This document shows, one piece after another, positions 1 through 64,000 of a stretch of DNA of 64,000 nucleotides. The stretch lies in assembly GCF_008520305.1 (NCBI RefSeq), contig NZ_ML703258.1, forward strand, positions 124,001 through 188,000. The letters run 5' to 3'. How positions within the stretch are numbered: the first letter of the stretch is position 1; every line of letters begins with the position of its first letter. The notes under the pieces were generated by a model. It made no database searches, was not told the DNA's origin, and saw nothing but the letters and a program-made list of their open reading frames with translations. Origin of the DNA: Mesorhizobium sp. SARCC-RB16n. GTDB taxonomy: Bacteria; Pseudomonadota; Alphaproteobacteria; Rhizobiales; Rhizobiaceae. A program made the position numbers and the translations under genes.

Positions 1-2454
1 GTCGATCAGCCGAAGGGCACCCTAAACGGTCCGAAACAGAGTTATACGCTCAATACCAACGATCAAATCGTAAAACCAGACCAATACCAAAACCTTATCA
101 TAGCTTACCGAAACGGCTCACCGGTTCGCATTCGCGACATCGGCAATGTGACAGCGGGGCCGGAAAACGTCTTCAACGCGGGCTGGAACAATGACCAGCG
201 CGCGGTTTTCCTCACGATCCAGCGCCAGCCCGGCGCCAACGTGATCGACACGGTTGATCGCGTCAAGGCGTTGTTGCCGCAGCTCCAAGCCTCAATCCCC
301 CCGGCGATCAAGCTCGATGTGCTTTCGGATCGAACTCAAACCATCCGCGCTTCCGTTAAGGACGTTCAGTTCACATTGATTCTCACGATTGCGCTCGTGG
401 TCATGGTCATCTTCATCTTCCTGCGTAATGTCTGGGCGACTGTCATTCCGGCCGTGACAGTGCCGCTCTCGCTCATAGGAACATTCGCCGCCCTGTACGC
501 AATGGGTTACGATCTCGACAATCTGTCGCTCATGGCGCTCTCGATCGCTGTCGGCTTCGTGGTTGATGACGCCGTTGTCGTGATCGAGAACATCACACGT
601 CACCTCGAGGAGGGCCTTTCTCCGATGGAGGCCGCCCTCAAAGGCTCCGCCGAAATTGGCTTCACCATCGTATCAATAACGCTTTCGCTAATTGCGGTCT
701 TCATTCCACTGTTCCTCATGGGTGGCTATATCGGCAAGCTGTTTCAGGAGTTTGCCATCACGGTCAGCGTCTCGCTCGTGCTGTCGCTTCTAGTCTCGCT
801 GACGCTAACCCCCATGATGTGTGCCCGCCTCCTGAAGCGTCCAACCGAGACGCACGGGCGCCTTTATATGTTCTTCGAGCGCGGCTTCGATGGCTTACTT
901 GGCGCGTATGAGCGGGCTCTTCGTCTAGCCCTGAAGCACCGGTTCATCACACTGCTCGTAATGCTCGCCACGATCGGGCTCACCGGCTACCTTTACTCTG
1001 TCGTTCCCAAGGGCTTCTTCCCGCAACAGGATACCGGAATGATAACCGGGATCGCGGAAGCAGCGCCGGATGTCTCATCTCAGGCGATGAGCGCGCGCAT
1101 ACAGGCAGCCATCCGCGTGGTGATCGCGGATCCGGCAGTCGCTTCGGTTGGGTCCAGCATCGGGCCTTCCGGTGCGACCTCCACCCTTAATCAAGGCCGC
1201 CTCTTCATCGCCCTGAAACCGCGCGAGCAGCGCGATGCTTCCGCCGACCAGGTCATCAATCGCCTGCAAGCTTCATTGGCTAAAATCGAGGGCATCAGGC
1301 TCTACATGCAAGCAGCGCAAGATATCACCGTCGGGGCACGTGTCGCCAAAACGCAATATCAGTACTCGTTGACGGATGCAGATTCCAACGAGTTGGATCA
1401 CTGGTCGGCCTTCTTCCTCGAAAAGCTGCAAGCGCTGCCCTTGATCTCGGACGTGGCAACGGACCAGGAAAGTGGCGGACCGCGGCTCAACGTGACCGTC
1501 AACCGCGAAGTCGCATCGAGCTTCGGCATCCTGCCTGGGACGATCGACAACATTCTGGACGATGCCTTCGGGCAGCGAATTGTCTCGACCATCTACACGC
1601 CGCTGAACCAATACCACGTCGTGCTCGAGGTCGACCCGCGCTTCCAAACCGGACCCGAGGCACTCAGCGACATCTATACACCCTCATCTGCCGGGCAGCA
1701 GGTACCGCTCGACACCCTGGTCAAGAAGGCGGTCACAACAGCGCCGAGCGTGGTCAACCATCAGGGCCTGTTCCCCTCGACTACGATCTCGTTCAACCTG
1801 AAAGCGGGCGTGGCACTCGGCGACGCGGTCAACGCCATTCACCAAATCGAACAGGAAAGCGGGAAGCCGGCGTCGCTCACGACCACTTTCCAAGGTAATG
1901 CGAACGCCTTCACGTCAGCCCTGTCGGGAGAAGTGATGCTGGTCTTGGTCGCGCTTGTGGTCATTTATATTATCCTCGGCGTCCTCTACGAGAGTCTGAT
2001 TCATCCCATCACCATTTTATCGACGTTGCCGTCGGCCGGCATCGGTGCGCTACTGTTGCTGATGGTCGCGCAGAGACCGCTCGACGTAATAGGCATGATC
2101 GGCATCATCCTGCTCATCGGCATTGTCAAGAAGAACGGCATCATGCTCGTCGACTTCGCACTCGAGCGCGAACGCATCGAGGGACTGACCCCAGAGGAAT
2201 CAATCTATCAAGCGTGCCGGCTACGGTTCCGTCCGATCCTCATGACTACTGTTGCGGCGCTCCTCGGCGGGCTTCCGCTGATGCTCGGCACCGGCGTTGG
2301 ATCTGAACTCCGCCAGCCACTCGGCTACACTATCGTCGGGGGCCTGCTGCTTTCTCAGCTGTTGACGCTCTTTACCACGCCGATCGTCTACCTCTACCTC
2401 GACCAACTCAGCGGGTTAGTGCGGCGCCGGCGCCAGCCGGAGAAAGAGGCGTAG
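1..2454 (+). CDS. RND efflux permease, MdtB/MdtC-like, 5' end outside window
   Basis: Inner-membrane subunit of a proton-driven RND multidrug efflux pump. The frame is already open at base 1, so only about the last 817 residues are visible. It has the paired TM4 aspartates (FVVDDAVVVIEN) and the TM10 lysine (GIVKKNGIMLVDFA), which make up the proton relay in AcrB-type pumps. The first visible residues (SYTLNTNDQ) look more like the MdtB/MdtC subgroup than AcrB; this is a recognition call. The visible part holds the TM2-6 block, the second large periplasmic porter loop and the TM8-12 block. The protein ends normally with an Arg-rich cytoplasmic tail. The membrane-fusion and outer-membrane partners are not seen downstream and presumably lie to the left. 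A broken C-terminal copy of a related permease occurs at 23315-23640. Confidence 0.93.
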   Translation, partial: VDQPKGTLNGPKQSYTLNTNDQIVKPDQYQNLIIAYRNGSPVRIRDIGNVTAGPENVFNAGWNNDQRAVFLTIQRQPGANVIDTVDRVKALLPQLQASIPPAIKLDVLSDRTQTIRASVKDVQFTLILTIALVVMVIFIFLRNVWATVIPAVTVPLSLIGTFAALYAMGYDLDNLSLMALSIAVGFVVDDAVVVIENITRHLEEGLSPMEAALKGSAEIGFTIVSITLSLIAVFIPLFLMGGYIGKLFQEFAITVSVSLVLSLLVSLTLTPMMCARLLKRPTETHGRLYMFFERGFDGLLGAYERALRLALKHRFITLLVMLATIGLTGYLYSVVPKGFFPQQDTGMITGIAEAAPDVSSQAMSARIQAAIRVVIADPAVASVGSSIGPSGATSTLNQGRLFIALKPREQRDASADQVINRLQASLAKIEGIRLYMQAAQDITVGARVAKTQYQYSLTDADSNELDHWSAFFLEKLQALPLISDVATDQESGGPRLNVTVNREVASSFGILPGTIDNILDDAFGQRIVSTIYTPLNQYHVVLEVDPRFQTGPEALSDIYTPSSAGQQVPLDTLVKKAVTTAPSVVNHQGLFPSTTISFNLKAGVALGDAVNAIHQIEQESGKPASLTTTFQGNANAFTSALSGEVMLVLVALVVIYIILGVLYESLIHPITILSTLPSAGIGALLLLMVAQRPLDVIGMIGIILLIGIVKKNGIMLVDFALERERIEGLTPEESIYQACRLRFRPILMTTVAALLGGLPLMLGTGVGSELRQPLGYTIVGGLLLSQLLTLFTTPIVYLYLDQLSGLVRRRRQPEKEA

Positions 2455-2527
2455 AATTCGCTTGAGCGTCTCCTGCTCAACATCGGATCCAGTCAGGAGG
2501 CTCCGACCGACCAAAGACGTCGATTAA

Positions 2528-2902
2528 CAAGCGGGCGAACCATCTATCTCTGCCAGCGAGGTCGCGATCTTTGTGACGGGCGCACATTTCCACACAGCCT
2601 ACGAACTCTATGCCCATGTTCTTGTCGCTGAGGCGAGTGGGCTGGCTGAGGAAACAATCGCAACCATCGCAGCCGGGCAATGTCCGGTGGACCTGACGCA
2701 CCAGCAAGCGGCAGCATACGATGTCGCTTCCGCGCTGGTATCGGGGAGGCTTCTTCCCGATCTGGTCTATCACCAGGCGGTGAAAACCTTCGGCGCGGAT
2801 GGCGCCGCCGAACTCATTTACCTGACCGGCCTTTACAGCCTCGTATCGGTGATATTGAACGGCTTCGACGTGCCGGTACCGGAGAGCAGGAATGACCTCT
2901 GA
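2528..2902 (+). pseudogene. Carboxymuconolactone decarboxylase-family remnant, N-terminus missing
   Basis: The frame reads EVAIFVTGAHFHTAYELYAH, the usual helix of the carboxymuconolactone decarboxylase/AhpD-like fold before its active-site region, and continues through the C-terminal helices to a normal stop. Family members are usually 150-190 residues. Here only about 110-124 are in frame, because a TAA stop at 2525 precedes the conserved part and no N-terminal half can be found upstream. A GTG at 2573 could serve as an internal start, but it sits inside the conserved helix, so truncation is the better reading. An ATG at 2891 overlaps the end and opens an 11-codon frame (MTSEHASVALK), which may be the 5' stub of another lost gene. 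Confidence 0.6.
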
Positions 2903-3211
2903 ACACGCCAGTGTTGCGCTGAAGTAGCTGTGCTGGCGATCGCGTTGCTGGCGTGCTGACGATCCCATTGCCCGCGCCGTTCAGGTTTATCGGCCCAATA
3001 TAAGACTGGACCGCCCTGAACTCGAATAGCGTCTATGACGTTGCAACAGCAACCGCGAGGAAGCGACGTTCATCAAATCTAAATCGGGACGTTTGAGCTG
3101 CCTCGCGCAGTCCTGAATAGGGTCTCCGGCGGCACGACGCCGCACCTTTGTCAGGCTGCTTAGACCCGAGCGCGCCAGTCCCCCTAACTGGCAGAATGAC
3201 GCGGTCGGATG

Positions 3212-4329
3212 TCACGACTGGTATGCCGGCATGATCAGGGGAAGAATTATTTTCCCCCGGGATAGATGAGCCGTCGGGCTGCGGATTGCCTCAACTTGCC
3301 TTTTCAGCATCCCCGTTACCGCAAACTCAGCGCCGGTCACCAACGCAGCAGCATCGGACGCCAGGAAGACTGCGATTGGTGAAATATCCTCCGGCTGCAG
3401 CCAGCCTACCTGGAGCGGCACGGTCGGTGCACGCGCTTCCCAAGCCTCCTGCGCGGGATTAGCGGTGGGCGTTCTATTCGATTGCTCGATCGCAGCCCGA
3501 AAGCGCTGCTCATTGTAAGTTAGTGGGGTGCCGACCAAGCCGGGCAATATCGCGTTGACCGTGATGTTGTGCTGACCAAGCTCGAGCGCCGCGGATTTCA
3601 TCAGGCCGAGAATGCCCCATTTCGAGGCGGAATAACTCGCGCCATCTTTGGTCCCCATCCTCCCCTGCATAGATGAAAGCAGGATGAGGCGACCATAGTT
3701 GCGAGCAACCATTCTGGGACCGAAAGCGCGTATGGTATTGGCCGTGCCGTTGAGATTGTTTTCAATCTGATCCCGCCAATCCATGTCATCCATTTGCATC
3801 AACCTTGGATCGCTGCATTGGCGACCACAATGTCGATCTTCCCGTAGTCACGTTCGACCTGGTCCGCGACCCGGCGTAGCACCGCGATGTCGCGGATATC
3901 AGCCTTCACAGCCGCTCCGCGGACCATATTGCTGGATCTGCGCAACAGTCTCCGAAAGCTCCTTGTCCGTCGCGGGAAGCGCATCTGCCGTGGGGCTCAC
4001 CGGACCCTGTCGAGCGCGATAACGTCCGCACCGTTTGCAGCAAATTCGACCGCGATGGCGCGACCGATGCCGCGAGCGATTCCGGTAACGACCGCGACCT
4101 TGCCCGACAGGGTCGAACCCCGGCCGGGTAGGATCGGGCCAGCAGACCTGCCCTTGGGTGGTGTCGGATAAGGACCAGGTACGGGCTCGGCAGCGGGCGC
4201 ATGCGCCATTGGTGCTGACGAAGCCGCGCTGGCCTGGCTGCTGGATGCCAACGTGGCAATCGCAACCCCGCTGCCTAAAAGCAAGGTGCGGCGGGTGGTG
4301 GCCCCGGTTCTCGCCTTGTTGCGTTCCAT
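3212..4329 (-). pseudogene. Tat-exported SDR oxidoreductase, broken by about three frameshifts
   Basis: Full-length remnant of a short-chain dehydrogenase/reductase. The ATG at 4329 has a good ribosome site (AAAGGAAAC). The first ~30 residues look like a twin-arginine signal (TRRTLLLGSG). The Rossmann motif follows (KVAVVTGIARGIGRAIA), then in a second frame PVSPTADALPATDKELSET, in a third AVKADIRDI and IDIVVANAA, and in a fourth segment the catalytic Ser and Tyr-Lys (LILLSSMQGRMG, ASYSASKWGILG) and the C-terminal region. The breaks fall near 4005, 3915 and 3800. SDRs with this layout often act as mycofactocin-linked or alcohol/carveol-type dehydrogenases, but the substrate cannot be read here. 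The AraC-type gene just upstream on the same strand is a likely former regulator. Confidence 0.8.
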
Positions 4330-4456
4330 CTCGTTTCCTTTCAAAGCCTCATAAGCCGCAAGTTTCTTCGCGACCATCGGAGCTCCGAACCGATCACGAA
4401 AGAGCCGGGTGTCGGTTTGATCGGATCCGTCCTGCCGTGGCGGCCGGAAGCGCCAG

Positions 4457-5482
4457 TCAGCAAGGGGCAGCCGCCTGGCTGCGCGAGTAGGCAGTGGGCG
4501 TGAAGCCGGTCAGCTTGCGGAAGGTGGCCGTGAACGCGCTGGTCTCGCTGAAGCCCACGGTGAGACCTATTTCTGTCACCGACATCGCAGATTCAACGAG
4601 CAGCACCATTGCCCGTTCGATGCGACGCGTGACATGGTACCGATGAGGCGGCACGCCGAATGAACGCTTGAAGGCTCTGGCGAAATGATATGTGCTTAGG
4701 CGCGCGAGTTGGGCGAGATCCGAAAGTGATATCGGTTCTGCGAGATGCTCTTCAATGTGGGCAGCAACCACTCGTTGCTGCCATGCGGCAAGACCGCCGC
4801 GGACAGGAGTGTCGGCTTGCGAAGCCGCTTGATCGAGGCGGCATAGCTCACGGGCAAGCACGACGGCCAGCGCCTCAAGATACGATGCATCGCCTGCAGC
4901 GGCCCTTTCGACGACTTTTCCGAGATTGAGCGCCAGCGCCAGGAGCACCGCATCCTCGAAGAAGAGCCGCGGCATCGGCACATCGGGGTTCGGTACCTGG
5001 GCCGGATCGAAATACACGAAAATGATCCGCGTAACGCCCTGCGCCTCATGCCAGTCGTGATAAGCATGATTCGCAGGCACGAAGCTTGTTCTCCCCGTCC
5101 GGTCCTTCAAGCCAGATCGTGGCAGACCGTCCACAAAAGTCTCGCCTGCGCGCCGAACGCCTTGCTCCCAAACGGCGAGCAGATGCACGGGGGCGTTGAA
5201 ATGGTACTCGGCTCTGATGTCATCCCTGGTCTCGACGATCTCGGCGATCATGCCGCCGCAGGTCACGACTCGCCGTGTGGCCGCATAGGCCGGGGATATC
5301 TCGACAAGCGGACCAACAAGCCCGTTACATGTGACTGTATCGAGTTGGCCAGCGACGTGCGCCGTCTCGCGTCTGCTGGAAAGGCTTCTCGGCATCGGCC
5401 GCGACGGCAGTGCTGGAGGCAAAACATCGCGACCAGCGGTGGCAAATGGCTCACGCTTCGAGAGTGACGAGTCTAACAGCAT
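4457..5482 (-). CDS. AraC-family transcriptional regulator
   Basis: One-component transcription factor. The C-terminal ~100 residues form the double helix-turn-helix of the AraC/XylS family, including LSDLAQLARLSTYHFARAFK and the second-helix signature VGFSETSAFTATFRKLTGFTP. The N-terminal ~220 residues are a cupin-like sensor region (NAPVHLLAVWEQGVRRAGE). The start at 5482 is chosen because AAGGTG sits 5 nt before the ATG; the frame could also open 24 bases further upstream at a GTG without a ribosome site. It lies directly upstream of, and on the same strand as, the broken SDR gene, so it probably controlled that gene. The effector is unknown. Confidence 0.88.
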   Translation of the reverse strand: MLLDSSLSKREPFATAGRDVLPPALPSRPMPRSLSSRRETAHVAGQLDTVTCNGLVGPLVEISPAYAATRRVVTCGGMIAEIVETRDDIRAEYHFNAPVHLLAVWEQGVRRAGETFVDGLPRSGLKDRTGRTSFVPANHAYHDWHEAQGVTRIIFVYFDPAQVPNPDVPMPRLFFEDAVLLALALNLGKVVERAAAGDASYLEALAVVLARELCRLDQAASQADTPVRGGLAAWQQRVVAAHIEEHLAEPISLSDLAQLARLSTYHFARAFKRSFGVPPHRYHVTRRIERAMVLLVESAMSVTEIGLTVGFSETSAFTATFRKLTGFTPTAYSRSQAAAPC

Positions 5483-5827
5483 TAGCGCACCTTGCGGGTT
5501 GGACACCTTTATTCCGTGCCGTGCGCTTTAGTTACGTGAGACCTGCGAACCTCTCCATCGTACACCGGTAAACGCTGGTAAAATCTCGGTTTGGCGAGCC
5601 TATACTTGTGTATGATTGTTCCCAAGTCACTGGGTGTGATCGACTGTTTTGGCCGCAGATCTGGCAGCGAGCCATCGCACCGGAAGCGTTTTGCTCACCG
5701 GGTTAAAGCCGAACCGGCATGTGTCCGAAACCAAAGAACCTTGTTGAGTGAAGCGCGCGAATTCGGCACTCTCGCCTGACTACCGAACGCATGCCATCTC
5801 AAGCTTGGCGGCAAGCCGGCTGTTGCC
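5483..5827. other. Intergenic region, no gene seen
   Basis: About 345 bases between the AraC-family start and the end of the histidine kinase gene. No convincing reading frame with a ribosome site or family resemblance was found. The part near 5520-5620 is more A+T-rich than its surroundings and presumably holds the promoter of the AraC-family gene, but no clear promoter boxes can be assigned. Confidence 0.4.
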
Positions 5828-7396
5828 TCAGAGTTGGGCGGTCCCATACCGGGCATCGCCCGAGGAGATGGACACCGCCTGGGAGCCGGCGCCTTCTTGG
5901 GCGGGCACGGAGAACCGAAAAATGGCCCCTCGAGGTTCGTTCGCCGCAGCCGACAGCTCGCCGCCATGCCGTTCGACAATGGTGCGCGAGATAGACAGCC
6001 CCATGCCGAGCCCTCCAGACTTGGTGGTGTAGAATGCGTCGAACAGCCGCTTCAGACTTTGCGGGTCCATCTGGGGACCAGTGTCGCACACCTCAACGAG
6101 AATCGCCGACGGCTCCGCTCGGCAGGTTCTGATCAGCAATTCTCGTGAGCCCTCGCGAACGCCAGCCATAGCCTCGATAGCGTTGATAATCAGGTTGAGC
6201 ATGACCTGTTGTAACTGGACCCGATCCCCACGGATGGGCGGCAATCCCTCCGTAAGCTCCAGCCGAAGCTGAGCGCCATTTGCCAGGACTTGCCGTCGAG
6301 TGAGGGCCACGACTTCGAGCATCAAGCCGTTGACATGGAGGAGCTCAGAGCGCCGAGGTGATTTCATGAACAGGGCACGAATGCGCTGAACGACTTCCGA
6401 AACCCGGGTCCCTTCATTGACGATGCTGCGGAGAGCATGTCGCGCTTCCTCGAGGTTCGGCTGCAGACCACCCAGCCAACGCAAGGCGGCTTGTGCATTC
6501 GTGACCACAGCGGCAACCGGCTGATTCACCTCGTGCGCAATTGAAGCAGTGAGTTGGCCCATGGTTACCACTCGGTTTGCATGCGCGAGTTCGGACTGGA
6601 GCCGCTCACGCTCGATCATGCTGTCCTTCAGAACCTGGACCGCGGCAGCCATCTTGCCGACCTCGTCGCTGCTGTCGATCCTTGGCACCTCGACGGCGGT
6701 GAACCCCTTGGCGAGCGTGGTTATTGCTTCCGTGAGCCGCCTTATGGGCGCGGCAATGGACCGGGTGATAAGCAGGGCCATCACCGCCGCTATGACCAAC
6801 GAGGCTGCGCAGCCAAGCACCGTTGTCGCATATGCTGCCTTAAAGGCCTTTCGCTGAGTGACGTCTCGCCCTGCAAGGAGCTCCACCTCAGCTTTCTCGA
6901 TCTCCTCGGCTTCCGCGTGAATAAGATCGATCAAGGTTCTGCCAGCCATTGACCTTTCAATGGCACGCGCACCCTCCTGCCCCTCGGGCGTTGCCATGAG
7001 AGCAATTTCCCGCTCCCCAACGCTTGATCGCCATTTCTTCTCCAGATCATCAAGCGTGTTGAGCCGACTCTGCTGGGAAGGGCTGTCTTTAGTTAAATCC
7101 TTCAGCTTGCTTATTAATACCTCGTATCTAGCATTGCTCTGGCGGGAAGACTCCAGAAACCTGTCGTCACCGGTAAGTACGTAGCCGCGGAGGTTCGACT
7201 CCTGATTCAGCACGGCGTGCCTTGCTGCGCTGAGGCTGAGCATTACGTCGGTGGTATGGATGCGCCAATTTTTGGCTTCCTCGACTACTAGAAGCCGGTC
7301 GTAAACGACTGCGCTGCTCACAAAAATGGTCGCAAGCACCACGATAAACGCCGCTAGCAGCTTGCTTAAAATCGGCAGGTTTGCCAAAGCGGACAC
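5828..7396 (-). CDS. CHASE3-HAMP sensor histidine kinase
   Basis: Membrane sensor kinase of 522 residues. Start chosen at the GTG at 7396, with GGAGGAG just upstream. Order of parts: TM helix (about 10-32), periplasmic CHASE3-type helical sensor (SAARHAVLNQESNLRGYVLTG is typical), second TM (about 185-205), HAMP linker with IAAPIRRLTEAI, dimerisation/phosphoacceptor H-box QLTASIAHEVNQPVAAVV (His near 288), then the ATPase domain with N-box LNLIINAIEA and G-box GLGMGLSISR. The H-box type is the one seen in FixL/DctB-like rhizobial kinases. No response regulator is adjacent. The FixJ-like regulators at 12260-12916 and 13504-13908 on the same strand are candidate partners, which is inference only. 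Confidence 0.92.
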   Translation of the reverse strand: MSALANLPILSKLLAAFIVVLATIFVSSAVVYDRLLVVEEAKNWRIHTTDVMLSLSAARHAVLNQESNLRGYVLTGDDRFLESSRQSNARYEVLISKLKDLTKDSPSQQSRLNTLDDLEKKWRSSVGEREIALMATPEGQEGARAIERSMAGRTLIDLIHAEAEEIEKAEVELLAGRDVTQRKAFKAAYATTVLGCAASLVIAAVMALLITRSIAAPIRRLTEAITTLAKGFTAVEVPRIDSSDEVGKMAAAVQVLKDSMIERERLQSELAHANRVVTMGQLTASIAHEVNQPVAAVVTNAQAALRWLGGLQPNLEEARHALRSIVNEGTRVSEVVQRIRALFMKSPRRSELLHVNGLMLEVVALTRRQVLANGAQLRLELTEGLPPIRGDRVQLQQVMLNLIINAIEAMAGVREGSRELLIRTCRAEPSAILVEVCDTGPQMDPQSLKRLFDAFYTTKSGGLGMGLSISRTIVERHGGELSAAANEPRGAIFRFSVPAQEGAGSQAVSISSGDARYGTAQL

Positions 7397-7578
7397 ACAA
7401 ACTCCTCCAGGCCGCGGCGAACCCTTCGGGGGCCTCACTTCAGATTCTACAGTCCGGCCGGGGCATATGCACGTCGATTCTCCCGTCAAGCCCTTCAGAA
7501 CACGGCAGCGAGCCCCAAGGAGGTCATGGCCTGTGGCCCTTGCTCATGTCCGTTCCAAGATGACGATGCAGGATAGCA

Positions 7579-9771
7579 TCATAACCAGTTGAGCGCGGGC
7601 TTCACCTTCGCTGGGGTAAACGGCATCGAACGGAGCCGCGCGCCGGTCGCCTCGAAGATGGCATTGCCGATTGCGGCGGGCACAACCGCGCAGGCCGGTT
7701 CGCCGCCGCCCCATGGTGGTTCGTTCGGTCGATCAATCAGATCGATCACCACGTCGGGAACTTCGGGAAAGGTCAGGATCGGATAGGTGGCCCAGTCTAG
7801 GCTGGTCACCATGGCGTGGTCGAAGGTCACTTCCTCCTTCAGTACTCGGCTCACCGTCTGCACGATGCAGCCTTCGATCTGATTGCGCAGTCCGTCCGGA
7901 TTGACGATCTGGCCGCAATCATGCGCGATATAGAAGCGCTGGACCGCAATCTCCCCTGTCTTTCGGTTGATACGCACCTCTGCGACGGCGCCAACATAGG
8001 TACGGACCAGCTCGTATTTGACGTAGGCGAGGCCGCGCCCGGTAACGACGTGCGCGCTCCGATCGGGCTGTGGCCGCGCACGCCAGTTGCTAAGCGTGGC
8101 GAGTCGCTCCAGAAGCTCATTGCCGCGCCGGTCGTCGAGATGTTCGAGGCGGTATTCCAGTGGATCGGCGTGCAGTTCCGCGGCGATCTCATCCATGAAA
8201 GACTCGTTCGCAAACGTGTTTTGCAGTCGTCCAGGAGAACGGATCCAGGACGGCTTGAGCGGCGTCGATTCGAGCCGATGCGCGGTCGTCTTCACGTTCG
8301 GAAAGGTGTACGGGATGGCGAGATCGTTGAGGACGCCGCCCGGACTAAGCTGGCTCAGATCTTTCAGCCCGGCAAGACCGGCGCCGACAAGCTCCACTAA
8401 CGTGGGGCCGCCTTGAGGAATAAACAGCTCGGATTCCCATGCGACGAGCTCATGACCCTGATTGATGCCGGCACGCATGTCGAGGAGAGTGGGCGGCCCT
8501 TTCGGATCCCAGCCATGCTCGTCGGCGCGCATCCATTGGACTCGGACCGGACTGCCTACGGCCCGCGCCAATAGGGCCGCGTCCGCCGCCGCGTCCTCGT
8601 GGCCGTTGCGTCCATAGCAACCGGCGCCTTCGACGTAGACACAGCGCACCTTTGCGTCCGAAAGCTCGAGCATCGCCGCCAGCTGCTTGCGAAGATTGTG
8701 TGTGGCCTGGGAGGCGGTCCAGCAGGTGACAGCGCCTTCGCTAAAGGACGCGACCGCACAGGAAGGTCCGATGGAGCCATGCGTCTGTATAGCAAAATCA
8801 TAAGTCGCCGAGAGTTTGCGTGGCGTCACCGCCATCGCCGATGCCGACGAGCCCACATTGCTCAGGACATCGTCATGGACAATCCTCGTGTTGCGGACGT
8901 GTTCCCAGAGCTGCGTCTGGTCAGGCAGCCCTTCCCATCTCGACCAAGTCACGGTTAGTTGCTGGGCCGCCTTGACCGCGCTCCATTCGGTCTCGGCGAC
9001 GACGCCGAGAAAGTTACCGAGGCGGACTACTCGGACGATGCCAGGGATGTCGCTTATTGACGACTCCTCATATGAGATGAGCTTCGAGCCTATCCCTGAC
9101 GGCCGGATGACGCGGCCGTGCAGCATGCCCGGGAGTTTGAAATCCTGCATGTAGGTGAATCGTCCATTTACCTTTTGCGGAATATCGAGGCGCGCGACCG
9201 GCTTTCCAACGATCGTATATTCGGAGACTCGTTTTTCGGGAGCGTTCGGATCGACGTCGATGGCGAGCGAGTCGCCGCTGACGAGCTGACCGATCGGGAT
9301 CTCTTGGCCGTTGGAGGCTCTCACGACCCCGTCCTGGACCAAGACCGACGAAAGCTCAACCTCAAGGTCCGCAGCTGCCTTTCGGAGAAGCGCCTGACGC
9401 GCGGTAGCCGCCGCTCGACGCAATTGCATTCCACCTCTCTCGATGGAATAGCTGCCGCTCGTGGTTCCCTGGTCCGGCGTTAGCGCCGTGTCGCCCTCAA
9501 TGATCGCAACTTGGCTCATCGGGACATCGAGCTCTTCTGCCACGATCTGCGTCAGGGCTGTGCGCACCCCTGTCCCAAGGTCGACCTTGCCCGAGTAGAC
9601 TGTGACCTTGCCGTCATGGTCGATGGCAAGGAAGCCTTCGACGCGGTCGGGCGATACGCTCTTCTGCGGCGCGGCCGTTTGAGCCCTTGCCCGCTCGGGG
9701 ACAACACCAAAGGTGACAATGAGAGCCCCGGCCGCAAGCAGCACAGAGCGCCGGTCCATGATAACGGTCAT
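7579..9771 (-). CDS. Molybdenum hydroxylase large subunit (isoquinoline 1-oxidoreductase beta-like), copy 1
   Basis: Molybdopterin-cytosine-dinucleotide-binding catalytic subunit of a xanthine-oxidase-family hydroxylase, 730 residues. The N-terminus has a Tat-like signal (DRRSVLLAAGALIV), so the enzyme probably faces the periplasm. The active-site glutamate is in WGGGEPACAVVPAAIGNAIF near the C-terminus, as in IorB-type subunits. It is longer than the classical XdhB fold because the two halves are fused, as usual for this subgroup. The ATG at 9771 has AGGAGG, only about 10 nt after the stop of the [2Fe-2S] subunit, so the two are translationally coupled. No cytochrome gene is attached here, unlike copy 2 at 27793-31003. 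The substrate (aldehyde or N-heterocycle) cannot be decided. Confidence 0.9.
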   Translation of the reverse strand: MTVIMDRRSVLLAAGALIVTFGVVPERARAQTAAPQKSVSPDRVEGFLAIDHDGKVTVYSGKVDLGTGVRTALTQIVAEELDVPMSQVAIIEGDTALTPDQGTTSGSYSIERGGMQLRRAAATARQALLRKAAADLEVELSSVLVQDGVVRASNGQEIPIGQLVSGDSLAIDVDPNAPEKRVSEYTIVGKPVARLDIPQKVNGRFTYMQDFKLPGMLHGRVIRPSGIGSKLISYEESSISDIPGIVRVVRLGNFLGVVAETEWSAVKAAQQLTVTWSRWEGLPDQTQLWEHVRNTRIVHDDVLSNVGSSASAMAVTPRKLSATYDFAIQTHGSIGPSCAVASFSEGAVTCWTASQATHNLRKQLAAMLELSDAKVRCVYVEGAGCYGRNGHEDAAADAALLARAVGSPVRVQWMRADEHGWDPKGPPTLLDMRAGINQGHELVAWESELFIPQGGPTLVELVGAGLAGLKDLSQLSPGGVLNDLAIPYTFPNVKTTAHRLESTPLKPSWIRSPGRLQNTFANESFMDEIAAELHADPLEYRLEHLDDRRGNELLERLATLSNWRARPQPDRSAHVVTGRGLAYVKYELVRTYVGAVAEVRINRKTGEIAVQRFYIAHDCGQIVNPDGLRNQIEGCIVQTVSRVLKEEVTFDHAMVTSLDWATYPILTFPEVPDVVIDLIDRPNEPPWGGGEPACAVVPAAIGNAIFEATGARLRSMPFTPAKVKPALNWL

Positions 9772-9781
9772 GACATCCTCC

Positions 9782-10243
9782 TCATAGGCCAGCCGCCCGC
9801 CTCACTGCGCGGACGATGCGCAAATGCGTGCCGCAACGGCAAAGATTATTCGCCAATTCCTGCTTGATTTCCTGGTCGCTAGGCTTTGCTTTGCGCCGCA
9901 GCAGTGCCGCGGACTGCATGATCATCCCGTTGATGCAATATCCACATTGGACGGCCTGCTCATCTATGAAGGCCTGTTGCAGGGGATGGGGGTCTGCATC
10001 GGAGCCGAGCCCCTCGAGAGTGACGACGTTGCTGGCTCCAACCGAAGAGAGTGGAGTTACGCACGACCGCGCTGCTTCGCCGTCGATCAGCACGGTGCAA
10101 GCCCCACACTGACCGAGGCCGCAGCCGAAGCGCGGTCCACGCAGCCCAAGCTCGTTTCTGAGCACATAGAGCAGTGGAGTATCGGGATCGGCGATGGTGA
10201 CCGATTCCATCCTGCCGTTCACGTTTAGGACTGTCGCAGCCAC
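9782..10243 (-). CDS. [2Fe-2S] subunit of molybdenum hydroxylase, copy 1
   Basis: Small electron-transfer subunit (about 153 residues) of the preceding enzyme. The plant-ferredoxin-like cluster is bound by FGCGLGQCGAC plus a later Cys (AARSC). The second cluster is bound by VQCGYCINGMIMQ and LCRCGTH. This four-motif layout is diagnostic for the small subunit of xanthine-oxidase-family enzymes. The start is taken at the GTG at 10243 (VAATVLNVNG), preceded by AGAGGA; an upstream in-frame extension to 10276 lacks a ribosome site. It is the first gene of the two-gene unit with 7579-9771. Confidence 0.92.
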   Translation of the reverse strand: MAATVLNVNGRMESVTIADPDTPLLYVLRNELGLRGPRFGCGLGQCGACTVLIDGEAARSCVTPLSSVGASNVVTLEGLGSDADPHPLQQAFIDEQAVQCGYCINGMIMQSAALLRRKAKPSDQEIKQELANNLCRCGTHLRIVRAVRRAAGL

Positions 10244-10799
10244 GTAGTAAGTTCCTCTACCAGTCTTGGGCAACACGGATGGTCGGACTGAGTGTAGATA
10301 TCGTTCGGCGGATATCTTTGTCCGTATTGTCGCGATTGGTTCGATCTTGCCCTGAACGCTCTGGCGGCAGCACTCGGCCTGCGCTCGCGCTAGCCTCGAG
10401 TTTGCAATGTCGGCTCAGGATCGTGACGGGGCACCATGAATTCTGGTCCAATCGGATGCTTGATGTCGCGCAACGGATGCGACAATTTCTGCCATGTTGC
10501 TCGCCTCCAACTGCTGGTCACCCGCCGGGTCGACAGGCTGCAACTGGTCTGGATGTCGAGCAGCCCACAGCACGGGTGAATGCGGTGGTGATGAAGGCGG
10601 AACGACGGCGGCCGCTCTCCGGCGTGCGCCAGCACGTGGCACCCGGCAGCGTCGCGGCGAACGGCATCTTGGAGACCGTGCCTGGATGCTTCCGCGGGCG
10701 TCGGAGACGAATGCGTAACGCCGCGCAGGCCGCGGAGGGCCTACCGCACCGAACACTCGACATGCGTGTGCATCGCCAACGTATCAACTCGAACCAGCT
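10244..10799. other. Intergenic/decayed region, no intact gene
   Basis: About 555 bases with no intact gene. On the minus strand an ATG near 10490 has an upstream GGAG and opens MAEIVASVARHQ, but stops after 26 codons. A run near 10740-10800 reads DTLAMHTHVECS, which faintly recalls amidohydrolase starts. Both are too short to assign. The stretch is best described as remnants of unknown genes. Confidence 0.4.
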
Positions 10800-11684
10800 T
10801 CACTGCTTGGCAGTGCCTGCGTCCTTGGCTGCCAGACCGCCGATCGCCGACCAGTCGAGCTTGTCGCCGCCATGCGCGAACAAGGTAAGAAAGCGGTCAC
10901 GCAAGAGGCTTGCGAGCGGCAGTGGCACGCGCAAGTCCTCGGCGACGGCCAGCACGAGCCGAATGTCCTTGTACCCGAGCGGCGCGGCAAAGCCGGCCGG
11001 CTCAAACGCCTCGTCGGCGACGAGTGCGCCATAGGTTTTGTAGACGGGCGCGCCGAAGAGTGTTGATGTTAGGATGTCGAGATATTGATGCTTATCGATC
11101 CCGCCTTTGCCGACAAGCGCCAAGGCCTCGCCGAGCGACTCGAACACGGAGGCAATCAAAAAATTACCGCTCAGCTTGACGAGATTGGCCGCTTTCGGCG
11201 TTTCGGAGACGACGAACGTTTTCTGGCCGATCGCGTCGAAGAGAGGTAAAGCCATTTCGATGACGTCCGGTAGGCCCGCGGCGATCACAAACAGTTGGCC
11301 GGCGGCTGCGACATTTGGCCGTCCGAACACAGGCGCTGCGATGAATTGCTGACCGGCTTCAGCGTGATCGGCCGTCAGCCGCTCGGAAAGGGCGACGCTG
11401 ATCGTGCTCGCCGAAATATGGACGGCAGCCTTCGGAAGGTTCGCCAGTATGCCACCATCCCCATAGACCGCGCTCTCGACCGCGTGATCGTCCGCTAGCA
11501 TCGTAAATACGACTTTAGCCTGGCACGTATCCGAGACCTGGCTTGCGGCACGGGCGCCCTTACGGCAGAGGTCCTCGTCCTTACCTGGGGTCCGATTGTA
11601 TACAGTCACATCGTGGCCCGCCTGGAGGAGGTTCCCGGCCATGGCAGCGCCCATGTGCCCCAACCCGATGAATCCAACTTTCAT
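10800..11684 (-). CDS. 3-hydroxyisobutyrate dehydrogenase-family NAD(P)-dependent oxidoreductase
   Basis: Soluble beta-hydroxyacid dehydrogenase of 294 residues, a normal family length. The N-terminal dinucleotide-binding motif is MKVGFIGLGHMGAAMAGNL. The substrate-binding loop follows (ISASTISVALSERL). The catalytic lysine lies in KAANLVKLSGNFLIASV, equivalent to the conserved Lys of the GxxGxxxKxxxN motif, although the glycines are changed here to an ETPKAANLVKL context. The C-terminal all-alpha domain contains LGYKDIRLVLAVAE. AAAGGA precedes the ATG at 11684. Family members reduce or oxidise 3-hydroxyisobutyrate, tartronate semialdehyde or succinic semialdehyde (GLYR-type); sequence alone does not choose. 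No operon partner is visible. Confidence 0.9.
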   Translation of the reverse strand: MKVGFIGLGHMGAAMAGNLLQAGHDVTVYNRTPGKDEDLCRKGARAASQVSDTCQAKVVFTMLADDHAVESAVYGDGGILANLPKAAVHISASTISVALSERLTADHAEAGQQFIAAPVFGRPNVAAAGQLFVIAAGLPDVIEMALPLFDAIGQKTFVVSETPKAANLVKLSGNFLIASVFESLGEALALVGKGGIDKHQYLDILTSTLFGAPVYKTYGALVADEAFEPAGFAAPLGYKDIRLVLAVAEDLRVPLPLASLLRDRFLTLFAHGGDKLDWSAIGGLAAKDAGTAKQ

Positions 11685-12259
11685 TTGCGTATCCTTTCAT
11701 GGCCAAATGATTGAACCCAGCGCATCCGCTTCACCAACTCCGCTTCTGTTTGTCATGGCCTTTTCTTGCCCTCGTGAATTCGGTGCCAATAGGGCCACTC
11801 GGATTCGGGGCGGCGCGGCGGAGCTCGAAGTAGAAGCGCCCAGAACACTGACCGGTTGTCTCCGCCGGAGTGCCGAAAGGGCTCCGCATGGGGAGGGCGC
11901 ATGCGATGCCTCAGCGGTTTGCGGGACACTGCCATGGAGTGCGGCCATTGTCCTGGGCACCGCGATCTTCGCCGACTGGAACGTCGTGGTATTCTCAGAA
12001 CGCCGCTGTTATTTCGATTTCGCCCGAATACTCGGGGCGCCAGCTACATCATTGGAACGGATCACCCTCCCTCGTTTCAACTGCCCGACGAAGCGGCGCC
12101 GGGTTTGAGAAGGTTCTCGAGTGAACGGGACTTAATCGGCAATGGCGAGGCCGGAAGCTGGCCCATCTACGCGGCCATCAGTTGTGGCCACCTGGTAAGA
12201 CTAGCGGGAACACCATCGCATCGATGGAGCGCGCGCTGCGCAAGTCTTCTCGACAGTCC
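11685..12259. other. Intergenic region, no gene recognised
   Basis: About 575 bases between the dehydrogenase start and the response regulator stop. Several frames stay open for 60-170 codons on both strands, but none has a plausible ribosome site, family resemblance or normal composition. They are read as chance open frames in G+C-rich DNA. Confidence 0.4.
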
Positions 12260-12916
12260 TCAGGAAACTGGATTGGAGCTCGAGAGTCCCAGCCGCTCCG
12301 AGATGCGCACGAGGTCCGCTAGAGTACGAACCTCCATTTTTCGCATGACATGCCCGCGATGAATCTTGACTGTGATTTCGCTGAGACCCAGCTCGCCTGC
12401 GATCTGCTTGTTCATAAGGCCCTTGGTGACGAACGACATGACCTCCCTCTCCCGCGATGTCAGCGTTTGGTAGAGGGCCTTAGTGGCTGCGGTCGATTGC
12501 TCCTCGTCACATCTCTTGCGGTCACGTTCCAGAGCCGCGAAGACCGCGTCGAGCATGTCTTGATCCCGGAACGGCTTGGTCAGAAAGTCGACCGCCCCTG
12601 CCTTCATGGCCCGCACCGACATGGGTATGTCGCCGTGCCCTGTCATGAAAACGATAGGGATAGGGATGCCTGATCTCGCCAACTGGCCCTGGAAATCTAG
12701 GCCGCTCACGCCGGGAAGGCGAATATCAAGAACAATGCAGCTCGGCGCCTCAAGAGGTTTGCTCTGCAGGAACTCGGAGGCAGAAGCGAAGCTTTCGACC
12801 TGCAGTCCGACCGACCTGAACAGGTTGCTTATGGCTCCCCGCAAGCCGGCATCATCGTCTACGATATAGACAATGCTCGGAGTGGAGATCGAATTCCCGT
12901 TGGTTCCGGCGGTCAT
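12260..12916 (-). CDS. FixJ/NarL-type response regulator
   Basis: Two-component response regulator of 218 residues. Receiver domain: acidic pocket IVYIVDDDAG, phospho-acceptor Asp in VLDIRLPGVSG (about residue 64), switch Thr in VFMTGHGD, conserved Lys in DFLTKPF. A LuxR-type helix-turn-helix follows (LTSREREVMSFVTKGLMNKQ). The start at 12916 is supported by AGGAGG. The MTGHGD and FLTKPF motifs and the order of parts match FixJ-like regulators of rhizobia. A kinase remnant lies just upstream on the same strand (12933-13457), suggesting a former kinase-regulator operon. The regulator may now answer to one of the two intact kinases in the window. Confidence 0.92.
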   Translation of the reverse strand: MTAGTNGNSISTPSIVYIVDDDAGLRGAISNLFRSVGLQVESFASASEFLQSKPLEAPSCIVLDIRLPGVSGLDFQGQLARSGIPIPIVFMTGHGDIPMSVRAMKAGAVDFLTKPFRDQDMLDAVFAALERDRKRCDEEQSTAATKALYQTLTSREREVMSFVTKGLMNKQIAGELGLSEITVKIHRGHVMRKMEVRTLADLVRISERLGLSSSNPVS

Positions 12917-12932
12917 GAATTGCCTCCTGAAA

Positions 12933-13457
12933 TCAATCGCGGACCGGATGCCGTTTCCCTGACGACGTGAAAATGGCAAATGGAGCGTCAGAGACGATAC
13001 CGATATTACCCCGGTTGATTTCACCTCGACAAGAAGGGCCGGCTAATCCCTTTCGCAAGCGATCTTTGCTGCCGGTCGGGTCAGCAACTTGGCTCGGGAG
13101 GTATGTCGAAAAAGTCACTCCTCGGCGGACAGCACTCTGCACATCGATGTGCCCGCCCCACTGATCGACGGAAGCTTTGACCATTGGCAATCCGAGCCCA
13201 GCGCCTTTGGCTGCGGGCTTTGCGGAAAAGAACGGCTCAACCACTTGTGCCTCGACCTCCTCGGTGATGCCGCAACCACTGTCGCCGCCGCTCGTACCTC
13301 GATCGCCGGGCTGAACTGCCGGCCGACGGCCCGAGCTATCTCTGATAGCGATTTCGCATATCGACCTTGGTCGAAGTCTTTCGGCCGTAGCAGATCCGGC
13401 CTGCTGCCAACTCCAATTTTTTCGGTCGCCTCGCAAATCTCGCTCCATTCCAGTCAT
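12933..13457 (-). pseudogene. Histidine kinase C-terminal remnant (ATPase domain)
   Basis: Only the end of the catalytic domain survives: CGITEEVEAQVVEPFFSAKP followed by the G2 box GAGLGLPMV and the closing beta-strand (FSTYLP), in the order of HATPase_c domains of hybrid/PAS kinases. The upstream part of the frame is not kinase-like, so the N-box and H-box are lost or shifted out of frame. It sits between two response-regulator genes on the same strand and is probably the relic of their cognate kinase. The stop lies just before the ribosome site of the FixJ-like gene. Confidence 0.7.
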
Positions 13458-13503
13458 TCGTCCCGCCTTTCAGTTGCGGTACCGGCCACAAGGGCCCTTT
13501 GCG

Positions 13504-13908
13504 CTACGGATGACGTGTTTCATTTGGCCTGCTCTCGCTCTGCGCATTTACCGCCTTACTTACACATTCCAGCATTTCAGTGCCATCGAAGGGTTTGCTG
13601 AAGAAGGCCAGAGCTCCCGCGGCAAAGGCTTGGCAGCGGTCCCGCTCTTCTGGGTAAGCGGTGATGAAAATGATCGGCCTTGTATAGCGTCGTGCCAGAA
13701 GCGCATCCTGGAGCTTGAGACCTGACATCCCAGGCATCTGCACGTCTGTGATAACGCAATTCACCTGGTTCAGGCGAGCCGAATCCAGAAGCTCCTCGCC
13801 TGACGCGAAGGAGATAGCCTCATACCCGGCCGAACGCATCAGATTGGCGGTTGATGTCCGGACCGCACCATCGTCATCGACGATGGCAATCAAAGGGATT
13901 TGAGGCAC
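13504..13908 (-). CDS. Single-domain response regulator (receiver only)
   Basis: Stand-alone receiver domain of 134 residues. Acidic pocket LIAIVDDDGAVR, phospho-acceptor Asp in VITDVQMPGMSG (about residue 54), Thr in IFITAYP, conserved Lys in AFFSKPFDG. It stops soon after the domain with no output domain. The start is placed at the GTG at 13908 (VPQIPLIAIV), where the family resemblance begins; the frame is open for another 26 codons without a better ribosome site. Such proteins act in phosphorelays or by binding partners. It may have served the kinase whose remnant lies downstream. Confidence 0.85.
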   Translation of the reverse strand: MPQIPLIAIVDDDGAVRTSTANLMRSAGYEAISFASGEELLDSARLNQVNCVITDVQMPGMSGLKLQDALLARRYTRPIIFITAYPEERDRCQAFAAGALAFFSKPFDGTEMLECVSKAVNAQSESRPNETRHP

Positions 13909-14279
13909 TTCATTGTCTTTCTGATCCGTCCGAAGGGATCCCTCTGTCTGTCCCCCTCTATATCCCGACAATACAAAAATCTGCACTGCTTAGGAACCAT
14001 ACAAAGGTTTGCATCAGCTGGAGATGGCCATGATAGCAACGACATGGGCGCCATATCGGCAACACGAACTCCGTGGACAGTAATACCAAAGTGTGCGGCC
14101 ACCCATATCAAGAGATGATCCCTGTTAAACTCATACAGAATGGAGAAAATCTCAGAGAGTTGTAGTTTCGGTCCATGTCAGTTGAGGTCAACTGAAGCCA
14201 GTTCGGTAGCCCATTCGGATTTGTTCGGGAACCACGGCATCGTGATTGATGATGGGCAGGAATTTCAGGAGCTACTCCA
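13909..14279. other. Intergenic region, no gene seen
   Basis: About 370 bases between divergent transcription units (the receiver gene on minus, the AraC-family gene on plus). It is A+T-richer than its neighbours (for example 13960-14060) and probably contains both promoters. An open plus-strand frame from 14140 shows no family resemblance, although it might hold a frameshifted N-terminus of the next gene. Confidence 0.35.
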
Positions 14280-15137
14280 ATGCAGCAAGCGCGTGCGTCT
14301 GAGTCTCATGTTGGTCGATCAGGGCAAGAGTACCTGGCTCCTCAGCGTCGTCCGGCGCCAATTGTCCGCGTCAGGGGAGCACATGCATCCGACTCATCAA
14401 GTTCATCCCCGGACAGTCCAGACCTGGCAACCTCGTCGGAGTTCTCGATTATTCTCGGGCATCTCGACCTTCTCCTTTCCGTAGCTGGATTGCCGACAGC
14501 TCGTCCGACCGGCGACGGCCGGTTCGCCGGCGATGCCACGGCGGCCGGCCTGCTAAGACCGGCCAGCAGAATCCAGCAACCTGTCGATCCGATCGTCGAA
14601 CAGCTGTCGCAGGCGCTCGAGGCTGCCGAGTGCAGCCAGGACGATTTCGCCTGCCTCTATGCAGATTCGCTCCGCCTCGCCCTTGTCGCTCGGTTGCTTG
14701 TCTTGCAGTCCGATCCCGCATACCGGGGGAACCAGCGTTCGGCCCAGCCACAGAACACACTCCCCATGTGGCGCCTCAAGCGCACCGCCGAGTATATCGA
14801 GGCAAATCTCGGAGAAACGATTACCTTGAGCGACATGGCTGCGGTGACCGGACTCAGCCGGATGCACTTTGCTGCCCAATTCCGGGCTGCAACAGGGATA
14901 CGTCCGCACGAATTTCTTCTACGGCGACGTATCGAACGTGCCAAGGAAATGCTCGCCAAAACCCAAACGCCGCTGGTCGAGATTGCCCTCAGCATAGGCT
15001 TCCAGACGCAATCCCATTTTAGCGTCGTCTTCAAACGTTTCGTCGGCGAGACGCCGAACCGTTGGCGTTCAATCAATTCGGGAGTGACCCGTGAGCGAAC
15101 TTCCGGTCACGGGATGCTCGCCACTTCCCACACCTGA
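14280..15137 (+). CDS. AraC-family transcriptional regulator, N-terminus doubtful
   Basis: The C-terminal ~100 residues are a clear AraC/XylS double helix-turn-helix: ETITLSDMAAVTGLSRMHFA and IALSIGFQTQSHFSVVFKRF, then VGETPNRWR. The middle (DPIVEQLSQALEAAE, FACLYADSLRLALVARLL) is typical of the linker of this rhizobial AraC subgroup. The first ~90 residues have biased composition (Ser/Arg-rich) and no resemblance to the usual sensor domain, so the true N-terminus may lie in another frame with a frameshift near 14500. It precedes a small secreted protein and htrA on the same strand, with 65 and about 135 bases between them. A regulatory link is possible but not shown. Confidence 0.75.
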   Translation: MQQARASESHVGRSGQEYLAPQRRPAPIVRVRGAHASDSSSSSPDSPDLATSSEFSIILGHLDLLLSVAGLPTARPTGDGRFAGDATAAGLLRPASRIQQPVDPIVEQLSQALEAAECSQDDFACLYADSLRLALVARLLVLQSDPAYRGNQRSAQPQNTLPMWRLKRTAEYIEANLGETITLSDMAAVTGLSRMHFAAQFRAATGIRPHEFLLRRRIERAKEMLAKTQTPLVEIALSIGFQTQSHFSVVFKRFVGETPNRWRSINSGVTRERTSGHGMLATSHT

Positions 15138-15202
15138 TCGCAACCGGCCTCTCCTGTGGATCGATCGCAGGAGAATGGCGAAGAATGGCCAAGGAGACCG
15201 AA

Positions 15203-15499
15203 ATGAAGAGCAAGCTCAAATTTTGGCAGGTTTTATCGATCGTCACGGCAATCATCACCCCGGCCTGTGCGGCAGGGTCCTCGCTGACTGCATCGGCTCA
15301 AGGCGGCGAAACCGCGGCGGCGGTCGTTGCCGACCAGATCCGCAGTCAGGGTTTCCCCTGCAAGGGCCCGATCTCGGCGGAGCGTCTCGATGCCGAATCT
15401 GTACCCAATGAAACCGCTTATCTGCTGCGGTGCGACGCCAGGGCTTATCGGGTGCTTCTCATACCTGATCAGGCTGCCATCGTGACGAGCGTGGGTTGA
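15203..15499 (+). CDS. Small exported protein of unknown function
   Basis: Not recognised. The 98-residue product begins with a basic patch and hydrophobic stretch (KFWQVLSIVTAIITPACAA) that looks like a signal peptide cleaved near ASA. The mature part has two cysteines (FPCKGP and LLRCDARAY), which could form a disulfide, and ends with a beta-rich segment (YRVLLIPDQAAIVTSVG). The start at 15203 is chosen for AAGGAGA a few bases before the ATG. It lies between an AraC-family gene and htrA, suggesting an envelope or stress role by context only. Confidence 0.65.
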   Translation: MKSKLKFWQVLSIVTAIITPACAAGSSLTASAQGGETAAAVVADQIRSQGFPCKGPISAERLDAESVPNETAYLLRCDARAYRVLLIPDQAAIVTSVG

Positions 15500-15634
15500 G
15501 GCACCTGAACTCACGCAGTTGCCCGACTAATCAATTGGATTCTCCGGACCTCGGGCCGCAACCAGCCGCGGCACCAGAGCTCCAGCCATCCTCAGTCTCG
15601 GCTGGTTGTCCGTCCATCAGAAGGAAGATAAGCC

Positions 15635-17107
15635 ATGGTTAAGTACATCAACTCCCGTCAATCTGGACCACAAGCTTACCGGTTGGGGGTCAAGGCGGCC
15701 GTCCTCGGGTCGGTTGCACTGCTTGGTGGGACACTGGCGTTCCATGAACTCGGCTTTTCAAGACAGGCCGATACGGCGCAAGCCGCCGAACCTGCAGCCC
15801 CACCCGACGGCTTTGCCAACATCGTGGCTAAGGTCAGACCGGCTGTCCTGTCGGTGCGCGTGATAATCGACGAGACCCGAGAAACTGCAAGCACAGATGA
15901 AGGCAAAAGCCCGGCCGTGTCGCCTGGTTCAGCCTCGTCAGGTGAACACGAAGTGATCCTCGGCGAGGGATCGGGTTTCTTCATCTCGGCAGATGGCTAC
16001 GCGGTAACCAACAACCACGTGGTTAATCATGCCGAGGCCGTCGTAGTGGCCACCGGCGACGGCAAGAGCTACAAGGCCAAAGTCGTCGGCACGGACTCCA
16101 AGACTGATCTCGCCCTGATCAAGGTTGACGGGCACGATTTTCCGTACGTCAGATTTGCCGACCGACAACCGCGCGTTGGTGATTGGGTGATCGCGATCGG
16201 CAATCCGTACGGTCTCGGCGGCACTGTCACTTCTGGCATCGTTTCCGCAGAAGGACGAGACATCAATGCCAACCCGTATGACAACTTCATTCAGATCGAT
16301 GCTCCGATAAACCGTGGCAATTCCGGTGGCCCGGCCTTCGATACCGACGGCAATGTGATCGGTGTCAATACGGCCATCTTCACGCCCTCAGAAGGCTCGG
16401 TCGGAATTGGCTTCGACATTCCGGCGGCTACCGTGAAAGCGGTTGTCGCTCAACTCAAGGACAAGGGATATGTGACGCGCGGCTGGCTCGGCATTCATGA
16501 TGAACCGATCGTCGCGGATATCGCCGCTGCGCTTGACTTGAGCAAGGCGAGAGGCGTTCTTGTCGATGATGTGGAGCCTACTGGCCCTGCAATCAAAGCA
16601 GGGGTGAAGCCGGGGGATGCCATCACGGCCGTCAATGGTGCGCCGATTGATGACCCCCTAGACCTGGCACAGAAGATCGGCGAAATGGCGCCGGGGACTA
16701 CGGTGTCATTAAGTATCCATCGCGATGGCGAGGCCAAGGACCTGAACATCAAGCTGGGAACCATGCCGGTCGACCGCCAGCCACAGGTCACCGCACCAAC
16801 CGAGAGCAGGGTTGGCACCCCCAACAAGCAAGATCTTGGGTTCGTGCTAGCGCCTGCAAACCAGACTGCGGGCACCAGAAAGCCGGGAGTGATGGTCGTT
16901 GCCGTCGATCCCAACGGTCAGGCAGCGGAGCGTGGGTTGCAGGCTGGCGACATCATTCTCGAGGTCGGCGGCAAGACGGTCTCGAACCCTGACGATGTCC
17001 ACACGACTCTTGCATCGCTCCGCAACAGCGGCAAGGCAGCCGCGCTGGTACGGATCAAATCGGGCGATGCCATCCGGTTCGTGGCGCTGCCTCTCACAAA
17101 CATTTAG
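15635..17107 (+). CDS. degP: DegP/HtrA-type periplasmic serine endopeptidase
   Basis: Periplasmic protease/chaperone of the Do family, 490 residues. An N-terminal membrane anchor or signal (AAVLGSVALLGGTLAF) leads to a trypsin-like domain with the full catalytic triad: His in AVTNNHVVNHA, Asp in KTDLALIKVD, Ser in INRGNSGGPAFD. Two PDZ domains follow, one beginning RGWLGI and the other VMVVAVDPNGQAAERGLQAG. A good ribosome site (GAAGGAAG) precedes the ATG. It degrades misfolded envelope proteins in its family. It is preceded on the same strand by a small exported protein and an AraC-family regulator, and faces a large PAS kinase gene tail to tail. Confidence 0.95.
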   Translation: MVKYINSRQSGPQAYRLGVKAAVLGSVALLGGTLAFHELGFSRQADTAQAAEPAAPPDGFANIVAKVRPAVLSVRVIIDETRETASTDEGKSPAVSPGSASSGEHEVILGEGSGFFISADGYAVTNNHVVNHAEAVVVATGDGKSYKAKVVGTDSKTDLALIKVDGHDFPYVRFADRQPRVGDWVIAIGNPYGLGGTVTSGIVSAEGRDINANPYDNFIQIDAPINRGNSGGPAFDTDGNVIGVNTAIFTPSEGSVGIGFDIPAATVKAVVAQLKDKGYVTRGWLGIHDEPIVADIAAALDLSKARGVLVDDVEPTGPAIKAGVKPGDAITAVNGAPIDDPLDLAQKIGEMAPGTTVSLSIHRDGEAKDLNIKLGTMPVDRQPQVTAPTESRVGTPNKQDLGFVLAPANQTAGTRKPGVMVVAVDPNGQAAERGLQAGDIILEVGGKTVSNPDDVHTTLASLRNSGKAAALVRIKSGDAIRFVALPLTNI

Positions 17108-17317
17108 CGAGTCATCCAAATCAGACATATCTGCAATTTATCGCATCGCCTATCGACGTCGTGAACGACACTGCCTCGCTTATAAGCGCGGCCTTCCCAT
17201 AGTAGACACGCCATCGACCACCATGTCCTGTCCGGACTAGCCCAGCGTCTTCTGATAGCAGCCACGCGATGGTTCCTGCAACATCTTCATGCATTTCAGA
17301 GACGGGTGGTCGGGCGC

Positions 17318-19987
17318 CTACCTGGCGCGTGGGGCGGAGGCGGTCTCATCACTTTCCGGGGGCAGCGTGAACTGAAAGACGGCACCCCGCGGTTGGTTCG
17401 CACTGGCCCACAGCCGTCCGCCATGGGCTTCTACGAGCGACCGGCAGATTGCCAGACCCATGCCCATGCCGTCCGGTTTGGTCGTGTAGAAGGCATCGAA
17501 AACGCGGTCCAGGCTCTGAGGGTCCAATCCGGGACCGCTATCGCACACTGCCACGCGTATCCCCCCATCCGTCTCTATCTCGGTGCTGATCCGCAGGTTC
17601 AGTTCCCCTTTGGTAGTGCTGCTCATCGCCTCGACGGCATTCATGATCAGGTTAAGGAGCACCTGTTGCAGCAGGATACGGTCGCCACTAACCGGCGCCA
17701 GATCCCTCGCGAGCTCAGCCTGTAACGAGACGCGCTGCCGCAGCACTTCACTGCGTGTCAAGGCAATCACGTCCCGAACGGCTTCGTTGAGGTCGAACCG
17801 ATCTTTCCGTGGCGGTGCTTTTTTGACGAGAGCTCGGATACGACCGATGACATCGCCGGCCCGGTTGCTGCTTTTCACGATTTCATCGAGTGCGAGCCGC
17901 ACTTCCTCCACGTTAGGCGGTTGGCCCGCCAGCCACCGCAACGCCGCCTGAGCGTTGGCGAGCGTTGCGGTGATGGGCTGGCTGACCTCATGTGCGATCG
18001 AGGCCGTGAGTTGCCCCATGGTGGTGACGCGGTTGACTCGTGCGAGTTCCGCCTGAGCAGTTCGCAAGGCTTCAGAGATCATAATGAGGTCCGTAAGATC
18101 GCGTACGACCACAAGTGCGGCTTCGACGCGGCTGGAATCCATCCGCAACGGCGTATACGACATGGCAAGGTAGCGTCGCCCGAGCGAGGTCGTGAACCAC
18201 TCCGTGTAACGTACTTCTTCGCCCTCGAAACACCGATCCAAATGCGGTTTGATGGTCTGTTCAAAGGCCGCGGCCCCCAAAAGGTCAGCCACATGCTTCC
18301 CAATGCACATGTGGACCGGCACTCCCCAAAGTCGCTCATAAACCGGATTTACGCGTCGATATCGGTGGTCTTTCCCCACCATGGAAATGGCGTCGGGTGA
18401 GCTTTCAAATACCTGGGCGGCCAGATATTCTGCGCGTTTGCGTTCTGCGATGTCTTCGCAGACAATCAAGATGACGGGCACACCCTTCATCAGCATGGCT
18501 CTGGCAGTTTCGCGAACCCAGAGCACCTCGCCGCTCTTACGGAGCTTGCGCAGCTCCCAACTGGCGACTTTGCCGAGTTCGTCGAGGCACCGCGTCATGT
18601 TACGCTGCGCTTCAGCTCGATCAGCTTCATGGAATATCTTCAGTGCGGATTCACCCACCAACTCGTCGACCCGGTAGCCAAGTTGCTCGGCTCCGTAGGG
18701 ATTCACGGACAGGACGGTCCGGGTGGCACCGATCATGAAATACATAGTCGGATTATGCTCGAATACTCCTCTCCACTTTTCTTCGTTTTCCCGAAGTGCT
18801 TCCTCAGCATGCTTGCGCTTGGTAATGTCCGTAAGTGTCAGTAACACACGGTCGAGCTTGGAAGATCCGGGTGGGAGTGTGACCGCCAAAAGGACCGTCC
18901 GTCGGTCCCCTTTCAGTGTTTGAAGCGTCGTTTCGGCTGAAAAAAGGGAGAGCCCTTCTGCGATTGCGATCAGTCCCCCGGCAAACGCGTCCATCGTTTC
19001 CGGTGTTTCCGGGGTAAATACGGCATCGAGCGAATCGAGGAGCTGGTTCTTGCTCTCGGCGTTGAACAGGTCGATCGTGGTGTCGTTCACGTCGATCACC
19101 TTCACCAGCGAAATGCATTGTCGTACAAACTCCGGATGTGAAGCGAAATAGGCACGGAAGTCTTCGACGCCCTTGGCCTTGAGCTCGTCTATTGCGGCTT
19201 TGATCAGAGAGAAGTCCTCTTCCAATATCGATACGCCTGCCGTCCGGAAGATGCTCTTGTACCGTCTCTCGCTCTCGCGCAGCGCCTCCTCTGCGCGCTG
19301 GCGCCCGGTGATGTCGTTGTTAGTCTCCAAAACGGCAACAGGATGGCCTCCTCCGTCCCGCTGTAATGCCCATCGGCTGGCTACTGCGACCTGCGTTCCG
19401 TCGCGCTTCGTATGAATGAGTTCGCCTTCCCAACCGTTGCTGCGTAGCAGCTCGGCGTTGATCTCTTCAAGCGGCGCCGGAAAGATCGTTTGCATAAGCT
19501 GGTGGCACACGTTTCCTACGGCTTCGTAGCTCGTCCATCCGTACAGGCTCTCGGCAGCGCGATTCCAATAGGTGATCCGATGACGCATATCGCGCACCAA
19601 AATGGCATCGTGCGAGAGCCCAAGGAGGCTGGCCTGCTCGCGGACTGTTTCTGCCGCTGATTGGCCATGCACGACGAGCAGGGCGGTCACCCCGATAACG
19701 CCGATACTGACTAAGAGGTTGACGACACCAGGAGTGTCCGGCGCTTCGGGTGCCGATAGAAAATAGCTCAATAAGGTGAGCCCAATACAGCCCGCGGTAA
19801 TCATTGTGAGGCCCCACACGCGGCAGAACCTGGTAGCCATCAAGACAACAGCAACATAGAAAACCCCCACCGGGATGTCAGCCTGCGTGGCCGTATCCGC
19901 AACGAAGATTGCTGTCGCAAGCGCGCCGCTTATAGCAAAAGGTAGCGTCTTGCTTGCCCGCCGAAGCGGGTGCGACTGGTTAATCAT
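17318..19987 (-). CDS. Multi-PAS membrane histidine kinase
   Basis: Sensor kinase of about 889 residues. N-terminal membrane region with about four helices (GALATAIFVADTAT, FYVAVVLMATRF, MITAGCIGLTLLSYFL, LLVSIGVIGVTALLVV), then at least four PAS/PAC units (for example HDAILVRDMRHRITYWNRA, RVNPVYERLWGVPVH) separated by the usual coiled linkers (RAEEALRESERRYK). The phospho-acceptor box is GQLTASIAHEVSQPITA (His near 665). The ATPase domain has N-box LNLIMNAVEA and G-box GMGMGLAICR. A start at 19987 is taken because the membrane domain begins there; a GTG at 20029 is equally in frame, and neither has a strong ribosome site. Its kinase core is a close relative of the CHASE3 kinase at 5828-7396. 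No adjacent regulator. Confidence 0.9.
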   Translation of the reverse strand: MINQSHPLRRASKTLPFAISGALATAIFVADTATQADIPVGVFYVAVVLMATRFCRVWGLTMITAGCIGLTLLSYFLSAPEAPDTPGVVNLLVSIGVIGVTALLVVHGQSAAETVREQASLLGLSHDAILVRDMRHRITYWNRAAESLYGWTSYEAVGNVCHQLMQTIFPAPLEEINAELLRSNGWEGELIHTKRDGTQVAVASRWALQRDGGGHPVAVLETNNDITGRQRAEEALRESERRYKSIFRTAGVSILEEDFSLIKAAIDELKAKGVEDFRAYFASHPEFVRQCISLVKVIDVNDTTIDLFNAESKNQLLDSLDAVFTPETPETMDAFAGGLIAIAEGLSLFSAETTLQTLKGDRRTVLLAVTLPPGSSKLDRVLLTLTDITKRKHAEEALRENEEKWRGVFEHNPTMYFMIGATRTVLSVNPYGAEQLGYRVDELVGESALKIFHEADRAEAQRNMTRCLDELGKVASWELRKLRKSGEVLWVRETARAMLMKGVPVILIVCEDIAERKRAEYLAAQVFESSPDAISMVGKDHRYRRVNPVYERLWGVPVHMCIGKHVADLLGAAAFEQTIKPHLDRCFEGEEVRYTEWFTTSLGRRYLAMSYTPLRMDSSRVEAALVVVRDLTDLIMISEALRTAQAELARVNRVTTMGQLTASIAHEVSQPITATLANAQAALRWLAGQPPNVEEVRLALDEIVKSSNRAGDVIGRIRALVKKAPPRKDRFDLNEAVRDVIALTRSEVLRQRVSLQAELARDLAPVSGDRILLQQVLLNLIMNAVEAMSSTTKGELNLRISTEIETDGGIRVAVCDSGPGLDPQSLDRVFDAFYTTKPDGMGMGLAICRSLVEAHGGRLWASANQPRGAVFQFTLPPESDETASAPRAR

Positions 19988-20431
19988 CTTGGCTGTCGCT
20001 TGGCGCTCTGCGATCACCGGAAATTCCACAGAGCGCTAGATGCCGAGAGTTTGCAATGGACAAAATGAGTGCTGGCGCCTTCAAGGCTGGCGGCTTCAGG
20101 CTGCGGACCATGGTGAAGAGGTGCTCAAGTTCTGCTCGGCGGGCCGCATAGGCATAATCTGGCAGGATAGCTCTCAGTGTGATGGAGTGGCGGAGCGGGA
20201 CAGAACCGACTAGTCAGTTCAACACGTTGGCTGACCCGTCCGGCTGGCCAATATGGCTAGCGCTTGGTCGGAGCTTAGCTCGCTGTCGTTCACAGCGCTA
20301 TGCGAATTTTGCCGTGTTTGTTCCTGGCTTGCCAGTTTTGGCGTCGCTTGAGGTTCTCGGCACTTCCCCTTCTTGTCCGCGTTGCATTGAACCATGCCGA
20401 TGGTATCCCAGGGGGACCAGCGAGGATCACA
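19988..20431. other. Intergenic region, no gene seen
   Basis: About 440 bases upstream of the multi-PAS kinase. Open frames of 60-100 codons exist on both strands but none has a ribosome site with a plausible product. The kinase promoter is expected here; no clear boxes can be assigned. Confidence 0.35.
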
Positions 20432-20629
20432 TCAAGGAAGCGCGGCATCCGCAGTGTTTCCACTCGGCTCACGTGACCGCGGCACAATAGGCGACGCGAA
20501 CCGAGGGAGGCCCTCCGATAGAATGCTCCACGGAGTATTTTCCCTGGCGTGTTCCCAGCACGTATTCGAACAGAAATAGTATTGTGAGGGTCGCCGATTG
20601 AACCTAGATTCGCAATTGATACAGAGCAT
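20432..20629 (-). CDS. Possible small zinc-ribbon protein (TRASH/YHS-like spacing)
   Basis: Sixty-five codons with a GAGG ribosome site about 8 nt before the ATG at 20629. The first 30 residues carry CINC, then after 13 residues YYFCSNTC, i.e. CxxC...YYFCSxxC, the cysteine spacing of small treble-clef zinc ribbons such as TRASH/YHS domains. The rest is basic and not recognised. It may be a genuine small metal-binding protein or the 5' remnant of a longer one. Weak call, based only on cysteine spacing and the ribosome site. Confidence 0.35.
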   Translation of the reverse strand: MLCINCESRFNRRPSQYYFCSNTCWEHARENTPWSILSEGLPRFASPIVPRSREPSGNTADAALP

Positions 20630-20951
20630 TCATCTACCTCATCTCGTCACCACACCGGTAACTTACTTGTGCAGTCGAATTGATGCTCGCGCCGACGGCA
20701 CATTTCCCATTCAGCGATCGACGGTCGCCGGGGCGGAACGCTCCATTTGTAGAGCAAGAGCTTCAATTCAACGTCAGCCAGAATTTACAACGTCTGGGAT
20801 ATCGCTCCAGTGTATGACGGTTTGCGCGACCTATCTGCTCAGGTCGCAGGCCATATACCTTCGTATTCCTGCACTCACCCGGATTTTCTTGTTTGCACGG
20901 CCGTCGCAAACCCGCTTGCGACAGCCGTGCAAAACGATCACTCAAGCCATC
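20630..20951. other. Non-coding stretch with a strong hairpin
   Basis: About 320 bases downstream of the Gly/His-rich gene. It holds the long inverted repeat at 20892-20933, described separately. No gene is recognised. Confidence 0.4.
20892..20933 (-). terminator. 18-bp hairpin after the Gly/His-rich gene
   Basis: Two 18-base arms (TTTGCACGGCCGTCGCAA and its near-complement, 17 of 18 pairing) enclose a 6-base loop. The hairpin starts 19 bases after the stop codon of the minus-strand gene at 20952-21365, which fits a transcription terminator or 3' stabilising stem-loop. There is no clear U-run on either side, so a purely intrinsic terminator is not certain. Confidence 0.6.
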
Positions 20952-21365
20952 TCATAGGCAATGCGCGTAGTACAAGAAGGGAAAATCGTAGCGGCGGGGG
21001 TATTGGCAGGAGGCGTACGGGCCCCAATACTGATTGTCCCGGCGATCCCGTTCGAAATGCCGCTCCGCAACGCGGTCATGGCCCGTTGCGACTGCATGGT
21101 TGACGCCAAGATTGCCGACCACGGCACGGCTGCCAGCAATGCTACCAAAGGCATGAGCGCCATCTCCAAGGCCGTGGCCACCGCCAAAGCCATGGCCGCC
21201 GCTGAAGCCGCCACCCATGCTGTGACCACCGCCATGGCCACCGCCATGGCCGCCCCCACCGCCATGGCCGCCGCCACCGCCGCGGGCCATCGAGACTGTT
21301 GCCGTACCGGTTGCAAGGGCCGCCCCCAAGGCCAACGTCGCCAATATTGCTGTTACTTTTCTCAT
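20952..21365 (-). CDS. Gly/His-rich secreted protein
   Basis: Product of 137 residues with a signal peptide (KVTAILATLALGAALATGTA, cleavage near SMA). A low-complexity Gly-Gly-His repeat follows at about residues 29-70 (GGGGGHGGGGGHGGGHGGGH and GGHGFGGGHGLG). The C-terminal ~60 residues are ordinary and end with two cysteines (ASCQYPRRYDF and YAHCL), probably a disulfide. Histidine-glycine arrays can bind Ni, Cu or Zn. Function is not known; such proteins are common in rhizobia and often called sulfur-globule-like without proof. The codon-repeat block at 21170-21290 comes from this array and is not a CRISPR. Confidence 0.75.
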   Translation of the reverse strand: MRKVTAILATLALGAALATGTATVSMARGGGGGHGGGGGHGGGHGGGHSMGGGFSGGHGFGGGHGLGDGAHAFGSIAGSRAVVGNLGVNHAVATGHDRVAERHFERDRRDNQYWGPYASCQYPRRYDFPFLYYAHCL

Positions 21366-21679
21366 GATAAACTCCTGATCTAGACGCTCTCGGAGAATTC
21401 CGAAAGCTGCCCTGGATATAGATGCAGGAGGCCTTTATTAAATAATACGTTGTGGTTACCTTGCCTATACAAGCGACCATTACTTCAACGAATCCCGAGA
21501 TTATTACAGGAGTTTAATCCGGGGAAAATTTGGACGCGTCTCCGGCCTGCGATTGGGAAGACGAGCGAGCGCATTATTCACATATCGGAATCGAGACCGA
21601 AGGCCCCGTCCGGGTGGCTGAAATTTTGATCGGCCGATCGCCGACGAAATATATTCGCGCCATCGGCGCGGGTCGACGA
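21366..21679. other. Intergenic region, no gene seen
   Basis: About 310 bases between the Gly/His-rich gene and the CBS-BON remnant. The first ~130 bases (21400-21530) are clearly A+T-richer and are the likely promoter region of the Gly/His-rich gene. Nothing else recognised. Confidence 0.35.
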
Positions 21680-21985
21680 GGTGATGACAACCGAGGTTGC
21701 ACCTTCGCCTCCCGGTGCCTCGGTGTGGCGGATATTGTTGGACTGACGACCCGTCATGACGTCGAGGCTGTGAGCCCGTCGGCATCATCACGCGCACGGA
21801 CCGCTACCCGCCCTGGTTCGCATCCAGACGCAATCAGGCGCCATAGCTGCGGACGACGGGCTCATCGTGGCCGAGCTGCAGAGCCAGGCTGGCGCAACGG
21901 GCACTTTGATAGAGTTACAGGTCGACGAGGGCGTCGTCGAATTGAGCGGTACAATGTTTGACGAGCGCCCTGAACCGGCACGATG
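21680..21985 (+). pseudogene. CBS-BON domain protein remnant
   Basis: Pieces of one protein appear in successive frames: VMTTEVA and, frameshifted, GASV/ADIVGLTTRHDVEAV, the start of a CBS domain pair; then GIITRTDRYPP, the end of a CBS domain; then IELQVDEGVVELSGTMFDE, the first strand of a BON domain. CBS-BON proteins of alphaproteobacteria are soluble sensors of adenylate nucleotides joined to a phospholipid-binding fold. Several frameshifts and loss of most of the BON domain show it is dead. Confidence 0.6.
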
Positions 21986-22830
21986 CGAGCCAACAACCAA
22001 ACATTGTTCCGCAGGATGCGGCAGCCCGGGAGGCACCGCAGATCTGCTAGGCCTCACGTGGTTCCTCGCCCAGTTTCCGATGTGCACGAAGGCGCGCGGA
22101 TCTGACGGCGCGCGGCTAGCTGTGGGACACCACGTGCTGGAGCATAGGCGGCGGCTTCAGGGCATCGATCTGAGCTTGCCTTTTCATGCGGTTTCGCTCG
22201 GCGCCTAGAAGCTCTTCCTCGCCTGTAAGGCCGTTCAGGAAAAGCTTCAGGACGTGGGATGCGAGTGTCTGTGCCTGCGGGCTATTAAGCGGGATATCCC
22301 GCTCTTGGACCACACCATGACTCCACCTGCATATTGAGTCATTAAGAAATGACAGAGCAGGCCGACTTGGTCCGAAATGGTACTGCGTTCGCAAAACGTT
22401 CACGGCCCGCGGAGGTTCGAAGGTGGCAATCTTTCCTCCCGAGACTTGCCGTTAACAGCCCGCTCCGTCGGCTATCAGCGTGAGCGGGCTATTCGCCCAG
22501 CTGACAAGGTCTTGATCGCGCGACGGAAGACCCGCCGGGCACATGCCGCACGGCTTTCACCACAATCATCCTGCCGCCGCAGAGTACCGTCGGAGGGATT
22601 GTTTCCTCATCGAGCCACATTTTGTAGTTCGCTCTTGCGGCTTTCGTCTTGGAGATCCCTGACATCCCCGATCCGTTGACCGTAGAACTCATCCCGCTTG
22701 GCAAGGAAGCAGCAGCATGGCGAAGTCAGCTGCCGGCCAGAGAGACCGTTATGCGACCTTCCTCTGGCAGGCCAAAGCCGGTCAGTCGAACGACGATCGC
22801 GGCTACATCAGGAACTCATTCCATTTGTGG
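21986..22830. other. Non-coding/decayed stretch with one hairpin
   Basis: About 845 bases with no intact gene. At 22457-22490 there is a perfect 9-base inverted repeat (AGCCCGCTC...GAGCGGGCT, 16-base loop), possibly an old terminator. A minus-strand frame ending at 22116 (ERDIPLNSPQAQTLASHVL) faintly recalls the C-terminus of a MerR/TipA-like regulator but is too short to name. Confidence 0.35.
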
Positions 22831-23318
22831 TCAGCGGCTCTTTGGGCTGCCATCGGTCTCCGCCGAGCTGAGCGCGTCGAAGTCGCCCTTCGAGATGCCC
22901 CGGGAGTGGTGAAGGAACGCCGCGAGCGCCCAGATGCTTTGATCCGGAAGCTGGTCGCCCCAAGCAGGCATGGCGGTTCCAGGAATGCCATTCTTGATCT
23001 TCCCGAACACTTGCGCGGGATCGTTCCGCCGACCGGCGCGCAGCAGGTTCGGGGGCTCGGGCTTCAGTCCCTGTACGCTTGCGGGCACGCCCGGAGAACC
23101 ATGACACGAGACGCAATTCTGCCGGAATAGGCGGGCTCCAGCCTGTTCTGCCTGAAGAGTCTCGAGATTGGCAGGAATTTCCACCTGGCCGGCCGGGACA
23201 GGGGAAGCCCGAGAGCCATTCATGTACAACAGAGCTTGGCCCGCCCCAGCAATCACGACGACAGCGATGCCAAGGGTTCGGCCCAAACGATTTACATCTC
23301 GAAAAAATCCTTACTCAT
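22831..23318 (-). CDS. c-type cytochrome, frameshift near the N-terminus
   Basis: Monohaem cytochrome c, about 160 residues. A membrane-anchor or signal segment (GIAVVVIAGAGQALLYMNG) leads to the haem site RQNCVSCHGSPG and a distal region with a candidate Met ligand (GIPGTAMPAWGDQLP). The frame with the haem site has no ATG. If one base is restored near 23308, the ATG at 23318 (overlapping the stop of the upstream remnant) reads MSKGFFRDVNRLGRTLG, matching the expected start; otherwise a TTG at 23286 must serve. It follows a remnant that begins as a sulfite-oxidase-type enzyme, so it may be the electron acceptor of a lost sulfite dehydrogenase (inference). Confidence 0.7.
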
Positions 23319-23800
23319 GCGGGGATCGGTGTTCGCTCGAGGGGGCTACAGCGCCACATGTCTGCCGGGTAGGCGGCCCAGAAACTTGCCCGGTCGATCA
23401 AGATACAGGCAGACCACCGGTAAAGCGTCAGGAGTTGCGACAGCGCCAGGCCACCCACGATGGCGTAGCCGAGTGGCTGGCGTATTTCCGATCCCGCGCG
23501 CGCCGGTGCCAAGCATCATAGGCACGCCGCCGAGAATGGCTGCCGTTGCGGGCATCAAGATCGGCCTGAAATGATGTAGGCCCGGTAGATTGACTCCTGC
23601 GGATTCAGTCCTTCGTTGCGCTCGACCTCGGGCGTCAGCCTCGGAACATGACTGCGTATGTAGAACGGCGCCGTCGGAGTGAGACAGGAGTCGATCCGAT
23701 CGAAAGGAGTCTCCAGATTTGTTGGCTCCCGCTGTCGGATGATCAGCCTTGCCGAAGAATATCGCGTATTGTTCATAACCCTTTCCGATTGTTCCATCAT
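23315..23800 (-). pseudogene. Chimeric remnant: sulfite-oxidase-like N-terminus joined to RND permease C-terminus
   Basis: The first ~50 residues (NLETPFDRIDSCLTPTAPFY and IRSHVPRL) match the N-terminal stretch of bacterial sulfite oxidase/SorA-type molybdopterin enzymes. Near 23640 the frame passes without a stop into ERNEGLNPQESIYRA, the cytoplasmic loop of an RND permease. It then goes on through frameshifts into AILGGVPMMLGTG, SEIRQPLGYAIVGGLALSQL and LYLDRASF, the last transmembrane region. Both halves are truncated, so a deletion has fused two genes. The RND part is clearly homologous to the C-terminus of the permease at 1-2454. Confidence 0.65.
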
Positions 23801-23877
23801 CGTCTCCTAGGGTCGGCGGGCGTCATCCGACTGCTGTGCACGTTGAGCCGGCGCTTGGGAGTTTGACCGAGCGACAC

Positions 23878-24624
23878 TCATTCAGCTGGCGCGGCTGGCG
23901 CAGCTGGGGCCTGCGCGCCTATTCGATCCTCGCGGGCTAGCCGCCTCAGTCCCAAATGCACGAAAGCGGCGACCACAGCACCGATGACTGGTGCTATCGT
24001 ATACAGCCACGCATCGGTGAAGTTTCCGGTCGCTACCATAGGGCCAAGAGCCCGCGCCGGATTGAACGGAGCGCCCGTCAAGGCTGCGGCCATGAGGATA
24101 TTGAGCGTGACAGTCATTCCGATCGCTAGCGGCGCGAGGTTGCCGGCACGACCGGCCACAGCGGTGCTGAGCACGACAGTTACCAGGAAGAAAGCGAGCG
24201 CAGCGTCGATCACGAAGCCGGCTGCGGGCGTGATCGTGACCGTCGTCGCGCCTAGCACGAGACCGTGCGCCAGTTGCGGCATGCCGAGCCCTGTAGCCGT
24301 GCCGCCGAGCACGGCCAGCAATGCCAGCGCGCCGGCGATGCCGCCGACGAGCTGACTCACGATGTAGCCGAGCGCGTCGCCGACGCGCATGGCGCCGGCT
24401 GCGAGCACGCCGACGGTGACCGCCGGGTTCATGTGACCTCCCGAAATGCTGCCGTAAGCAAAGGCAAAGACCATGATGGTCAGGCCATGGGCGAAGGCAA
24501 TCGCGGCGATACCGTTCAGGCCGGTTCCGTCGCCGACCACCGCAGCCGCGCCGGCGCCGATGAACACGAAGGCGAAGGTGCCGATGAACTCCGCAAGGAG
24601 CTTGGGGGCAATTGGTGTGGACAT
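23878..24624 (-). CDS. aqpZ: Aquaporin (MIP family)
   Basis: Inner-membrane channel of 248 residues with the two hemipore motifs: GGHMNPAVTVG and GAPFNPARALGP, both with intact NPA, plus six hydrophobic helices. The conserved Arg after the second NPA is present. The residue pattern fits the AqpZ water-channel group rather than glycerol facilitators. The C-terminus is Ala/Pro-rich. It lies 120 bases downstream of the catalase gene on the same strand, a pairing that may reflect peroxide or osmotic handling (inference). AGGAGA precedes the ATG. Confidence 0.9.
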   Translation of the reverse strand: MSTPIAPKLLAEFIGTFAFVFIGAGAAAVVGDGTGLNGIAAIAFAHGLTIMVFAFAYGSISGGHMNPAVTVGVLAAGAMRVGDALGYIVSQLVGGIAGALALLAVLGGTATGLGMPQLAHGLVLGATTVTITPAAGFVIDAALAFFLVTVVLSTAVAGRAGNLAPLAIGMTVTLNILMAAALTGAPFNPARALGPMVATGNFTDAWLYTIAPVIGAVVAAFVHLGLRRLAREDRIGAQAPAAPAAPAE

Positions 24625-24744
24625 CGCTGATCTCCTGAGATGGGTTGGGCGCTAACTCGAGCGATAAGGTTCGGCCGAGCGCAAAATGCTGGGGGCTCGC
24701 CGACCGACAAACGCAGAACGTCCGACGATCGGCGAAGCAGGTCT

Positions 24745-26199
24745 CTATTCGGCTGCGACCCGTGAGGACATCTGCAACGCCCGCGCCACGCCCGCGCCGT
24801 ATGCCGGATCGGCCCGCGCGCAGTTCTCCACATGGCGCTGCTTGACGTGCGACCGTGCATCACCCATCGCGCGGGCGGTGTTATCAAACAGCACTTGCCG
24901 CTGCTGCGTAGTCATCTTGCGGAACAGGTTGCCAGGCTGCTCCCAATGATCGTCATCCACGCGATGGTCGTAATGCGCCGCGTCCCCGTCGAGCGGCAGC
25001 GCCGGCTCGGCGAAATCGGGCTGGTCGTCCCAAAGGCCGGCGCTGTTTGGATTGAAACTGATCGTTCCGCCGAGATTGCCGTCGGTTCGCATCTTGCCGT
25101 CGCGATGGTAGCTTTGGAACGGGCACTTCGGAGCGTTGACCGGTATATGATTGAAATTGACCCCAAGGCGGTAGCGCTGCGCGTCGCCATAGGAGAATAG
25201 CCGAGCCTGGAGCATTTTGTCGGGCGAGAAGCCGATACCGGGAACGATGTTGGCAGGGGAGAAACCAGCCTGTTCCACTTCGGCGAAATAATTCTCAGGA
25301 TAGCGGTTGAGCTCAATCACGCCGACCTCGATCAGCGGGTAGTCGGCCTTCGGCCACACCTTGGTCAGGTCGAAGGGATTATGTTTGTGGGTCTCAGCCT
25401 GAGCCTCGGTCATGACCTGGATGAAGAGTGTCCAGCGCGGAAAGTCGCTCCGCTCGATGGCATCAAGGAGGTCGCGTCCGTTGCTCTCCCGGTCGCTCGC
25501 CACGAGTGCAGCCGCTTCGGCGTCGGTAAGGTTGGCAATGCCCTGATGCGTGCGGAAGTGGAACTTGACCCAAACACGTTCGTTGGCGGCATTGATCATG
25601 GAAAAGGTATGACTGCCGAACAAGTGCATGTTGCGGAAGCTCTTCGGGATGCCGCGATCGGACATGACGACAGTAACCTGGTGAAGCGCCTCGGGGAGCA
25701 GTGTCCAAAAATCCCAATTGTTGTCCGCGCTGCGCAGGCCAGTACGCGGATCGCGCTTGATGGCATGGTTCAGGTCCGGGAACCGCAACGGATCACGGAA
25801 GAAGAACACGGGGGTATTGTTGCCCACGATGTCCCAGTTGCCCTCTTCGGTGTAGAACTTGAGCGCGGTGCCGCGGATGTCACGTTCCGCATCGGCCGCG
25901 CCGCGCTCGCCGGCGACGGTCGAGAAGCGCGCGAACATTGGCGTCACCTTGCCGATCTCCGAGAAGATCTTGGCCTTGGTGTAGCAGGTGACGTCGTGCG
26001 TTACGGTAAAGGTTCCGTATGCGCCCCAGCCCTTGGCATGCATGCGCCGCTCCGGGATCACCTCCCGGTCGAAATTTGCCAACTTTTCGATTAGCCAAAT
26101 GTCCTGCAGCAGCGCAGGGCCGCGCGGACCGGCGGTCATGATGTTTGTGTTGTCGGAGACCGGCGCGCCGGTGGCATTGGTGAATTTGGGGGTGGACAT
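24745..26199 (-). CDS. katA: Haem catalase (monofunctional)
   Basis: Decomposes hydrogen peroxide. The 484-residue length is typical of small-subunit clade 3 catalases. Catalytic His in [15 protein letters not shown], distal Asn in [16 protein letters not shown], proximal haem Tyr in [15 protein letters not shown]. The start at 26199 has AAGGAG 6 nt upstream; the frame is open further but without a ribosome site. The protein ends soon after the catalase core, with no flavodoxin-like extension. The aquaporin gene follows on the same strand. No OxyR gene is near. Confidence 0.96.
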
Positions 26200-26577
26200 G
26201 TTGGGCTCCTTTTCTGTCACAAACGTTTTGGGCGCCGCGCCCGCATTTCGGCCGCTAAGTTCACGGTGGTCTCCTGCCCATGGTCTTGCTTGTAATTCAG
26301 CGAGCAAGGCGTCGCTTGGCGAGAGTTGCTGTTCTTCGCTCTTTCTTGCCCCAACGGTTGCTCAATGGATTACGCGGCCAGAGAAGGCGCGTCCCCGGGA
26401 ACCTCAAGGCGCCGCAGCAGTTCGTGGCAATAGCGGCACGAATGAAGCAATGCCCGACAAGCTCGGATTCTGCCGAACATCGAGACTATCTCCAGCTTAG
26501 GCTTTGCAGGTGCCGTCAAATTGCAGTCCCATGAGCGAGAGCGCATCTATTTTTCGACCGAGTAGGAGCTGTTTGTA

Positions 26578-26985
26578 GTGTTGACCGAATACCCACCAAT
26601 TCGCATCGTCAGCCCGCCTGACTTCGACCCAGGTACGGAACAGACATCAGGTTCCGCGCGCTTGGCAGCAGTCGCACCGCAGCGGGGCATCCAATCGACG
26701 CTGTGGGGCGGGTTGTTCGAGGTTAAGCCGGGAGCCCGCACGGGCATCCATCATCACGGAGAGCAGCAGACGATCGCCTATGTCTTGTCGGGCGTATGCG
26801 AAGTCCGCTGGGGCGCGAACGGCGAATATGCTGGGCACGCGAAAGCGGGCGACTTTATCCATGTGCCCGCGTTTTTGCCGCACATGGAAATCAATCCCTC
26901 AGATTTTGAAGCCTTTCGCTGGGTAGTCGTCAGGAGCACCTCAACCCCAATCGTCGTCAATCTTCCCGACCAAACGTGGCCGTAA
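26578..26985 (+). CDS. Cupin-domain protein
   Basis: Single-domain cupin of 135 residues. Motif 1 appears as GARTGIHHHGEQQTIAYVLSG with its metal-binding His pair and Glu. The second motif is GDFIHVPAFLPHMEIN with the second-half His. Start GTG at 26578, with AGGAG upstream. Such small cupins are dioxygenases, isomerases or ligand binders; the substrate cannot be told. It is divergent from the catalase operon with about 380 bases between, a region where no other gene is seen. Confidence 0.82.
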   Translation: MLTEYPPIRIVSPPDFDPGTEQTSGSARLAAVAPQRGIQSTLWGGLFEVKPGARTGIHHHGEQQTIAYVLSGVCEVRWGANGEYAGHAKAGDFIHVPAFLPHMEINPSDFEAFRWVVVRSTSTPIVVNLPDQTWP

Positions 26986-27127
26986 TCAAGGCTAGCTAGC
27001 TGTGAGCTTCAGGCTAGCCTGCCGTCCGTTCCATCGCTCTTACAATCGACGGCGAAAGAGCTGGCATCGGGGGTGGTGTCACATTCGTTATGGCTTTGCG
27101 TAATGGCGGTAACCGGTCGTCATGAGC

Positions 27128-27664
27128 ATGTCCGCGGTCAGTTACAAACATCACCGCTTTCCACCACAGATCATCGCGCGGGCAGTTTGGCTGTAGTTCC
27201 GGTTCCCATTGAGCCTGCGAATGGTCGAGGAAATGCTGTTGGAACGCGGCATCATTGTTTCTTATGAAACTGTCCGGAAGTTCGGTCCCGCCTGAGCCCG
27301 GCAAATGCATCGCAAAAAGCCATCACACAGTGACATCTGGCACCTGGATGAGGTCGTAATCTCCATCGGCGGCCGCAACCACTGGCTCTGGCGCGATCAG
27401 GCTTCTGAAGAAGCAGGGGATCGCTCCAAACGCATCATCACCGATAAGCTACGATCCTATGGCGCGGCAGAACGTCAGGCGATGCCGGACGTCGAGCATC
27501 GCAGGGCTTCCGATCACCTGGAGGCTTGCAGCGTTTCATCTCGGTCTTTTCGACGCTGCGAAATCTCTTCGTTCCACCAAGCTACAAACGTTCAGCGACC
27601 GCCATCCACATCCACCGCCTGAAGGCCATGGCGGAATGAAGAGCCTGACTAAAATGCTGGCATG
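27128..27664 (+). pseudogene. IS6-family transposase, dead
   Basis: Recognisable pieces of an IS6/IS26-like DDE transposase: HRFPPQIIARAVWL then an in-frame TAG, FRFPLSLRMVEEMLLERGII, VSYETVRKFG, then DIWHLDEVVISIGGRNHWLW (first catalytic Asp), KRIITDKLRSYGAA (second Asp) and, after a frameshift, the C-terminal FISVFSTLRNLFVPP and IHIHRLKAMAE. Stops, deletions and frameshifts are spread throughout. The ends were not resolved. It separates the cupin gene from the second molybdenum hydroxylase operon. Confidence 0.85.
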
Positions 27665-27792
27665 ACTATCGTTCGGCTGCTCAACACAAAACTTTCCAAA
27701 TAACGTGACAGTACCCACGGAACTGATGGAGAGGTTCGGCGTGATCGGTACGTCAGCGCCGACCCCTCGGCCCTCACAAGATTGACCAACTT

Positions 27793-30048
27793 TCAGGTGC
27801 TTTTCAGCTCGCTGGGGTCGATGGGGAGCGCGCGAATGCGCTTGCCTGTCGCGGCAAATATGGCGTTACAGATAGCCGGCGCAGTCGGCGGCACGCCGGG
27901 CTCGCCGACGCCGGCAGGCGGCGCGCTGCTCTCGACGATGTGGACGTGCGTCTCCGGCGTGATGTCAGTCCGCGCCACGTCATAGTCGGTAAAATTGCTT
28001 TGCTCGATGCGGCCGTCTTTGGCGGTGATGTTGCTGTAGAGCGCATTGCTGATGGCCATGATGGCCGCGCCTTCGAACTGCGAGCGCACACGATCGGGGT
28101 TAACGACCAGTCCGCAATCGACGGCCATATCGATGCGAGGGATCGCGATCTGCCCGTCATTGCCGATGGCCACGTGAGCGACAACGGCGACGTAGGTGAG
28201 GAAGCTGCGGTGGACGGCGACACCACGGCCGTGGCGCTGCGGAAGCGCCTCGCCCCACCCGCTATTGGCGACAGCGAGGTCGAGCACTCCGTGCAGCCGT
28301 GCCGTGTCGATCGGATACTGGTCGAGCGGAGCGCCGTAATTGGGGTAGTCGACCCCGATCGCCCTTAGATCGATGATGCGGGCGGGACCGATGAGCTCGC
28401 GGAGGTATTCGACGGGATCCCTGCCCGCGGCTGCCGCGAGCTCGTCTGCAAACGAGCAAACGGCGAAGGCGTGCGGCACGTTGAACACCGAGCGGTACCA
28501 GCCGATGCGGACATGGTTTTGCGCCGGGCCATTTTCGCACCGGACATTGGCGATGGCATAGGGCACGTCCATGAAGCCTTGCTGCAGCTCGCCCGCGGTC
28601 CCATAGGTCACGCTGGGTTGGAATGTCGCCTCGATCGGCGGGAATACGGTCCGGTGCAGCCAGGCCGTGGCGGCGCCGTTGCCGTCGAGGCCGGCCTCGA
28701 TGTGCTGTGCGCAGATCGCGTGGAAATAGTCGTGCTGGATGTCGTCTTCACGCGTCCAGGTCACCTTGACAGGTGCGCCGATTTTCTGCGCGAGCCAGGC
28801 CGCCTCGGCGATGAAGTCATGCTTCGACTTGCGCCCGAACGCGCCGCCGAGCAGGGTCGTGTGGATCGTCACGTCCGACTCCTTCAGGCTGAGCACGTCG
28901 GCCACGGTCGTGCGCGCCCCTTGCGGGTTCTGGCTCGGCGCCCAGACCTCACACTTGCTGTTCTCGACGCGCGCGGCGGCCGCCGGAACCTCCATCGGAG
29001 CGTGGGAATAGTGGGGCACGAAATAGTCCGCCGAGACGCGCTTCGCGGCTGATTGCAGGGCGCCGTCGACATCGCCTTCGGCCCGTACGACACGACCTGC
29101 CTTCTGCGCGGTCGCCTCGAGCTCCTTGCGGTAGCTCGTGGTGTCGTAGCCGGCGTTCGCGCCGAAATCCCAGTCGATCTTGAGCTGCAGGCGGCCCTGC
29201 TGTGCCGCCCAGGTGCTGTTCGCAATCACGGCGATCCCGCCTAGCGGGTTGAAGCCGGACGGCGCCGGCGTCGCCGGTACCTCGACCACCTGCTCGACGC
29301 CGGGCACCGCCAATGCGGCCTTGCTGTCGAAGGATCGCACCTTTCCGCCGTAGACCGGACAGCGCTCGATCGAGGCGTATTTCATTCCGGGCAGCACGGT
29401 GTCGATACCGTATTTCGCCTGACCGCGCACGATGTCGTGTAGGTCGACAATCGGCACCGGCTTGCCGACGTAGCGGCGCGCCTGCGGCGATTTGAAATGC
29501 AAGGAGATGTGGTCGTCCGAGGGGACGGGCAGGCCGGCGGCCAACTTGACGAGATCGCCGAACGGCAGTTGCCGGCCGGTCGGCGTGTGGACGACCGCAT
29601 GGTTGCGCGCGTGGCACTCGTTCGGATCGACGTGCCAGGTCAGAGCGGCGGCATCTTCTAGCATCTGCCGGGCGGTCGCTCCGGCGACACGCATGGTCTG
29701 GTAGAACTGGCGCATGCTCCGCGACCCGTCGGTATTCTGGTCGCCATATTTCGGATCGCCGTTTGCCTGGAGGACCTTGACGCGCGACCAGTCCGCCTCG
29801 AGTTCGTCGGCGAGCACCATCGGCAGCCCGGTGCGGATGCCGGTCCCCATCTCGGAGCGGTGGGCGACGATCGTGACCAGCCCTGTCTCATCGATGCCGA
29901 GATAGACGTTGGGCTCGAAGGACGCGCCTTCGGCCGCCTGCGCTACCGGAAATTCGCGAAGCCCCGCGTGCATGCCCAGAACAAGGGCGGAAACGCCCGC
30001 GCCAGCCTTGAGGAGGTCGCGGCGGCTCAGATTGATGATGTGCGTCAT
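27793..30048 (-). CDS. Molybdenum hydroxylase large subunit (isoquinoline 1-oxidoreductase beta-like), copy 2
   Basis: Catalytic molybdenum subunit, 751 residues, a paralogue of 7579-9771. The N-terminal Tat-like signal contains LSRRDLLKAGAGVSALVLG. The active-site Glu is in AGVGEPGVPPTAPAICNAIF near the C-terminus, with upstream LGGAFGRKSKHDFIAEAA in the molybdopterin-binding part. The ATG is only 4 nt after the stop of the [2Fe-2S] gene, so the two are tightly coupled. Together with the cytochrome c gene upstream this is the three-part layout of periplasmic aldehyde or N-heterocycle oxidoreductases that pass electrons to cytochrome c. The substrate is unknown. Confidence 0.92.
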   Translation of the reverse strand: MTHIINLSRRDLLKAGAGVSALVLGMHAGLREFPVAQAAEGASFEPNVYLGIDETGLVTIVAHRSEMGTGIRTGLPMVLADELEADWSRVKVLQANGDPKYGDQNTDGSRSMRQFYQTMRVAGATARQMLEDAAALTWHVDPNECHARNHAVVHTPTGRQLPFGDLVKLAAGLPVPSDDHISLHFKSPQARRYVGKPVPIVDLHDIVRGQAKYGIDTVLPGMKYASIERCPVYGGKVRSFDSKAALAVPGVEQVVEVPATPAPSGFNPLGGIAVIANSTWAAQQGRLQLKIDWDFGANAGYDTTSYRKELEATAQKAGRVVRAEGDVDGALQSAAKRVSADYFVPHYSHAPMEVPAAAARVENSKCEVWAPSQNPQGARTTVADVLSLKESDVTIHTTLLGGAFGRKSKHDFIAEAAWLAQKIGAPVKVTWTREDDIQHDYFHAICAQHIEAGLDGNGAATAWLHRTVFPPIEATFQPSVTYGTAGELQQGFMDVPYAIANVRCENGPAQNHVRIGWYRSVFNVPHAFAVCSFADELAAAAGRDPVEYLRELIGPARIIDLRAIGVDYPNYGAPLDQYPIDTARLHGVLDLAVANSGWGEALPQRHGRGVAVHRSFLTYVAVVAHVAIGNDGQIAIPRIDMAVDCGLVVNPDRVRSQFEGAAIMAISNALYSNITAKDGRIEQSNFTDYDVARTDITPETHVHIVESSAPPAGVGEPGVPPTAPAICNAIFAATGKRIRALPIDPSELKST

Positions 30049-30052
30049 TGAC

Positions 30053-30535
30053 TTAACGGGCCTTGCTGGATGACTGCGTCGAGGCGTGGAGGTCCGTGGC
30101 CGCCGTGATCGCGGCGCGGATGCGCTGATACGTACCGCACCGGCAGATGTTGCCTGACATGGCGTCGATGATCTGCTGTTCGGACGGATTCGGCGTCTGT
30201 TTCATGAGATCGGCGGCCTGCATGATCTGACCCGCCTGACAATAACCGCACTGTGGAACGTTGTGCGCGACCCAGGCCTGCTGGACAGGATGGCTGCCGT
30301 CAGCGCTCAGCCCCTCGATAGTGGTGACCTCGTGCCCCGCGACGTCGGCGAGTGCGGTCATGCAGGATCGTGTGGCGCTGCCGTCGATGTGCACGGTGCA
30401 CGCACCGCAGGCGCCCACGCCGCATCCGAATTTGGTGCCGGTCATGCCGAGAATGTCGCGGATGACCCACAGCAGGGGCATTTGCGGGTCGGCATCGATA
30501 TCGTGCGCCACTCCGTTGATCGAAATGCGAGGCAT
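30053..30535 (-). CDS. [2Fe-2S] subunit of molybdenum hydroxylase, copy 2
   Basis: 160-residue iron-sulfur subunit. Cluster ligands are [11 protein letters not shown] with ATRSC (plant-type cluster), and [13 protein letters not shown] with ICRCGTYQR (second cluster). GGAGAG precedes the ATG at 30535. It is the middle gene of the operon: cytochrome c lies 48 bases upstream and the large subunit 4 bases downstream. It differs clearly from copy 1 at 9782-10243 (for example QAGQ versus INGM in the second motif), so the two operons are old paralogues or separate acquisitions rather than a recent duplication. Confidence 0.94.
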
Positions 30536-30583
30536 TCGAGACTCTCCGTGACTGGGATCGGGGATACGCTTGGCGGGCGCGCC

Positions 30584-31003
30584 TCAGGGCTTGAGCGTGC
30601 CGAGATAGGCAATGATGTTCTGGCGATCCGCCGGATTGGGAACGCTGATGAACATCTTGGTGCCGTGGACGAAGCCATTGGGATTCTGCAGGAACTTGTC
30701 GAGCGACCCGTCGTCCCAGGTCACGCCAGCGTTTTTGAGGCTGACGGAATAGTTGAAGCCGGCTACGGTTCCGCTCTTCCTGCCGACAACGCCTGCCAAC
30801 GAAGGACCGATGCGGTTCAAGCCGGGGCTGTTGGAGTGGCAAGCCGCACAGTGGCTGCCGAAAAAAGCCTGACCCGCCGTGGCGTCAGCGGCGGCACCGG
30901 GCTGGCTCGTGCCGAGCAACTGGGCTGCAACGAGCAATGGCAGCGTGCTCAAACCCGTGACTGAGTGCGGAACCGAGGCGGTGTAACGCATGGTATCGCT
31001 CAT
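30584..31003 (-). CDS. Cytochrome c partner of molybdenum hydroxylase (class I, c2-like)
   Basis: Exported monohaem cytochrome, about 139 residues. A signal segment (STLPLLVAAQLLG) is followed by the haem site GSHCAACHSN, the class I core GPSLAGVVGRKSG with FNYSVSLKN, and the sixth-ligand Met in GTKMFISVPN. This is the mitochondrial/c2 fold. The start is uncertain between 31003 and 30991. It is the first gene of the operon and would take electrons from the iron-sulfur subunit to the respiratory chain. Copy 1 of the hydroxylase lacks such a gene. Confidence 0.88.
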   Translation of the reverse strand: MSDTMRYTASVPHSVTGLSTLPLLVAAQLLGTSQPGAAADATAGQAFFGSHCAACHSNSPGLNRIGPSLAGVVGRKSGTVAGFNYSVSLKNAGVTWDDGSLDKFLQNPNGFVHGTKMFISVPNPADRQNIIAYLGTLKP

Positions 31004-31472
31004 CTCCGATGCGAAGCTCGCCTGTTGTACCGGACGTGACGAGCCGACGATTGCTGGAGCTTGCGGAGATTGTGCCGATCTTGCCAAAAGGCGGAACCGC
31101 GACTCGGCTGGCCGAGACCTCATTCCTACCTTCTGTTCTGGGCCGAGAACCGCCGGCGATGCTCTCACATCGTGACGCGACGGAACTGGACGGCCCGATC
31201 GGAAGGCAGGATGCAACAGCCGCCGTCCTCGATGATCCTAGCGTGTTGCTGACCCGTGTACACCGGATCGGCATAACCCGGGCCAGCTGTGTGCGGACAA
31301 TTGGCGGCTACTTATCGTCCTTCCGTTCAGTCGGGCGCGACGTCGTTTCGAGCCCCGACAGAATTTCGTACTGGCGCGGCAAGGCCGCATCATCGATATG
31401 GATGCGGGCATCGACGGTGTGCAGTCCGCAATTGTCTATAGCTGTCCGGAATTAAGCGGGGCTGCGGAGGTC
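31004..31472. other. Intergenic region containing one copy of a 60-bp repeat
   Basis: About 470 bases between the divergent cytochrome c gene and the TolQ-like gene. Apart from the repeat at 31139-31197, no gene is recognised. Promoters for both directions are expected. Confidence 0.4.
31139..31197 (+). repeat. Direct repeat copy 1 (about 60 bp)
   Basis: Nearly identical to 33112-33171: both run TGGGCCGAGAACCGCCGGCG, then a short variable stretch, then GACGCGACGGAAC, one variable base, GGACGGCCCG. The two copies flank the decayed three-gene membrane module and each lies upstream of a plus-strand gene, so this may be a shared upstream (promoter or leader) element. Confidence 0.7.
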
Positions 31473-31901
31473 GTGTGCGGCGTCGTTTCGGCTCTCGTGC
31501 AGAAGCTTGAGCACATCACGGCCGGCGCCGCGGGAATCGTCGGGCTGTGGGTCGCCGGCATTGCCGGTAAAGCGTTCGCCGGCAACAACGCGTTTCTGTG
31601 CTGGTTGATCGCAGCCATCGGCGCCCTGGGCATTCTGTGCATCTTCCTTCAGCGGTGGCGCGATGTCGATTGGCTGCTTGGAACCGTGGTTGGGCTCATC
31701 GTCGCTTTCTCTGCGGCGCGCGCCGGCGGCTCGGCCGACCCCAATGCGATCCGCCCGATGATCGCGTCGGTCATCGACGGCATGTATGTCGCGCTCTATG
31801 CGACGCTGCTCGGTATAATCACGAACCAGAGGCTTAAGATCAATCTTCGCCTGTCGATGGATGAGGAAACTCTCACGTCTGGCTCGACACCGCGCTCTTG
31901 A
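31473..31901 (+). CDS. TolQ/MotA/ExbB-like membrane protein (gene 1 of a membrane module)
   Basis: About 140 residues with three hydrophobic helices (GAAGIVGLWVAGIAG, FLCWLIAAIGALGILCIFL, LLGTVVGLIVAFSAA) followed by IRPMIASVIDGMYVALYATL and LGIITNQRLKINL. The last part is the helix and loop pattern of MotA/TolQ/ExbB proton-channel subunits. The start is uncertain: a GTG at 31473 lies right after GGAGG (too close), and the frame is open to 31398. The 3' end runs into the next gene, where frames are disturbed. The protein family is not one I can name. A fragment of a second copy lies inverted at 34355-34470. Confidence 0.55.
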   Translation: MCGVVSALVQKLEHITAGAAGIVGLWVAGIAGKAFAGNNAFLCWLIAAIGALGILCIFLQRWRDVDWLLGTVVGLIVAFSAARAGGSADPNAIRPMIASVIDGMYVALYATLLGIITNQRLKINLRLSMDEETLTSGSTPRS

Positions 31902-32436
31902 TGCTCGGCGGCTTCGTCATCATGACCATGCTCATGATGACGGTGATGAACCCGCCAGCCACGGCGAACGAAACCGATGGCGTCACGGCGCCCGGAAACG
32001 TCGCCGTCGAGATGCAATGGCCCGGCAAGCTTGACGCCGACGTCGATCTGTGGGTCCAGGCGCCCGGGGATGTGCCGGTCGGCTACTCCAACAAGAGCGG
32101 CAAGGTGTTCGATCTGCTGCGCGACGACCTGGGCATGACGCCGGACCGATTCCCACCATGAAGTTGCCTATTCGCGGGGGGCTCCCGCTGGCGAATATAC
32201 CATCAATGTTCACATGTATCGTGGTGTGAACGTCACATATCCCATCCCGGTGAAGGTCACCGTCAGCGTAAAGCCGGATGCCACCAAGTCGTCCACGCCG
32301 CTGGCCACAACGACGGTCCAGCTGCGCAAGCCCAACCAGGAGCTTACCGTCTTGAGATTCCGGCTCGATTCGGCTGGCCAACTGGTGCCGGCAGCATCAA
32401 CAGCATCTTCAAACCCCCCGCGCGGCGGCCTCCCAA
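31857..32436 (+). pseudogene. Gene 2 of membrane module: single-TM protein with a beta-rich exported domain, frameshifted
   Basis: In pieces the frame reads MDEE, then (shifted) SHVWLDTALLMLGGFVIMTM, a TM helix, then VEMQWPGKLDADVDLWVQAP and VGYSNKSGKVFDLLRDDLG. After another shift near 32145 it reads HHEVAYSRGAPAGEYTINVH and VKVTVSVKP to VLRFRLDSAGQLVP; a last shift near 32390 separates GSINSIF from the frame of gene 3. The DVDLWV...GEYTINV pattern is a beta-sandwich similar to DUF2135-like domains. It is the expected size and layout for a partner of the TolQ-like gene 1. Not named further. Confidence 0.55.
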
Positions 32437-33057
32437 TGATGATCGCTCCCGTCATATTCGCCCTGCTGCTCGGGGCGTTCATCTTCGCCATCCTGCCGCA
32501 TGCAGGCATTGCCCGCCGCACCCTCTCGGTCGGCATCTTCCTGGCGCTGATCACTGTGGTCTATGTCGGCGCCAGCGAGCTGCTTGGCCGCCCCAAGCCG
32601 CTCGCGCTCGAGTGGCGCGACACGGCAACAGCCCAAGTGGTGGGCGCCGTTCCGATCGAGAACGAGGCCATCTACGTATGGCTCACCACGGCTGGCTCAC
32701 CTGAGCTGCGCGCCTACGTACTGCCCTGGAGCCAGCAGGCGGCCCAACAGCTTCAAGATGCGATGGGCAAGGCGGAAGCCGACGGGCACTGGGATAGAGA
32801 TGAAGATGCAGGCCGCCGACGCCGGTCTCGATACACGCGAGTCGATGCTACGCACGGCCGCAACCGGCCCTGCCGGCAAACGACTACCAAAGCGGCGTTT
32901 CGTCCCCTCGCTATACACAGCCGGGCTCGTAGCCGAGTTTTTCGCTTCGTGCTCCACTCCTGCAGCTTGGAAGATGGCGCCGTGGCGCATTTGTGTCCGC
33001 CCAACAGCGCCGCGACAGTGCCCAGTAGGGCGCCCTGATGCATACAACAAGGCATGA
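32436..33057 (+). pseudogene. Gene 3 of membrane module: membrane protein with C-terminal soluble part, frameshifted
   Basis: Begins MMIAPVIFALLLGAFIFAIL (first helix), followed by ARRTLSVGIFLALITVVYVG (second helix) and a soluble region with LEWRDTATAQVVGAVPIENE and YVWLTTAGSPELRAYVLPW, ending QQLQDAMGKAEADG. Near 32790 the sense shifts to another frame (GTGIEMKMQAADAGLDTRE). It is therefore broken near the end. The ATG pair at 32436 overlaps the end of gene 2, the usual sign of a co-translated operon. Family not recognised. Confidence 0.5.
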
Positions 33058-33111
33058 GGGGACAATCCTTTGGATGATTATAATTTGCCGCGGGCACTCC
33101 TACCTGGGTTG

Positions 33112-33171
33112 TGGGCCGAGAACCGCCGGCGATGAACCCCGCATCGCGACGCGACGGAACCGGACGGCCCG
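33112..33171 (+). repeat. Direct repeat copy 2 (about 60 bp)
   Basis: Second copy of the element at 31139-31197, differing at a few positions. It lies 60 bases upstream of the start of the small exported protein at 33231, consistent with a leader or promoter-proximal element. Confidence 0.7.
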
Positions 33172-33230
33172 CAGATGGAACGCGAGGCGAAGCAATCGCC
33201 CCTCACCCCAAGAAAAAAGGAGGCGCAATC

Positions 33231-33602
33231 ATGCGCTCTTTCAGGACTCTCAAGACAGTAACCCTCATCACCCTCCTCATCACTGTTCCGTTCGCCGGCG
33301 CCTATGCCAACGTGACGCCGACCTCGATTGCCGATCAGGCGCAGGGTGTGGACCAAGGCATCGCTGACGCAAGGCAGCAGAACACGATCACGCCGGCCGA
33401 GGCCCAAAGGCTGCACATACAGGTAGTTCGTATCACCCAGGCCGCCGAAAGAACGGCCGCCGAGGACCACGGCAAGATACCGGCTGCCCAATCTCAGCAA
33501 TTACTGCGAAGGCTTGATAATCTCGACCAGAGGCTCATGGTCGATACCGGCAGTGGCTTCGCCATTAACGACGACAATCACGACGGAAATTATCCGAACT
33601 GA
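33231..33602 (+). CDS. Small exported protein of unknown function
   Basis: 123 residues. The ATG at 33231 has a strong ribosome site (AAAGGAGG). Signal peptide TLKTVTLITLLITVPFAGAY with cleavage near AYA. The mature part is helical and charged (GVDQGIADARQQNTITPAEA, QRLHIQVVRITQAAERTA, LLRRLDNLDQRL), ending in an acidic Asn/Asp tail. The ITPAEA...RL...I pattern repeated twice resembles a short EF-hand-free helical repeat seen in rhizobial periplasmic proteins. Function not known. Confidence 0.75.
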   Translation: MRSFRTLKTVTLITLLITVPFAGAYANVTPTSIADQAQGVDQGIADARQQNTITPAEAQRLHIQVVRITQAAERTAAEDHGKIPAAQSQQLLRRLDNLDQRLMVDTGSGFAINDDNHDGNYPN

Positions 33603-33758
33603 AGTCACCAGCGCCAGCGCGCCCCAAAAAGGACACGCTGGCTCTGAAAGATCATTCAGCGCGAGATGGTCCAGGCCGCCCACAGCCTGGGCTGCGCTCG
33701 AGGCCGGTGAGCTTAACGCGCAGGATGAAACACGTTTGGCCTTGGTAACCGGACATTG

Positions 33759-34193
33759 CTATGACGGTTTCGGCGCAGGCTCAGCCAAGGGTGTGATCGA
33801 CTTGACCTTCCACCGGTCACCGTTCGTAGCAATCAGCCAATAGTCTGTGCCGATCATTGCAATCTGGCCGCACCAACTCCCTTTCCGGGTTGGGCCGGCC
33901 ATGAAGTGTACGCATACCTTGTCGCCCTCAAAGGCATACGTTCCCGTACTATGGTCCTTCGTACCGACGGAATCGTATTTCCCATCAGCAAAGTACGTGG
34001 CAACACTGTTGCCCTTGCCCAGGTGAAGGACCTTCCCGACGATCAGTGTCTTGAGCGCGTCGTTGGGAAGCGGGTCAAAGCCTGCGGTGCTTAGCGTCGT
34101 CATAGAAGAAGCCGGGACCGAGGCAGTATTCGGCGAAGGCGACTGGCATGCGCTAACCAACGCTACGGACGCCAGCACAAGAATGCGTTTCAC
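33759..34193 (-). CDS. Putative lipoprotein, beta-rich
   Basis: About 144 residues. Lipobox LVSAC at about residue 16 after a hydrophobic signal (ILVLASVALVSAC). The mature part has NSVATYFADGKYDSVGTKDH, TGTYAFEGDKVCVHF and GSWCGQIAMIGTDYWLIA: antiparallel strands with two cysteines, like small lipocalin or inhibitor-type folds in the periplasm. The start GTG at 34193 (VKRILVL) is the one that makes a signal peptide of normal length. No family name can be given. Confidence 0.7.
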   Translation of the reverse strand: MKRILVLASVALVSACQSPSPNTASVPASSMTTLSTAGFDPLPNDALKTLIVGKVLHLGKGNSVATYFADGKYDSVGTKDHSTGTYAFEGDKVCVHFMAGPTRKGSWCGQIAMIGTDYWLIATNGDRWKVKSITPLAEPAPKPS

Positions 34194-34354
34194 AGATTGG
34201 GACCTCCGCGCAGACAACCTCACCGCACAGGGCGATGAGACGGTGACGTTTTTATGTCAGCTCTTTAGCTCAAATGATCGCGCATAAAGCAGACGATTCC
34301 GGTACGAGGGGATAGAAGCAGAGCGCGGCTTCTGCACCTTCTCGGATGGCACAC

Positions 34355-34470
34355 AGCGAACGGCATTAGAAATCGACATCGCGCCAACGCCGGAAGTAGA
34401 CACAGAATGCCCAGGGCGCCGATGGCCGCGATCTGCCAGTAGAGAAATGCGTTGTCTCCCTGAAACTCGT
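34355..34470 (-). pseudogene. Inverted fragment of the TolQ-like gene
   Basis: Read on the minus strand: NAFLYWQIAAIGALGILC followed, after a shift, by RRWRDVDF. This matches NAFLCWLIAAIGALGILC and QRWRDVDW of the plus-strand gene at 31473-31901 at both protein and DNA level. It is a stub of a second copy, truncated on both sides. Confidence 0.75.
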
Positions 34471-34715
34471 TCTGAACTGCTCCAACGGCAAGCAAGCTTA
34501 CAACAGAGCAAGGCCGGCGCGCTATTATGCCGACGTATGAAACGGGCACCCCTTCGGACGTCACTGACCGGAATCGACAACAGAGACTCTATTAGGGTTG
34601 TATGACGCCATGCACCCTGGACGCGACGGCAAGGCTGCCAAGAAAGCCATCGCGCGGTCCTCTTGCAGCACGCCGCGGCCAGTGAAGGTGATTGACCCCG
34701 CTGACGCAAATTCTG

Positions 34716-34943
34716 TCACTGGCTTTGCGAATGGCCATCCCACGGCGGATCCAAAGCGAAGCCGTGCTCCGCGCCTTGAAATTGCACGCGCGTAATCTTA
34801 CTCCCGGGAACGCCACGGGCATCGTTGCCGGAAAGCATGGCGAGCAGATAAAAGGCGCCGAGCTCACCCTCTACGTAGACGCCGGCTCCGCCTCGCCCCG
34901 ACGGATTGCCTCCAGAGGGTATGTCAGTGGTGGTTGACTTCAT
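34716..34943 (-). pseudogene. N-terminal fragment of a large rhizobial defence-type protein
   Basis: Begins MKSTTTDIPSGGNPSGRGGA and continues GELGAFYLLAMLSGNDARGV and KITRVQFQGAEHGFALD before going off-frame. A Gly/Pro-rich start followed by GAFYLLAML...RVxFQGxxxGxALDD is, as far as I recall, the N-terminus of large nuclease/ATPase proteins of alphaproteobacterial defence islands. That recognition is from memory and weak. It lies just downstream of the large HTH-nuclease-like gene. Confidence 0.4.
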
Positions 34944-35043
34944 GCTCGGGCTTGTTCGGGATTGTGGAGGTCAGCATGGTTCACAAGCGCTTCTACGATG
35001 CGCAAACTCCTATGGTCGGACAGTCGCATCGCACCCAAAGACG

Positions 35044-38000
35044 TCACTCCCAGTCCAGCCGCTCAGCACTCTCGTCATGACGGTGCGCTTGAGCTTCGTA
35101 GCTGTCCGCGAGAGTGTCGAGAGCCTTGGCGGTATGTGGATGGTCGAAGGAGATGGCCTTCGACCAGTTTCGGTACTTTTCAGCCTCCTGACGCTCCAGA
35201 TTTCCGCCATCGCGCGGCGATCGCATCGTAACGCCACGCCGATTGCTCTTACCGACTACAAAACCATTGATCATCGGTTTGCTGCGAAAGAGATCGATAA
35301 CGTCGCGCACCGCTTCGTGCGGCCAGTTTCCGTCCGCACCCAACGGGGAAGCAGCCAACACGTTGCCAATCCGACTATCGGCGATATCTTCCCGGCCCGC
35401 TGCTTTGGCTAGCGAGCGAGCTTCCTTGATCCACGTCTCTAGAGCTGTGGCGTCTATCGCGCCATCGTCCTGAGTCCCAGGAAGACGATCCCACTCATCG
35501 AGCAACCGATAGGCTTGGTTTGCGACCGCGCGGGCTCGCTCCGGATTTTCCGGCTCTGCGTCAACGACGCCGCTCTCCTCTCTTGCCTTGAACACAACGC
35601 TGAGCATTTCAACGAAGAAGGATGGCTGTTCTGAAAGCGCCTTCAGCAATACCTTCGGCGGTCGGCGTGAACGGGTCAACACCGGCAGGTAGGTCCACTC
35701 GACCCTGGCCAGCATCTTCGTGTCTACGTCGCTCCGATTATCCAGCAGTTGAAGAATCTCTGCGGCGTAGTGCTGGAACATTGTTGCTTCGTTCCTGTCG
35801 TCAGCATTTTCGAAGGGTTGGCTGGCCGCCTCGAGCAGGACCTCGAGGAGAAGATCGGAAGGAAGATCATTCTGGTTGTCGCGTCCCGCAAGCGGCAGAG
35901 CGTGACGAGCACGTCCGACCGAGATCAGCTTGCGGATTGCGAACCCCACCTCCTCGCTACCTTCGCTCATCCAGAATACTGGTGTTTGACGCCAATAAGC
36001 CTCCTCGATTTCTGCGCCAGCCTGGGCCGCTTGGTCCCAGGTCCACCGCCGACCGGGCAGCGCACGCAGGATTGTAAGCAACGCAGTGTCGCCCCAAGCC
36101 TGGTCCTTTGCCTTGGCAATCAAGGCCGCAGCCCAGGGCTCTTTTCGGTCCGCAAAGGCTGATATGATCAGGCCGTGAGCGAGAGCGCGTTCGTGCGCGT
36201 CGTCGCTTCGAACAGCCGCGTCCAACAGGGATTCAAGATCGAGCTCTGACAGGCCGTTATCATAGAGGGCCTTACCGATGTAGCCAGCCGTGCCGACCAT
36301 GTGCGATAGCGCCAGGATGGTCGAAACCCCGCCTTCCGCGAACAAGGCTTGGGCAGCCCGGCGCCTCGCCAGATCGACGTCACGTTCTTCCGTCTTCCAG
36401 CCCTCAGTCGAGGGGTTTGGCAGGGTGACTTCCTGTTCGAAGAGCCATGCGGCGCGCTCTATCGGATCGGCGGGCGCGAAGCGGTCGTAGATTGCTTCGA
36501 GTCGGTCAAGCACTTCGCTAGGCATCGACCACTCGGCGTCCGGAAACTGCCGATGGTGATGGAGCACACGACGCAGGGTCGCCCATATTGTCGCGCGATC
36601 GACCTTTTCTGTAATCTTCGGTTCGGCCGCTTCCAGTGCCGCAAACCCACCTTCGGGGTTAGGCGACAAGTCGGCGAACCGCTCGAGCAGTGCCGTCCAT
36701 CTGCCGGCGTCGAGGCCAACGTCAGCGAGCAGACGTTCAGTGATAGCTGCGGCCCCACGGCCGATGAGGTTCCAGGTAACGACCTCGCTCTCATCAACTG
36801 TGAAATCACGCCACAGCGGCATCGGAGTCGGCGAAGAAGAGTCGTGGCCCTGCGGCAGGATGCTCAGCATAAGCTTCCACGCGGAGTCGCTCTCCTGTTT
36901 TCGAATCAAGTCGAGCGCCTTCAGCCGCAGATCGAGTGGCGCAAATGTTTGTGGGATCCAGAGAAGGTGGATCTCACGGAGGCTGTTTGCGGGTCGGTTG
37001 GCATATTGTCCCGGTGGATTGTCGATGGCGTCTAGGCGAGCCAGGACATGGGTCACTCGGGGCATTAGCTCGGGCGACCAGGCCAAGGACTCCAGGGCCC
37101 AAAGCAGGTCTGATAGATGTTCAGTACCGAACATCCCTTCATCTGATCTACCGAACAAGGCGCGGATAGGCGGATCGTTTAGATCGAGGCTATCTTCAAC
37201 TGCGCTTAGGAAGGCGCTCGGTGACGCCTCAGCAAGCAGTCGGAAATCTCGAGAGAGCGACCACCATCGTTGTTGAGTGGCATTGGCTAGCAGCTTGGCA
37301 ACGATATTGTCGGCACGGCGTGCGGTGTCTGGGACAATGCTCACCTCGTCGCCCCACAGCGCGAGCAAGATCAGTACCTGTCCGATTCCATGACGCAACA
37401 TTCCCGAATAGTCAGGATGAATGCCTCGAACGTCCGCCAACCAGCGTTCGTCGGGATTCATTTCGAATCTCGGGTCGGCAGATCCAAGCACAGCGTGAGC
37501 CGCGTCCTCGAAACGCTTGATGTCGACGCTCGTGAGGTGCCGCGCGAGCCAAAACCATGCGTCTGGTGGCGACGCTATGCGCCAAGTTGAGCCGATCTTT
37601 TGCAGTGGGCTGTCGAACTTGCCCACATAAGGGACCAGATCGCGAATGATAGCGTCATACGGCTGATCTGCGAGCTCGGATAGTCGAGCCCGATCGTGCT
37701 TCGCGTTCTCATCCCAGCCGCCGGCGAGAAGTGCTGCCAGCAAAGCTTGGGGCGGTGTATCTTCCGCCCACTGCGGCTGGCGTCCTGCCGCCGCAGGAAT
37801 ACGACGACGCAGGACAGCCAGGTTGCGGGCACTGTCGCGCGCGAACGCCTCGGCACGAGGCTCGGTAATGCCCGCCGCAATCAGGGCGCCGGCGATCCCT
37901 TCGCGCGATGGTCGCGGGAGCGAACGGACTTCGCCTCGGGAGATCGGTCGCTCGTCATAAGTTTGCAGCACATAGTGCCCGCGTTCCGTCAGCGAGTGTG

Positions 38001-39108
38001 CCAGGCCGGAGTCCGGTTCAGTCAACACGATAATCAAGGGGGGTGGGGCGTTAGCCAGTGCCCGCGCAGCTCCCGCAGTCGTCGCCACAAGACAGCGAGC
38101 TCTATAGGCGGCTGCCATATCCTCCGGTAGCATCGCGAGCGTGGCATAAAAAAACGCCACCGCCTCATCGGTCGTTGTGGCTTGAACGGAGAAGACAGAC
38201 GGCCCACCGCGAAGCCAACGGAGAACGTCAGCGGCGTCTTGGTCCCGATCGCTCAGCACCAAGTCTCCTGTCAGAGGCCATTTGGTTGCGAGCGACCACT
38301 CTTCCCAAACTTCGTCGAGCTCGCGTGTGCCTTCCGGTCGTTTGCCCAAGCGAACCGCCAGCCAAAGTCCAACCGCCGGCGTTTGTTCGATCCAGTGAAT
38401 GAGGTCATCGGCGTCATACACGCGTACCCTTGACCAGTGGCCTTCCTCCTCTCGGGCCTTCGCCCATTTATCCTTGCCCGGCCAGTGGCGAGGTGTGACG
38501 AACACAAAGGTCGCGTTGGCTGGATTTAGCGGCGCCGGTTCGTCAGTTCGCTTACGATAGTCCTCTGTCGCCTTCTTCTCGATATCGCGGCGCTGGCTGC
38601 CTATCTCCCAGCCGGCTTCGCCCTTCGGCACGTAGGTGCTTCCGATTTCGGTGGTCGTCCGTCCGTCCCAGCCCGGATGGCGAACACCCTCGTCTGCTGG
38701 GAAACGAAGGTGGACCGTCGTGCCGCAGGTTGCGCGGATAAGACTGGCGAGAAGAGTTGGCAAGCTAACCGCACCGTCGGTCCGGTCCGCCCAGTCCGAG
38801 AGATCCTCGGCGCTCACCCAACGGATGGGTGCGCCGGGGCGTTCGGATGTGGTGATATTCGGGACCGCCGGTCCGATCACCGCCCCCGTTGGAAGGAACC
38901 GAATACCGGCGCCTTCAAGCGCGGTGCGAATCGCTTGGGCATTGTTGGCGACCGGGTTCCGTTGGCCTCTCTCGAAGTCCGCTACAGTCGACGTTGCCAC
39001 CCCGGCTTGCTTGGCCAGGTCCTGTTGAGACCACGCCAATAGGGCCCGCGCGGCTCGCACGAGCTTGGGGGAGAGATCGGATTGAGAACTTTGTTGCGCC
39101 ATGGTCAT
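35044..39108 (-). CDS. Large HTH / nuclease-like / STAND-like protein (defence candidate)
   Basis: Intact protein of 1354 residues. Residues ~14-66 are an XRE helix-turn-helix (KLVRAARALLAWSQQDLAKQ and TVADFERGQRNP). Residues ~130-250 look like a PD-(D/E)xK nuclease-type domain: HPGWDG, GEAGWEIGSQ with following lysines, a strand TFVFVTPRHWPGKDKW and VRVYDADDLIHWIE. Residues ~290-430 have the order of a STAND NTPase, including a Walker-B-like PPPLIIVLTEPD, but no GxxxxGK P-loop: the expected position reads GGPSVFSVQATTTDEAV. The remaining ~900 residues are helical and possibly a sensor solenoid. No ribosome site precedes the ATG. It is divergent from the abiE pair across a 63-88-base region with a palindrome over the start codon. 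Role in phage defence is inferred from architecture and neighbours. Confidence 0.7.
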   Translation of the reverse strand: MTMAQQSSQSDLSPKLVRAARALLAWSQQDLAKQAGVATSTVADFERGQRNPVANNAQAIRTALEGAGIRFLPTGAVIGPAVPNITTSERPGAPIRWVSAEDLSDWADRTDGAVSLPTLLASLIRATCGTTVHLRFPADEGVRHPGWDGRTTTEIGSTYVPKGEAGWEIGSQRRDIEKKATEDYRKRTDEPAPLNPANATFVFVTPRHWPGKDKWAKAREEEGHWSRVRVYDADDLIHWIEQTPAVGLWLAVRLGKRPEGTRELDEVWEEWSLATKWPLTGDLVLSDRDQDAADVLRWLRGGPSVFSVQATTTDEAVAFFYATLAMLPEDMAAAYRARCLVATTAGAARALANAPPPLIIVLTEPDSGLAHSLTERGHYVLQTYDERPISRGEVRSLPRPSREGIAGALIAAGITEPRAEAFARDSARNLAVLRRRIPAAAGRQPQWAEDTPPQALLAALLAGGWDENAKHDRARLSELADQPYDAIIRDLVPYVGKFDSPLQKIGSTWRIASPPDAWFWLARHLTSVDIKRFEDAAHAVLGSADPRFEMNPDERWLADVRGIHPDYSGMLRHGIGQVLILLALWGDEVSIVPDTARRADNIVAKLLANATQQRWWSLSRDFRLLAEASPSAFLSAVEDSLDLNDPPIRALFGRSDEGMFGTEHLSDLLWALESLAWSPELMPRVTHVLARLDAIDNPPGQYANRPANSLREIHLLWIPQTFAPLDLRLKALDLIRKQESDSAWKLMLSILPQGHDSSSPTPMPLWRDFTVDESEVVTWNLIGRGAAAITERLLADVGLDAGRWTALLERFADLSPNPEGGFAALEAAEPKITEKVDRATIWATLRRVLHHHRQFPDAEWSMPSEVLDRLEAIYDRFAPADPIERAAWLFEQEVTLPNPSTEGWKTEERDVDLARRRAAQALFAEGGVSTILALSHMVGTAGYIGKALYDNGLSELDLESLLDAAVRSDDAHERALAHGLIISAFADRKEPWAAALIAKAKDQAWGDTALLTILRALPGRRWTWDQAAQAGAEIEEAYWRQTPVFWMSEGSEEVGFAIRKLISVGRARHALPLAGRDNQNDLPSDLLLEVLLEAASQPFENADDRNEATMFQHYAAEILQLLDNRSDVDTKMLARVEWTYLPVLTRSRRPPKVLLKALSEQPSFFVEMLSVVFKAREESGVVDAEPENPERARAVANQAYRLLDEWDRLPGTQDDGAIDATALETWIKEARSLAKAAGREDIADSRIGNVLAASPLGADGNWPHEAVRDVIDLFRSKPMINGFVVGKSNRRGVTMRSPRDGGNLERQEAEKYRNWSKAISFDHPHTAKALDTLADSYEAQAHRHDESAERLDWE

Positions 39109-39122
39109 AAGAAATATATGAC
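39104..39122. promoter_or_regulatory. Palindromic operator candidate over the start of the large HTH gene
   Basis: GTCATA and TATGAC, exact reverse complements, are separated by 7 bases and overlap the ATG at 39108 of the minus-strand gene. A further direct half-site GTCATA lies at 39162-39167, before the abiEi start. The arrangement suits binding by the XRE domain of the large protein, or by AbiEi, whose homologues repress their own operon. Confidence 0.5.
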
Positions 39123-39195
39123 ATCAGTTGAGATTTCCAAACTGCTATTTTTTGTGGACAAGTCATAAAATTTGCCGACACTAGATAACATCATC

Positions 39196-39810
39196 ATGGC
39201 CGAACGTCATATGAATTACCGCCAAAGCGCCCTGGGTCTCATACGAGACCGCGGGATTGCGCGCGCACGCGACTTCAAGGCAGCGGGCATCCCGCTCGTG
39301 TATCTGAAGCGCCTAGCTGACGCTGGGGATATCGTCCGTCTCGGACGCGGCCTCTATCAAGACCCTGAGCGAGTCGGTGAAGACACCGCTCACGATCTCG
39401 CAGAAGCCGCACGCCTGGTACCGTACGGCGTCGTCAGCCTTGTAAGTGCGCTTCGCCATCATGAGCTGACGACTCAGCTGCCGCACGCCGTATGGATGAC
39501 TATACCACATAAGGCGCGGACGCCGAATGCCCAGGGCCTGCGGCTCGAGATCGTTCGAGCGACCGGCGATGTCCTGACGGCGGGGGTCGAGCACATCCGG
39601 GTCGAAGGCGTCGATGTGCCGATCTATGGCGTCGCGAAAACAGTTGCCGATTGCTTCAAACATCGCCGCCACGTCGGCGAGGATGTCGCCATCGAAGCGC
39701 TCCGAGATGCTCTGCGGCAACAAAAGACCACGGCGAGTGAGCTCATGAAGTACGCAGGCATCGACAGGGTCACAGCCCGGATCGAGCCCTACATCAAGGC
39801 GATGCAATGA
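39196..39810 (+). CDS. abiEi: AbiEi-family antitoxin
   Basis: Antitoxin of a type IV AbiE system, about 204 residues. N-terminal winged helix (ALGLIRDRGIARARDFKAAG, LKRLADAGDIVRLGRGLY), then the AbiEi C-terminal domain (VVSLVSALRHHELTTQLPHA, TVADCFKHRRHVGEDVAIEA). AbiEi proteins repress their own operon through the winged helix and counteract the nucleotidyltransferase toxin. The start is uncertain (ATG 39196 or 39211, TTG 39172; none with a good ribosome site). The stop overlaps the ATG of abiEii by four bases, showing coupling. Confidence 0.88.
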   Translation: MAERHMNYRQSALGLIRDRGIARARDFKAAGIPLVYLKRLADAGDIVRLGRGLYQDPERVGEDTAHDLAEAARLVPYGVVSLVSALRHHELTTQLPHAVWMTIPHKARTPNAQGLRLEIVRATGDVLTAGVEHIRVEGVDVPIYGVAKTVADCFKHRRHVGEDVAIEALRDALRQQKTTASELMKYAGIDRVTARIEPYIKAMQ

Positions 39811-40730
39811 TGGCCAAGGTCCTCAAGAACCCCGCGGTGTCAATCAGGGAGCGCCTGCTTCAACACACCAGGCAACATGGTGATGTCTATCAGCGAATCC
39901 TGACGCGTTACGCGATCGAACGCCTGCTCTTCCGTCTTAGTCTGACGGATGCGGCCGAGCACTATATGCTCAAGGGTGCGATGCTGTTCGTAACCTGGCC
40001 TGAACACGTCTTCAGGCCAACGGGTGATCTCGATCTGCTCGGCCACGGCGACCCCAAACTCGGCGCAATCGCTGCACTCTTCACGCGCATCTGCCAGGTC
40101 GAAGCGCCCGATGACGGCATCATCTTCGATCCGTCCACTCTCACCGTCGAACCGGTGCGTGAAGGTGACAAGTACCAGGGTGTTCGCCTGAGCGTGAAGG
40201 GAGTGCTCGCCAGGGCAGTAATCCCCGTTCAGGTTGATATTGGCTTTGGCGATCATGTCTATCCACCGCCGCAGCGAAGGATGTTCCCCTCTCTTCTGCC
40301 GAACCTTCCGGCGGCGAACATTCTCATGTACCCGCCCGAAACTGTGATCGCAGAGAAATTCGAAGCGATGATCCGCTTCGGGGCAGCGAATGGGCGGATC
40401 AAGGACTTCTACGACATTTGGGTCACGCTCCGCACATTCGGCTTCGAACTGCCCGAGCTGGTAGAGGCCGTCGGCGGTACGCTCCGGCGCCGAGAGACTG
40501 CTATCCCGACTGAGATGCCTGTGGGTTTGACCGAGGCGTTCGCGACTATCGCCGCCGAGCGGGGTCTCTGGACTGGCTTTCTTCGTCGGAATCCGCCGAC
40601 CATTCAGCCGCCTTCTTTCCCAGAGCTTCAGATGGAATTGCGACGGTTTCTGGGCCCTGTGATCGCTGGTCTTGCCGTGCCAGAAGGGGCCAAGGGCCGA
40701 TGGGGCCCTGATGACGGGTCGTGGAGTTAG
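39807..40730 (+). CDS. abiEii: AbiEii-family nucleotidyltransferase toxin
   Basis: Toxin of the AbiE pair, 307 residues. The nucleotidyltransferase motif is present: LKGAMLFVTW then RPTGDLDLLG (metal-binding Asp pair), followed by IPVQVDIGFGD (third acidic residue), and the typical PPETVIAEKFEAMIRFG with NGRIKDFYDIW. Family members transfer nucleotides to tRNA or other targets and cause abortive infection. Translated from an ATG overlapping the abiEi stop. It is complete and looks functional. Confidence 0.92.
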   Translation: MMAKVLKNPAVSIRERLLQHTRQHGDVYQRILTRYAIERLLFRLSLTDAAEHYMLKGAMLFVTWPEHVFRPTGDLDLLGHGDPKLGAIAALFTRICQVEAPDDGIIFDPSTLTVEPVREGDKYQGVRLSVKGVLARAVIPVQVDIGFGDHVYPPPQRRMFPSLLPNLPAANILMYPPETVIAEKFEAMIRFGAANGRIKDFYDIWVTLRTFGFELPELVEAVGGTLRRRETAIPTEMPVGLTEAFATIAAERGLWTGFLRRNPPTIQPPSFPELQMELRRFLGPVIAGLAVPEGAKGRWGPDDGSWS

Positions 40731-40758
40731 GGCCGTCGCGCTTCCAACCGGGTCCGTT

Positions 40759-41330
40759 TCAACGCGCATTGGCAATGGATTTCACTAGCGCTGCTGAGGC
40801 GGCAGCGATCGTACCGCTCTGGTTCGCGATCGCCGTGTTGAGCTGTCGAACGGGACGCTCGTCGACTATTTGATGGAGACTGACATTTCCGTCGCCTTGT
40901 CCCACTCCTACAGCGACGTCTGAGGCGACCGGAAGCCACATCTCCACGGCCGGATCGTTGAGGTCCGCGCGATCGTGCGCAGTCAGTTTCACGACCGGTC
41001 GGCTCCCGATGATGAAGCTCTTTTTTGGCTGCATAATGCGCAGCGCGCCGCTCGAGCACCCGCATCACCTCCGCGCTTGGCTCTCCGAGGGATGAATTCG
41101 AACGTTGCACAGTGTTCGTGCCTTGGCTTAGGTGTCGCCAGGGCTTCGATTTCATCAAAGCGGTGAGGCGCGGCCTCACGAAGCTCGTCGAGTATATCCT
41201 CGACCATCCGCAATTCATCGGCTTCGGTGAGGTTCGCGCGTTGGGTCTCCGGAGTCCGGCGCCACTGACTCAGAAAAAACATGTGTCAGAGGTGCTTCTG
41301 CTCGGGTGAGAGGATAGGGACCTGTCCCTC
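40759..41330 (-). pseudogene. DUF4238-like remnant, N-terminus removed at a repeat boundary
   Basis: Two pieces: FFLSQWRRTPETQRANLTEA and MVEDILDELREAAPHRFDEI, and in a second frame KSFIIGSRPVVKLTAHD, VEMWLPVASDVAVGVGQ and NTAIANQSGTIAAASAALVK to the stop. The ALQWxRTP...FIIGSxPVV...ExWLP order matches DUF4238 proteins as I know them. A frameshift lies near 41040. The upstream (N-terminal) half is missing exactly where the ~640-bp direct repeat starts (41331), so the repeat has replaced it. Confidence 0.55.
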
Positions 41331-41967
41331 CTGGCTACGCCGTTATCAATAGTCGCCGTTATAGTAAAGGTCATCGCAAGGTGCGATGTAAATTCGGCCG
41401 TAGCGATCCTGGTAGCGGCAGAGCTGATCCTTGCGACACTGCGCAGTGGTGGCGGAGCCGACGACTGCTCCGAGCAGCGCGCCGCCGGCCGCGCCGATGA
41501 CGGTGCTCTTCGTGTTCCCGCCAATGGCCTGGCCGACCAGCGCGCCACTGGCACCGCCGAGCAGAGCGGCCGTGGCTGCCCGCTGCTGTCCTTCCGTCTG
41601 CGTTTCGCAGCCTGCCAGGGCTGCCGTCATTAGGACGGCCAAAACCGCTTTCTTGAGTATCATCTAAGGAAACTCCTTGAGGCCCCGCGGGCCGTTGGAA
41701 CAATCCATCCGATGTAAACTGTCGGGATGTCCGTAACCTGACGGCAGGCAGAAGCTGGCCATATATTGCAAACTCTCATCGCTGGGGGCACGAGAAGCTA
41801 TGGGTAAAGAACCAAGCGTTCCGAAGGCCTCCGCATTCAAACCGGGAACCCGGGGGCGCGGTACGTACGCATGTCAACCGACCTGCCGACCTATCCTGTT
41901 GCGATGCTATCGCTGCATATGCCGACATGATGCTCTATGACATCATCGCCACGGCGCCTGGCTGACC
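41331..41967. repeat. Direct repeat A (about 640 bp), carries a lipoprotein gene
   Basis: Matches 46691-47336 in the same orientation with scattered substitutions and two small indels. It begins CTGGCTACGCCGTTATCAAT and ends just past GACATCATCGCCAC. It contains a whole glycine-zipper gene plus ~300 bases upstream. The two copies bracket a 4.7-kb segment with chorismate mutase, the tRNA-rtcB module and the IS481 element. Confidence 0.85.
41346..41663 (-). CDS. Glycine-zipper lipoprotein, copy A
   Basis: 105 residues. Signal peptide with lipobox (MTAALAGC), a glycine-zipper helix pair (LLGGASGALVGQAIGG and IGAAGGALLGAVVGSA), then a Cys-bearing C-terminus DQLCRYQDRYGRIYIAPC. Such small 17-kDa-antigen-like/Rcc01693-like lipoproteins sit in the outer membrane. 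Their role is unknown. AGGAAA precedes the ATG. Copy B lies at 46706-47023 and differs at roughly a dozen residues, some in the C-terminus (IAPC versus IARC). Confidence 0.85.
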   Translation of the reverse strand: MILKKAVLAVLMTAALAGCETQTEGQQRAATAALLGGASGALVGQAIGGNTKSTVIGAAGGALLGAVVGSATTAQCRKDQLCRYQDRYGRIYIAPCDDLYYNGDY

Positions 41968-42108
41968 ACGAGAGATCGAGCTAGGTGCCGCAGCGGACGT
42001 TCGTCATTGCCAGCATCCCGCGGCGATGTCGGTGGGAAATCTGCTGAAAGCCGGAGTTCTCGCGCGGGGTTATCAATGGCTTTTTTTGCTGTCAGCTCAG
42101 GAGAATGG
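41664..42108. other. Upstream part of repeat A and intergenic region
   Basis: To about 41967 this is the non-coding part of the direct repeat. From there to the chorismate mutase start no gene is recognised. The stretch presumably holds the promoters of both divergent genes. Confidence 0.45.
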
Positions 42109-42426
42109 ATGAAGGAAGATCTTAGGGTGGAAGTTCGCCTGGCAGAGCATCGGAACACAATCGACAATATCGACTCCGCGATCATCCACATGCTCGCTGA
42201 GCGATTTCGCTGCACGGAGGAGGTCGGCTTCCTCAAAGCCCAACATGGCTACTTGGCCCAAGATAGCACGCGTGAGGCCGCACAGACCAAGCGCTTGCGT
42301 GACCTCGCTCTGAGCGCGGGTCTTGAGCCAGAGCTGGCCGAAGCTTATCTCCGATTTGTCGTTGCCCATTCAGTCCGTCGACATGAGGCGATAGCAAGTC
42401 TGGTAGCGCATGGTGTGAAGCGGTGA
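42109..42426 (+). CDS. Chorismate mutase, AroQ class
   Basis: Small all-helical enzyme of 105 residues that converts chorismate to prephenate. First helix RLAEHRNTIDNIDSAIIHML with the N-terminal catalytic Arg, then AERFRCTEEVGFLKAQ with the second basic residue, and the C-terminal helix LAEAYLRFVVAHSVRRHEAI. The start at 42109 has AGGAG a few bases upstream. No signal peptide, so cytosolic. Stand-alone proteins of this type also belong to the PchB-like isochorismate-pyruvate lyase group. No aromatic-pathway genes are near, so this is an isolated cargo gene between the two direct repeats. Confidence 0.85.
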   Translation: MKEDLRVEVRLAEHRNTIDNIDSAIIHMLAERFRCTEEVGFLKAQHGYLAQDSTREAAQTKRLRDLALSAGLEPELAEAYLRFVVAHSVRRHEAIASLVAHGVKR

Positions 42427-42990
42427 CGTGTTGGACCGGCCTATTTGATGCTTGTTGCAACGGGATGCCTACGCAAGGACTCGCATAGAGCCCGTGAGTA
42501 CGACACGAGCATGGAAAGCACCCTGAGCAGCATTGTGAGAAGTACGACAATGTTGGACATCCGACATAGCTGTTTCGACGGACCCATCGTATTCAAGCCG
42601 TTTCTCCCTTGGCACGACTATTGCTGTGTGACTCGCAACGCGACCGACCGACAACGATCGCGCGAAGGAAGTCAGGATCGCAAGGGCTCTCTCCTAAGCG
42701 TGATCCGCAGGTTGAATCGGGCCTGCGCAATCGATCCGGCGCGAGCGTTTGAAGCTTGGGTCGCCTCGTAGCGAGAACCGAAATATGCCGGCGAGATCGG
42801 CGATGAAACGAAAACGATCAGCCAGGAGAACGGGCGTTCGAGAAGTTCGGAAATTCAAGCAGCCGACCGATTGCGGACCGGATCAAGCTAGAATCGGTAT
42901 TGGTGCCTTTATGACGTGCGGGCATGGGAGTTCTCCCACCCGCACCATGCCCATCCAAGCGGTTGTTGTCGCTATAGTGATGAGATTGAG
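42427..42990. other. Intergenic region, no gene recognised
   Basis: About 560 bases between chorismate mutase and the small frameshifted reading frame. One plus-strand frame runs 42445-42771 without family resemblance or ribosome site. A GC-rich inverted repeat near 42918-42956 (GGGCATGG with CCATGCCC) could be a terminator. Confidence 0.4.
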
Positions 42991-43297
42991 ATGAGCGACG
43001 ATACAAAGCACCTGCTTGCGGAAGGGCTAGACTTTTGCGTCCGGGCCAGAGCGATGGATGGAATAGATCGTCGCAAAGCGGCCTTGGGCGCTTCGACAGT
43101 ATCGGAAGAGTGGCAAGCAAGCGGCCAGTTCGATCTCACCGCCAAGCGCCACCGTGCCTCTGTGGGTTCAAGACCAATACGAGAAGGACTTGGCTGACTG
43201 GGAGCGGCGGGCGCGGGGCTCATCTGATGAGCTTGGCCTAACGCCGCTTCGGCTCAAACGTCTCAATCCGACACCGAACGCCATCCGCTTCAATTAG
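42991..43297 (+). pseudogene. Small protein of unknown family upstream of the tRNA-rtcB module, frameshifted
   Basis: Reads MSDDTKHLLAEGLDFCVRAR, then ALGASTVSEEWQASGQFDLT. After a shift near 43155 it continues LWVQDQYEKDLADWERRARG and LTPLRLKRLNPTPNAIRFN to a TAG. Together this would be a ~103-residue soluble, charged protein; both parts have the codon use of a real gene. I do not recognise the family. It ends about 60 bases before the tRNA-Pro-like gene on the same strand, so it may be the first member of an operon with the tRNAs and rtcB. Confidence 0.5.
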
Positions 43298-43355
43298 ATA
43301 GGAGATCGGCATGAACCGCGAAGCGCATATCGACCGACCGCGACCCACTCCCTTT

Positions 43356-43431
43356 CAGGGTGTGGCGCAGTTGGTAGCGTGCCGCACTTGGAATGCGGAA
43401 GTCGCCGATTCGAGTCCGGCCGCCCTGACCA
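43356..43431 (+). tRNA. tRNA-Pro(UGG)-like gene
   Basis: A 76-base cloverleaf with encoded CCA. Acceptor stem CAGGGTG/CGCCCTG (7 pairs, one G-U), U8, D-arm GCGC/GCGT with A14, G15, GG18-19 and A21, anticodon arm CCGCA/TGCGG (5 pairs) around loop CTTGGAA, giving anticodon UGG; T-arm with loop TTCGAGT. C1-G72 and A73 are bacterial tRNA-Pro identity elements. Odd points: A53-C61 breaks the otherwise universal G53-C61 pair, and base 37 is A where tRNA-Pro normally has G. It lies in the same orientation as rtcB, 132 bases before its start codon. Confidence 0.75.
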
Positions 43432-43465
43432 CCTCCCGAACGAGACGACGGCAATAGCCTTTCGC

Positions 43466-43541
43466 GCCGACGTAGCTCGGTGGTCGAGCAGCATCCTTGT
43501 AAGCTGAAGGCCGGAGGTTCGACTCCGCCCCGCTGGCACCA
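43466..43541 (+). tRNA. tRNA-Thr(UGU)-like gene, irregular
   Basis: tRNA-like sequence with encoded CCA. Acceptor GCCGACG/CGCTGGC (one A-C mismatch, one G-U), D-stem GCTC/GAGC, anticodon loop CTTGTAA (UGU), T-loop TTCGACT. Deviations: A14 and A21 are replaced by G and C, the anticodon stem GCATC/GCTGA has two mismatches (an alternative CAGC/GCTG stem would give a 10-base loop), the T-stem has an A-G mismatch, and one extra C (43530) sits between T-stem and acceptor. Either a decaying tRNA or a specialised tRNA-like RNA. It ends 22 bases before the rtcB ATG. Confidence 0.55.
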
Positions 43542-43563
43542 ATCCCCTGAAAGAGGCGTGAAC

Positions 43564-44889
43564 ATGCGGCAGTCCCATCCATTGGAATCGCGCGCTCGTG
43601 AGTTGTGCGCAATGGCCGGTATCGATCCAGACAGCCGCGTCGCCGACGGGCGCGGCATGCCCGCCTGGTGCACGTACCGTGATGCCGCTCGCCAAGAGCA
43701 AGTGCTTAAGGAAGCCAGCGAAGTCGAGTTGCCGCCACAGGCAACCGAATATCAGAACTCTCCGTTGAGGGTTTTTGGAGAGCACGACGAAGGCACGCTT
43801 GCGCAGATGCGCAACTGCATGGCGGTCGGCAATGTCGTGGCCGGCACGATCTGCGCAGATGGTCACCTTGGCTATGCGCAGCCGGTCGGCGGCGTGATCG
43901 CCTATGAAGGCCAGATCAGTATTTCCGGCGTCGGCTTCGATATCGGCTGCGGCAATATGGCAATCAGGCTGGATACCCCGTTCGCTGCCATCCAGGATCG
44001 CGTTCCGGCGATCATCAGGGACGTGGCCCGCATTATCTCCTTCGGGATCGGTCGCACCAACGATGAGCGTGTGGAGCATGAATTGCTGGACGACGCCGAG
44101 GCATGGCGCATGTCGGATCGTGAAGATTATCGGAGCAAGGCCGCCACTCAGCTCGGCACGGTCGGATCGGGCAACCATTATGTTGACCTGATGCGCGATG
44201 AAGAGGGCTTTGTCTGGGTCGGCGTGCACTTCGGCTCGCGCGGACTCGGCCACTCTAGCGCGACGAAGTACCTGAAGGCTGCCGGCGGCAAGGATGGGAT
44301 GAACGGTCCGCCTGCCGTGATCAATGAGGATAGCGAGATCGGGCAGCGCTACATCGCCGCAATGGAACTGGCCGGCAGGTATGCCTACGCGGGCCGGGAA
44401 TGGGTCTGTGAGCGCGTCCGCAAGATCATTGGCGGCAATGTGACCGACGGCGTGCACAACCACCACAACTACGCTTGGCGTGAGCGGCACGGCGACCGCG
44501 ATCTGTGGGTGGTCCGCAAGGGCGCGACGCCGGCTTTCCCCGGCCAGCGCGGCTTCGTCGGCGGCTCTATGGGTGACGATGCCGTGATCATCGAAGGCGT
44601 CGATGGCGACGAGGCGCGCTCCTCTCTCTATTCGACTGTGCACGGCGCCGGCCGTTTGTTCGGACGCAAGGAGGCCAAGCGCCGGTTCCAGCGGGATGAG
44701 ATGGAGCGTTGGCTACAAGAACGCGGCGTCGTGCTGATTGGAGCCGATCTTGACGAAAGCCCGATGGCCTATCGCCGGCTGCCGGAAGTGCTCGCCCATC
44801 ATTCCGCCTCGATCAAGGTGCTCCACACGCTGCGGCCGGTCGCCGTAGCGATGGCAGGGGCCAATGAGTTCGATCCATTCAAGGACTAG
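43564..44889 (+). CDS. rtcB: RtcB-family RNA ligase (3'-phosphate/5'-OH)
   Basis: Joins RNA ends carrying 2',3'-cyclic or 3'-phosphate and 5'-OH, using Mn and GTP. 441 residues; the family is ~400-480. Motifs in order: ADGHLGYAQPVGGVIAYEG, the Mn-binding Cys in GFDIGCGNMAIRL, GTVGSGNHYVDLM (His), VGVHFGSRGLGHSSATKY (His), HNHHNYAWRER, VRKGATPAFPGQRGFVGGSM, and the guanylylated His in STVHGAGRLFGRKEAKRR. All ligands are present, so it should be active. The ATG at 43564 has AAGAGG upstream. No rtcA, archease or RtcR is near. It directly follows two tRNA-like genes, and its stop codon lies in an IS481 target site. Confidence 0.95.
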   Translation: MRQSHPLESRARELCAMAGIDPDSRVADGRGMPAWCTYRDAARQEQVLKEASEVELPPQATEYQNSPLRVFGEHDEGTLAQMRNCMAVGNVVAGTICADGHLGYAQPVGGVIAYEGQISISGVGFDIGCGNMAIRLDTPFAAIQDRVPAIIRDVARIISFGIGRTNDERVEHELLDDAEAWRMSDREDYRSKAATQLGTVGSGNHYVDLMRDEEGFVWVGVHFGSRGLGHSSATKYLKAAGGKDGMNGPPAVINEDSEIGQRYIAAMELAGRYAYAGREWVCERVRKIIGGNVTDGVHNHHNYAWRERHGDRDLWVVRKGATPAFPGQRGFVGGSMGDDAVIIEGVDGDEARSSLYSTVHGAGRLFGRKEAKRRFQRDEMERWLQERGVVLIGADLDESPMAYRRLPEVLAHHSASIKVLHTLRPVAVAMAGANEFDPFKD

Positions 44890-44890
44890 C

Positions 44891-45926
44891 TGTGAGCTTT
44901 CGGGAGGTTGTCCATTCGGACCGGACCGAGGAGACTGGAGTTACCAGGCTTCAGCACTCGCCGGAGGGTCCGAATGAACATTCACAAGAATGCCCGTCTA
45001 ACGCCGCTGCGTCGAGAGGAGATGGCGCTGTCGGTGATAGAGGGCGGTTTTTCCAAGGCCCATGCGGCGCGCGTCTATGGCGTGTCGGCCAAGATCGTGG
45101 CGCGCTGGATCGAGCGCTATAAGGCCGAAGGTCGGGCCGGCACGGTCGACCGTTCCTCGCGGCCCGCCCATATGCCACAGGCCACCACTGCGTCGATCGC
45201 CGAACGCATCGTGGCGCTGCGGCGGCAACGTTGGACCGGCAAACACATCGCCCATGAAGTCGGCGTCTCGCCCGCTACCGTCAGTCGGGTTCTCAAGCGT
45301 GCCGGACTGTCGCGGTTGAGGGATATCGAACCGGCCGAACCGGTTCGCCGCTACGAGCGCGAGCATCCCGGCGAGATGATCCACATCGACATCAAGAAGC
45401 TCGGCCGTTTCGAGCGCATCGGTCATCGCATTACCGGCAAACGTACCGGCAATGCCAGCTCCCGCGGCAGCAGTTGGGAGTTCGTCCATGTCTGCATCGA
45501 CGACGCCTCCCGTATCGCCTTCTCGCAAATATTGCCCGACGAGCGCAAGGAAAGCGCCATCGCCTTCCTCAAGGCGGCGGTGGCCTACTACGCCAGCCTC
45601 GGCGTCACGATAGCCCGCGTCATGAGCGACAACGGCTCCTGCTACAGATCGAAGGCCTTCGCCAAGACCTGCCGCGATCTCGGCCTCAAGCACATCACGA
45701 CAAGGCCCTATACGCCCAAGACCAATGGCAAGGCCGAGCGCTTCATCCAGACGGCGCTGCGCGAATGGGCCTATGCCATCGCCTATCCGACTTCAGATCA
45801 CCGCGCCGCAGAGTTGCCGGTCTGGCTGCATCGCTACAATTGGCACCGTCCCCACGGAAGCCTAAAGTCCAAAACACCTATCAGTCGCCTCGCTCTAACC
45901 GAGGACAACCTATTGAGGCTCCACAA
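44891..45926 (+). mobile_element. IS481-family insertion sequence
   Basis: Ends share TGTG(G)AGC...AGGTTGTCC: left end 44891 (TGTGAGCTTTCGGGAGGTTG), right end 45926 read on the other strand (TTGTGGAGC then AGGTTGTCC). CTAG precedes the left end (44886-44889) and follows the right end (45927-45930), suggesting a 4-5-bp target duplication CTAG(C). The left CTAG holds the rtcB stop codon; the right CTAG supplies the TAG stop of the transposase. Confidence 0.65.
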
Positions 45927-45930
45927 CTAG
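44974..45930 (+). CDS. IS481-family transposase (DDE)
   Basis: 318 residues, intact. N-terminal helix-turn-helix repeats: ALSVIEGGFSKAHAARVYGV and IAHEVGVSPATVSRVLKRAG. The rve catalytic core has MIHIDIKKLGRF (first Asp), ARVMSDNGSCYRS (second Asp) and KTNGKAERFIQTALREWAY (Glu), closing with HRYNWHRPHGSL. The start at 44974 is chosen for GGAGGG 5 bases upstream; a longer in-frame extension exists. The last codon is followed by TAG that comes from the CTAG target sequence. Confidence 0.93.
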   Translation: MNIHKNARLTPLRREEMALSVIEGGFSKAHAARVYGVSAKIVARWIERYKAEGRAGTVDRSSRPAHMPQATTASIAERIVALRRQRWTGKHIAHEVGVSPATVSRVLKRAGLSRLRDIEPAEPVRRYEREHPGEMIHIDIKKLGRFERIGHRITGKRTGNASSRGSSWEFVHVCIDDASRIAFSQILPDERKESAIAFLKAAVAYYASLGVTIARVMSDNGSCYRSKAFAKTCRDLGLKHITTRPYTPKTNGKAERFIQTALREWAYAIAYPTSDHRAAELPVWLHRYNWHRPHGSLKSKTPISRLALTEDNLLRLHN

Positions 45931-46299
45931 CTAGCGTGTTCGACCGGTGGCGCGCTGAGCCCACATACCGCCCGGCCAATTGAGTGGGCACAGCGCACGA
46001 AGGTGAATGCCGCCCCGTTGCGGATCTCCGTGAGAGCTGACGATCCTCGGGTAAACGTGCCCGACCAATGGGCCCTCGCGAAGGCACTACTTTTTGGCGC
46101 AACCTCAGCCTACTTTCCGTCGCCGGGTGTTTGCTCCCGGACGTATTTCACTAAAGCAGGCTCGTGAGCGCCCCACGAAGCCCTTTATCGGTTGGCATGC
46201 AACCGCCGTGCTGAACGTTCGCCAGGAGCGGCCGGATCGTCATAATCCGCAGCCCCACCGGCATGCTTTGCGAAATGACGCTACCTCCATTCAGGCCAA
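45931..46299. other. No gene recognised
   Basis: About 370 bases right of the IS481 element. Open frames are short and lack ribosome sites. The last part leads into the DeoR-like remnant and may contain its degraded beginning. Confidence 0.35.
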
Positions 46300-46452
46300 C
46301 CTGCTCTCCAAGCGGATGGCGAAGTGCGTATCCGGGACCTGATACTATTCTACATTTCTGAGGAGACCGCGCGGCGGGATATCAAACAGCTCGAGCAGGA
46401 CGGCTTGGTCGTGCGCGTCCATGGTGGGGCCGCCGCCACCCAGCAGCCTTAA
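46300..46452 (+). pseudogene. DeoR-family regulator fragment (HTH only)
   Basis: Reads LQADGEVRIRDL followed by YISEETARRDIKQLEQDGLV and VRVHGGAA, the DNA-binding winged helix of DeoR-type sugar regulators, with the family signature SEETxRRDxxxLExxGLVxRVHGGA. It ends in a TAA soon after (TQQP), and the sugar-binding domain is absent. The region upstream does not provide a start codon. Confidence 0.75.
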
Positions 46453-46690
46453 GCTGTTGATTGTGCCGAACAAGCTTTCTTGCTGGCGCGTACCGCCCAT
46501 CGTTGCAGATGATGTGCTGTCTTGGCAGCGTGAAATGCCGCCTTTGCGATCGCTGCACGTCGTGTTGGAGGCAGGACATGGCTGGGCCAGAATTGGCGCT
46601 AAGCAAATCCCGCCGGATATCCAGTCAACTGTCTTCAAGAGTGCCGTTGGTCCGCCACAGGTGTGGCGGATTACCATCCGATCGAGCGCC

Positions 46691-47336
46691 CTGGCTACGC
46701 CGTTATCAATAGTTGCCGCTATAGTATCGGGCATCGCAACGTGCGATGTAAATTCGGCCGTAGCGATCCTGGTAGCGGCAGAACTGATCCTCGCGACGCT
46801 GCGGAGTGGTGGCGGAGCCGACGACTGCTCCGAGCAGCGCGCCGCCGGCCGCGCCGATGACGGTGCTCTTCGTGTTGCCGCCAATGGCCTGGCCGGCCAG
46901 CGCGCCACCGGCACCGCCGAGCAGAGCGCCCGTGGTTGCCCGCTGCTGTCCTTCCGTCTGCGTTTCGCAGCCTGCCAGGGCTGCCGTCATCAGGACGGCC
47001 AAAACCGCTTTCTTGAGAATCATCTAAGGAAACTCCTTTAGGCCGCGCGGGCCGTTGGAACAATCCATCCGATATAAACTGTCGGGATGTCCGTAACCTG
47101 ACGGCAGGCAGAAGCTGGCCATATATTGCAGACTGACATCGCTGGGGGCTGGGGGCACGAGAAGCTATGGGTAAAGAACCGTTCCGAAGGCCTCCGCACT
47201 TAAACCGGCCCGGGGGCGCGGTACGTACGCCTGTCAACCGACCTGCCGACCTATTCTATTGCGAACCAGAAAGATGCCATCGCTGCATATCCCGACATGA
47301 TGCGCTATGACATCGTCGCCACCCCGTCTGACCGAC
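46691..47336. repeat. Direct repeat B (about 640 bp), carries a lipoprotein gene
   Basis: Second copy of the segment at 41331-41967, same orientation. It has small differences, for example an extra GGGGGCT repeat near 47145 and an insertion near 47265 (AACCAGAAA). The non-coding part 47024-47336 holds nothing else. Confidence 0.85.
46706..47023 (-). CDS. Glycine-zipper lipoprotein, copy B
   Basis: 105-residue paralogue of 41346-41663: lipobox MTAALAGC, zipper helices LLGGAGGALAGQAIGG and IGAAGGALLGAVVGSA, C-terminus DQFCRYQDRYGRIYIARC. Its zipper is more regular than that of copy A (GGAGGALAG versus GGASGALVG). Same upstream AGGAAA ribosome site. Both copies keep full reading frames although they have diverged, so both are probably under selection or the duplication is recent. 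Confidence 0.85.
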   Translation of the reverse strand: MILKKAVLAVLMTAALAGCETQTEGQQRATTGALLGGAGGALAGQAIGGNTKSTVIGAAGGALLGAVVGSATTPQRREDQFCRYQDRYGRIYIARCDARYYSGNY

Positions 47337-47338
47337 AC

Positions 47339-47560
47339 TCAATTGGCCTCCGCGCGCCGCTCCTCCACATCACGCCACATGTACTTCACCTTTGCCGCCT
47401 GGGTGCGGAGGGCAATGTTGTTCTCGGCCATCACGGTGCGGACATTGAAGGGGCGCCATCGAACGGCAACGCCCGACTGTTTCGCCATAGCGTCAATGCG
47501 CATCACCGACAGATACGCGTAGCCGCTCCCGAAGAAATAGAAGAAGTCGATCTGCTTCAT
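47339..47560 (-). pseudogene. 2-hydroxychromene-2-carboxylate isomerase-like (DsbA family), C-terminus cut
   Basis: Begins MKQIDFFYFFGSGYAYLSVM, then DAMAKQSGVAVRWRPFNVR and YMWRDVEERR, the N-terminal thioredoxin-fold half of HCCA/GST-kappa-type isomerases (normally ~200 residues). The frame ends at 47339, at the border of direct repeat B, leaving 74 residues. Ribosome site GGAGG upstream of the ATG. The repeat border apparently removed the rest, mirroring what happened to the DUF4238-like gene at repeat A. Confidence 0.7.
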
Positions 47561-47607
47561 TTCCACCGCCTCCGCGGCCGCACCCAAGTCGGCAACAAAC
47601 CTATTCC

Positions 47608-47973
47608 TCAGTCGGTGCTGTTAAGGCTGCACATGCGTATGCGCCATGACCCGTCGGCCTGTCGCTCGAAGACGTCGACCGACGTACCGTTGCCGACCTC
47701 CAGGCCCTCGGTATACGTTGCCAGGCACCAGGCCAGGTCACCGGATCTGTCCGAATGTATCACTTTCATTTTCTTGTCGGTCGCCTCGCTGTGCCCGTTC
47801 GTCCAGGTTGCGTGGAGAGCTTCGATCGCGTCTCGGCCTCTAGCCGGAGGCGCGTAGGGCGAATGCAATTCAGCATCGGCCGTAAACATCGCGCCGCATG
47901 CTTTGGCGTCGCCGACACGATAGGCAGCCACATAGGCATTCAAGAAAACCTGCAGTTCCTCGTGGATCGACAT
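47608..47973 (-). CDS. SnoaL/NTF2-like protein
   Basis: Small alpha+beta-barrel protein of 121 residues. The cone-shaped NTF2 fold is suggested by LQVFLNAYVAAYRVGDAKAC, MFTADAELHSPYAPPARGRD and LATYTEGLEVGNG to WRIRMCSLNSTD. Members serve as polyketide cyclases, isomerases or simple ligand-binding proteins (YybH-like). It lies 47 bases upstream of the truncated isomerase on the same strand, so the two probably formed an operon. The start is taken at ATG 47973. Confidence 0.78.
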   Translation of the reverse strand: MSIHEELQVFLNAYVAAYRVGDAKACGAMFTADAELHSPYAPPARGRDAIEALHATWTNGHSEATDKKMKVIHSDRSGDLAWCLATYTEGLEVGNGTSVDVFERQADGSWRIRMCSLNSTD

Positions 47974-48570
47974 CGGCGGCGACACATCAGCTATTTCTGA
48001 TACGATTCCTGTACTTTGGAACTTCAGCCCGACCGTTTATCCAGAAAGCCCGCCAAGCGCACTGAGGACGCTATCCGCGCGGTCTAGGTCTTGATCCGAA
48101 GGAACTTTCCGGCGGGTTCGCGGCCAACCTGGCAGTGCGCCAATCCTTAAGCCAAAGCGACTTCGTTCTTCTTGCGAGTAACTCGTCGTGCTCACCACCA
48201 TCAGCGAGCGCACCGCCGCGCTTCGCAGCAATCGTGTAATCAGCCCTGTTCGTTCGATAGTCTTCTTTTTGCACGGACATCGCCCTCTCCCAGTTCGCCG
48301 CCTCTCTCCTTTTTTTGCCTGAGGGCCGAATTAACTGCCGGTGTATCGCACAAGTCCACCAATTGAGGATTGTATTAAAATGATACACCCGCGTAGGCGA
48401 CAACCGGGGCTACGCGCGTAGCTGCCCGACGGAGGTTGGGCGCTTCCTTGCTTTCGGCTGGCGCCGCAAATCCGTTAAATGCATTCTCGCTAAAGTTCAC
48501 GGAACCGATTGCGGTCGGACGGTTTGACTCCCGGTCCGAGGAGCAACGGGTGCAGGAGTCGGACCGAAGA
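47974..48570. other. No intact gene recognised
   Basis: About 600 bases. One minus-strand frame from an ATG near 48280 with an upstream GGAGAGGG reads MSVQKEDYRTNRADYTI and continues to 48071 without family resemblance. It could be a small gene or a 5' stub. Nothing else seen. Confidence 0.35.
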
Positions 48571-48775
48571 CCGGCTGTCGTTCATCAAGTTTCAATTGCC
48601 GACGCTGGTGGAGAAAGCCCCGAGGACGGCAGCTGGCTTCACGAGATCAAATACGACGGCCGACCCAACTCATCCCTGAAGATGGAGCAGCGCGAGCGTT
48701 CACACGCCAGGGTTACGATTGGTCGCACCGATACAAGAGGATTGGTCATACCGCAGCCAGCCTATGGCTAATATA
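48571..48775 (+). pseudogene. ATP-dependent DNA ligase (LigD-type) fragment
   Basis: Reads FIKFQLPTLVEKAPEDG, then SWLHEIKYDG with the ligase active-site Lys motif, then after a shift ARAFTRQGYDWSHRYKRI. This is the adenylation-domain start of bacterial ATP-dependent ligases of the NHEJ type. Everything before and after is missing, and at least two shifts are present. A relic of a LigD/Ku locus. Confidence 0.72.
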
Positions 48776-49281
48776 TCGCCGCGGCTGCATGCTGCCTCCG
48801 ACGAGCGTCTCAAGCCCCGAAACGATCAGAAAATACCGCACAGAGAGTTGCCTCGCTGGCATTGCGCAACATATTGCGCCACGGATTTTGGCTGCCACAT
48901 CATCCGCAATGGCATGCGCGTTACTGTGTCCAAGAAGCTGAGTTTGCGAGCATTCTGCCAGCTCGATAGCGTCGCGAACGCGTCCGATCCTTTGATAATT
49001 GATTTCAAGGGACACACCTACCAAGGGGGCTGGATCAGGCAACAGCGGATTGCCGATGCGCAGCAGTCAGGGACAAGGGTGCTCGATGGTTGGCGGCCCG
49101 CCTTCGTACAACGTCGGCTCAAGTATCAAATCACTTAATTCCGGTATTGCTTTCTGTTGTAACGTGCGTTCCACGCGATCTTGGCATGTAAGGGGGGAGG
49201 AGAAGAAGAGGCAGTTTCCGGCAGCGCGGCCAAGGTCAGAGATTTGCTTGTAGATTGGAAGACGCTGTTTGTGCGGCCATT
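48776..49281. other. No gene recognised
   Basis: About 500 bases between the ligase fragment and the end of the YhaN-like gene. A plus-strand frame ends at 49138 (VLDGWRPAFVQRRLKYQIT) and a minus-strand frame spans 48746-49042; neither resembles a known family. Confidence 0.35.
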
Positions 49282-52200
49282 CTATTCGAGTTCGTGGATG
49301 GTAGTCCGTGGCACTACTGCCTTAGCGATTTCGCATAGATGCTTGTGATGCGTTAGATAGATCACCTGCCCCATGCCCGCCATTTCGCCGAAAAGCCTGA
49401 ACACTTCCTCGGATCGGATATGGTCGAACGTCTCCATGACGTCGTCCGCAACAAATGGCACCGACTGTCGGAATTGTGCGAATTCGTAGTATCCAGCGAG
49501 TCTCAGGGCCAGATAGAGCTGAAAGCGTGCGCCTTTTGACAGCGCATCGGCGACTTTGGATTGGCCGTCGCGCTGCATTGCGATCAGAACCTCGCCACCT
49601 TTTACAGGCTGGGTTGTGAGGCCCGAATACTGACCTCGCGTTATTAGCTTGAACGCGTCCGAAGCACGCGCCATCATTCCTGAACGGTGGCGCTCACGGT
49701 ATGCGCGCAAAGCATTTCCTGCTGACATGATGCCGAGCTTCAACTCAATATAGCGAACCGCGCTATCTTCGATTTCCAGCAGGATGGTTCGACGTTCGGC
49801 TTCGAGCCGAGCGACGGCGCTGTCGCCTCCAATCTCATCAATCTTGTCTGCCGCACGCGTTCGTCGGATGAGCTGCTGTTGGAGAGCGCCGTCGAGCTGC
49901 TGGAGCCTCTGCTCGCCTTGTCCCTTTTCGATCACCAGGCCGTCGAAGTCGATCTCGTCAAGGACCGAGCGGGCATGTTCAAACTTCTCCAATGAAAGTT
50001 CCGCCGCCACGCGATCCTCTAGCTCGGCTACGTTGGTGCGCAGCCGATCCCTCTCCCGCAGTAACTCGTCGCGCTGAGCCACGTCGGTCAAGGTTTCGAC
50101 GCCGAATGCGATCAGCACCTCATTCTTTCGGTGCTTATGGATCGAAGTCTCATTGTCGAGGACACTGCGCTCGCCCTTTAAGCGTTCGAGATCGGCCAAA
50201 AGGCCTGCCTTCGTGTCACGGGCCCTTTCAGCGCGATCAAGGCGGTCGCCGAGGCGAACTGCCAGTTGCTCCGCCTCTCCGTCCTTCATTGCCTCCGCGA
50301 CATCTGCCGCAATAGCGCTGCCTTCACTGAGGAAATCGGCTCTGTCATCTTCCATTTTGTCGATGCGCAGTTGGAGGGCGTCTCGCTCTTGCACGCTTTT
50401 GGCAAGATTACCCAACTGTTCGAGCACTGTGCTTAAGGCGGAAGCGGATACGCCACTCTCGAGCCAAGTTCCCTTGAGCGTGTCGGCGATCGCGGCGAGC
50501 CACTCGTCCTCGCGCCGCTCGGCCATGGCGAGAGCACGACGTCTGACAGTAAGATCCTCCTCTCTGCCAGTGACGGTTCTTAGTGCTTCAGCGTATTCTG
50601 CGTCTAACTTGCGCTGCCGATCCAGAAACAATTCCGCGAGGGCCATAACGGCTTCCAGCGTGTCATCCGGCGTCGACGTTATTCCGACGCTCGTCAACGC
50701 CCTAATCAGTTCCAGTCGGATCTGCTCGCCTGCTTCGGCAGCCCGCTCCGCCTTCTTGCGAGAAAGCTCGATCTGCCCCCATGCAGCGAGTGCATCAGCG
50801 CGTACCTCAATTCGATCTTGCAAGCGATCTACCAGGCGCTCTAGCGACGGCTCGATCGCGTCTCCTAGCAACTGACCGCTGGCCTGACGGACCTCTGCCA
50901 ATTTGGCATCCCGGTCGAGGCCAAGTTGTGCGTGCTGTTGACGCAAGCGAGACAGATCCGCCAAAGCTTCGGCAAGCGCCCTGGTGGTTGCGCGCATCTC
51001 TGCCAAATCCGACGCGTTCGCCAAGCGACCTGTGCCGACACCATCGTCTAGCGCTAGTGCTATGGCAAAGTCATCAGCTGTTTCGCTGGTCAGCGCCGCC
51101 TTATGGGTCGCCCAAGCTGTGTCACGGGCGCGCCGACTTGCTACCGCAGCTTCGTCGTCTGCCACATCGATGGACGCCCGAAATGCATCCAGGCGTGCCG
51201 AGTGTCTCATGGAGTTGCTCTCACATTCCCCAAGGCGTTCGGCGAGCACCGAGCTGGCTCTGGCTAAATCTGTTGCCGCCATCTTCCAGGAAGCAATCTG
51301 CCCCGCGCTCGGAATTGCAATGCTCATGAGCGCGCTCGCATCGCCGGCCCACGGTCGCAGCTGAGCCCGCAACTCCTCCAAGCGGATTTTCCCCGTATCT
51401 TCCTCCTCGCGGGCCGCCGCAATTTCCGCCAGATGGCTGCTGGCGCGGGCTTTCGACAACGCTGAACCGAGCTTGGCTCTGACGGATTCGGGCACAGCTC
51501 TTTCTTCGCCGACTCGCTGTCGAGCCGATTGGAGCGCATCGACCGCAGCCGCAGTTTCATTATGAGCAGCACTTACCGCGGTGGCGATGCCAGATCGCTG
51601 CTCAATCATTGTTCGCAAGATGCCCACCGTCGCTGCGGGCAAAAGTAGCTGCGCAGGGTTCTGTTCAGAAGTCCGCCCCAACGCGCTTAGGCAAGTGGCG
51701 ACGGCGTTGTCGAGGATTTGCAGCTGGACCTTGCGGGTGGGCAAATCTAAGCCTGCCGACGAATAGCGAACTTTGCTCCCTGCCAAGGTTCGGATGCGCT
51801 CGGAGACCCCTAAGATCAGCTCGTCCACGTTAGCGGACGCAATGCTTGCCACTAGACGTTCAACTTCGCCGACATTGCCGGCCAGACGCGTTCTCAGGCT
51901 CGCATCCTCATCGATCAGCTCGGCGATCGAGCCCGTCCAAGTGCGTGTTGGCGAAGCGGTTTTCGGTAACGCGTCTAATTGGGCGAGCTTCCGCCGAATA
52001 TCAGCCAGCATCGGTCGCGCGCGCTCGAGCCGCGCAATCGCCTCGAGCCGCGCCGCCAATACCGCCCGTTCGCTGATTATGCCATCGTACTGTTGTGACG
52101 CGTCTCGACGCTCCGCCTCCAGCCCTTCGTAAGTCGAAGCCAGAGTGTCGATATCATCCTTCCGCGACTTCAGCTCAGCCAGGCGCTTTTTTAGCAGCGC

Positions 52201-52752
52201 GATGTCCGTGCCTTGGGCCTGCTTGCGATGCAGCGCGTCGGCCTCTGCTTCCAAGGCATTGAGCGTATCGCTTGCATGGCCAAGGCCCGCGCTGGCAGTG
52301 AACAACAGCTTGCCGAGATCACCGCGTGACTCCAGGATCGCCTTTCCACCAGCTTCCAGCGTCTCGTCATCCAACGAAAACATTGTCGTGTAGGCGTCGC
52401 GAGATAGGCCCGCCAGGTGTGCCGTGATCGCCATCTCGCTGACCGGCTTGCCAGTCGCGTCAAGGAGCGAATTGTTCCGCTGTTTAGTGCGCGTGAAAGC
52501 GTGTTCCACGCCCGCCAACTCGAGCACACCGCCTAGCCGCATGGCGCTGTATTCGTGAATGAAGTTGTATTTGCTGCGCTCCTCAATGCCGAACAAGAGG
52601 TCGAGAAAGCCAGAAAGAGCGGTCGATTTGCCGGCCTCATTGAGGCCGAACACGATATGCAGATCCGGCCCGGAGGTGGGCTTCGGTCCGAAGTCGACTG
52701 TCCGATCGGTGAACTTCCCATACCGAACAAGATCAAGACGTCGCAATCTCAT
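49282..52752 (-). CDS. YhaN/SbcC-like SMC-type ATPase
   Basis: 1156-residue Rad50-like ATPase. N-terminal LDLVRYGKFTDRTVDFG leads to the Walker A HIVFGLNEAGKSTALSGFL; long coiled coils fill the middle (for example LLKKRLAELKSRKDDIDTL). The C-terminal ABC part has LSKGARFQLYLALRLAGYYE (signature) and VPFVADDVMETFDHIR (Walker B, with D-D-x-x-E), closing with QVIYLTHHKHLCEIA. No zinc-hook CxxC was found in the coil. The ATG overlaps the stop of the nuclease gene (ATGA), so the two proteins are made together, like YhaO-YhaN or SbcD-SbcC. Probable partner in DNA-end processing. Confidence 0.9.
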   Translation of the reverse strand: MRLRRLDLVRYGKFTDRTVDFGPKPTSGPDLHIVFGLNEAGKSTALSGFLDLLFGIEERSKYNFIHEYSAMRLGGVLELAGVEHAFTRTKQRNNSLLDATGKPVSEMAITAHLAGLSRDAYTTMFSLDDETLEAGGKAILESRGDLGKLLFTASAGLGHASDTLNALEAEADALHRKQAQGTDIALLKKRLAELKSRKDDIDTLASTYEGLEAERRDASQQYDGIISERAVLAARLEAIARLERARPMLADIRRKLAQLDALPKTASPTRTWTGSIAELIDEDASLRTRLAGNVGEVERLVASIASANVDELILGVSERIRTLAGSKVRYSSAGLDLPTRKVQLQILDNAVATCLSALGRTSEQNPAQLLLPAATVGILRTMIEQRSGIATAVSAAHNETAAAVDALQSARQRVGEERAVPESVRAKLGSALSKARASSHLAEIAAAREEEDTGKIRLEELRAQLRPWAGDASALMSIAIPSAGQIASWKMAATDLARASSVLAERLGECESNSMRHSARLDAFRASIDVADDEAAVASRRARDTAWATHKAALTSETADDFAIALALDDGVGTGRLANASDLAEMRATTRALAEALADLSRLRQQHAQLGLDRDAKLAEVRQASGQLLGDAIEPSLERLVDRLQDRIEVRADALAAWGQIELSRKKAERAAEAGEQIRLELIRALTSVGITSTPDDTLEAVMALAELFLDRQRKLDAEYAEALRTVTGREEDLTVRRRALAMAERREDEWLAAIADTLKGTWLESGVSASALSTVLEQLGNLAKSVQERDALQLRIDKMEDDRADFLSEGSAIAADVAEAMKDGEAEQLAVRLGDRLDRAERARDTKAGLLADLERLKGERSVLDNETSIHKHRKNEVLIAFGVETLTDVAQRDELLRERDRLRTNVAELEDRVAAELSLEKFEHARSVLDEIDFDGLVIEKGQGEQRLQQLDGALQQQLIRRTRAADKIDEIGGDSAVARLEAERRTILLEIEDSAVRYIELKLGIMSAGNALRAYRERHRSGMMARASDAFKLITRGQYSGLTTQPVKGGEVLIAMQRDGQSKVADALSKGARFQLYLALRLAGYYEFAQFRQSVPFVADDVMETFDHIRSEEVFRLFGEMAGMGQVIYLTHHKHLCEIAKAVVPRTTIHELE

Positions 52753-54011
52753 GAAGAGGCACCAGCCTTGAGACGCGCGGTGACCTGATCAATGCCCCTG
52801 GCGAGGGCTCTATCAAGGAAAAGGTCGAGGTCAGCTTCGCTCTTGCCAGCAAAGTCGCGGCCTTCCGCCGGAAGTTCGGCAACCGTCTTCTGAATGAAAG
52901 CTCTCGCCTCGGCGCGGAACGCCTCCGACCTGGCGTCGCTGCGCATCGACGCGGCGAGTTCATAAATCGGATCAGCTGCATCCTCGACCGTTTCGGCCAT
53001 AGGCGAAACGACGCCAAGATCGAGCTTTTCGATCCACGTGCCCCCCAGTTGCCCGGCCACCTGTTGAGCTTCGGCAAGGAGGAGGTCCCTGTCACGAATG
53101 AGTTGCCATGACAACGTTGACGCACCGGTCAAATTGACTCGAGCCAGAACGTGCCTCGATCGAACATTGGATCGCAGCTGTTCAAGTGCGACGCGGACGC
53201 GCGTGACAACCTCGGACCATTCAACTGTTTCCGTAAGATCGACGCTGAGCCGTTCGAATTGCGCGACGCTGGTCAGCCTCTCCTCGATCTCGATCGAACC
53301 GTCATCACCTATCGTCACAAGCGTTGCCGACTTCTCACCGGCCTCATTGATATCCCTGCCCTGCGGAATACCCGGCATCACGACAGTGGCGCGTGTCCCT
53401 GGATAGACTTGGCGGACATGGATGTGCCCGAGCGCCCAGTAGTCGAAACTATGACTGTGCAAGTCGGCCACGCTGCAGGGAGCGTACACGTCGTGACCGG
53501 GCGAGCCGGCTAGGCTGGTGTGCATGATACCGACATTGACCGCGCCTTCACGAGCTATTGGGTACTTCGGCAACAGGCTGTCTGGCGCTTTGGAATGGGT
53601 AAAACTCAGGCCATGAAACACGACATCCCGACCAACCGAGGTCTGCAATACCGATTGGGCGCGGCCGCCGAAAATGGTCACGCTATCCGGAAACACCAGC
53701 TGTTTAGAGATGCGCGAGAGGGCATCATGGTTGCCGCGGATCTTGAAGACTCTAATTCCTGCTTGGTGTAGCCGGCCGATCTGTGTCGCGACGAACCGGG
53801 CAGTCTTCATCGAAGTTTGATCGCCATCATAAAGGTCGCCAGCAATGACCAGCGCATCCACGCGTTCCTCGAGACACAAATCCACTATGGAAACGAAGGC
53901 TTGGCGGCTGGCATCACCCACGAGCTCCGCGAGCTCGAGATTTCGCAGCGCAAGCGACCGCAGCGGTGAATCCAGATGGATGTCGGCGGTGTGAACAAAT
54001 CGAAACGCCAT
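52749..54011 (-). CDS. Mre11/SbcD-type nuclease (YhaO-like)
   Basis: Metallophosphoesterase nuclease of 420 residues. Phosphodiesterase motifs in order: VHTADIHLDSPL (DxH), VIAGDLYDGDQ (GDxxD), IRGNHDALS (GNHD), VGIMHTSL, and LGHIHVRQ (GHxH). All metal ligands are present. The C-terminal ~130 residues are the cap/ATPase-binding part. GGAGG lies 4 bases before the ATG. It is the middle gene of the operon, 82 bases after the helicase-nuclease gene and overlapping the YhaN-like ATPase gene by 4 bases. Confidence 0.92.
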   Translation of the reverse strand: MAFRFVHTADIHLDSPLRSLALRNLELAELVGDASRQAFVSIVDLCLEERVDALVIAGDLYDGDQTSMKTARFVATQIGRLHQAGIRVFKIRGNHDALSRISKQLVFPDSVTIFGGRAQSVLQTSVGRDVVFHGLSFTHSKAPDSLLPKYPIAREGAVNVGIMHTSLAGSPGHDVYAPCSVADLHSHSFDYWALGHIHVRQVYPGTRATVVMPGIPQGRDINEAGEKSATLVTIGDDGSIEIEERLTSVAQFERLSVDLTETVEWSEVVTRVRVALEQLRSNVRSRHVLARVNLTGASTLSWQLIRDRDLLLAEAQQVAGQLGGTWIEKLDLGVVSPMAETVEDAADPIYELAASMRSDARSEAFRAEARAFIQKTVAELPAEGRDFAGKSEADLDLFLDRALARGIDQVTARLKAGASS

Positions 54012-54093
54012 TCAGCCTCCAACCAAGGACAGACCTCGTCCCAGGTTCGTCAGATCTAGCGAGGGCAGCCGCCCCCGCCTTGTCGGTGACGTC

Positions 54094-57000
54094 TCACTGA
54101 CCGTATGCGCCGTCGATCAGCAATCCGTCTTGGTTTCGCAACAATCCGTTCGCGACGGCACCGGCAACCGCCGTCGAAATCAATTGCCTCAATTGAGCGC
54201 TTGTGGCTTTGAAGCCCAACATCCTCGAAACGCTCGTTGCGATTTCGTCCTCCGTCGCGCCGAGATTGGATCTCACCACGTCGATTGCTCCTTCAGCAAC
54301 TTCCTCCGACGAGATCATTTCAGGCTTGCGCAATCCAGGGGACATCACACCACTACGGTCTCGCAGCCGGATAGAGGCGCCAGGCTTGAAGCAGAAGGCG
54401 CCTCGCCTTGAAACTGCGCCCCGGCTTTCAGCGATTGTGAGGCCACGTTCGATTGCGCTTTGGATCCTCCCACCGGCCCGCTGCAAACCCCATGCATCAC
54501 GGATACGCGACACTACCTCGTCGACATGGATCGGTGCCTCCGCAGCCACAACTTGCTCGATTAGCCCCGCTAAGATCGCGGTGGGCGTCTCATGAAGCTC
54601 AACTTGCGCAGGTCTCTGAACTATGGCTTCCGCGTAGGCTCGATCAGGTGCAGCGGCTCCGTTCGTCGTTTCCAAGCCAATTTCAGTGACGTTACCGCGG
54701 TCAACCGTCACGACCTGGACGGCTGCGGCTCGGGTTCTCTGGTTTCCCAACTCCGCACGTTCAGCGAGGTCTCTCGTTGCGGCCTCGATCGCAGCCACAG
54801 TCCGCTCAAGCTGTTCTCGTGGACGCTGGAACCAGTCAGCGCTCCAGATGCGATGAATGATCCAGCCATGGTCTTCGAGCACAGCCTGGCGCAGCCGATC
54901 CCGATCCCTGGCGGAGCGCGAGGAATGATACTCAGCACCGTCGCATTCGATGCCCAGCAGATAGCGCCCTGGCCGCTCCGGATCAGCGACGGCCAGATCG
55001 ATGAAGAAGCCTGCGATGCCCACCTGTGCATGGACCTGAAAGCCTCGCTCAATCAATGCATTGGCTACCTGTTCTTCAAAGATTGAATCCATCTCCCGGG
55101 TCGTCGTCTGCGCGAGCGAGATGCGTCCAGTCCTCGCGTAGTGCAAAAAGAGCTTGAAGGCGAAAACCCCCTTCCCCTTTCCGCGCTCGAGGTCGATATC
55201 CTCATCTGTTATCGACGCGTAAACCTCACAGGCACGCTTGGCCCGGCTTATGAGGACGTTGAGGCGACGCTCGCCGCCTTCCGAACCGAGTGGGCCGAAG
55301 CGCATGGCCATGTAGCCCTGGGCGTTCTTGGCATACCCCACCGAGATCATGATCACGTCCCGCTCGTCGCCTTGAACGTTCTCCAGGTTCTTGACGAAAA
55401 ACGGCTCACTCGGATGGGCGTGGAAGAAGTCTTCCGTATCGGGATTCAGCCGCCGCAAGGCTTCGAGCTCATCTTGGATGGCACGACGCTGGCTAACGGA
55501 AAAAGTGGCAACGCCCAGAGTCTCTTGCGGATTCGACTTCGCGTGACGGATGATCGCTTCCGCTACGGCCCGCGCCTCGATGGGGTTCGTTCCGGTACCA
55601 CCTGAATCGAACACTCCGTCAGGCACATGATGGAACCGCAGCCCCATGCCGGCCTCCTGGGTATAAGGGCTCGGCACGATGAACAGCCGGTTCTCGTAGA
55701 ACTGGCTGTTCGATACGGCGATCAGCGATTGATGTCGGCTGCGGTAGTGCCAGCGAAGCATGCGCTGCGGCAAGCCACGGGCCGTGAAAAGCCCGAGGAT
55801 ACTTTCGATGTCAGCGACCTGCGCACCCTCGCCGTCGTCATCTTCAGATTGCGAGCCGGTCATCTTCGCGAAGAATGTCGTCGGGGGCAGTTGGCGTTCA
55901 TCGCCAACGACGACCACCTGGTTCGCCCTGGCAATTGCGCCGAGCGCATCCACCGGCTGAATCTGAGACGCTTCGTCCATAACCAGGAGGTCGAACGACA
56001 TACGACCGGGCGACAAGAACTGCGCCACCGAAAGTGGGCTCATCATGAACACTGGCTTGAGCGCTTGGACAGCAGGCCCTGCCCTCAGCATCAACTGCCG
56101 AATAGGCATATGGCCTCGTCTGCGCGCCATCTCAGATCGAAGCAATCCGACTGGCCCCGCTCCGCCATCTCTTGAAGGGATCTTGCGATGATGCGCGGTC
56201 ACGACCTCGATGGCGCTAGCCTTGATCCTTTGTCGGTCCAAATCAGCAAAGTCGCGAACAGCTCTGGAATGGAGCTCACCGTCAAACCTCCCGAGCTCTG
56301 GCTCCATATTGGCCATCGCCGTCAGCATTCTCTCGTAATAGGCCATGTCGAAGACCGATCGCGCCGATGCGGTCGGAACTTGGCCGTTGGCCAGGCCGTC
56401 TATCAACTGCCCTAGTCCGGCCTTTCGAGCATTGTCCGATCGTTCTTCGTAGGCGACCCATTTCGAGAGCTGTTCCTGATGCCCGACCCAGCCCTCCAAT
56501 CGAGCAATCAACTCGGCAATCATGATATCCGAGAAATCGCCTACTCCGAAAAGAGACGAAGCATCTGCTTTCAAATCCTCCGCAAGCGCCTTCAATTGCA
56601 GTGCCGCGGCCTGCGTCGCTTCTCGAGTAGAACGAGCTGAGTTCGCGATCTCGACTCTGTCAGGCAAACGGGCGACTAGATGTCGGAGTGCGCTATTGCT
56701 TTTCAACCAAAGCTCGGCCTGCGTAAGCGCGGCCCAGTTGGATCCTCGCCCGAGCCATGACGAACCGAATGCGGAAATGCCAAGACCTTGAGCGGCATCG
56801 ATCTCTTGAGCGAGCTTTTGTAACGCGCCCAGTCGCCGGACGAGCTCCACCCGGTCGGATAACTGATCAGGCACGCTGGCCAGAACGTCTCGAGACGCTT
56901 CGTCCGCTTGTGCCACGGAACGCGCCTTCACTTCCATCAGCTTCAGTGAAGCCCTTTCGGCGGAAGCCACATCACCCAGCATGGACGGCGCAAGGTGGCC

Positions 57001-59661
57001 GAGATCGTTCCAGAAACCCTCGATCAGCGGTCGGCCGATATCGATCACCTTGCGAACTCGTAGCGCCCGCGCCCCCGCTTCGGAGCGTTCTGCCATCCGT
57101 CCGGCAATAATTCGAGGTTCCGAGCCAAGTCCCCTCAGCGTGCGCATCCATTCCACTAGCGCTAAGAGCGGTGCCGAAGATGATCTCTCCCCCCGCCAAT
57201 CTGCTCCGAAGGCGGAACGACCAAAGGCGTCGCCATCACGAACCCTTGCGGCCGCGCCCTGCCCCTTCATCAGCAGGTCCAGGAGACGCACTATCTCTGT
57301 CGACGGCGCGTTAGGATCGACCAGAAGGGATCGCACAAGTGCTTTGGCGCGACGGTAGTCGCCGCTCAATGCCTTCAACAGCCCGGTATGAGTGGCGAGG
57401 GCCTGCCTTGTCGGGGCTGCGTCCGTCTTCCAGGCAGCATCGACAACCCTCCCTTTCAGTTCCGCTTGGATCGCTTCAAGGGCCGCGACGCTCTCGGCAA
57501 GCTCAGCCGCTTGTTCGAGTCCGGAGTCCCAGACGGTCGCAGCAAACGCTTGGGGGCTTGCGTCGGGAGCAGCCGCAACTCTCTCCCCCGTCACGATTAG
57601 TCTAACGAGCCCTGCCAGCGTGTCCGGCACAGCCGCCGACCCCAGCTCTTGGTTCAACCGCTCCGCTTCATCCCGCAATCGTGGGAGCAGAACGGTCAAG
57701 TGGTGTGCGCGAACAAAGCCGTCTTTCGCAAATTCCGATGGCAGCTTTGCAAGCTCTGTCTCAAGATCTTCAATTGGGGTGTCGATCGCCGTCGCCGCCA
57801 AATGCTGCGAAACGTCCTCGAATTTGCGGGCGAAATCCGATCCTGTCCAAAGAAGCGACGAGATCTGCTTAGGCTGGTCATCCCATACCGGCGAGACCAA
57901 CGCCTCGGCGGGAAGCTCTGGTGCGGACGCGAGAAGTTCCGCGCGATCTTCAATGTCGCCGCTGTCGCTGAGAATTTGCGGGGGCTCGGCTTCTATCCGC
58001 GCGGCGATGTCGATCAGTTTGGCCTGCACGGCCTTCGCTTGATGCAGCAACGACCCGATGCGCGGGACGAGCCGCTCGACGGTGGTTGGCAGAACGACAT
58101 CCAAGCCAACACCTCTCCAGGGATGGTGGATCGGCAATCCGATTTCGTTGATGCGTTGAGAAACCTCGTCAAGCAGCTTCCGGCGTGCCGAAACGCCATC
58201 ACTCGTCCAATCGGTGGCACCTTCAAGTTCGATATCTACGGGTTTTTGCCCGTTCTGCCTGAGGCGGGTCATCTGGCCGAAAACTTGGTAGGGCGTCAGG
58301 GCGGATGCACCTAAAGGGACATGCATCCGGTCGGCATGAGCATTGAGCTTATTGCGCGCCTGCAACAGTTGGTCGGGGAGCGCAGACGGGAATTGTCCTT
58401 GAGGCGACCCAAGCTGCCAAGTACGACGCAGCTCCTCCAGCATCATGCGCTTGTTCGCCTTGTTGCTATGGAGCTCCAGGCAGGCATCCCCTACCCCGGC
58501 ATTGTCGAGGCGACGCTTCACGACCTCCAGCGCGGCCATTTTTTCGGCCACGAAAAGCACGGTCTTTCCGTCCGCAACGGCTGACGCGATAACATTTGCA
58601 ATCGTCTGCGATTTTCCTGTGCCGGGCGGACCTTGGATCACAAGGTCGCGACCCCTCCTGACATCATGGATCGCGAGCGTCTGGGAACTGTCGCTGTCGA
58701 CGATATGCAACATCTCCGCAGGCGCAATGTGCGGATCAATCGCGATATCGTCAGACATCAGCGGTTCGCGTGCTTCAAAACCATCCGAAAGAAGCGAGCG
58801 GACCTTCGCTTGTTCGATGATTTTGGAACCCTCGGGCCAGATCTCGGGATCAAGATCTCGGTACATTAAGAACTTCGCGAACGAGAAGAAGCCTAGCACC
58901 ATGTCGTCCCGGAGCACTTCCCAACCCTCTTTTGTTGAGACTGCCTCGGCTACGGCATCGAGATACTTTGCGGCGTCGAAGTCATCTCCCGCATCGAAGG
59001 TCGGCATCGCGAGCTTGTGCATGCGATCGAGATAGAGCTCGAGAGAGAGGTTTGCGCTCTGATCCTCCGGTCTGCCGCGTAGCCGGAACTTTTCCCCAGC
59101 CGTACCCCGATCGAGGCGGACCGGCACCAAAATGAGCGGAGCTTGACGGATGTTTTCCTTGTTATTCGGGTCAATCCACTTCAGCATCCCAAGAGCCAGA
59201 AAGAGGATGTTGACGCCCTGCTCCTCTTCTAGCGTTCTCGCATCATGGTAGAGATCGAGCAGCCTGCGTTGCAAACCGGTTGGGGTCATGCGAGTCTGAA
59301 GCTTGGTGTCGGAATGTCGGGAGGACACACCCCTATCATCCACCTCGTCGTCTTCGGGCTGAGCAAGGGAAATCGGAGAGTAGTCGATCTCGTCATCCGC
59401 AGTGGCACTCTCTTGACCAGCCTTTGGTCTATCCGGCTTACCGGCGAGGAAGGTAAAGGCCTTACCTTCGTTTACCAGCAACCGATAAATCTCGGATGAC
59501 CGCTCATCGACGACGTCGATCGTTTTAGCGCTTTTGGAAAAACGCGGCACGTTTAAGAGTCGGTTGCGCGCGGAAAGGTCGAGCAGCTCCATCCTGGCGC
59601 GCTCGAGCTTCTCCCTTAGCGGTATATCGCTTTGGAAGACTGACTTTTCGGATTCTGACAA
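54094..59661 (-). CDS. DUF4011-type superfamily 1 helicase with C-terminal nuclease domain and DUF3320
   Basis: 1855 residues, intact. The N-terminus LREKLERARMELLDLSARNR and LLNVPRFS is the DUF4011 signature. Walker A VIQGPPGTGKSQTIANVI lies near 345, Walker B DLLVMDEASQIQP near 1225 with GDERQLPPTTFF, and the later helicase motif HYRSRHQSLIA near 1305. Around 1560-1610 there is a Vsr/MTES_1575-like nuclease domain (FFIDLAVADPE, GIECDGAEYHSS, GWIIHRIWSADW), and at the end a DUF3320-like winged region (AEAPIHVDEVVSRIRDAWGL). Start TTG at 59661 after GAGGGG. First gene of a three-gene operon with the Mre11/Rad50-like pair. This architecture recurs in phage-defence islands; the role here is inferred. 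Confidence 0.88.
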   Translation of the reverse strand: MSESEKSVFQSDIPLREKLERARMELLDLSARNRLLNVPRFSKSAKTIDVVDERSSEIYRLLVNEGKAFTFLAGKPDRPKAGQESATADDEIDYSPISLAQPEDDEVDDRGVSSRHSDTKLQTRMTPTGLQRRLLDLYHDARTLEEEQGVNILFLALGMLKWIDPNNKENIRQAPLILVPVRLDRGTAGEKFRLRGRPEDQSANLSLELYLDRMHKLAMPTFDAGDDFDAAKYLDAVAEAVSTKEGWEVLRDDMVLGFFSFAKFLMYRDLDPEIWPEGSKIIEQAKVRSLLSDGFEAREPLMSDDIAIDPHIAPAEMLHIVDSDSSQTLAIHDVRRGRDLVIQGPPGTGKSQTIANVIASAVADGKTVLFVAEKMAALEVVKRRLDNAGVGDACLELHSNKANKRMMLEELRRTWQLGSPQGQFPSALPDQLLQARNKLNAHADRMHVPLGASALTPYQVFGQMTRLRQNGQKPVDIELEGATDWTSDGVSARRKLLDEVSQRINEIGLPIHHPWRGVGLDVVLPTTVERLVPRIGSLLHQAKAVQAKLIDIAARIEAEPPQILSDSGDIEDRAELLASAPELPAEALVSPVWDDQPKQISSLLWTGSDFARKFEDVSQHLAATAIDTPIEDLETELAKLPSEFAKDGFVRAHHLTVLLPRLRDEAERLNQELGSAAVPDTLAGLVRLIVTGERVAAAPDASPQAFAATVWDSGLEQAAELAESVAALEAIQAELKGRVVDAAWKTDAAPTRQALATHTGLLKALSGDYRRAKALVRSLLVDPNAPSTEIVRLLDLLMKGQGAAARVRDGDAFGRSAFGADWRGERSSSAPLLALVEWMRTLRGLGSEPRIIAGRMAERSEAGARALRVRKVIDIGRPLIEGFWNDLGHLAPSMLGDVASAERASLKLMEVKARSVAQADEASRDVLASVPDQLSDRVELVRRLGALQKLAQEIDAAQGLGISAFGSSWLGRGSNWAALTQAELWLKSNSALRHLVARLPDRVEIANSARSTREATQAAALQLKALAEDLKADASSLFGVGDFSDIMIAELIARLEGWVGHQEQLSKWVAYEERSDNARKAGLGQLIDGLANGQVPTASARSVFDMAYYERMLTAMANMEPELGRFDGELHSRAVRDFADLDRQRIKASAIEVVTAHHRKIPSRDGGAGPVGLLRSEMARRRGHMPIRQLMLRAGPAVQALKPVFMMSPLSVAQFLSPGRMSFDLLVMDEASQIQPVDALGAIARANQVVVVGDERQLPPTTFFAKMTGSQSEDDDGEGAQVADIESILGLFTARGLPQRMLRWHYRSRHQSLIAVSNSQFYENRLFIVPSPYTQEAGMGLRFHHVPDGVFDSGGTGTNPIEARAVAEAIIRHAKSNPQETLGVATFSVSQRRAIQDELEALRRLNPDTEDFFHAHPSEPFFVKNLENVQGDERDVIMISVGYAKNAQGYMAMRFGPLGSEGGERRLNVLISRAKRACEVYASITDEDIDLERGKGKGVFAFKLFLHYARTGRISLAQTTTREMDSIFEEQVANALIERGFQVHAQVGIAGFFIDLAVADPERPGRYLLGIECDGAEYHSSRSARDRDRLRQAVLEDHGWIIHRIWSADWFQRPREQLERTVAAIEAATRDLAERAELGNQRTRAAAVQVVTVDRGNVTEIGLETTNGAAAPDRAYAEAIVQRPAQVELHETPTAILAGLIEQVVAAEAPIHVDEVVSRIRDAWGLQRAGGRIQSAIERGLTIAESRGAVSRRGAFCFKPGASIRLRDRSGVMSPGLRKPEMISSEEVAEGAIDVVRSNLGATEDEIATSVSRMLGFKATSAQLRQLISTAVAGAVANGLLRNQDGLLIDGAYGQ

Positions 59662-60132
59662 TTATGCCCCCTCGCCCAAAGCCGACCTTAGATCCTGCGC
59701 AACGGCAGCCGCAACAAAAAAAGCTATCCGGATTTCGATAATACTGTTGGCGCGGACGGGTCCGCAGCATTGTGAAATGGGATACGTCGGTTACTTGATT
59801 TGAGCCATGCCTCAACTCTGTGGCCAGAAGGCCGCGCCGCCCTGAGGCGACGTGCGCCGCTGAAGCCAGGCAGATCTTGTCACAGCGATCGCGATCTCAC
59901 CCGCCATTTTCGGAATGTCGGCTCCTGGGAACGACCCAAAATGGCCACGAAGACCGATACCAAGCGCAAAGCTGCCATGTCATAGAAGACAAATGCGTTT
60001 GGCGAGTGGCTTGACCGGCGAACCGCCTCTTTAACGGTCGACAGAGGCATGGACGCGACCACGACGCGTCATGCGGTCCAAGTGTAGTTGCGCCGCGGGA
60101 CAAACATGCGGATTCAGCCGCTTGGATGGCTT
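59662..60132. other. Intergenic region, no gene recognised
   Basis: About 470 bases upstream of the helicase operon. It presumably contains that operon's promoter. Small open frames on both strands have no ribosome site or family resemblance. Confidence 0.4.
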
Positions 60133-60922
60133 TCATGGCGCCTTCTTCCCGACTTCGTTCTTACGCACTTTTCCGTCTTCGTAGGAAACCACAGCTCCCG
60201 TTGGCGGCCCCAGCACTTCATATCGGAGAGGTTTGCCGAGCACGCTCGGGACCCAATCCAGGAGTTTCATAAGATTGGTAGCGTAGGAACACTTCCGCTC
60301 GGCCTGGGCCTCGCCGATATAGATTGCGAAAACACCTGGAAGCTGTGCAATCGTGGTAAGTGGTGCGCCTGAGCAGCAAGCGCCTCCAATTTCACTGACT
60401 TCGTAGAAATTATCGCCTACATATATGCTGAGGTTGGGATTAGGCGAATAGTGAAGTTTTCTGCGAACATATCCACGAGAGTACACTGGAGAGGGATTGA
60501 ACGGCAAACCGCCTTCCAACGGACCGTGGTGTACGACCTCCTTTGCAATAACATCAGGATAAGCCCACATATTGTACTCAGAGCCTGGAAATGGCTCCTG
60601 GGGCGCAAATATAATGGGCGAGGTCACTTTCTCAGGAAGGTCGACCTTAATGATGCCGACATCTTCCGTAGGGTGAATTTCCACTTCGGTGATAGCACAA
60701 GCGTCCCATCCTTCCGGGTCTGGGTAAAAACACTCTGCCTTTCGTCCCCCCGATCTGCTGAATGACATGCGCAGCCGTGAGCGCGTAGCCCTTACTTCCA
60801 ATCAGAAAACAGGTACCGTTTAGCTCGGCTGTTTTATAGTCAGGTTCGCCCTCTGGCGTGACATTTAGCGTGCAGACTGGCAAGACAAATTGTCTTGTAT
60901 TGTTACTTGCTTGGAACATCAT
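60133..60922 (-). pseudogene. Trypsin-like serine protease, one frameshift
   Basis: Protein of ~260 residues in two frames. Frame 1 starts MMFQASNNTRQFVLPVCT with GAGGAG upstream and has the catalytic His (GYALTAAHVIQQIGG). Near 60735 the sense continues in frame 2: CFYPDPEGWDACAITEVEIH, with the Asp in TEDVGIIKVDLP and the Ser in IGGACCSGAPL. No signal peptide, so cytosolic, like the trypsin-like proteases found in bacterial defence and effector systems. A single base change separates it from function. It lies upstream of the helicase-nuclease operon on the same strand, 470 bases away. Confidence 0.75.
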
Positions 60923-61353
60923 GTTATACTCCTCGACGCGACGAGAGGTTCGCGATTCTCGATGGATGGTCGGACGTGACGGACTCAAGTTTAGCGTTGT
61001 CGTATTGATGTCCGCTTACCAGAAGGCACATAATGTTGCTCTACGACCGATATGCTTAAGGGTTTCGGGTGCCGTCAGGCGTACGAAAGTCTCCTCATGC
61101 AGGAACCCGCGGGCCGCAACGATTGCCTATGGGGATTTGTGCCTCGGGGTGTGCCAGCGCCTATCGCGAACTTCCGCATAGGATGCGGTGGGGATGTCGT
61201 GGGAGCCGCTTCCAGGCCAGATCGCAGAGCCTGTAGCGTTGATTCCAGCGGCATTGGTATGCGTGACGACCGGCGCCACGGCAACGTGCACATAACATCC
61301 CGTTGACCGGCGCCGGCGTGGCGCGGTCGTACGAGCAACTTGGCCATGCCGGG

Positions 61354-62508
61354 TCATGGGGCGTTCTCCCGGTTCGGCGCTCTTGAGGCAGGCGGTGCAC
61401 GAGGCTGGCACCACCGTTCGAACCTCTCGATGACGACCATGCGCCCGCCGCAGCAAGGGCAAGGCGGGCGGACGTCAGCCGGCTCTTCCGGAGTGTCGTC
61501 TTCGGGTGGCGGAGCGACGTCCAGCAGTTCGCGCGCGACTGCGAGGCTAGCCTTGCGGGCGGAGCTGGCGAGCAGCCCATAGTGACGGATGCGGTGGAAC
61601 CCACGCGGCAGGACATGGAGCAGGAAGCGGCGGATGAACTCGTCGGCTGCAAGCGTCATGGCGCGCTGGCGCTCGGCACCATCGCGGCGATAGTCCTTGT
61701 AGCGGAAGGTGACTCCAGCCTCGTCGAAGGCGATCAGGTAGGCGAGCACCGCTTGGGGTCCGGCGAAGGGCGGCTTGGCATAGACCACCCAGCGCTTGCT
61801 GTGAACACGCTTCAGATGACGCAGGAAGGCCCGACGACCGATCAGGTGCGCCGCCGATCCGAAGAAGGTAAGCCGACCGGCGTCGTGCAGCGCGTCCAGC
61901 CGGGTCAGGAACAGGCGGCGGAACAGCTTGCCCAATACTCTGACGGGGAGAAGGAAGGCCGGCCGCGACGATATCCAGCGTGACCCGTCCGGCGCGATGC
62001 CGCCGCCCGGCACGATCATGTGGACATGGGGATGGTGGGTCATTGCCGAGCCCCATGTGTGGAGCACGGCGGTGATGCCGATGCGCGCGCCGAGGTGCTT
62101 GGGATCCGCCGCGATCGTCAGCATCGTCTCCGATGCCGCCTTGAACAGCAGTTCATAGACCAGCGCCTTGTTGTGGAACGCGATGACGGCGACCTCGGCA
62201 GGCAGCGTGAACACGACGTGGAAGTATCCGACTGGCAGCAGGTCGGCTTCGCGCTCGGCGAGCCATCTACGGGCGGCCGCGCCCTGACACCTGGGACAGT
62301 GCCGGTTGCGACAGCTGCTGTTGTAGGCGATCCGCCATTGGCCGCAGTCCTCACAGGCTTCGACATGACCACCCAACGCAGCGGTGCGGCAGTGTTCGAT
62401 CGCCGACATGACCTTGAGCTGCTGCAGGCTCAGATGCCCTGCATGGGTCGCCCGGTAGGCAGGCCCCGCAGCACGGAAGATATCGGCGACCTCCAGGTCC
62501 GCGCGCAC
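61354..62508 (-). CDS. IS91-family transposase (HUH endonuclease)
   Basis: 384 residues. N-terminal zinc-binding region CEDCGQWRIAYNSSCRNRHC and PRCQG; HUH motif HHPHVHMIVPGGG; the region around the catalytic tyrosine RIRHYGLLASSARK; C-terminal CPCCGGRM zinc pair. This is the IS91/IS801 rolling-circle transposase layout, which nicks single-stranded DNA and moves adjacent DNA by one-ended transposition. GTG start, 4 bases after the recombinase stop, so co-translated. Confidence 0.95.
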   Translation of the reverse strand: MRADLEVADIFRAAGPAYRATHAGHLSLQQLKVMSAIEHCRTAALGGHVEACEDCGQWRIAYNSSCRNRHCPRCQGAAARRWLAEREADLLPVGYFHVVFTLPAEVAVIAFHNKALVYELLFKAASETMLTIAADPKHLGARIGITAVLHTWGSAMTHHPHVHMIVPGGGIAPDGSRWISSRPAFLLPVRVLGKLFRRLFLTRLDALHDAGRLTFFGSAAHLIGRRAFLRHLKRVHSKRWVVYAKPPFAGPQAVLAYLIAFDEAGVTFRYKDYRRDGAERQRAMTLAADEFIRRFLLHVLPRGFHRIRHYGLLASSARKASLAVARELLDVAPPPEDDTPEEPADVRPPCPCCGGRMVVIERFERWCQPRAPPASRAPNRENAP

Positions 62509-62511
62509 CGT

Positions 62512-63417
62512 TCAGCCGGGAGGCGTCTTGCCTTCCATCAGCGCCATCAGCCGGTCGAGCGGCCCTGCGACCGCGTGGATCGTCCGGGTCGAGACCTTGG
62601 TGTAGAGCGCGGTGGTATCGAGCTTGCTGTGCCCGAGCAGCACCTGGATGGCACGGATGTCGACATCCTGCTCAAGTAGGTGGGTGGCGAAGCTGTGACG
62701 CAGCGTGTGCGGACTGACGCGCTTGCGGATGCCGGCGACTTCGGCTGCTTCCTGGACCGCGCGATGCAGTTGCCGCGACGAGATCGGCGCCGTGCAGCCG
62801 CGCCCCGGGAACAGCCAGCCATGGGGGAGCATCACCCCCAGCCGCTTGCCTTCGTGCCACCACAGCCGCAGCAGTTCCAGTAGCTGCGGCGAGAGCATGG
62901 CGTTGCGGTCCCTGCGTCCCTTGCCCTGTTCGACGCGGATCAGCATGCGTGTCGAGTCGATGTCGTCGACCTTGAGGTGCGCGACCTCGGACACGCGCAG
63001 GCCCGCGCCATAGGCGACACCGAGCGCGGCCTTGTACTTGATGCCTGGCGCTGCCTCGAGCAGCCGCGCCGCTTCCTCAACGCTCAGCACATCGGGCAGC
63101 TTGTGCGGATAGCGCATGATCACCAGCACACGTGCCAGATCCCGCCGCTTCAGCGTCACCAGGAACAGGAACCGCAACGCCGAGACCGCGCCGTTGATGG
63201 TCGCAGGCCCAACGCCGTTCTCATGCTGATACAACTGGAAGCGACGGATGTCCTCGGGCGTCGCAGTATCGGGAGAGCGTCTGAGAAAGGCTGCGAAGCG
63301 TCGGATATGACGAACGTAGTCCTGCTGCGTATGTGCTCCCAGGTCCCGCATCAGCATGTCTTGCTGCATGCGCTGGCGAAGCGGTGTGATCGGAGCGTCG
63401 GTCGACAGGGTAGCCAT
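62512..63417 (-). CDS. Tyrosine recombinase of the IS91-family element
   Basis: 301-residue phage-integrase-type recombinase. N-terminal SAM-like domain (TQQDYVRHIRRFAAFLRRSP). Catalytic residues: Arg in YGAGLRVSEVAHLKVDDID, Lys in VEQGKGRRDR, HxxR in VSPHTLRHSFATHLL, His in LLGHSKLDTT, Tyr in ALYTKVS. All present. Placed upstream of the transposase gene as in IS91 relatives that carry a second ORF. The ATG is preceded by AGAGGAAC. Confidence 0.94.
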   Translation of the reverse strand: MATLSTDAPITPLRQRMQQDMLMRDLGAHTQQDYVRHIRRFAAFLRRSPDTATPEDIRRFQLYQHENGVGPATINGAVSALRFLFLVTLKRRDLARVLVIMRYPHKLPDVLSVEEAARLLEAAPGIKYKAALGVAYGAGLRVSEVAHLKVDDIDSTRMLIRVEQGKGRRDRNAMLSPQLLELLRLWWHEGKRLGVMLPHGWLFPGRGCTAPISSRQLHRAVQEAAEVAGIRKRVSPHTLRHSFATHLLEQDVDIRAIQVLLGHSKLDTTALYTKVSTRTIHAVAGPLDRLMALMEGKTPPG

Positions 63418-63544
63418 GGCAAGTTCCTCTCGTTGAAGGGAACTCCATGGTCGGATCGCGGGCTCTACCCGCTCAAGGCCTATGAATACCGCGCCATCTC
63501 AGAACCAGGCGACCCTCCCGCGAAGCCGGTTCGTGCATTGGGAA

Positions 63545-64000
63545 GGGTTTCGGGTGCCGTCAGGCGTACGAAAGCCTCTCATGCAGGAACCCGCGGGCTA
63601 CAGTCGATGTCTATGGGGATTTCGATTTGCGGCTGATGTCGGCGATAGCGCGACCGTCGCCGGGAAGCGCCGGGATGGATGCGGACAGGCGGCTTCGTTG
63701 CGCCTCCGCGCGATGTTGTCGGCACGGTAAGCGGCTGAAGGCGGCCCCGTCGGCGTCGACGATCACCATGGACGCGTTTGGGTCCGTTACCGGAGGCTGA
63801 GGGCCTGCGGTTGAAGTCTCGACGACTATTCCATGCCGGGTCATAGAGCGGTCTCCCGGTTCGTCGCGGTAGCGTCCGGCGGTCCGCGTGGCTGCCTCCA
63901 GCGTTCGAGTACCTCGACGACGATCATGCGTCCGCCGCAGCACGGGCATGACGGGCGGAAGTCCTCCGGTTCGCCTGGTGTGTCGTCATCGGGTGGCGCA
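63545..64000 (-). mobile_element. IS91-family element B, continues beyond the window
   Basis: Begins with the shared 3'-end sequence (63545-63601) and carries the end of a second IS91 transposase gene. It sits head-to-tail with element A, with at most a few bases between. Confidence 0.7.
63841..64000 (-). CDS. IS91-family transposase C-terminus, cut by window edge
   Basis: Only the last ~52 codons are visible: DDDTPGEPEDFRPSCPCC, GGRMIVVEVLERW, ending NRETAL. It is related to, but clearly diverged from, the C-terminus at 61354-62508 (CPCCGGRMVVIERFERW ... NRENAP), so element B is a relative rather than an identical copy of A. Confidence 0.88.
   Translation of the reverse strand, partial: APPDDDTPGEPEDFRPSCPCCGGRMIVVEVLERWRQPRGPPDATATNRETAL

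What the first reader, a model, noticed from the sequence alone, without database searches (positions are those of the whole stretch)
42991..44889. RtcB RNA ligase gene in one unit with two tRNA-like genes
Two tRNA-like sequences with encoded CCA (43356-43431, anticodon UGG; 43466-43541, anticodon UGU) lie directly before rtcB on the same strand. Only 34 bases separate the tRNAs, and 22 bases separate the second tRNA from the rtcB start codon, with the rtcB ribosome site inside that gap. Maturation at the second CCA would create the rtcB mRNA 5' end. RtcB repairs RNAs cut to 2',3'-cyclic phosphate/5'-OH ends, the kind left by anticodon nucleases (established for the family). A tRNA-ligase operon could supply spare or decoy tRNAs together with the repair enzyme against tRNA-cutting toxins. 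An additional small reading frame (42991-43297) may be a third component. rtcA, archease and RtcR are absent, so this is not the classical rtc operon.
Basis: partly seen in the sequence, partly recalled or inferred. Interest (0 to 1): 0.87.

Follow-up and report, generated by a model that had tools for sequence, protein, structure and literature searches.

The report
Phage-derived tRNA and RNA-ligase unit
A bacterial chromosome carries a small gene unit of phage origin that pairs an unusual proline tRNA with the RNA-repair enzyme RtcB; related phages keep the same pairing, which suggests a kit for keeping translation running when tRNAs are cut.

Summary
The window's RtcB groups with phage contigs (91% identity, 100* support); phage contig L001 has the same order: leader, tRNA-Pro, further tRNAs, rtcB. 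In 99 non-redundant viral loci of this RtcB, 12 have a tRNA within 100 nt (rotation null mean 2.6); the nearest is Pro(UGG) in 10 of 12. Of 22 distinct tRNA-Pro genes within 650 nt of such an rtcB, 20 carry A37 instead of the usual G37 (14 of 14 UGG; both exceptions are in one isolate phage). In a wider viral sample 65 of 81 UGG genes carry G37. Eight viral loci and the window share a leader with three Pro codons that is predicted to block the tRNA acceptor stem. Best reading: a captured phage tRNA-replacement and repair unit, probably against tRNA-cutting nucleases. No sign of an rtcBA or Ro60/Y-RNA operon among the window proteins scanned. Expression, function and a nuclease target are unproven, and the second tRNA looks decayed.

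The parts
43311..43355 (+). 5' leader; ATG after AGGAGA, reads MNREAHIDRPRPTPF and stays open through tRNA-Pro to a stop codon at 43455-43457; three Pro codons in the last six codons of the leader
   Evidence: homologous to the leader of phage contig L001 (blastn 76% over 43307-43435)
43345..43365 (+). predicted hairpin between leader and tRNA 5' strand that competes with the tRNA acceptor stem
   Evidence: RNAfold, (acceptor-stem probability 0.99 alone, 0.00 with the leader)
43356..43431 (+). tRNA-Pro(UGG), encoded CCA; A37 at 43392 instead of G37; one non-standard pair, in the T stem
43466..43541 (+). degenerate tRNA-Thr-like sequence (anticodon UGU), encoded CCA, four non-standard pairs
   Evidence: (33.9 bits); phage contig L010 has an ARAGORN tRNA-Thr(UGU) directly after its tRNA-Pro(UGG)
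43542..43563 (+). 22-nt gap with ribosome-site-like GAAAGAGG; L001 has GAAAGAG at the same place
43564..44889 (+). rtcB, 441 aa; H360 aligns with His404 of P. horikoshii RtcB; dN about 0.06 and dS about 1.1-1.2 against L001 and L002
42991..43297 (+). two frame-broken ORF pieces (42991-43197; another frame ending at 43297), not a demonstrated component
44974..45930 (+). IS481-like transposase just 3' of rtcB (the longest ORF in this frame starts at 44908)

Best explanation
A phage-derived translation-rescue unit stranded or kept in a bacterial chromosome. RtcB (inferred from its family) re-seals RNAs cut to 2',3'-cyclic-phosphate/5'-OH ends, while the linked tRNA-Pro supplies a replacement whose anticodon loop differs from the usual one at position 37 and may therefore escape a nuclease or bypass the need for m1G37. 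Shown here: recurrent linkage, the Pro isotype, A37, phage ancestry of RtcB, purifying selection on rtcB, and a leader predicted to hold tRNA-Pro in a non-tRNA fold. Inferred: co-transcription, ligase activity, nuclease resistance, counter-defence use. In this chromosome the second tRNA looks decayed, so the copy may be only partly functional.
For: RtcB tree (quick, LG+G4): window with L001 and L002 at 100*, and within a nine-row set at 95* made of seven viral contigs, one Hyphomicrobiales MAG and the window. L001 and L002 carry phage genes: antiterminator and tail; terminase small subunit and endonuclease VII. 12 of 99 viral loci have an ARAGORN tRNA within 100 nt of rtcB, null mean 2.6, max 8 in 2000 rotations; at 50 nt 9 against 1.9, at 200 nt 12 against 3.8. 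Nearest is Pro(UGG) in 10 of 12; 3 of the other 97 tRNAs of these loci are Pro(UGG) (Fisher 4e-10, not corrected for shared descent). A37 in 20 of 22 distinct tRNA-Pro within 650 nt, 14 of 14 UGG and 6 of 8 CGG, against 16 of 81 UGG in the wider viral sample (Fisher for UGG 7e-9); the two tRNA-Pro read from a Bradyrhizobium genome have G37 (30 of its 51 tRNA matches fetched). 0 of 16 isolate phages with more distant RtcBs have a tRNA within 100 nt. Phage tRNAs with altered anticodon loops are proposed to evade host nucleases (PMC10264068, passages).
Against: 87 of 99 viral loci of this subfamily have no ARAGORN tRNA within 100 nt. Both exceptions to A37 are in isolate phage Tunturi_5 (Pro(CGG) with G37 at 47 nt, and a poorly paired one with T37 at 130 nt), whose RtcB is 53% identical to the window's, no further off than some loci that do have A37. 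The 650-nt limit was set after seeing the data. A37 tRNA-Pro also occurs without RtcB: 1 of 16 A37 records and 1 of 48 G37 records carry RtcB. RtcB activity, tRNA charging and expression were not measured. Lys480 of P. horikoshii RtcB aligns with Met here, and Met stands there in all 14 aligned rows. In the one study I read of a nuclease that uses nt 36-37, changing the second G to A shifted the cut rather than abolishing it (PMC6459853, passages), and that family leaves ends RtcB does not join (recalled).
Confidence: 0.6

Rival explanations
1. Codon supplementation: phages carry tRNA-Pro and RtcB in one RNA-metabolism module for ordinary reasons, and adjacency and A37 reflect shared descent of a phage tRNA-Pro lineage.
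For: tRNA-Pro genes with one D-arm type were found in 10 viral stretches; of the four new ones three lie in records where RtcB was not found. A37 without RtcB exists. Phage Lacusarx has rtcB in its tRNA region (PMC5648845, passages).
Against: Acceptor and anticodon stems differ widely while A37 is constant in 20 of 22; the tRNA lies before or after rtcB, and once among the viral loci on the other strand, so the pairing may have formed more than once. No tRNA tree was built to test this.
Confidence: 0.22
2. Inert relic: the window copy is a leftover of a phage or island now decaying beside an IS element.
For: Second tRNA has four non-standard pairs, the small ORF is broken, an IS481-like transposase lies next to rtcB, direct-repeat pieces flank the segment.
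Against: rtcB is full length with dN/dS about 0.05, the same as between the two phages; tRNA-Pro has a single non-standard pair.
Confidence: 0.25
3. A form of the Ro60/Y-RNA/RtcB repair module, the tRNA-like sequences being Y-RNA-like.
For: In Bradyrhizobium L080 tRNA-like copies are followed by a TROVE gene and then by a relative of this rtcB.
Against: No TROVE match among 24 window proteins scanned; the window tRNA-Pro scores as an ordinary tRNA, whereas Rfam reported no tRNA in L080 and four other Bradyrhizobium loci.
Confidence: 0.05

Closest known systems
Phage tRNA repair and replacement (T4 tRNA ligase against PrrC; phage tRNAs with altered anticodon loops; PMC10264068, passages)
   Same: Phage genes restore the tRNA pool after anticodon cleavage, by repair or by altered tRNAs
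   Different: Here RtcB, a different ligase family, sits in one compact unit with an A37 tRNA-Pro; resistance is untested
Sphingobium phage Lacusarx tRNA region (PMC5648845, passages)
   Same: rtcB lies within a tRNA-rich phage region
   Different: Its RtcB is about 30% identical, and ARAGORN finds no tRNA in the 1.4 kb before and 1.5 kb after it that were fetched
Salmonella rsr-yrlBA-rtcBA operon (PMC7790460, passages)
   Same: RtcB beside tRNA-like RNA, linked to tRNA damage
   Different: No TROVE protein or RtcA among the window proteins scanned; tRNA-Pro here scores as an ordinary tRNA
Anabaena trn operon and rtcB under TrcR (PMC10272220, passages)
   Same: Extra tRNAs and rtcB are under one repressor and induced under translational stress
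   Different: 26-tRNA array on a megaplasmid; rtcB is a separate chromosomal gene

Membership tests
RtcB ligase family (PF01139) | Family profile match and the guanylated His | tested here: met
   PF01139 E 1e-64; H360 aligns with His404 of P. horikoshii RtcB (role recalled)
RtcB ligase family (PF01139) | C-terminal Lys480, P. horikoshii numbering (role recalled) | tested here: not met
   Aligns with Met430; Met in all 14 rows of A2
RtcB ligase family (PF01139) | Joins 2',3'-cyclic-phosphate and 5'-OH RNA ends | not testable with these tools
   needs purified enzyme
Classical rtcBA operon | rtcA adjacent to rtcB | tested here: not met
   No RtcA match among 24 window proteins scanned, the larger neighbours included
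Classical rtcBA operon | RtcR activator encoded divergently | not tested
   not sought by name
Ro60/Y-RNA/RtcB module | TROVE-domain protein beside rtcB | tested here: not met
   None among the same 24; present in Bradyrhizobium L080
Phage tRNA plus RNA-ligase counter-defence | Phage ancestry and linkage of ligase with tRNA | tested here: met
Phage tRNA plus RNA-ligase counter-defence | Protects against an anticodon nuclease | not testable with these tools
   no nuclease identified
Leader-peptide attenuation | Cognate codons in a translated leader and a mutually exclusive RNA fold | tested here: inconclusive
   Three Pro codons in each of nine leaders; in the last seven codons 68 of 191 codon differences are synonymous, against 13 of 194 and 7 of 197 in the other frames; acceptor stem lost in 9 of 9 against 30 of 107 controls. 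But pairing to the tRNA could explain part of the codon pattern, covariation could not be judged, and a clear ribosome site is seen only in the window

The most novel reading that the evidence does not exclude
The leader is a proline-decoding switch for a tRNA gene. When charged tRNA-Pro is plentiful, ribosomes run through leader and tRNA, or the leader hairpin forms, and tRNA-Pro cannot fold. When tRNA-Pro is cut or uncharged, ribosomes stall at the leader Pro codons, free the tRNA 5' strand, and release an A37 tRNA-Pro together with RtcB. That would be leader-peptide control of a tRNA gene inside a phage repair unit.
Probability: 0.15. Interest if true: 0.9.

Novelty: new variant of a known kind. 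Interest (0 to 1): 0.68.

Why it matters
It points to one isoacceptor family, tRNA-Pro, and one base, position 37, as something that phages with this RtcB protect or replace. That makes the old question of why phages carry tRNAs testable at a single locus, and predicts a nuclease or a modification-dependent defence acting on tRNA-Pro in the hosts of these phages, mostly Alphaproteobacteria to judge from the bacterial relatives.

Tried and rejected
Third gene at 42991-43297: rejected as a single frame; no Pfam or PHROG match for either piece, no viral relative for the one piece searched. ARAGORN with a lowered threshold: useless, 4240 hits against 197. Y-RNA reading: disfavoured (see rivals). 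Sigma-70-like promoter and terminator scan of 42400-45000: none found. Plasmid carriage: one short DNA match; 122 plasmid records with RtcB matches, all under 60% identity. A37 as a predictor of RtcB: not supported, 1 of 16 against 1 of 48. Loss of G37 in other isotypes: weak; Leu 4 of 5 A37 within 4.5 kb of rtcB against 19 of 41 in the viral sample, and Arg(CCG) is A37 in the Bradyrhizobium genome too. The leader pattern gave 0 matches, but as typed it fits neither the window nor L001, so it says nothing. Covariation of the leader hairpin: not judged; several pairing columns do not vary and the window shows a mismatch, not a compensating change. The hand-made tRNA pair check used wrong offsets and is not used; non-standard pairs are taken.

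Full report
What is there. The tandem of tRNA-Pro(UGG), a tRNA-Thr-like sequence (UGU) and rtcB is real and at the stated coordinates. The small ORF is not one frame: its two halves lie in different frames, have no Pfam or PHROG match, and the first half has no relative in viral contigs (the second half was not searched there).

Where it comes from. RtcB relatives were fetched from viral contigs (60 loci; 80 loci, overlapping) and from bacterial genomes (best 80 of 344). On a quick IQ-TREE of 141 rows the window groups with viral contigs L001 and L002 (100*) inside a nine-row set (95*) of seven viral contigs, one Hyphomicrobiales MAG and the window; the tool warns of long branches elsewhere in that tree. 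L001 has a NusG-like antiterminator before, and tail genes after, the unit; L002 has terminase small subunit and endonuclease VII genes. Blastn joins the window's leader plus tRNA-Pro (43307-43435) to the same part of L001 at 76%. rtcB differs from both phages mainly at synonymous sites, as they do from each other. The organism of the window was not established.

The linkage. Of 99 viral loci with distinct rtcB sequences, 28 have an ARAGORN tRNA in the fetched stretch and 12 have one within 100 nt of rtcB, against a mean of 2.6 (max 8) in 2000 rotations. Ten of the 12 nearest tRNAs are Pro(UGG); L001 has Gln nearest but Pro(UGG) in the same block; L203 has Thr(UGU). The other 87 have none so near. 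In L006 and L012 the tRNA begins directly after the stop codon, and in L020 the rtcB stop codon lies in the tRNA acceptor stem. In five loci with tRNA arrays (L009, L024, L027, L033, L164) the tRNA nearest rtcB is Pro(CGG), 230-489 nt away. Sixteen isolate phages with more distant RtcBs, picked by me from a spread listing, show no tRNA within 100 nt. Of three closer isolate-phage relatives, Tunturi_5 has Pro(CGG) 47 nt after rtcB and the other two show no tRNA in the fetched stretch.

Bacterial relatives. L079 and L089 carry 25 and 24 ARAGORN tRNAs around rtcB. By my count, 26 of the 80 genome loci have a tRNA-like match at E 0.01 or better some 1.5-1.9 kb before rtcB, often in tandem; Rfam at its own threshold reports none in the five Bradyrhizobium loci given to it. 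In the one such locus whose genes were scanned, L080, a TROVE gene lies between them and rtcB. Four Bradyrhizobium loci have a tRNA-Cys 23-24 nt after the rtcB stop codon; it has one match in each of those four genomes.

Position 37. Of 22 distinct tRNA-Pro genes within 650 nt of this rtcB, 20 have A37, window included: 14 of 14 UGG and 6 of 8 CGG. The two exceptions are Tunturi_5's CGG genes (G37 at 47 nt; T37 in a poorly paired one at 130 nt). The 650-nt limit was chosen after looking: L079 at 878 nt is A37, L016 at 782 nt is G37, and the more distant ones in L034, L222 and L233 are G37. m1G37 matters for tRNA-Pro (PMC8643618, passages), and nt 36-37 can steer a tRNA-Pro-cutting nuclease (PMC6459853, passages). 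The step from A37 to resistance in these phages is my inference.

The leader. A tRNA-Pro D-arm pattern found 10 viral stretches. In eight of them, and in the window, the stretch before tRNA-Pro has an in-frame ATG or GTG at 45-51 nt, three Pro codons in the last seven codons, and a frame that stays open through the tRNA; in L024, L033 and L164 the frame is open further upstream too. L392 and L394 lack it, as do L016, L025, L079, L089, L188, L195 and L199, whose tRNA-Pro lies elsewhere in its unit. In the last seven codons 36% of codon differences are synonymous in this frame against 7% and 4% in the others. The leader abolishes the predicted acceptor stem in 9 of 9 against 30 of 107 control tRNAs; the loci are not independent. 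Complementarity to the tRNA could by itself produce the CC-rich codons, so selection on the peptide is not proven. RtcB is present in the record of L395 but was not found in that of L396.

Mechanism and verdict. RtcB repair of cut tRNA plus an altered replacement tRNA is the reading that best joins these facts; codon supplementation and, for this chromosome, decay remain live. Nine literature searches (open-access PMC papers only) listed phages with tRNAs and RtcB, but I saw no description of an A37 tRNA-Pro/RtcB unit; only listings and the cited passages were seen, no paper was read whole, and one relevant review is not held.

Noticed in passing
window 41330-41904 and 46690-47264: Direct-repeat pieces (32-300 nt, 91-100% identical) spread over about 575 bp on each side, each side with a glycine-zipper lipoprotein gene, flank the 4.8-kb segment that holds the rtcB unit; possible duplication or integration by homology.
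   Followed up: partly
window 39172-40730: AbiEi/AbiEii pair (PADLOC E 2e-74 and 5e-103) 2.6 kb before the tRNA genes; relatives of AbiEii of the MenT kind act on tRNA (recalled).
   Followed up: partly
window 49282-63417: AAA_27/metallophosphoesterase pair (SbcCD-like), a DUF4011/MTES_1575/DUF3320 helicase-nuclease-like protein of about 1855 aa, an IS91-type transposase and a tyrosine integrase: looks like a mobile, defence-rich stretch.
   Followed up: no
L079 5823-9944 and L089 7257-12546: Bacterial arrays of 25 and 24 tRNAs with rtcB, L079 with an HNH endonuclease gene inside the array.
   Followed up: partly
L067, L095, L107, L130 (23-24 nt after rtcB) and L066 (about 100 nt): tRNA-Cys(GCA) just 3' of rtcB in several Bradyrhizobium; one match of its kind in each of the four genomes checked, L066 not checked.
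   Followed up: partly
L013 6348-6424, L139 11442-11518: tRNA-Pro(UGG) with A37 on the strand opposite to rtcB: directly after it in viral contig L013, and 94 nt after it, behind a tRNA-His, in a related Acetobacteraceae MAG.
   Followed up: no
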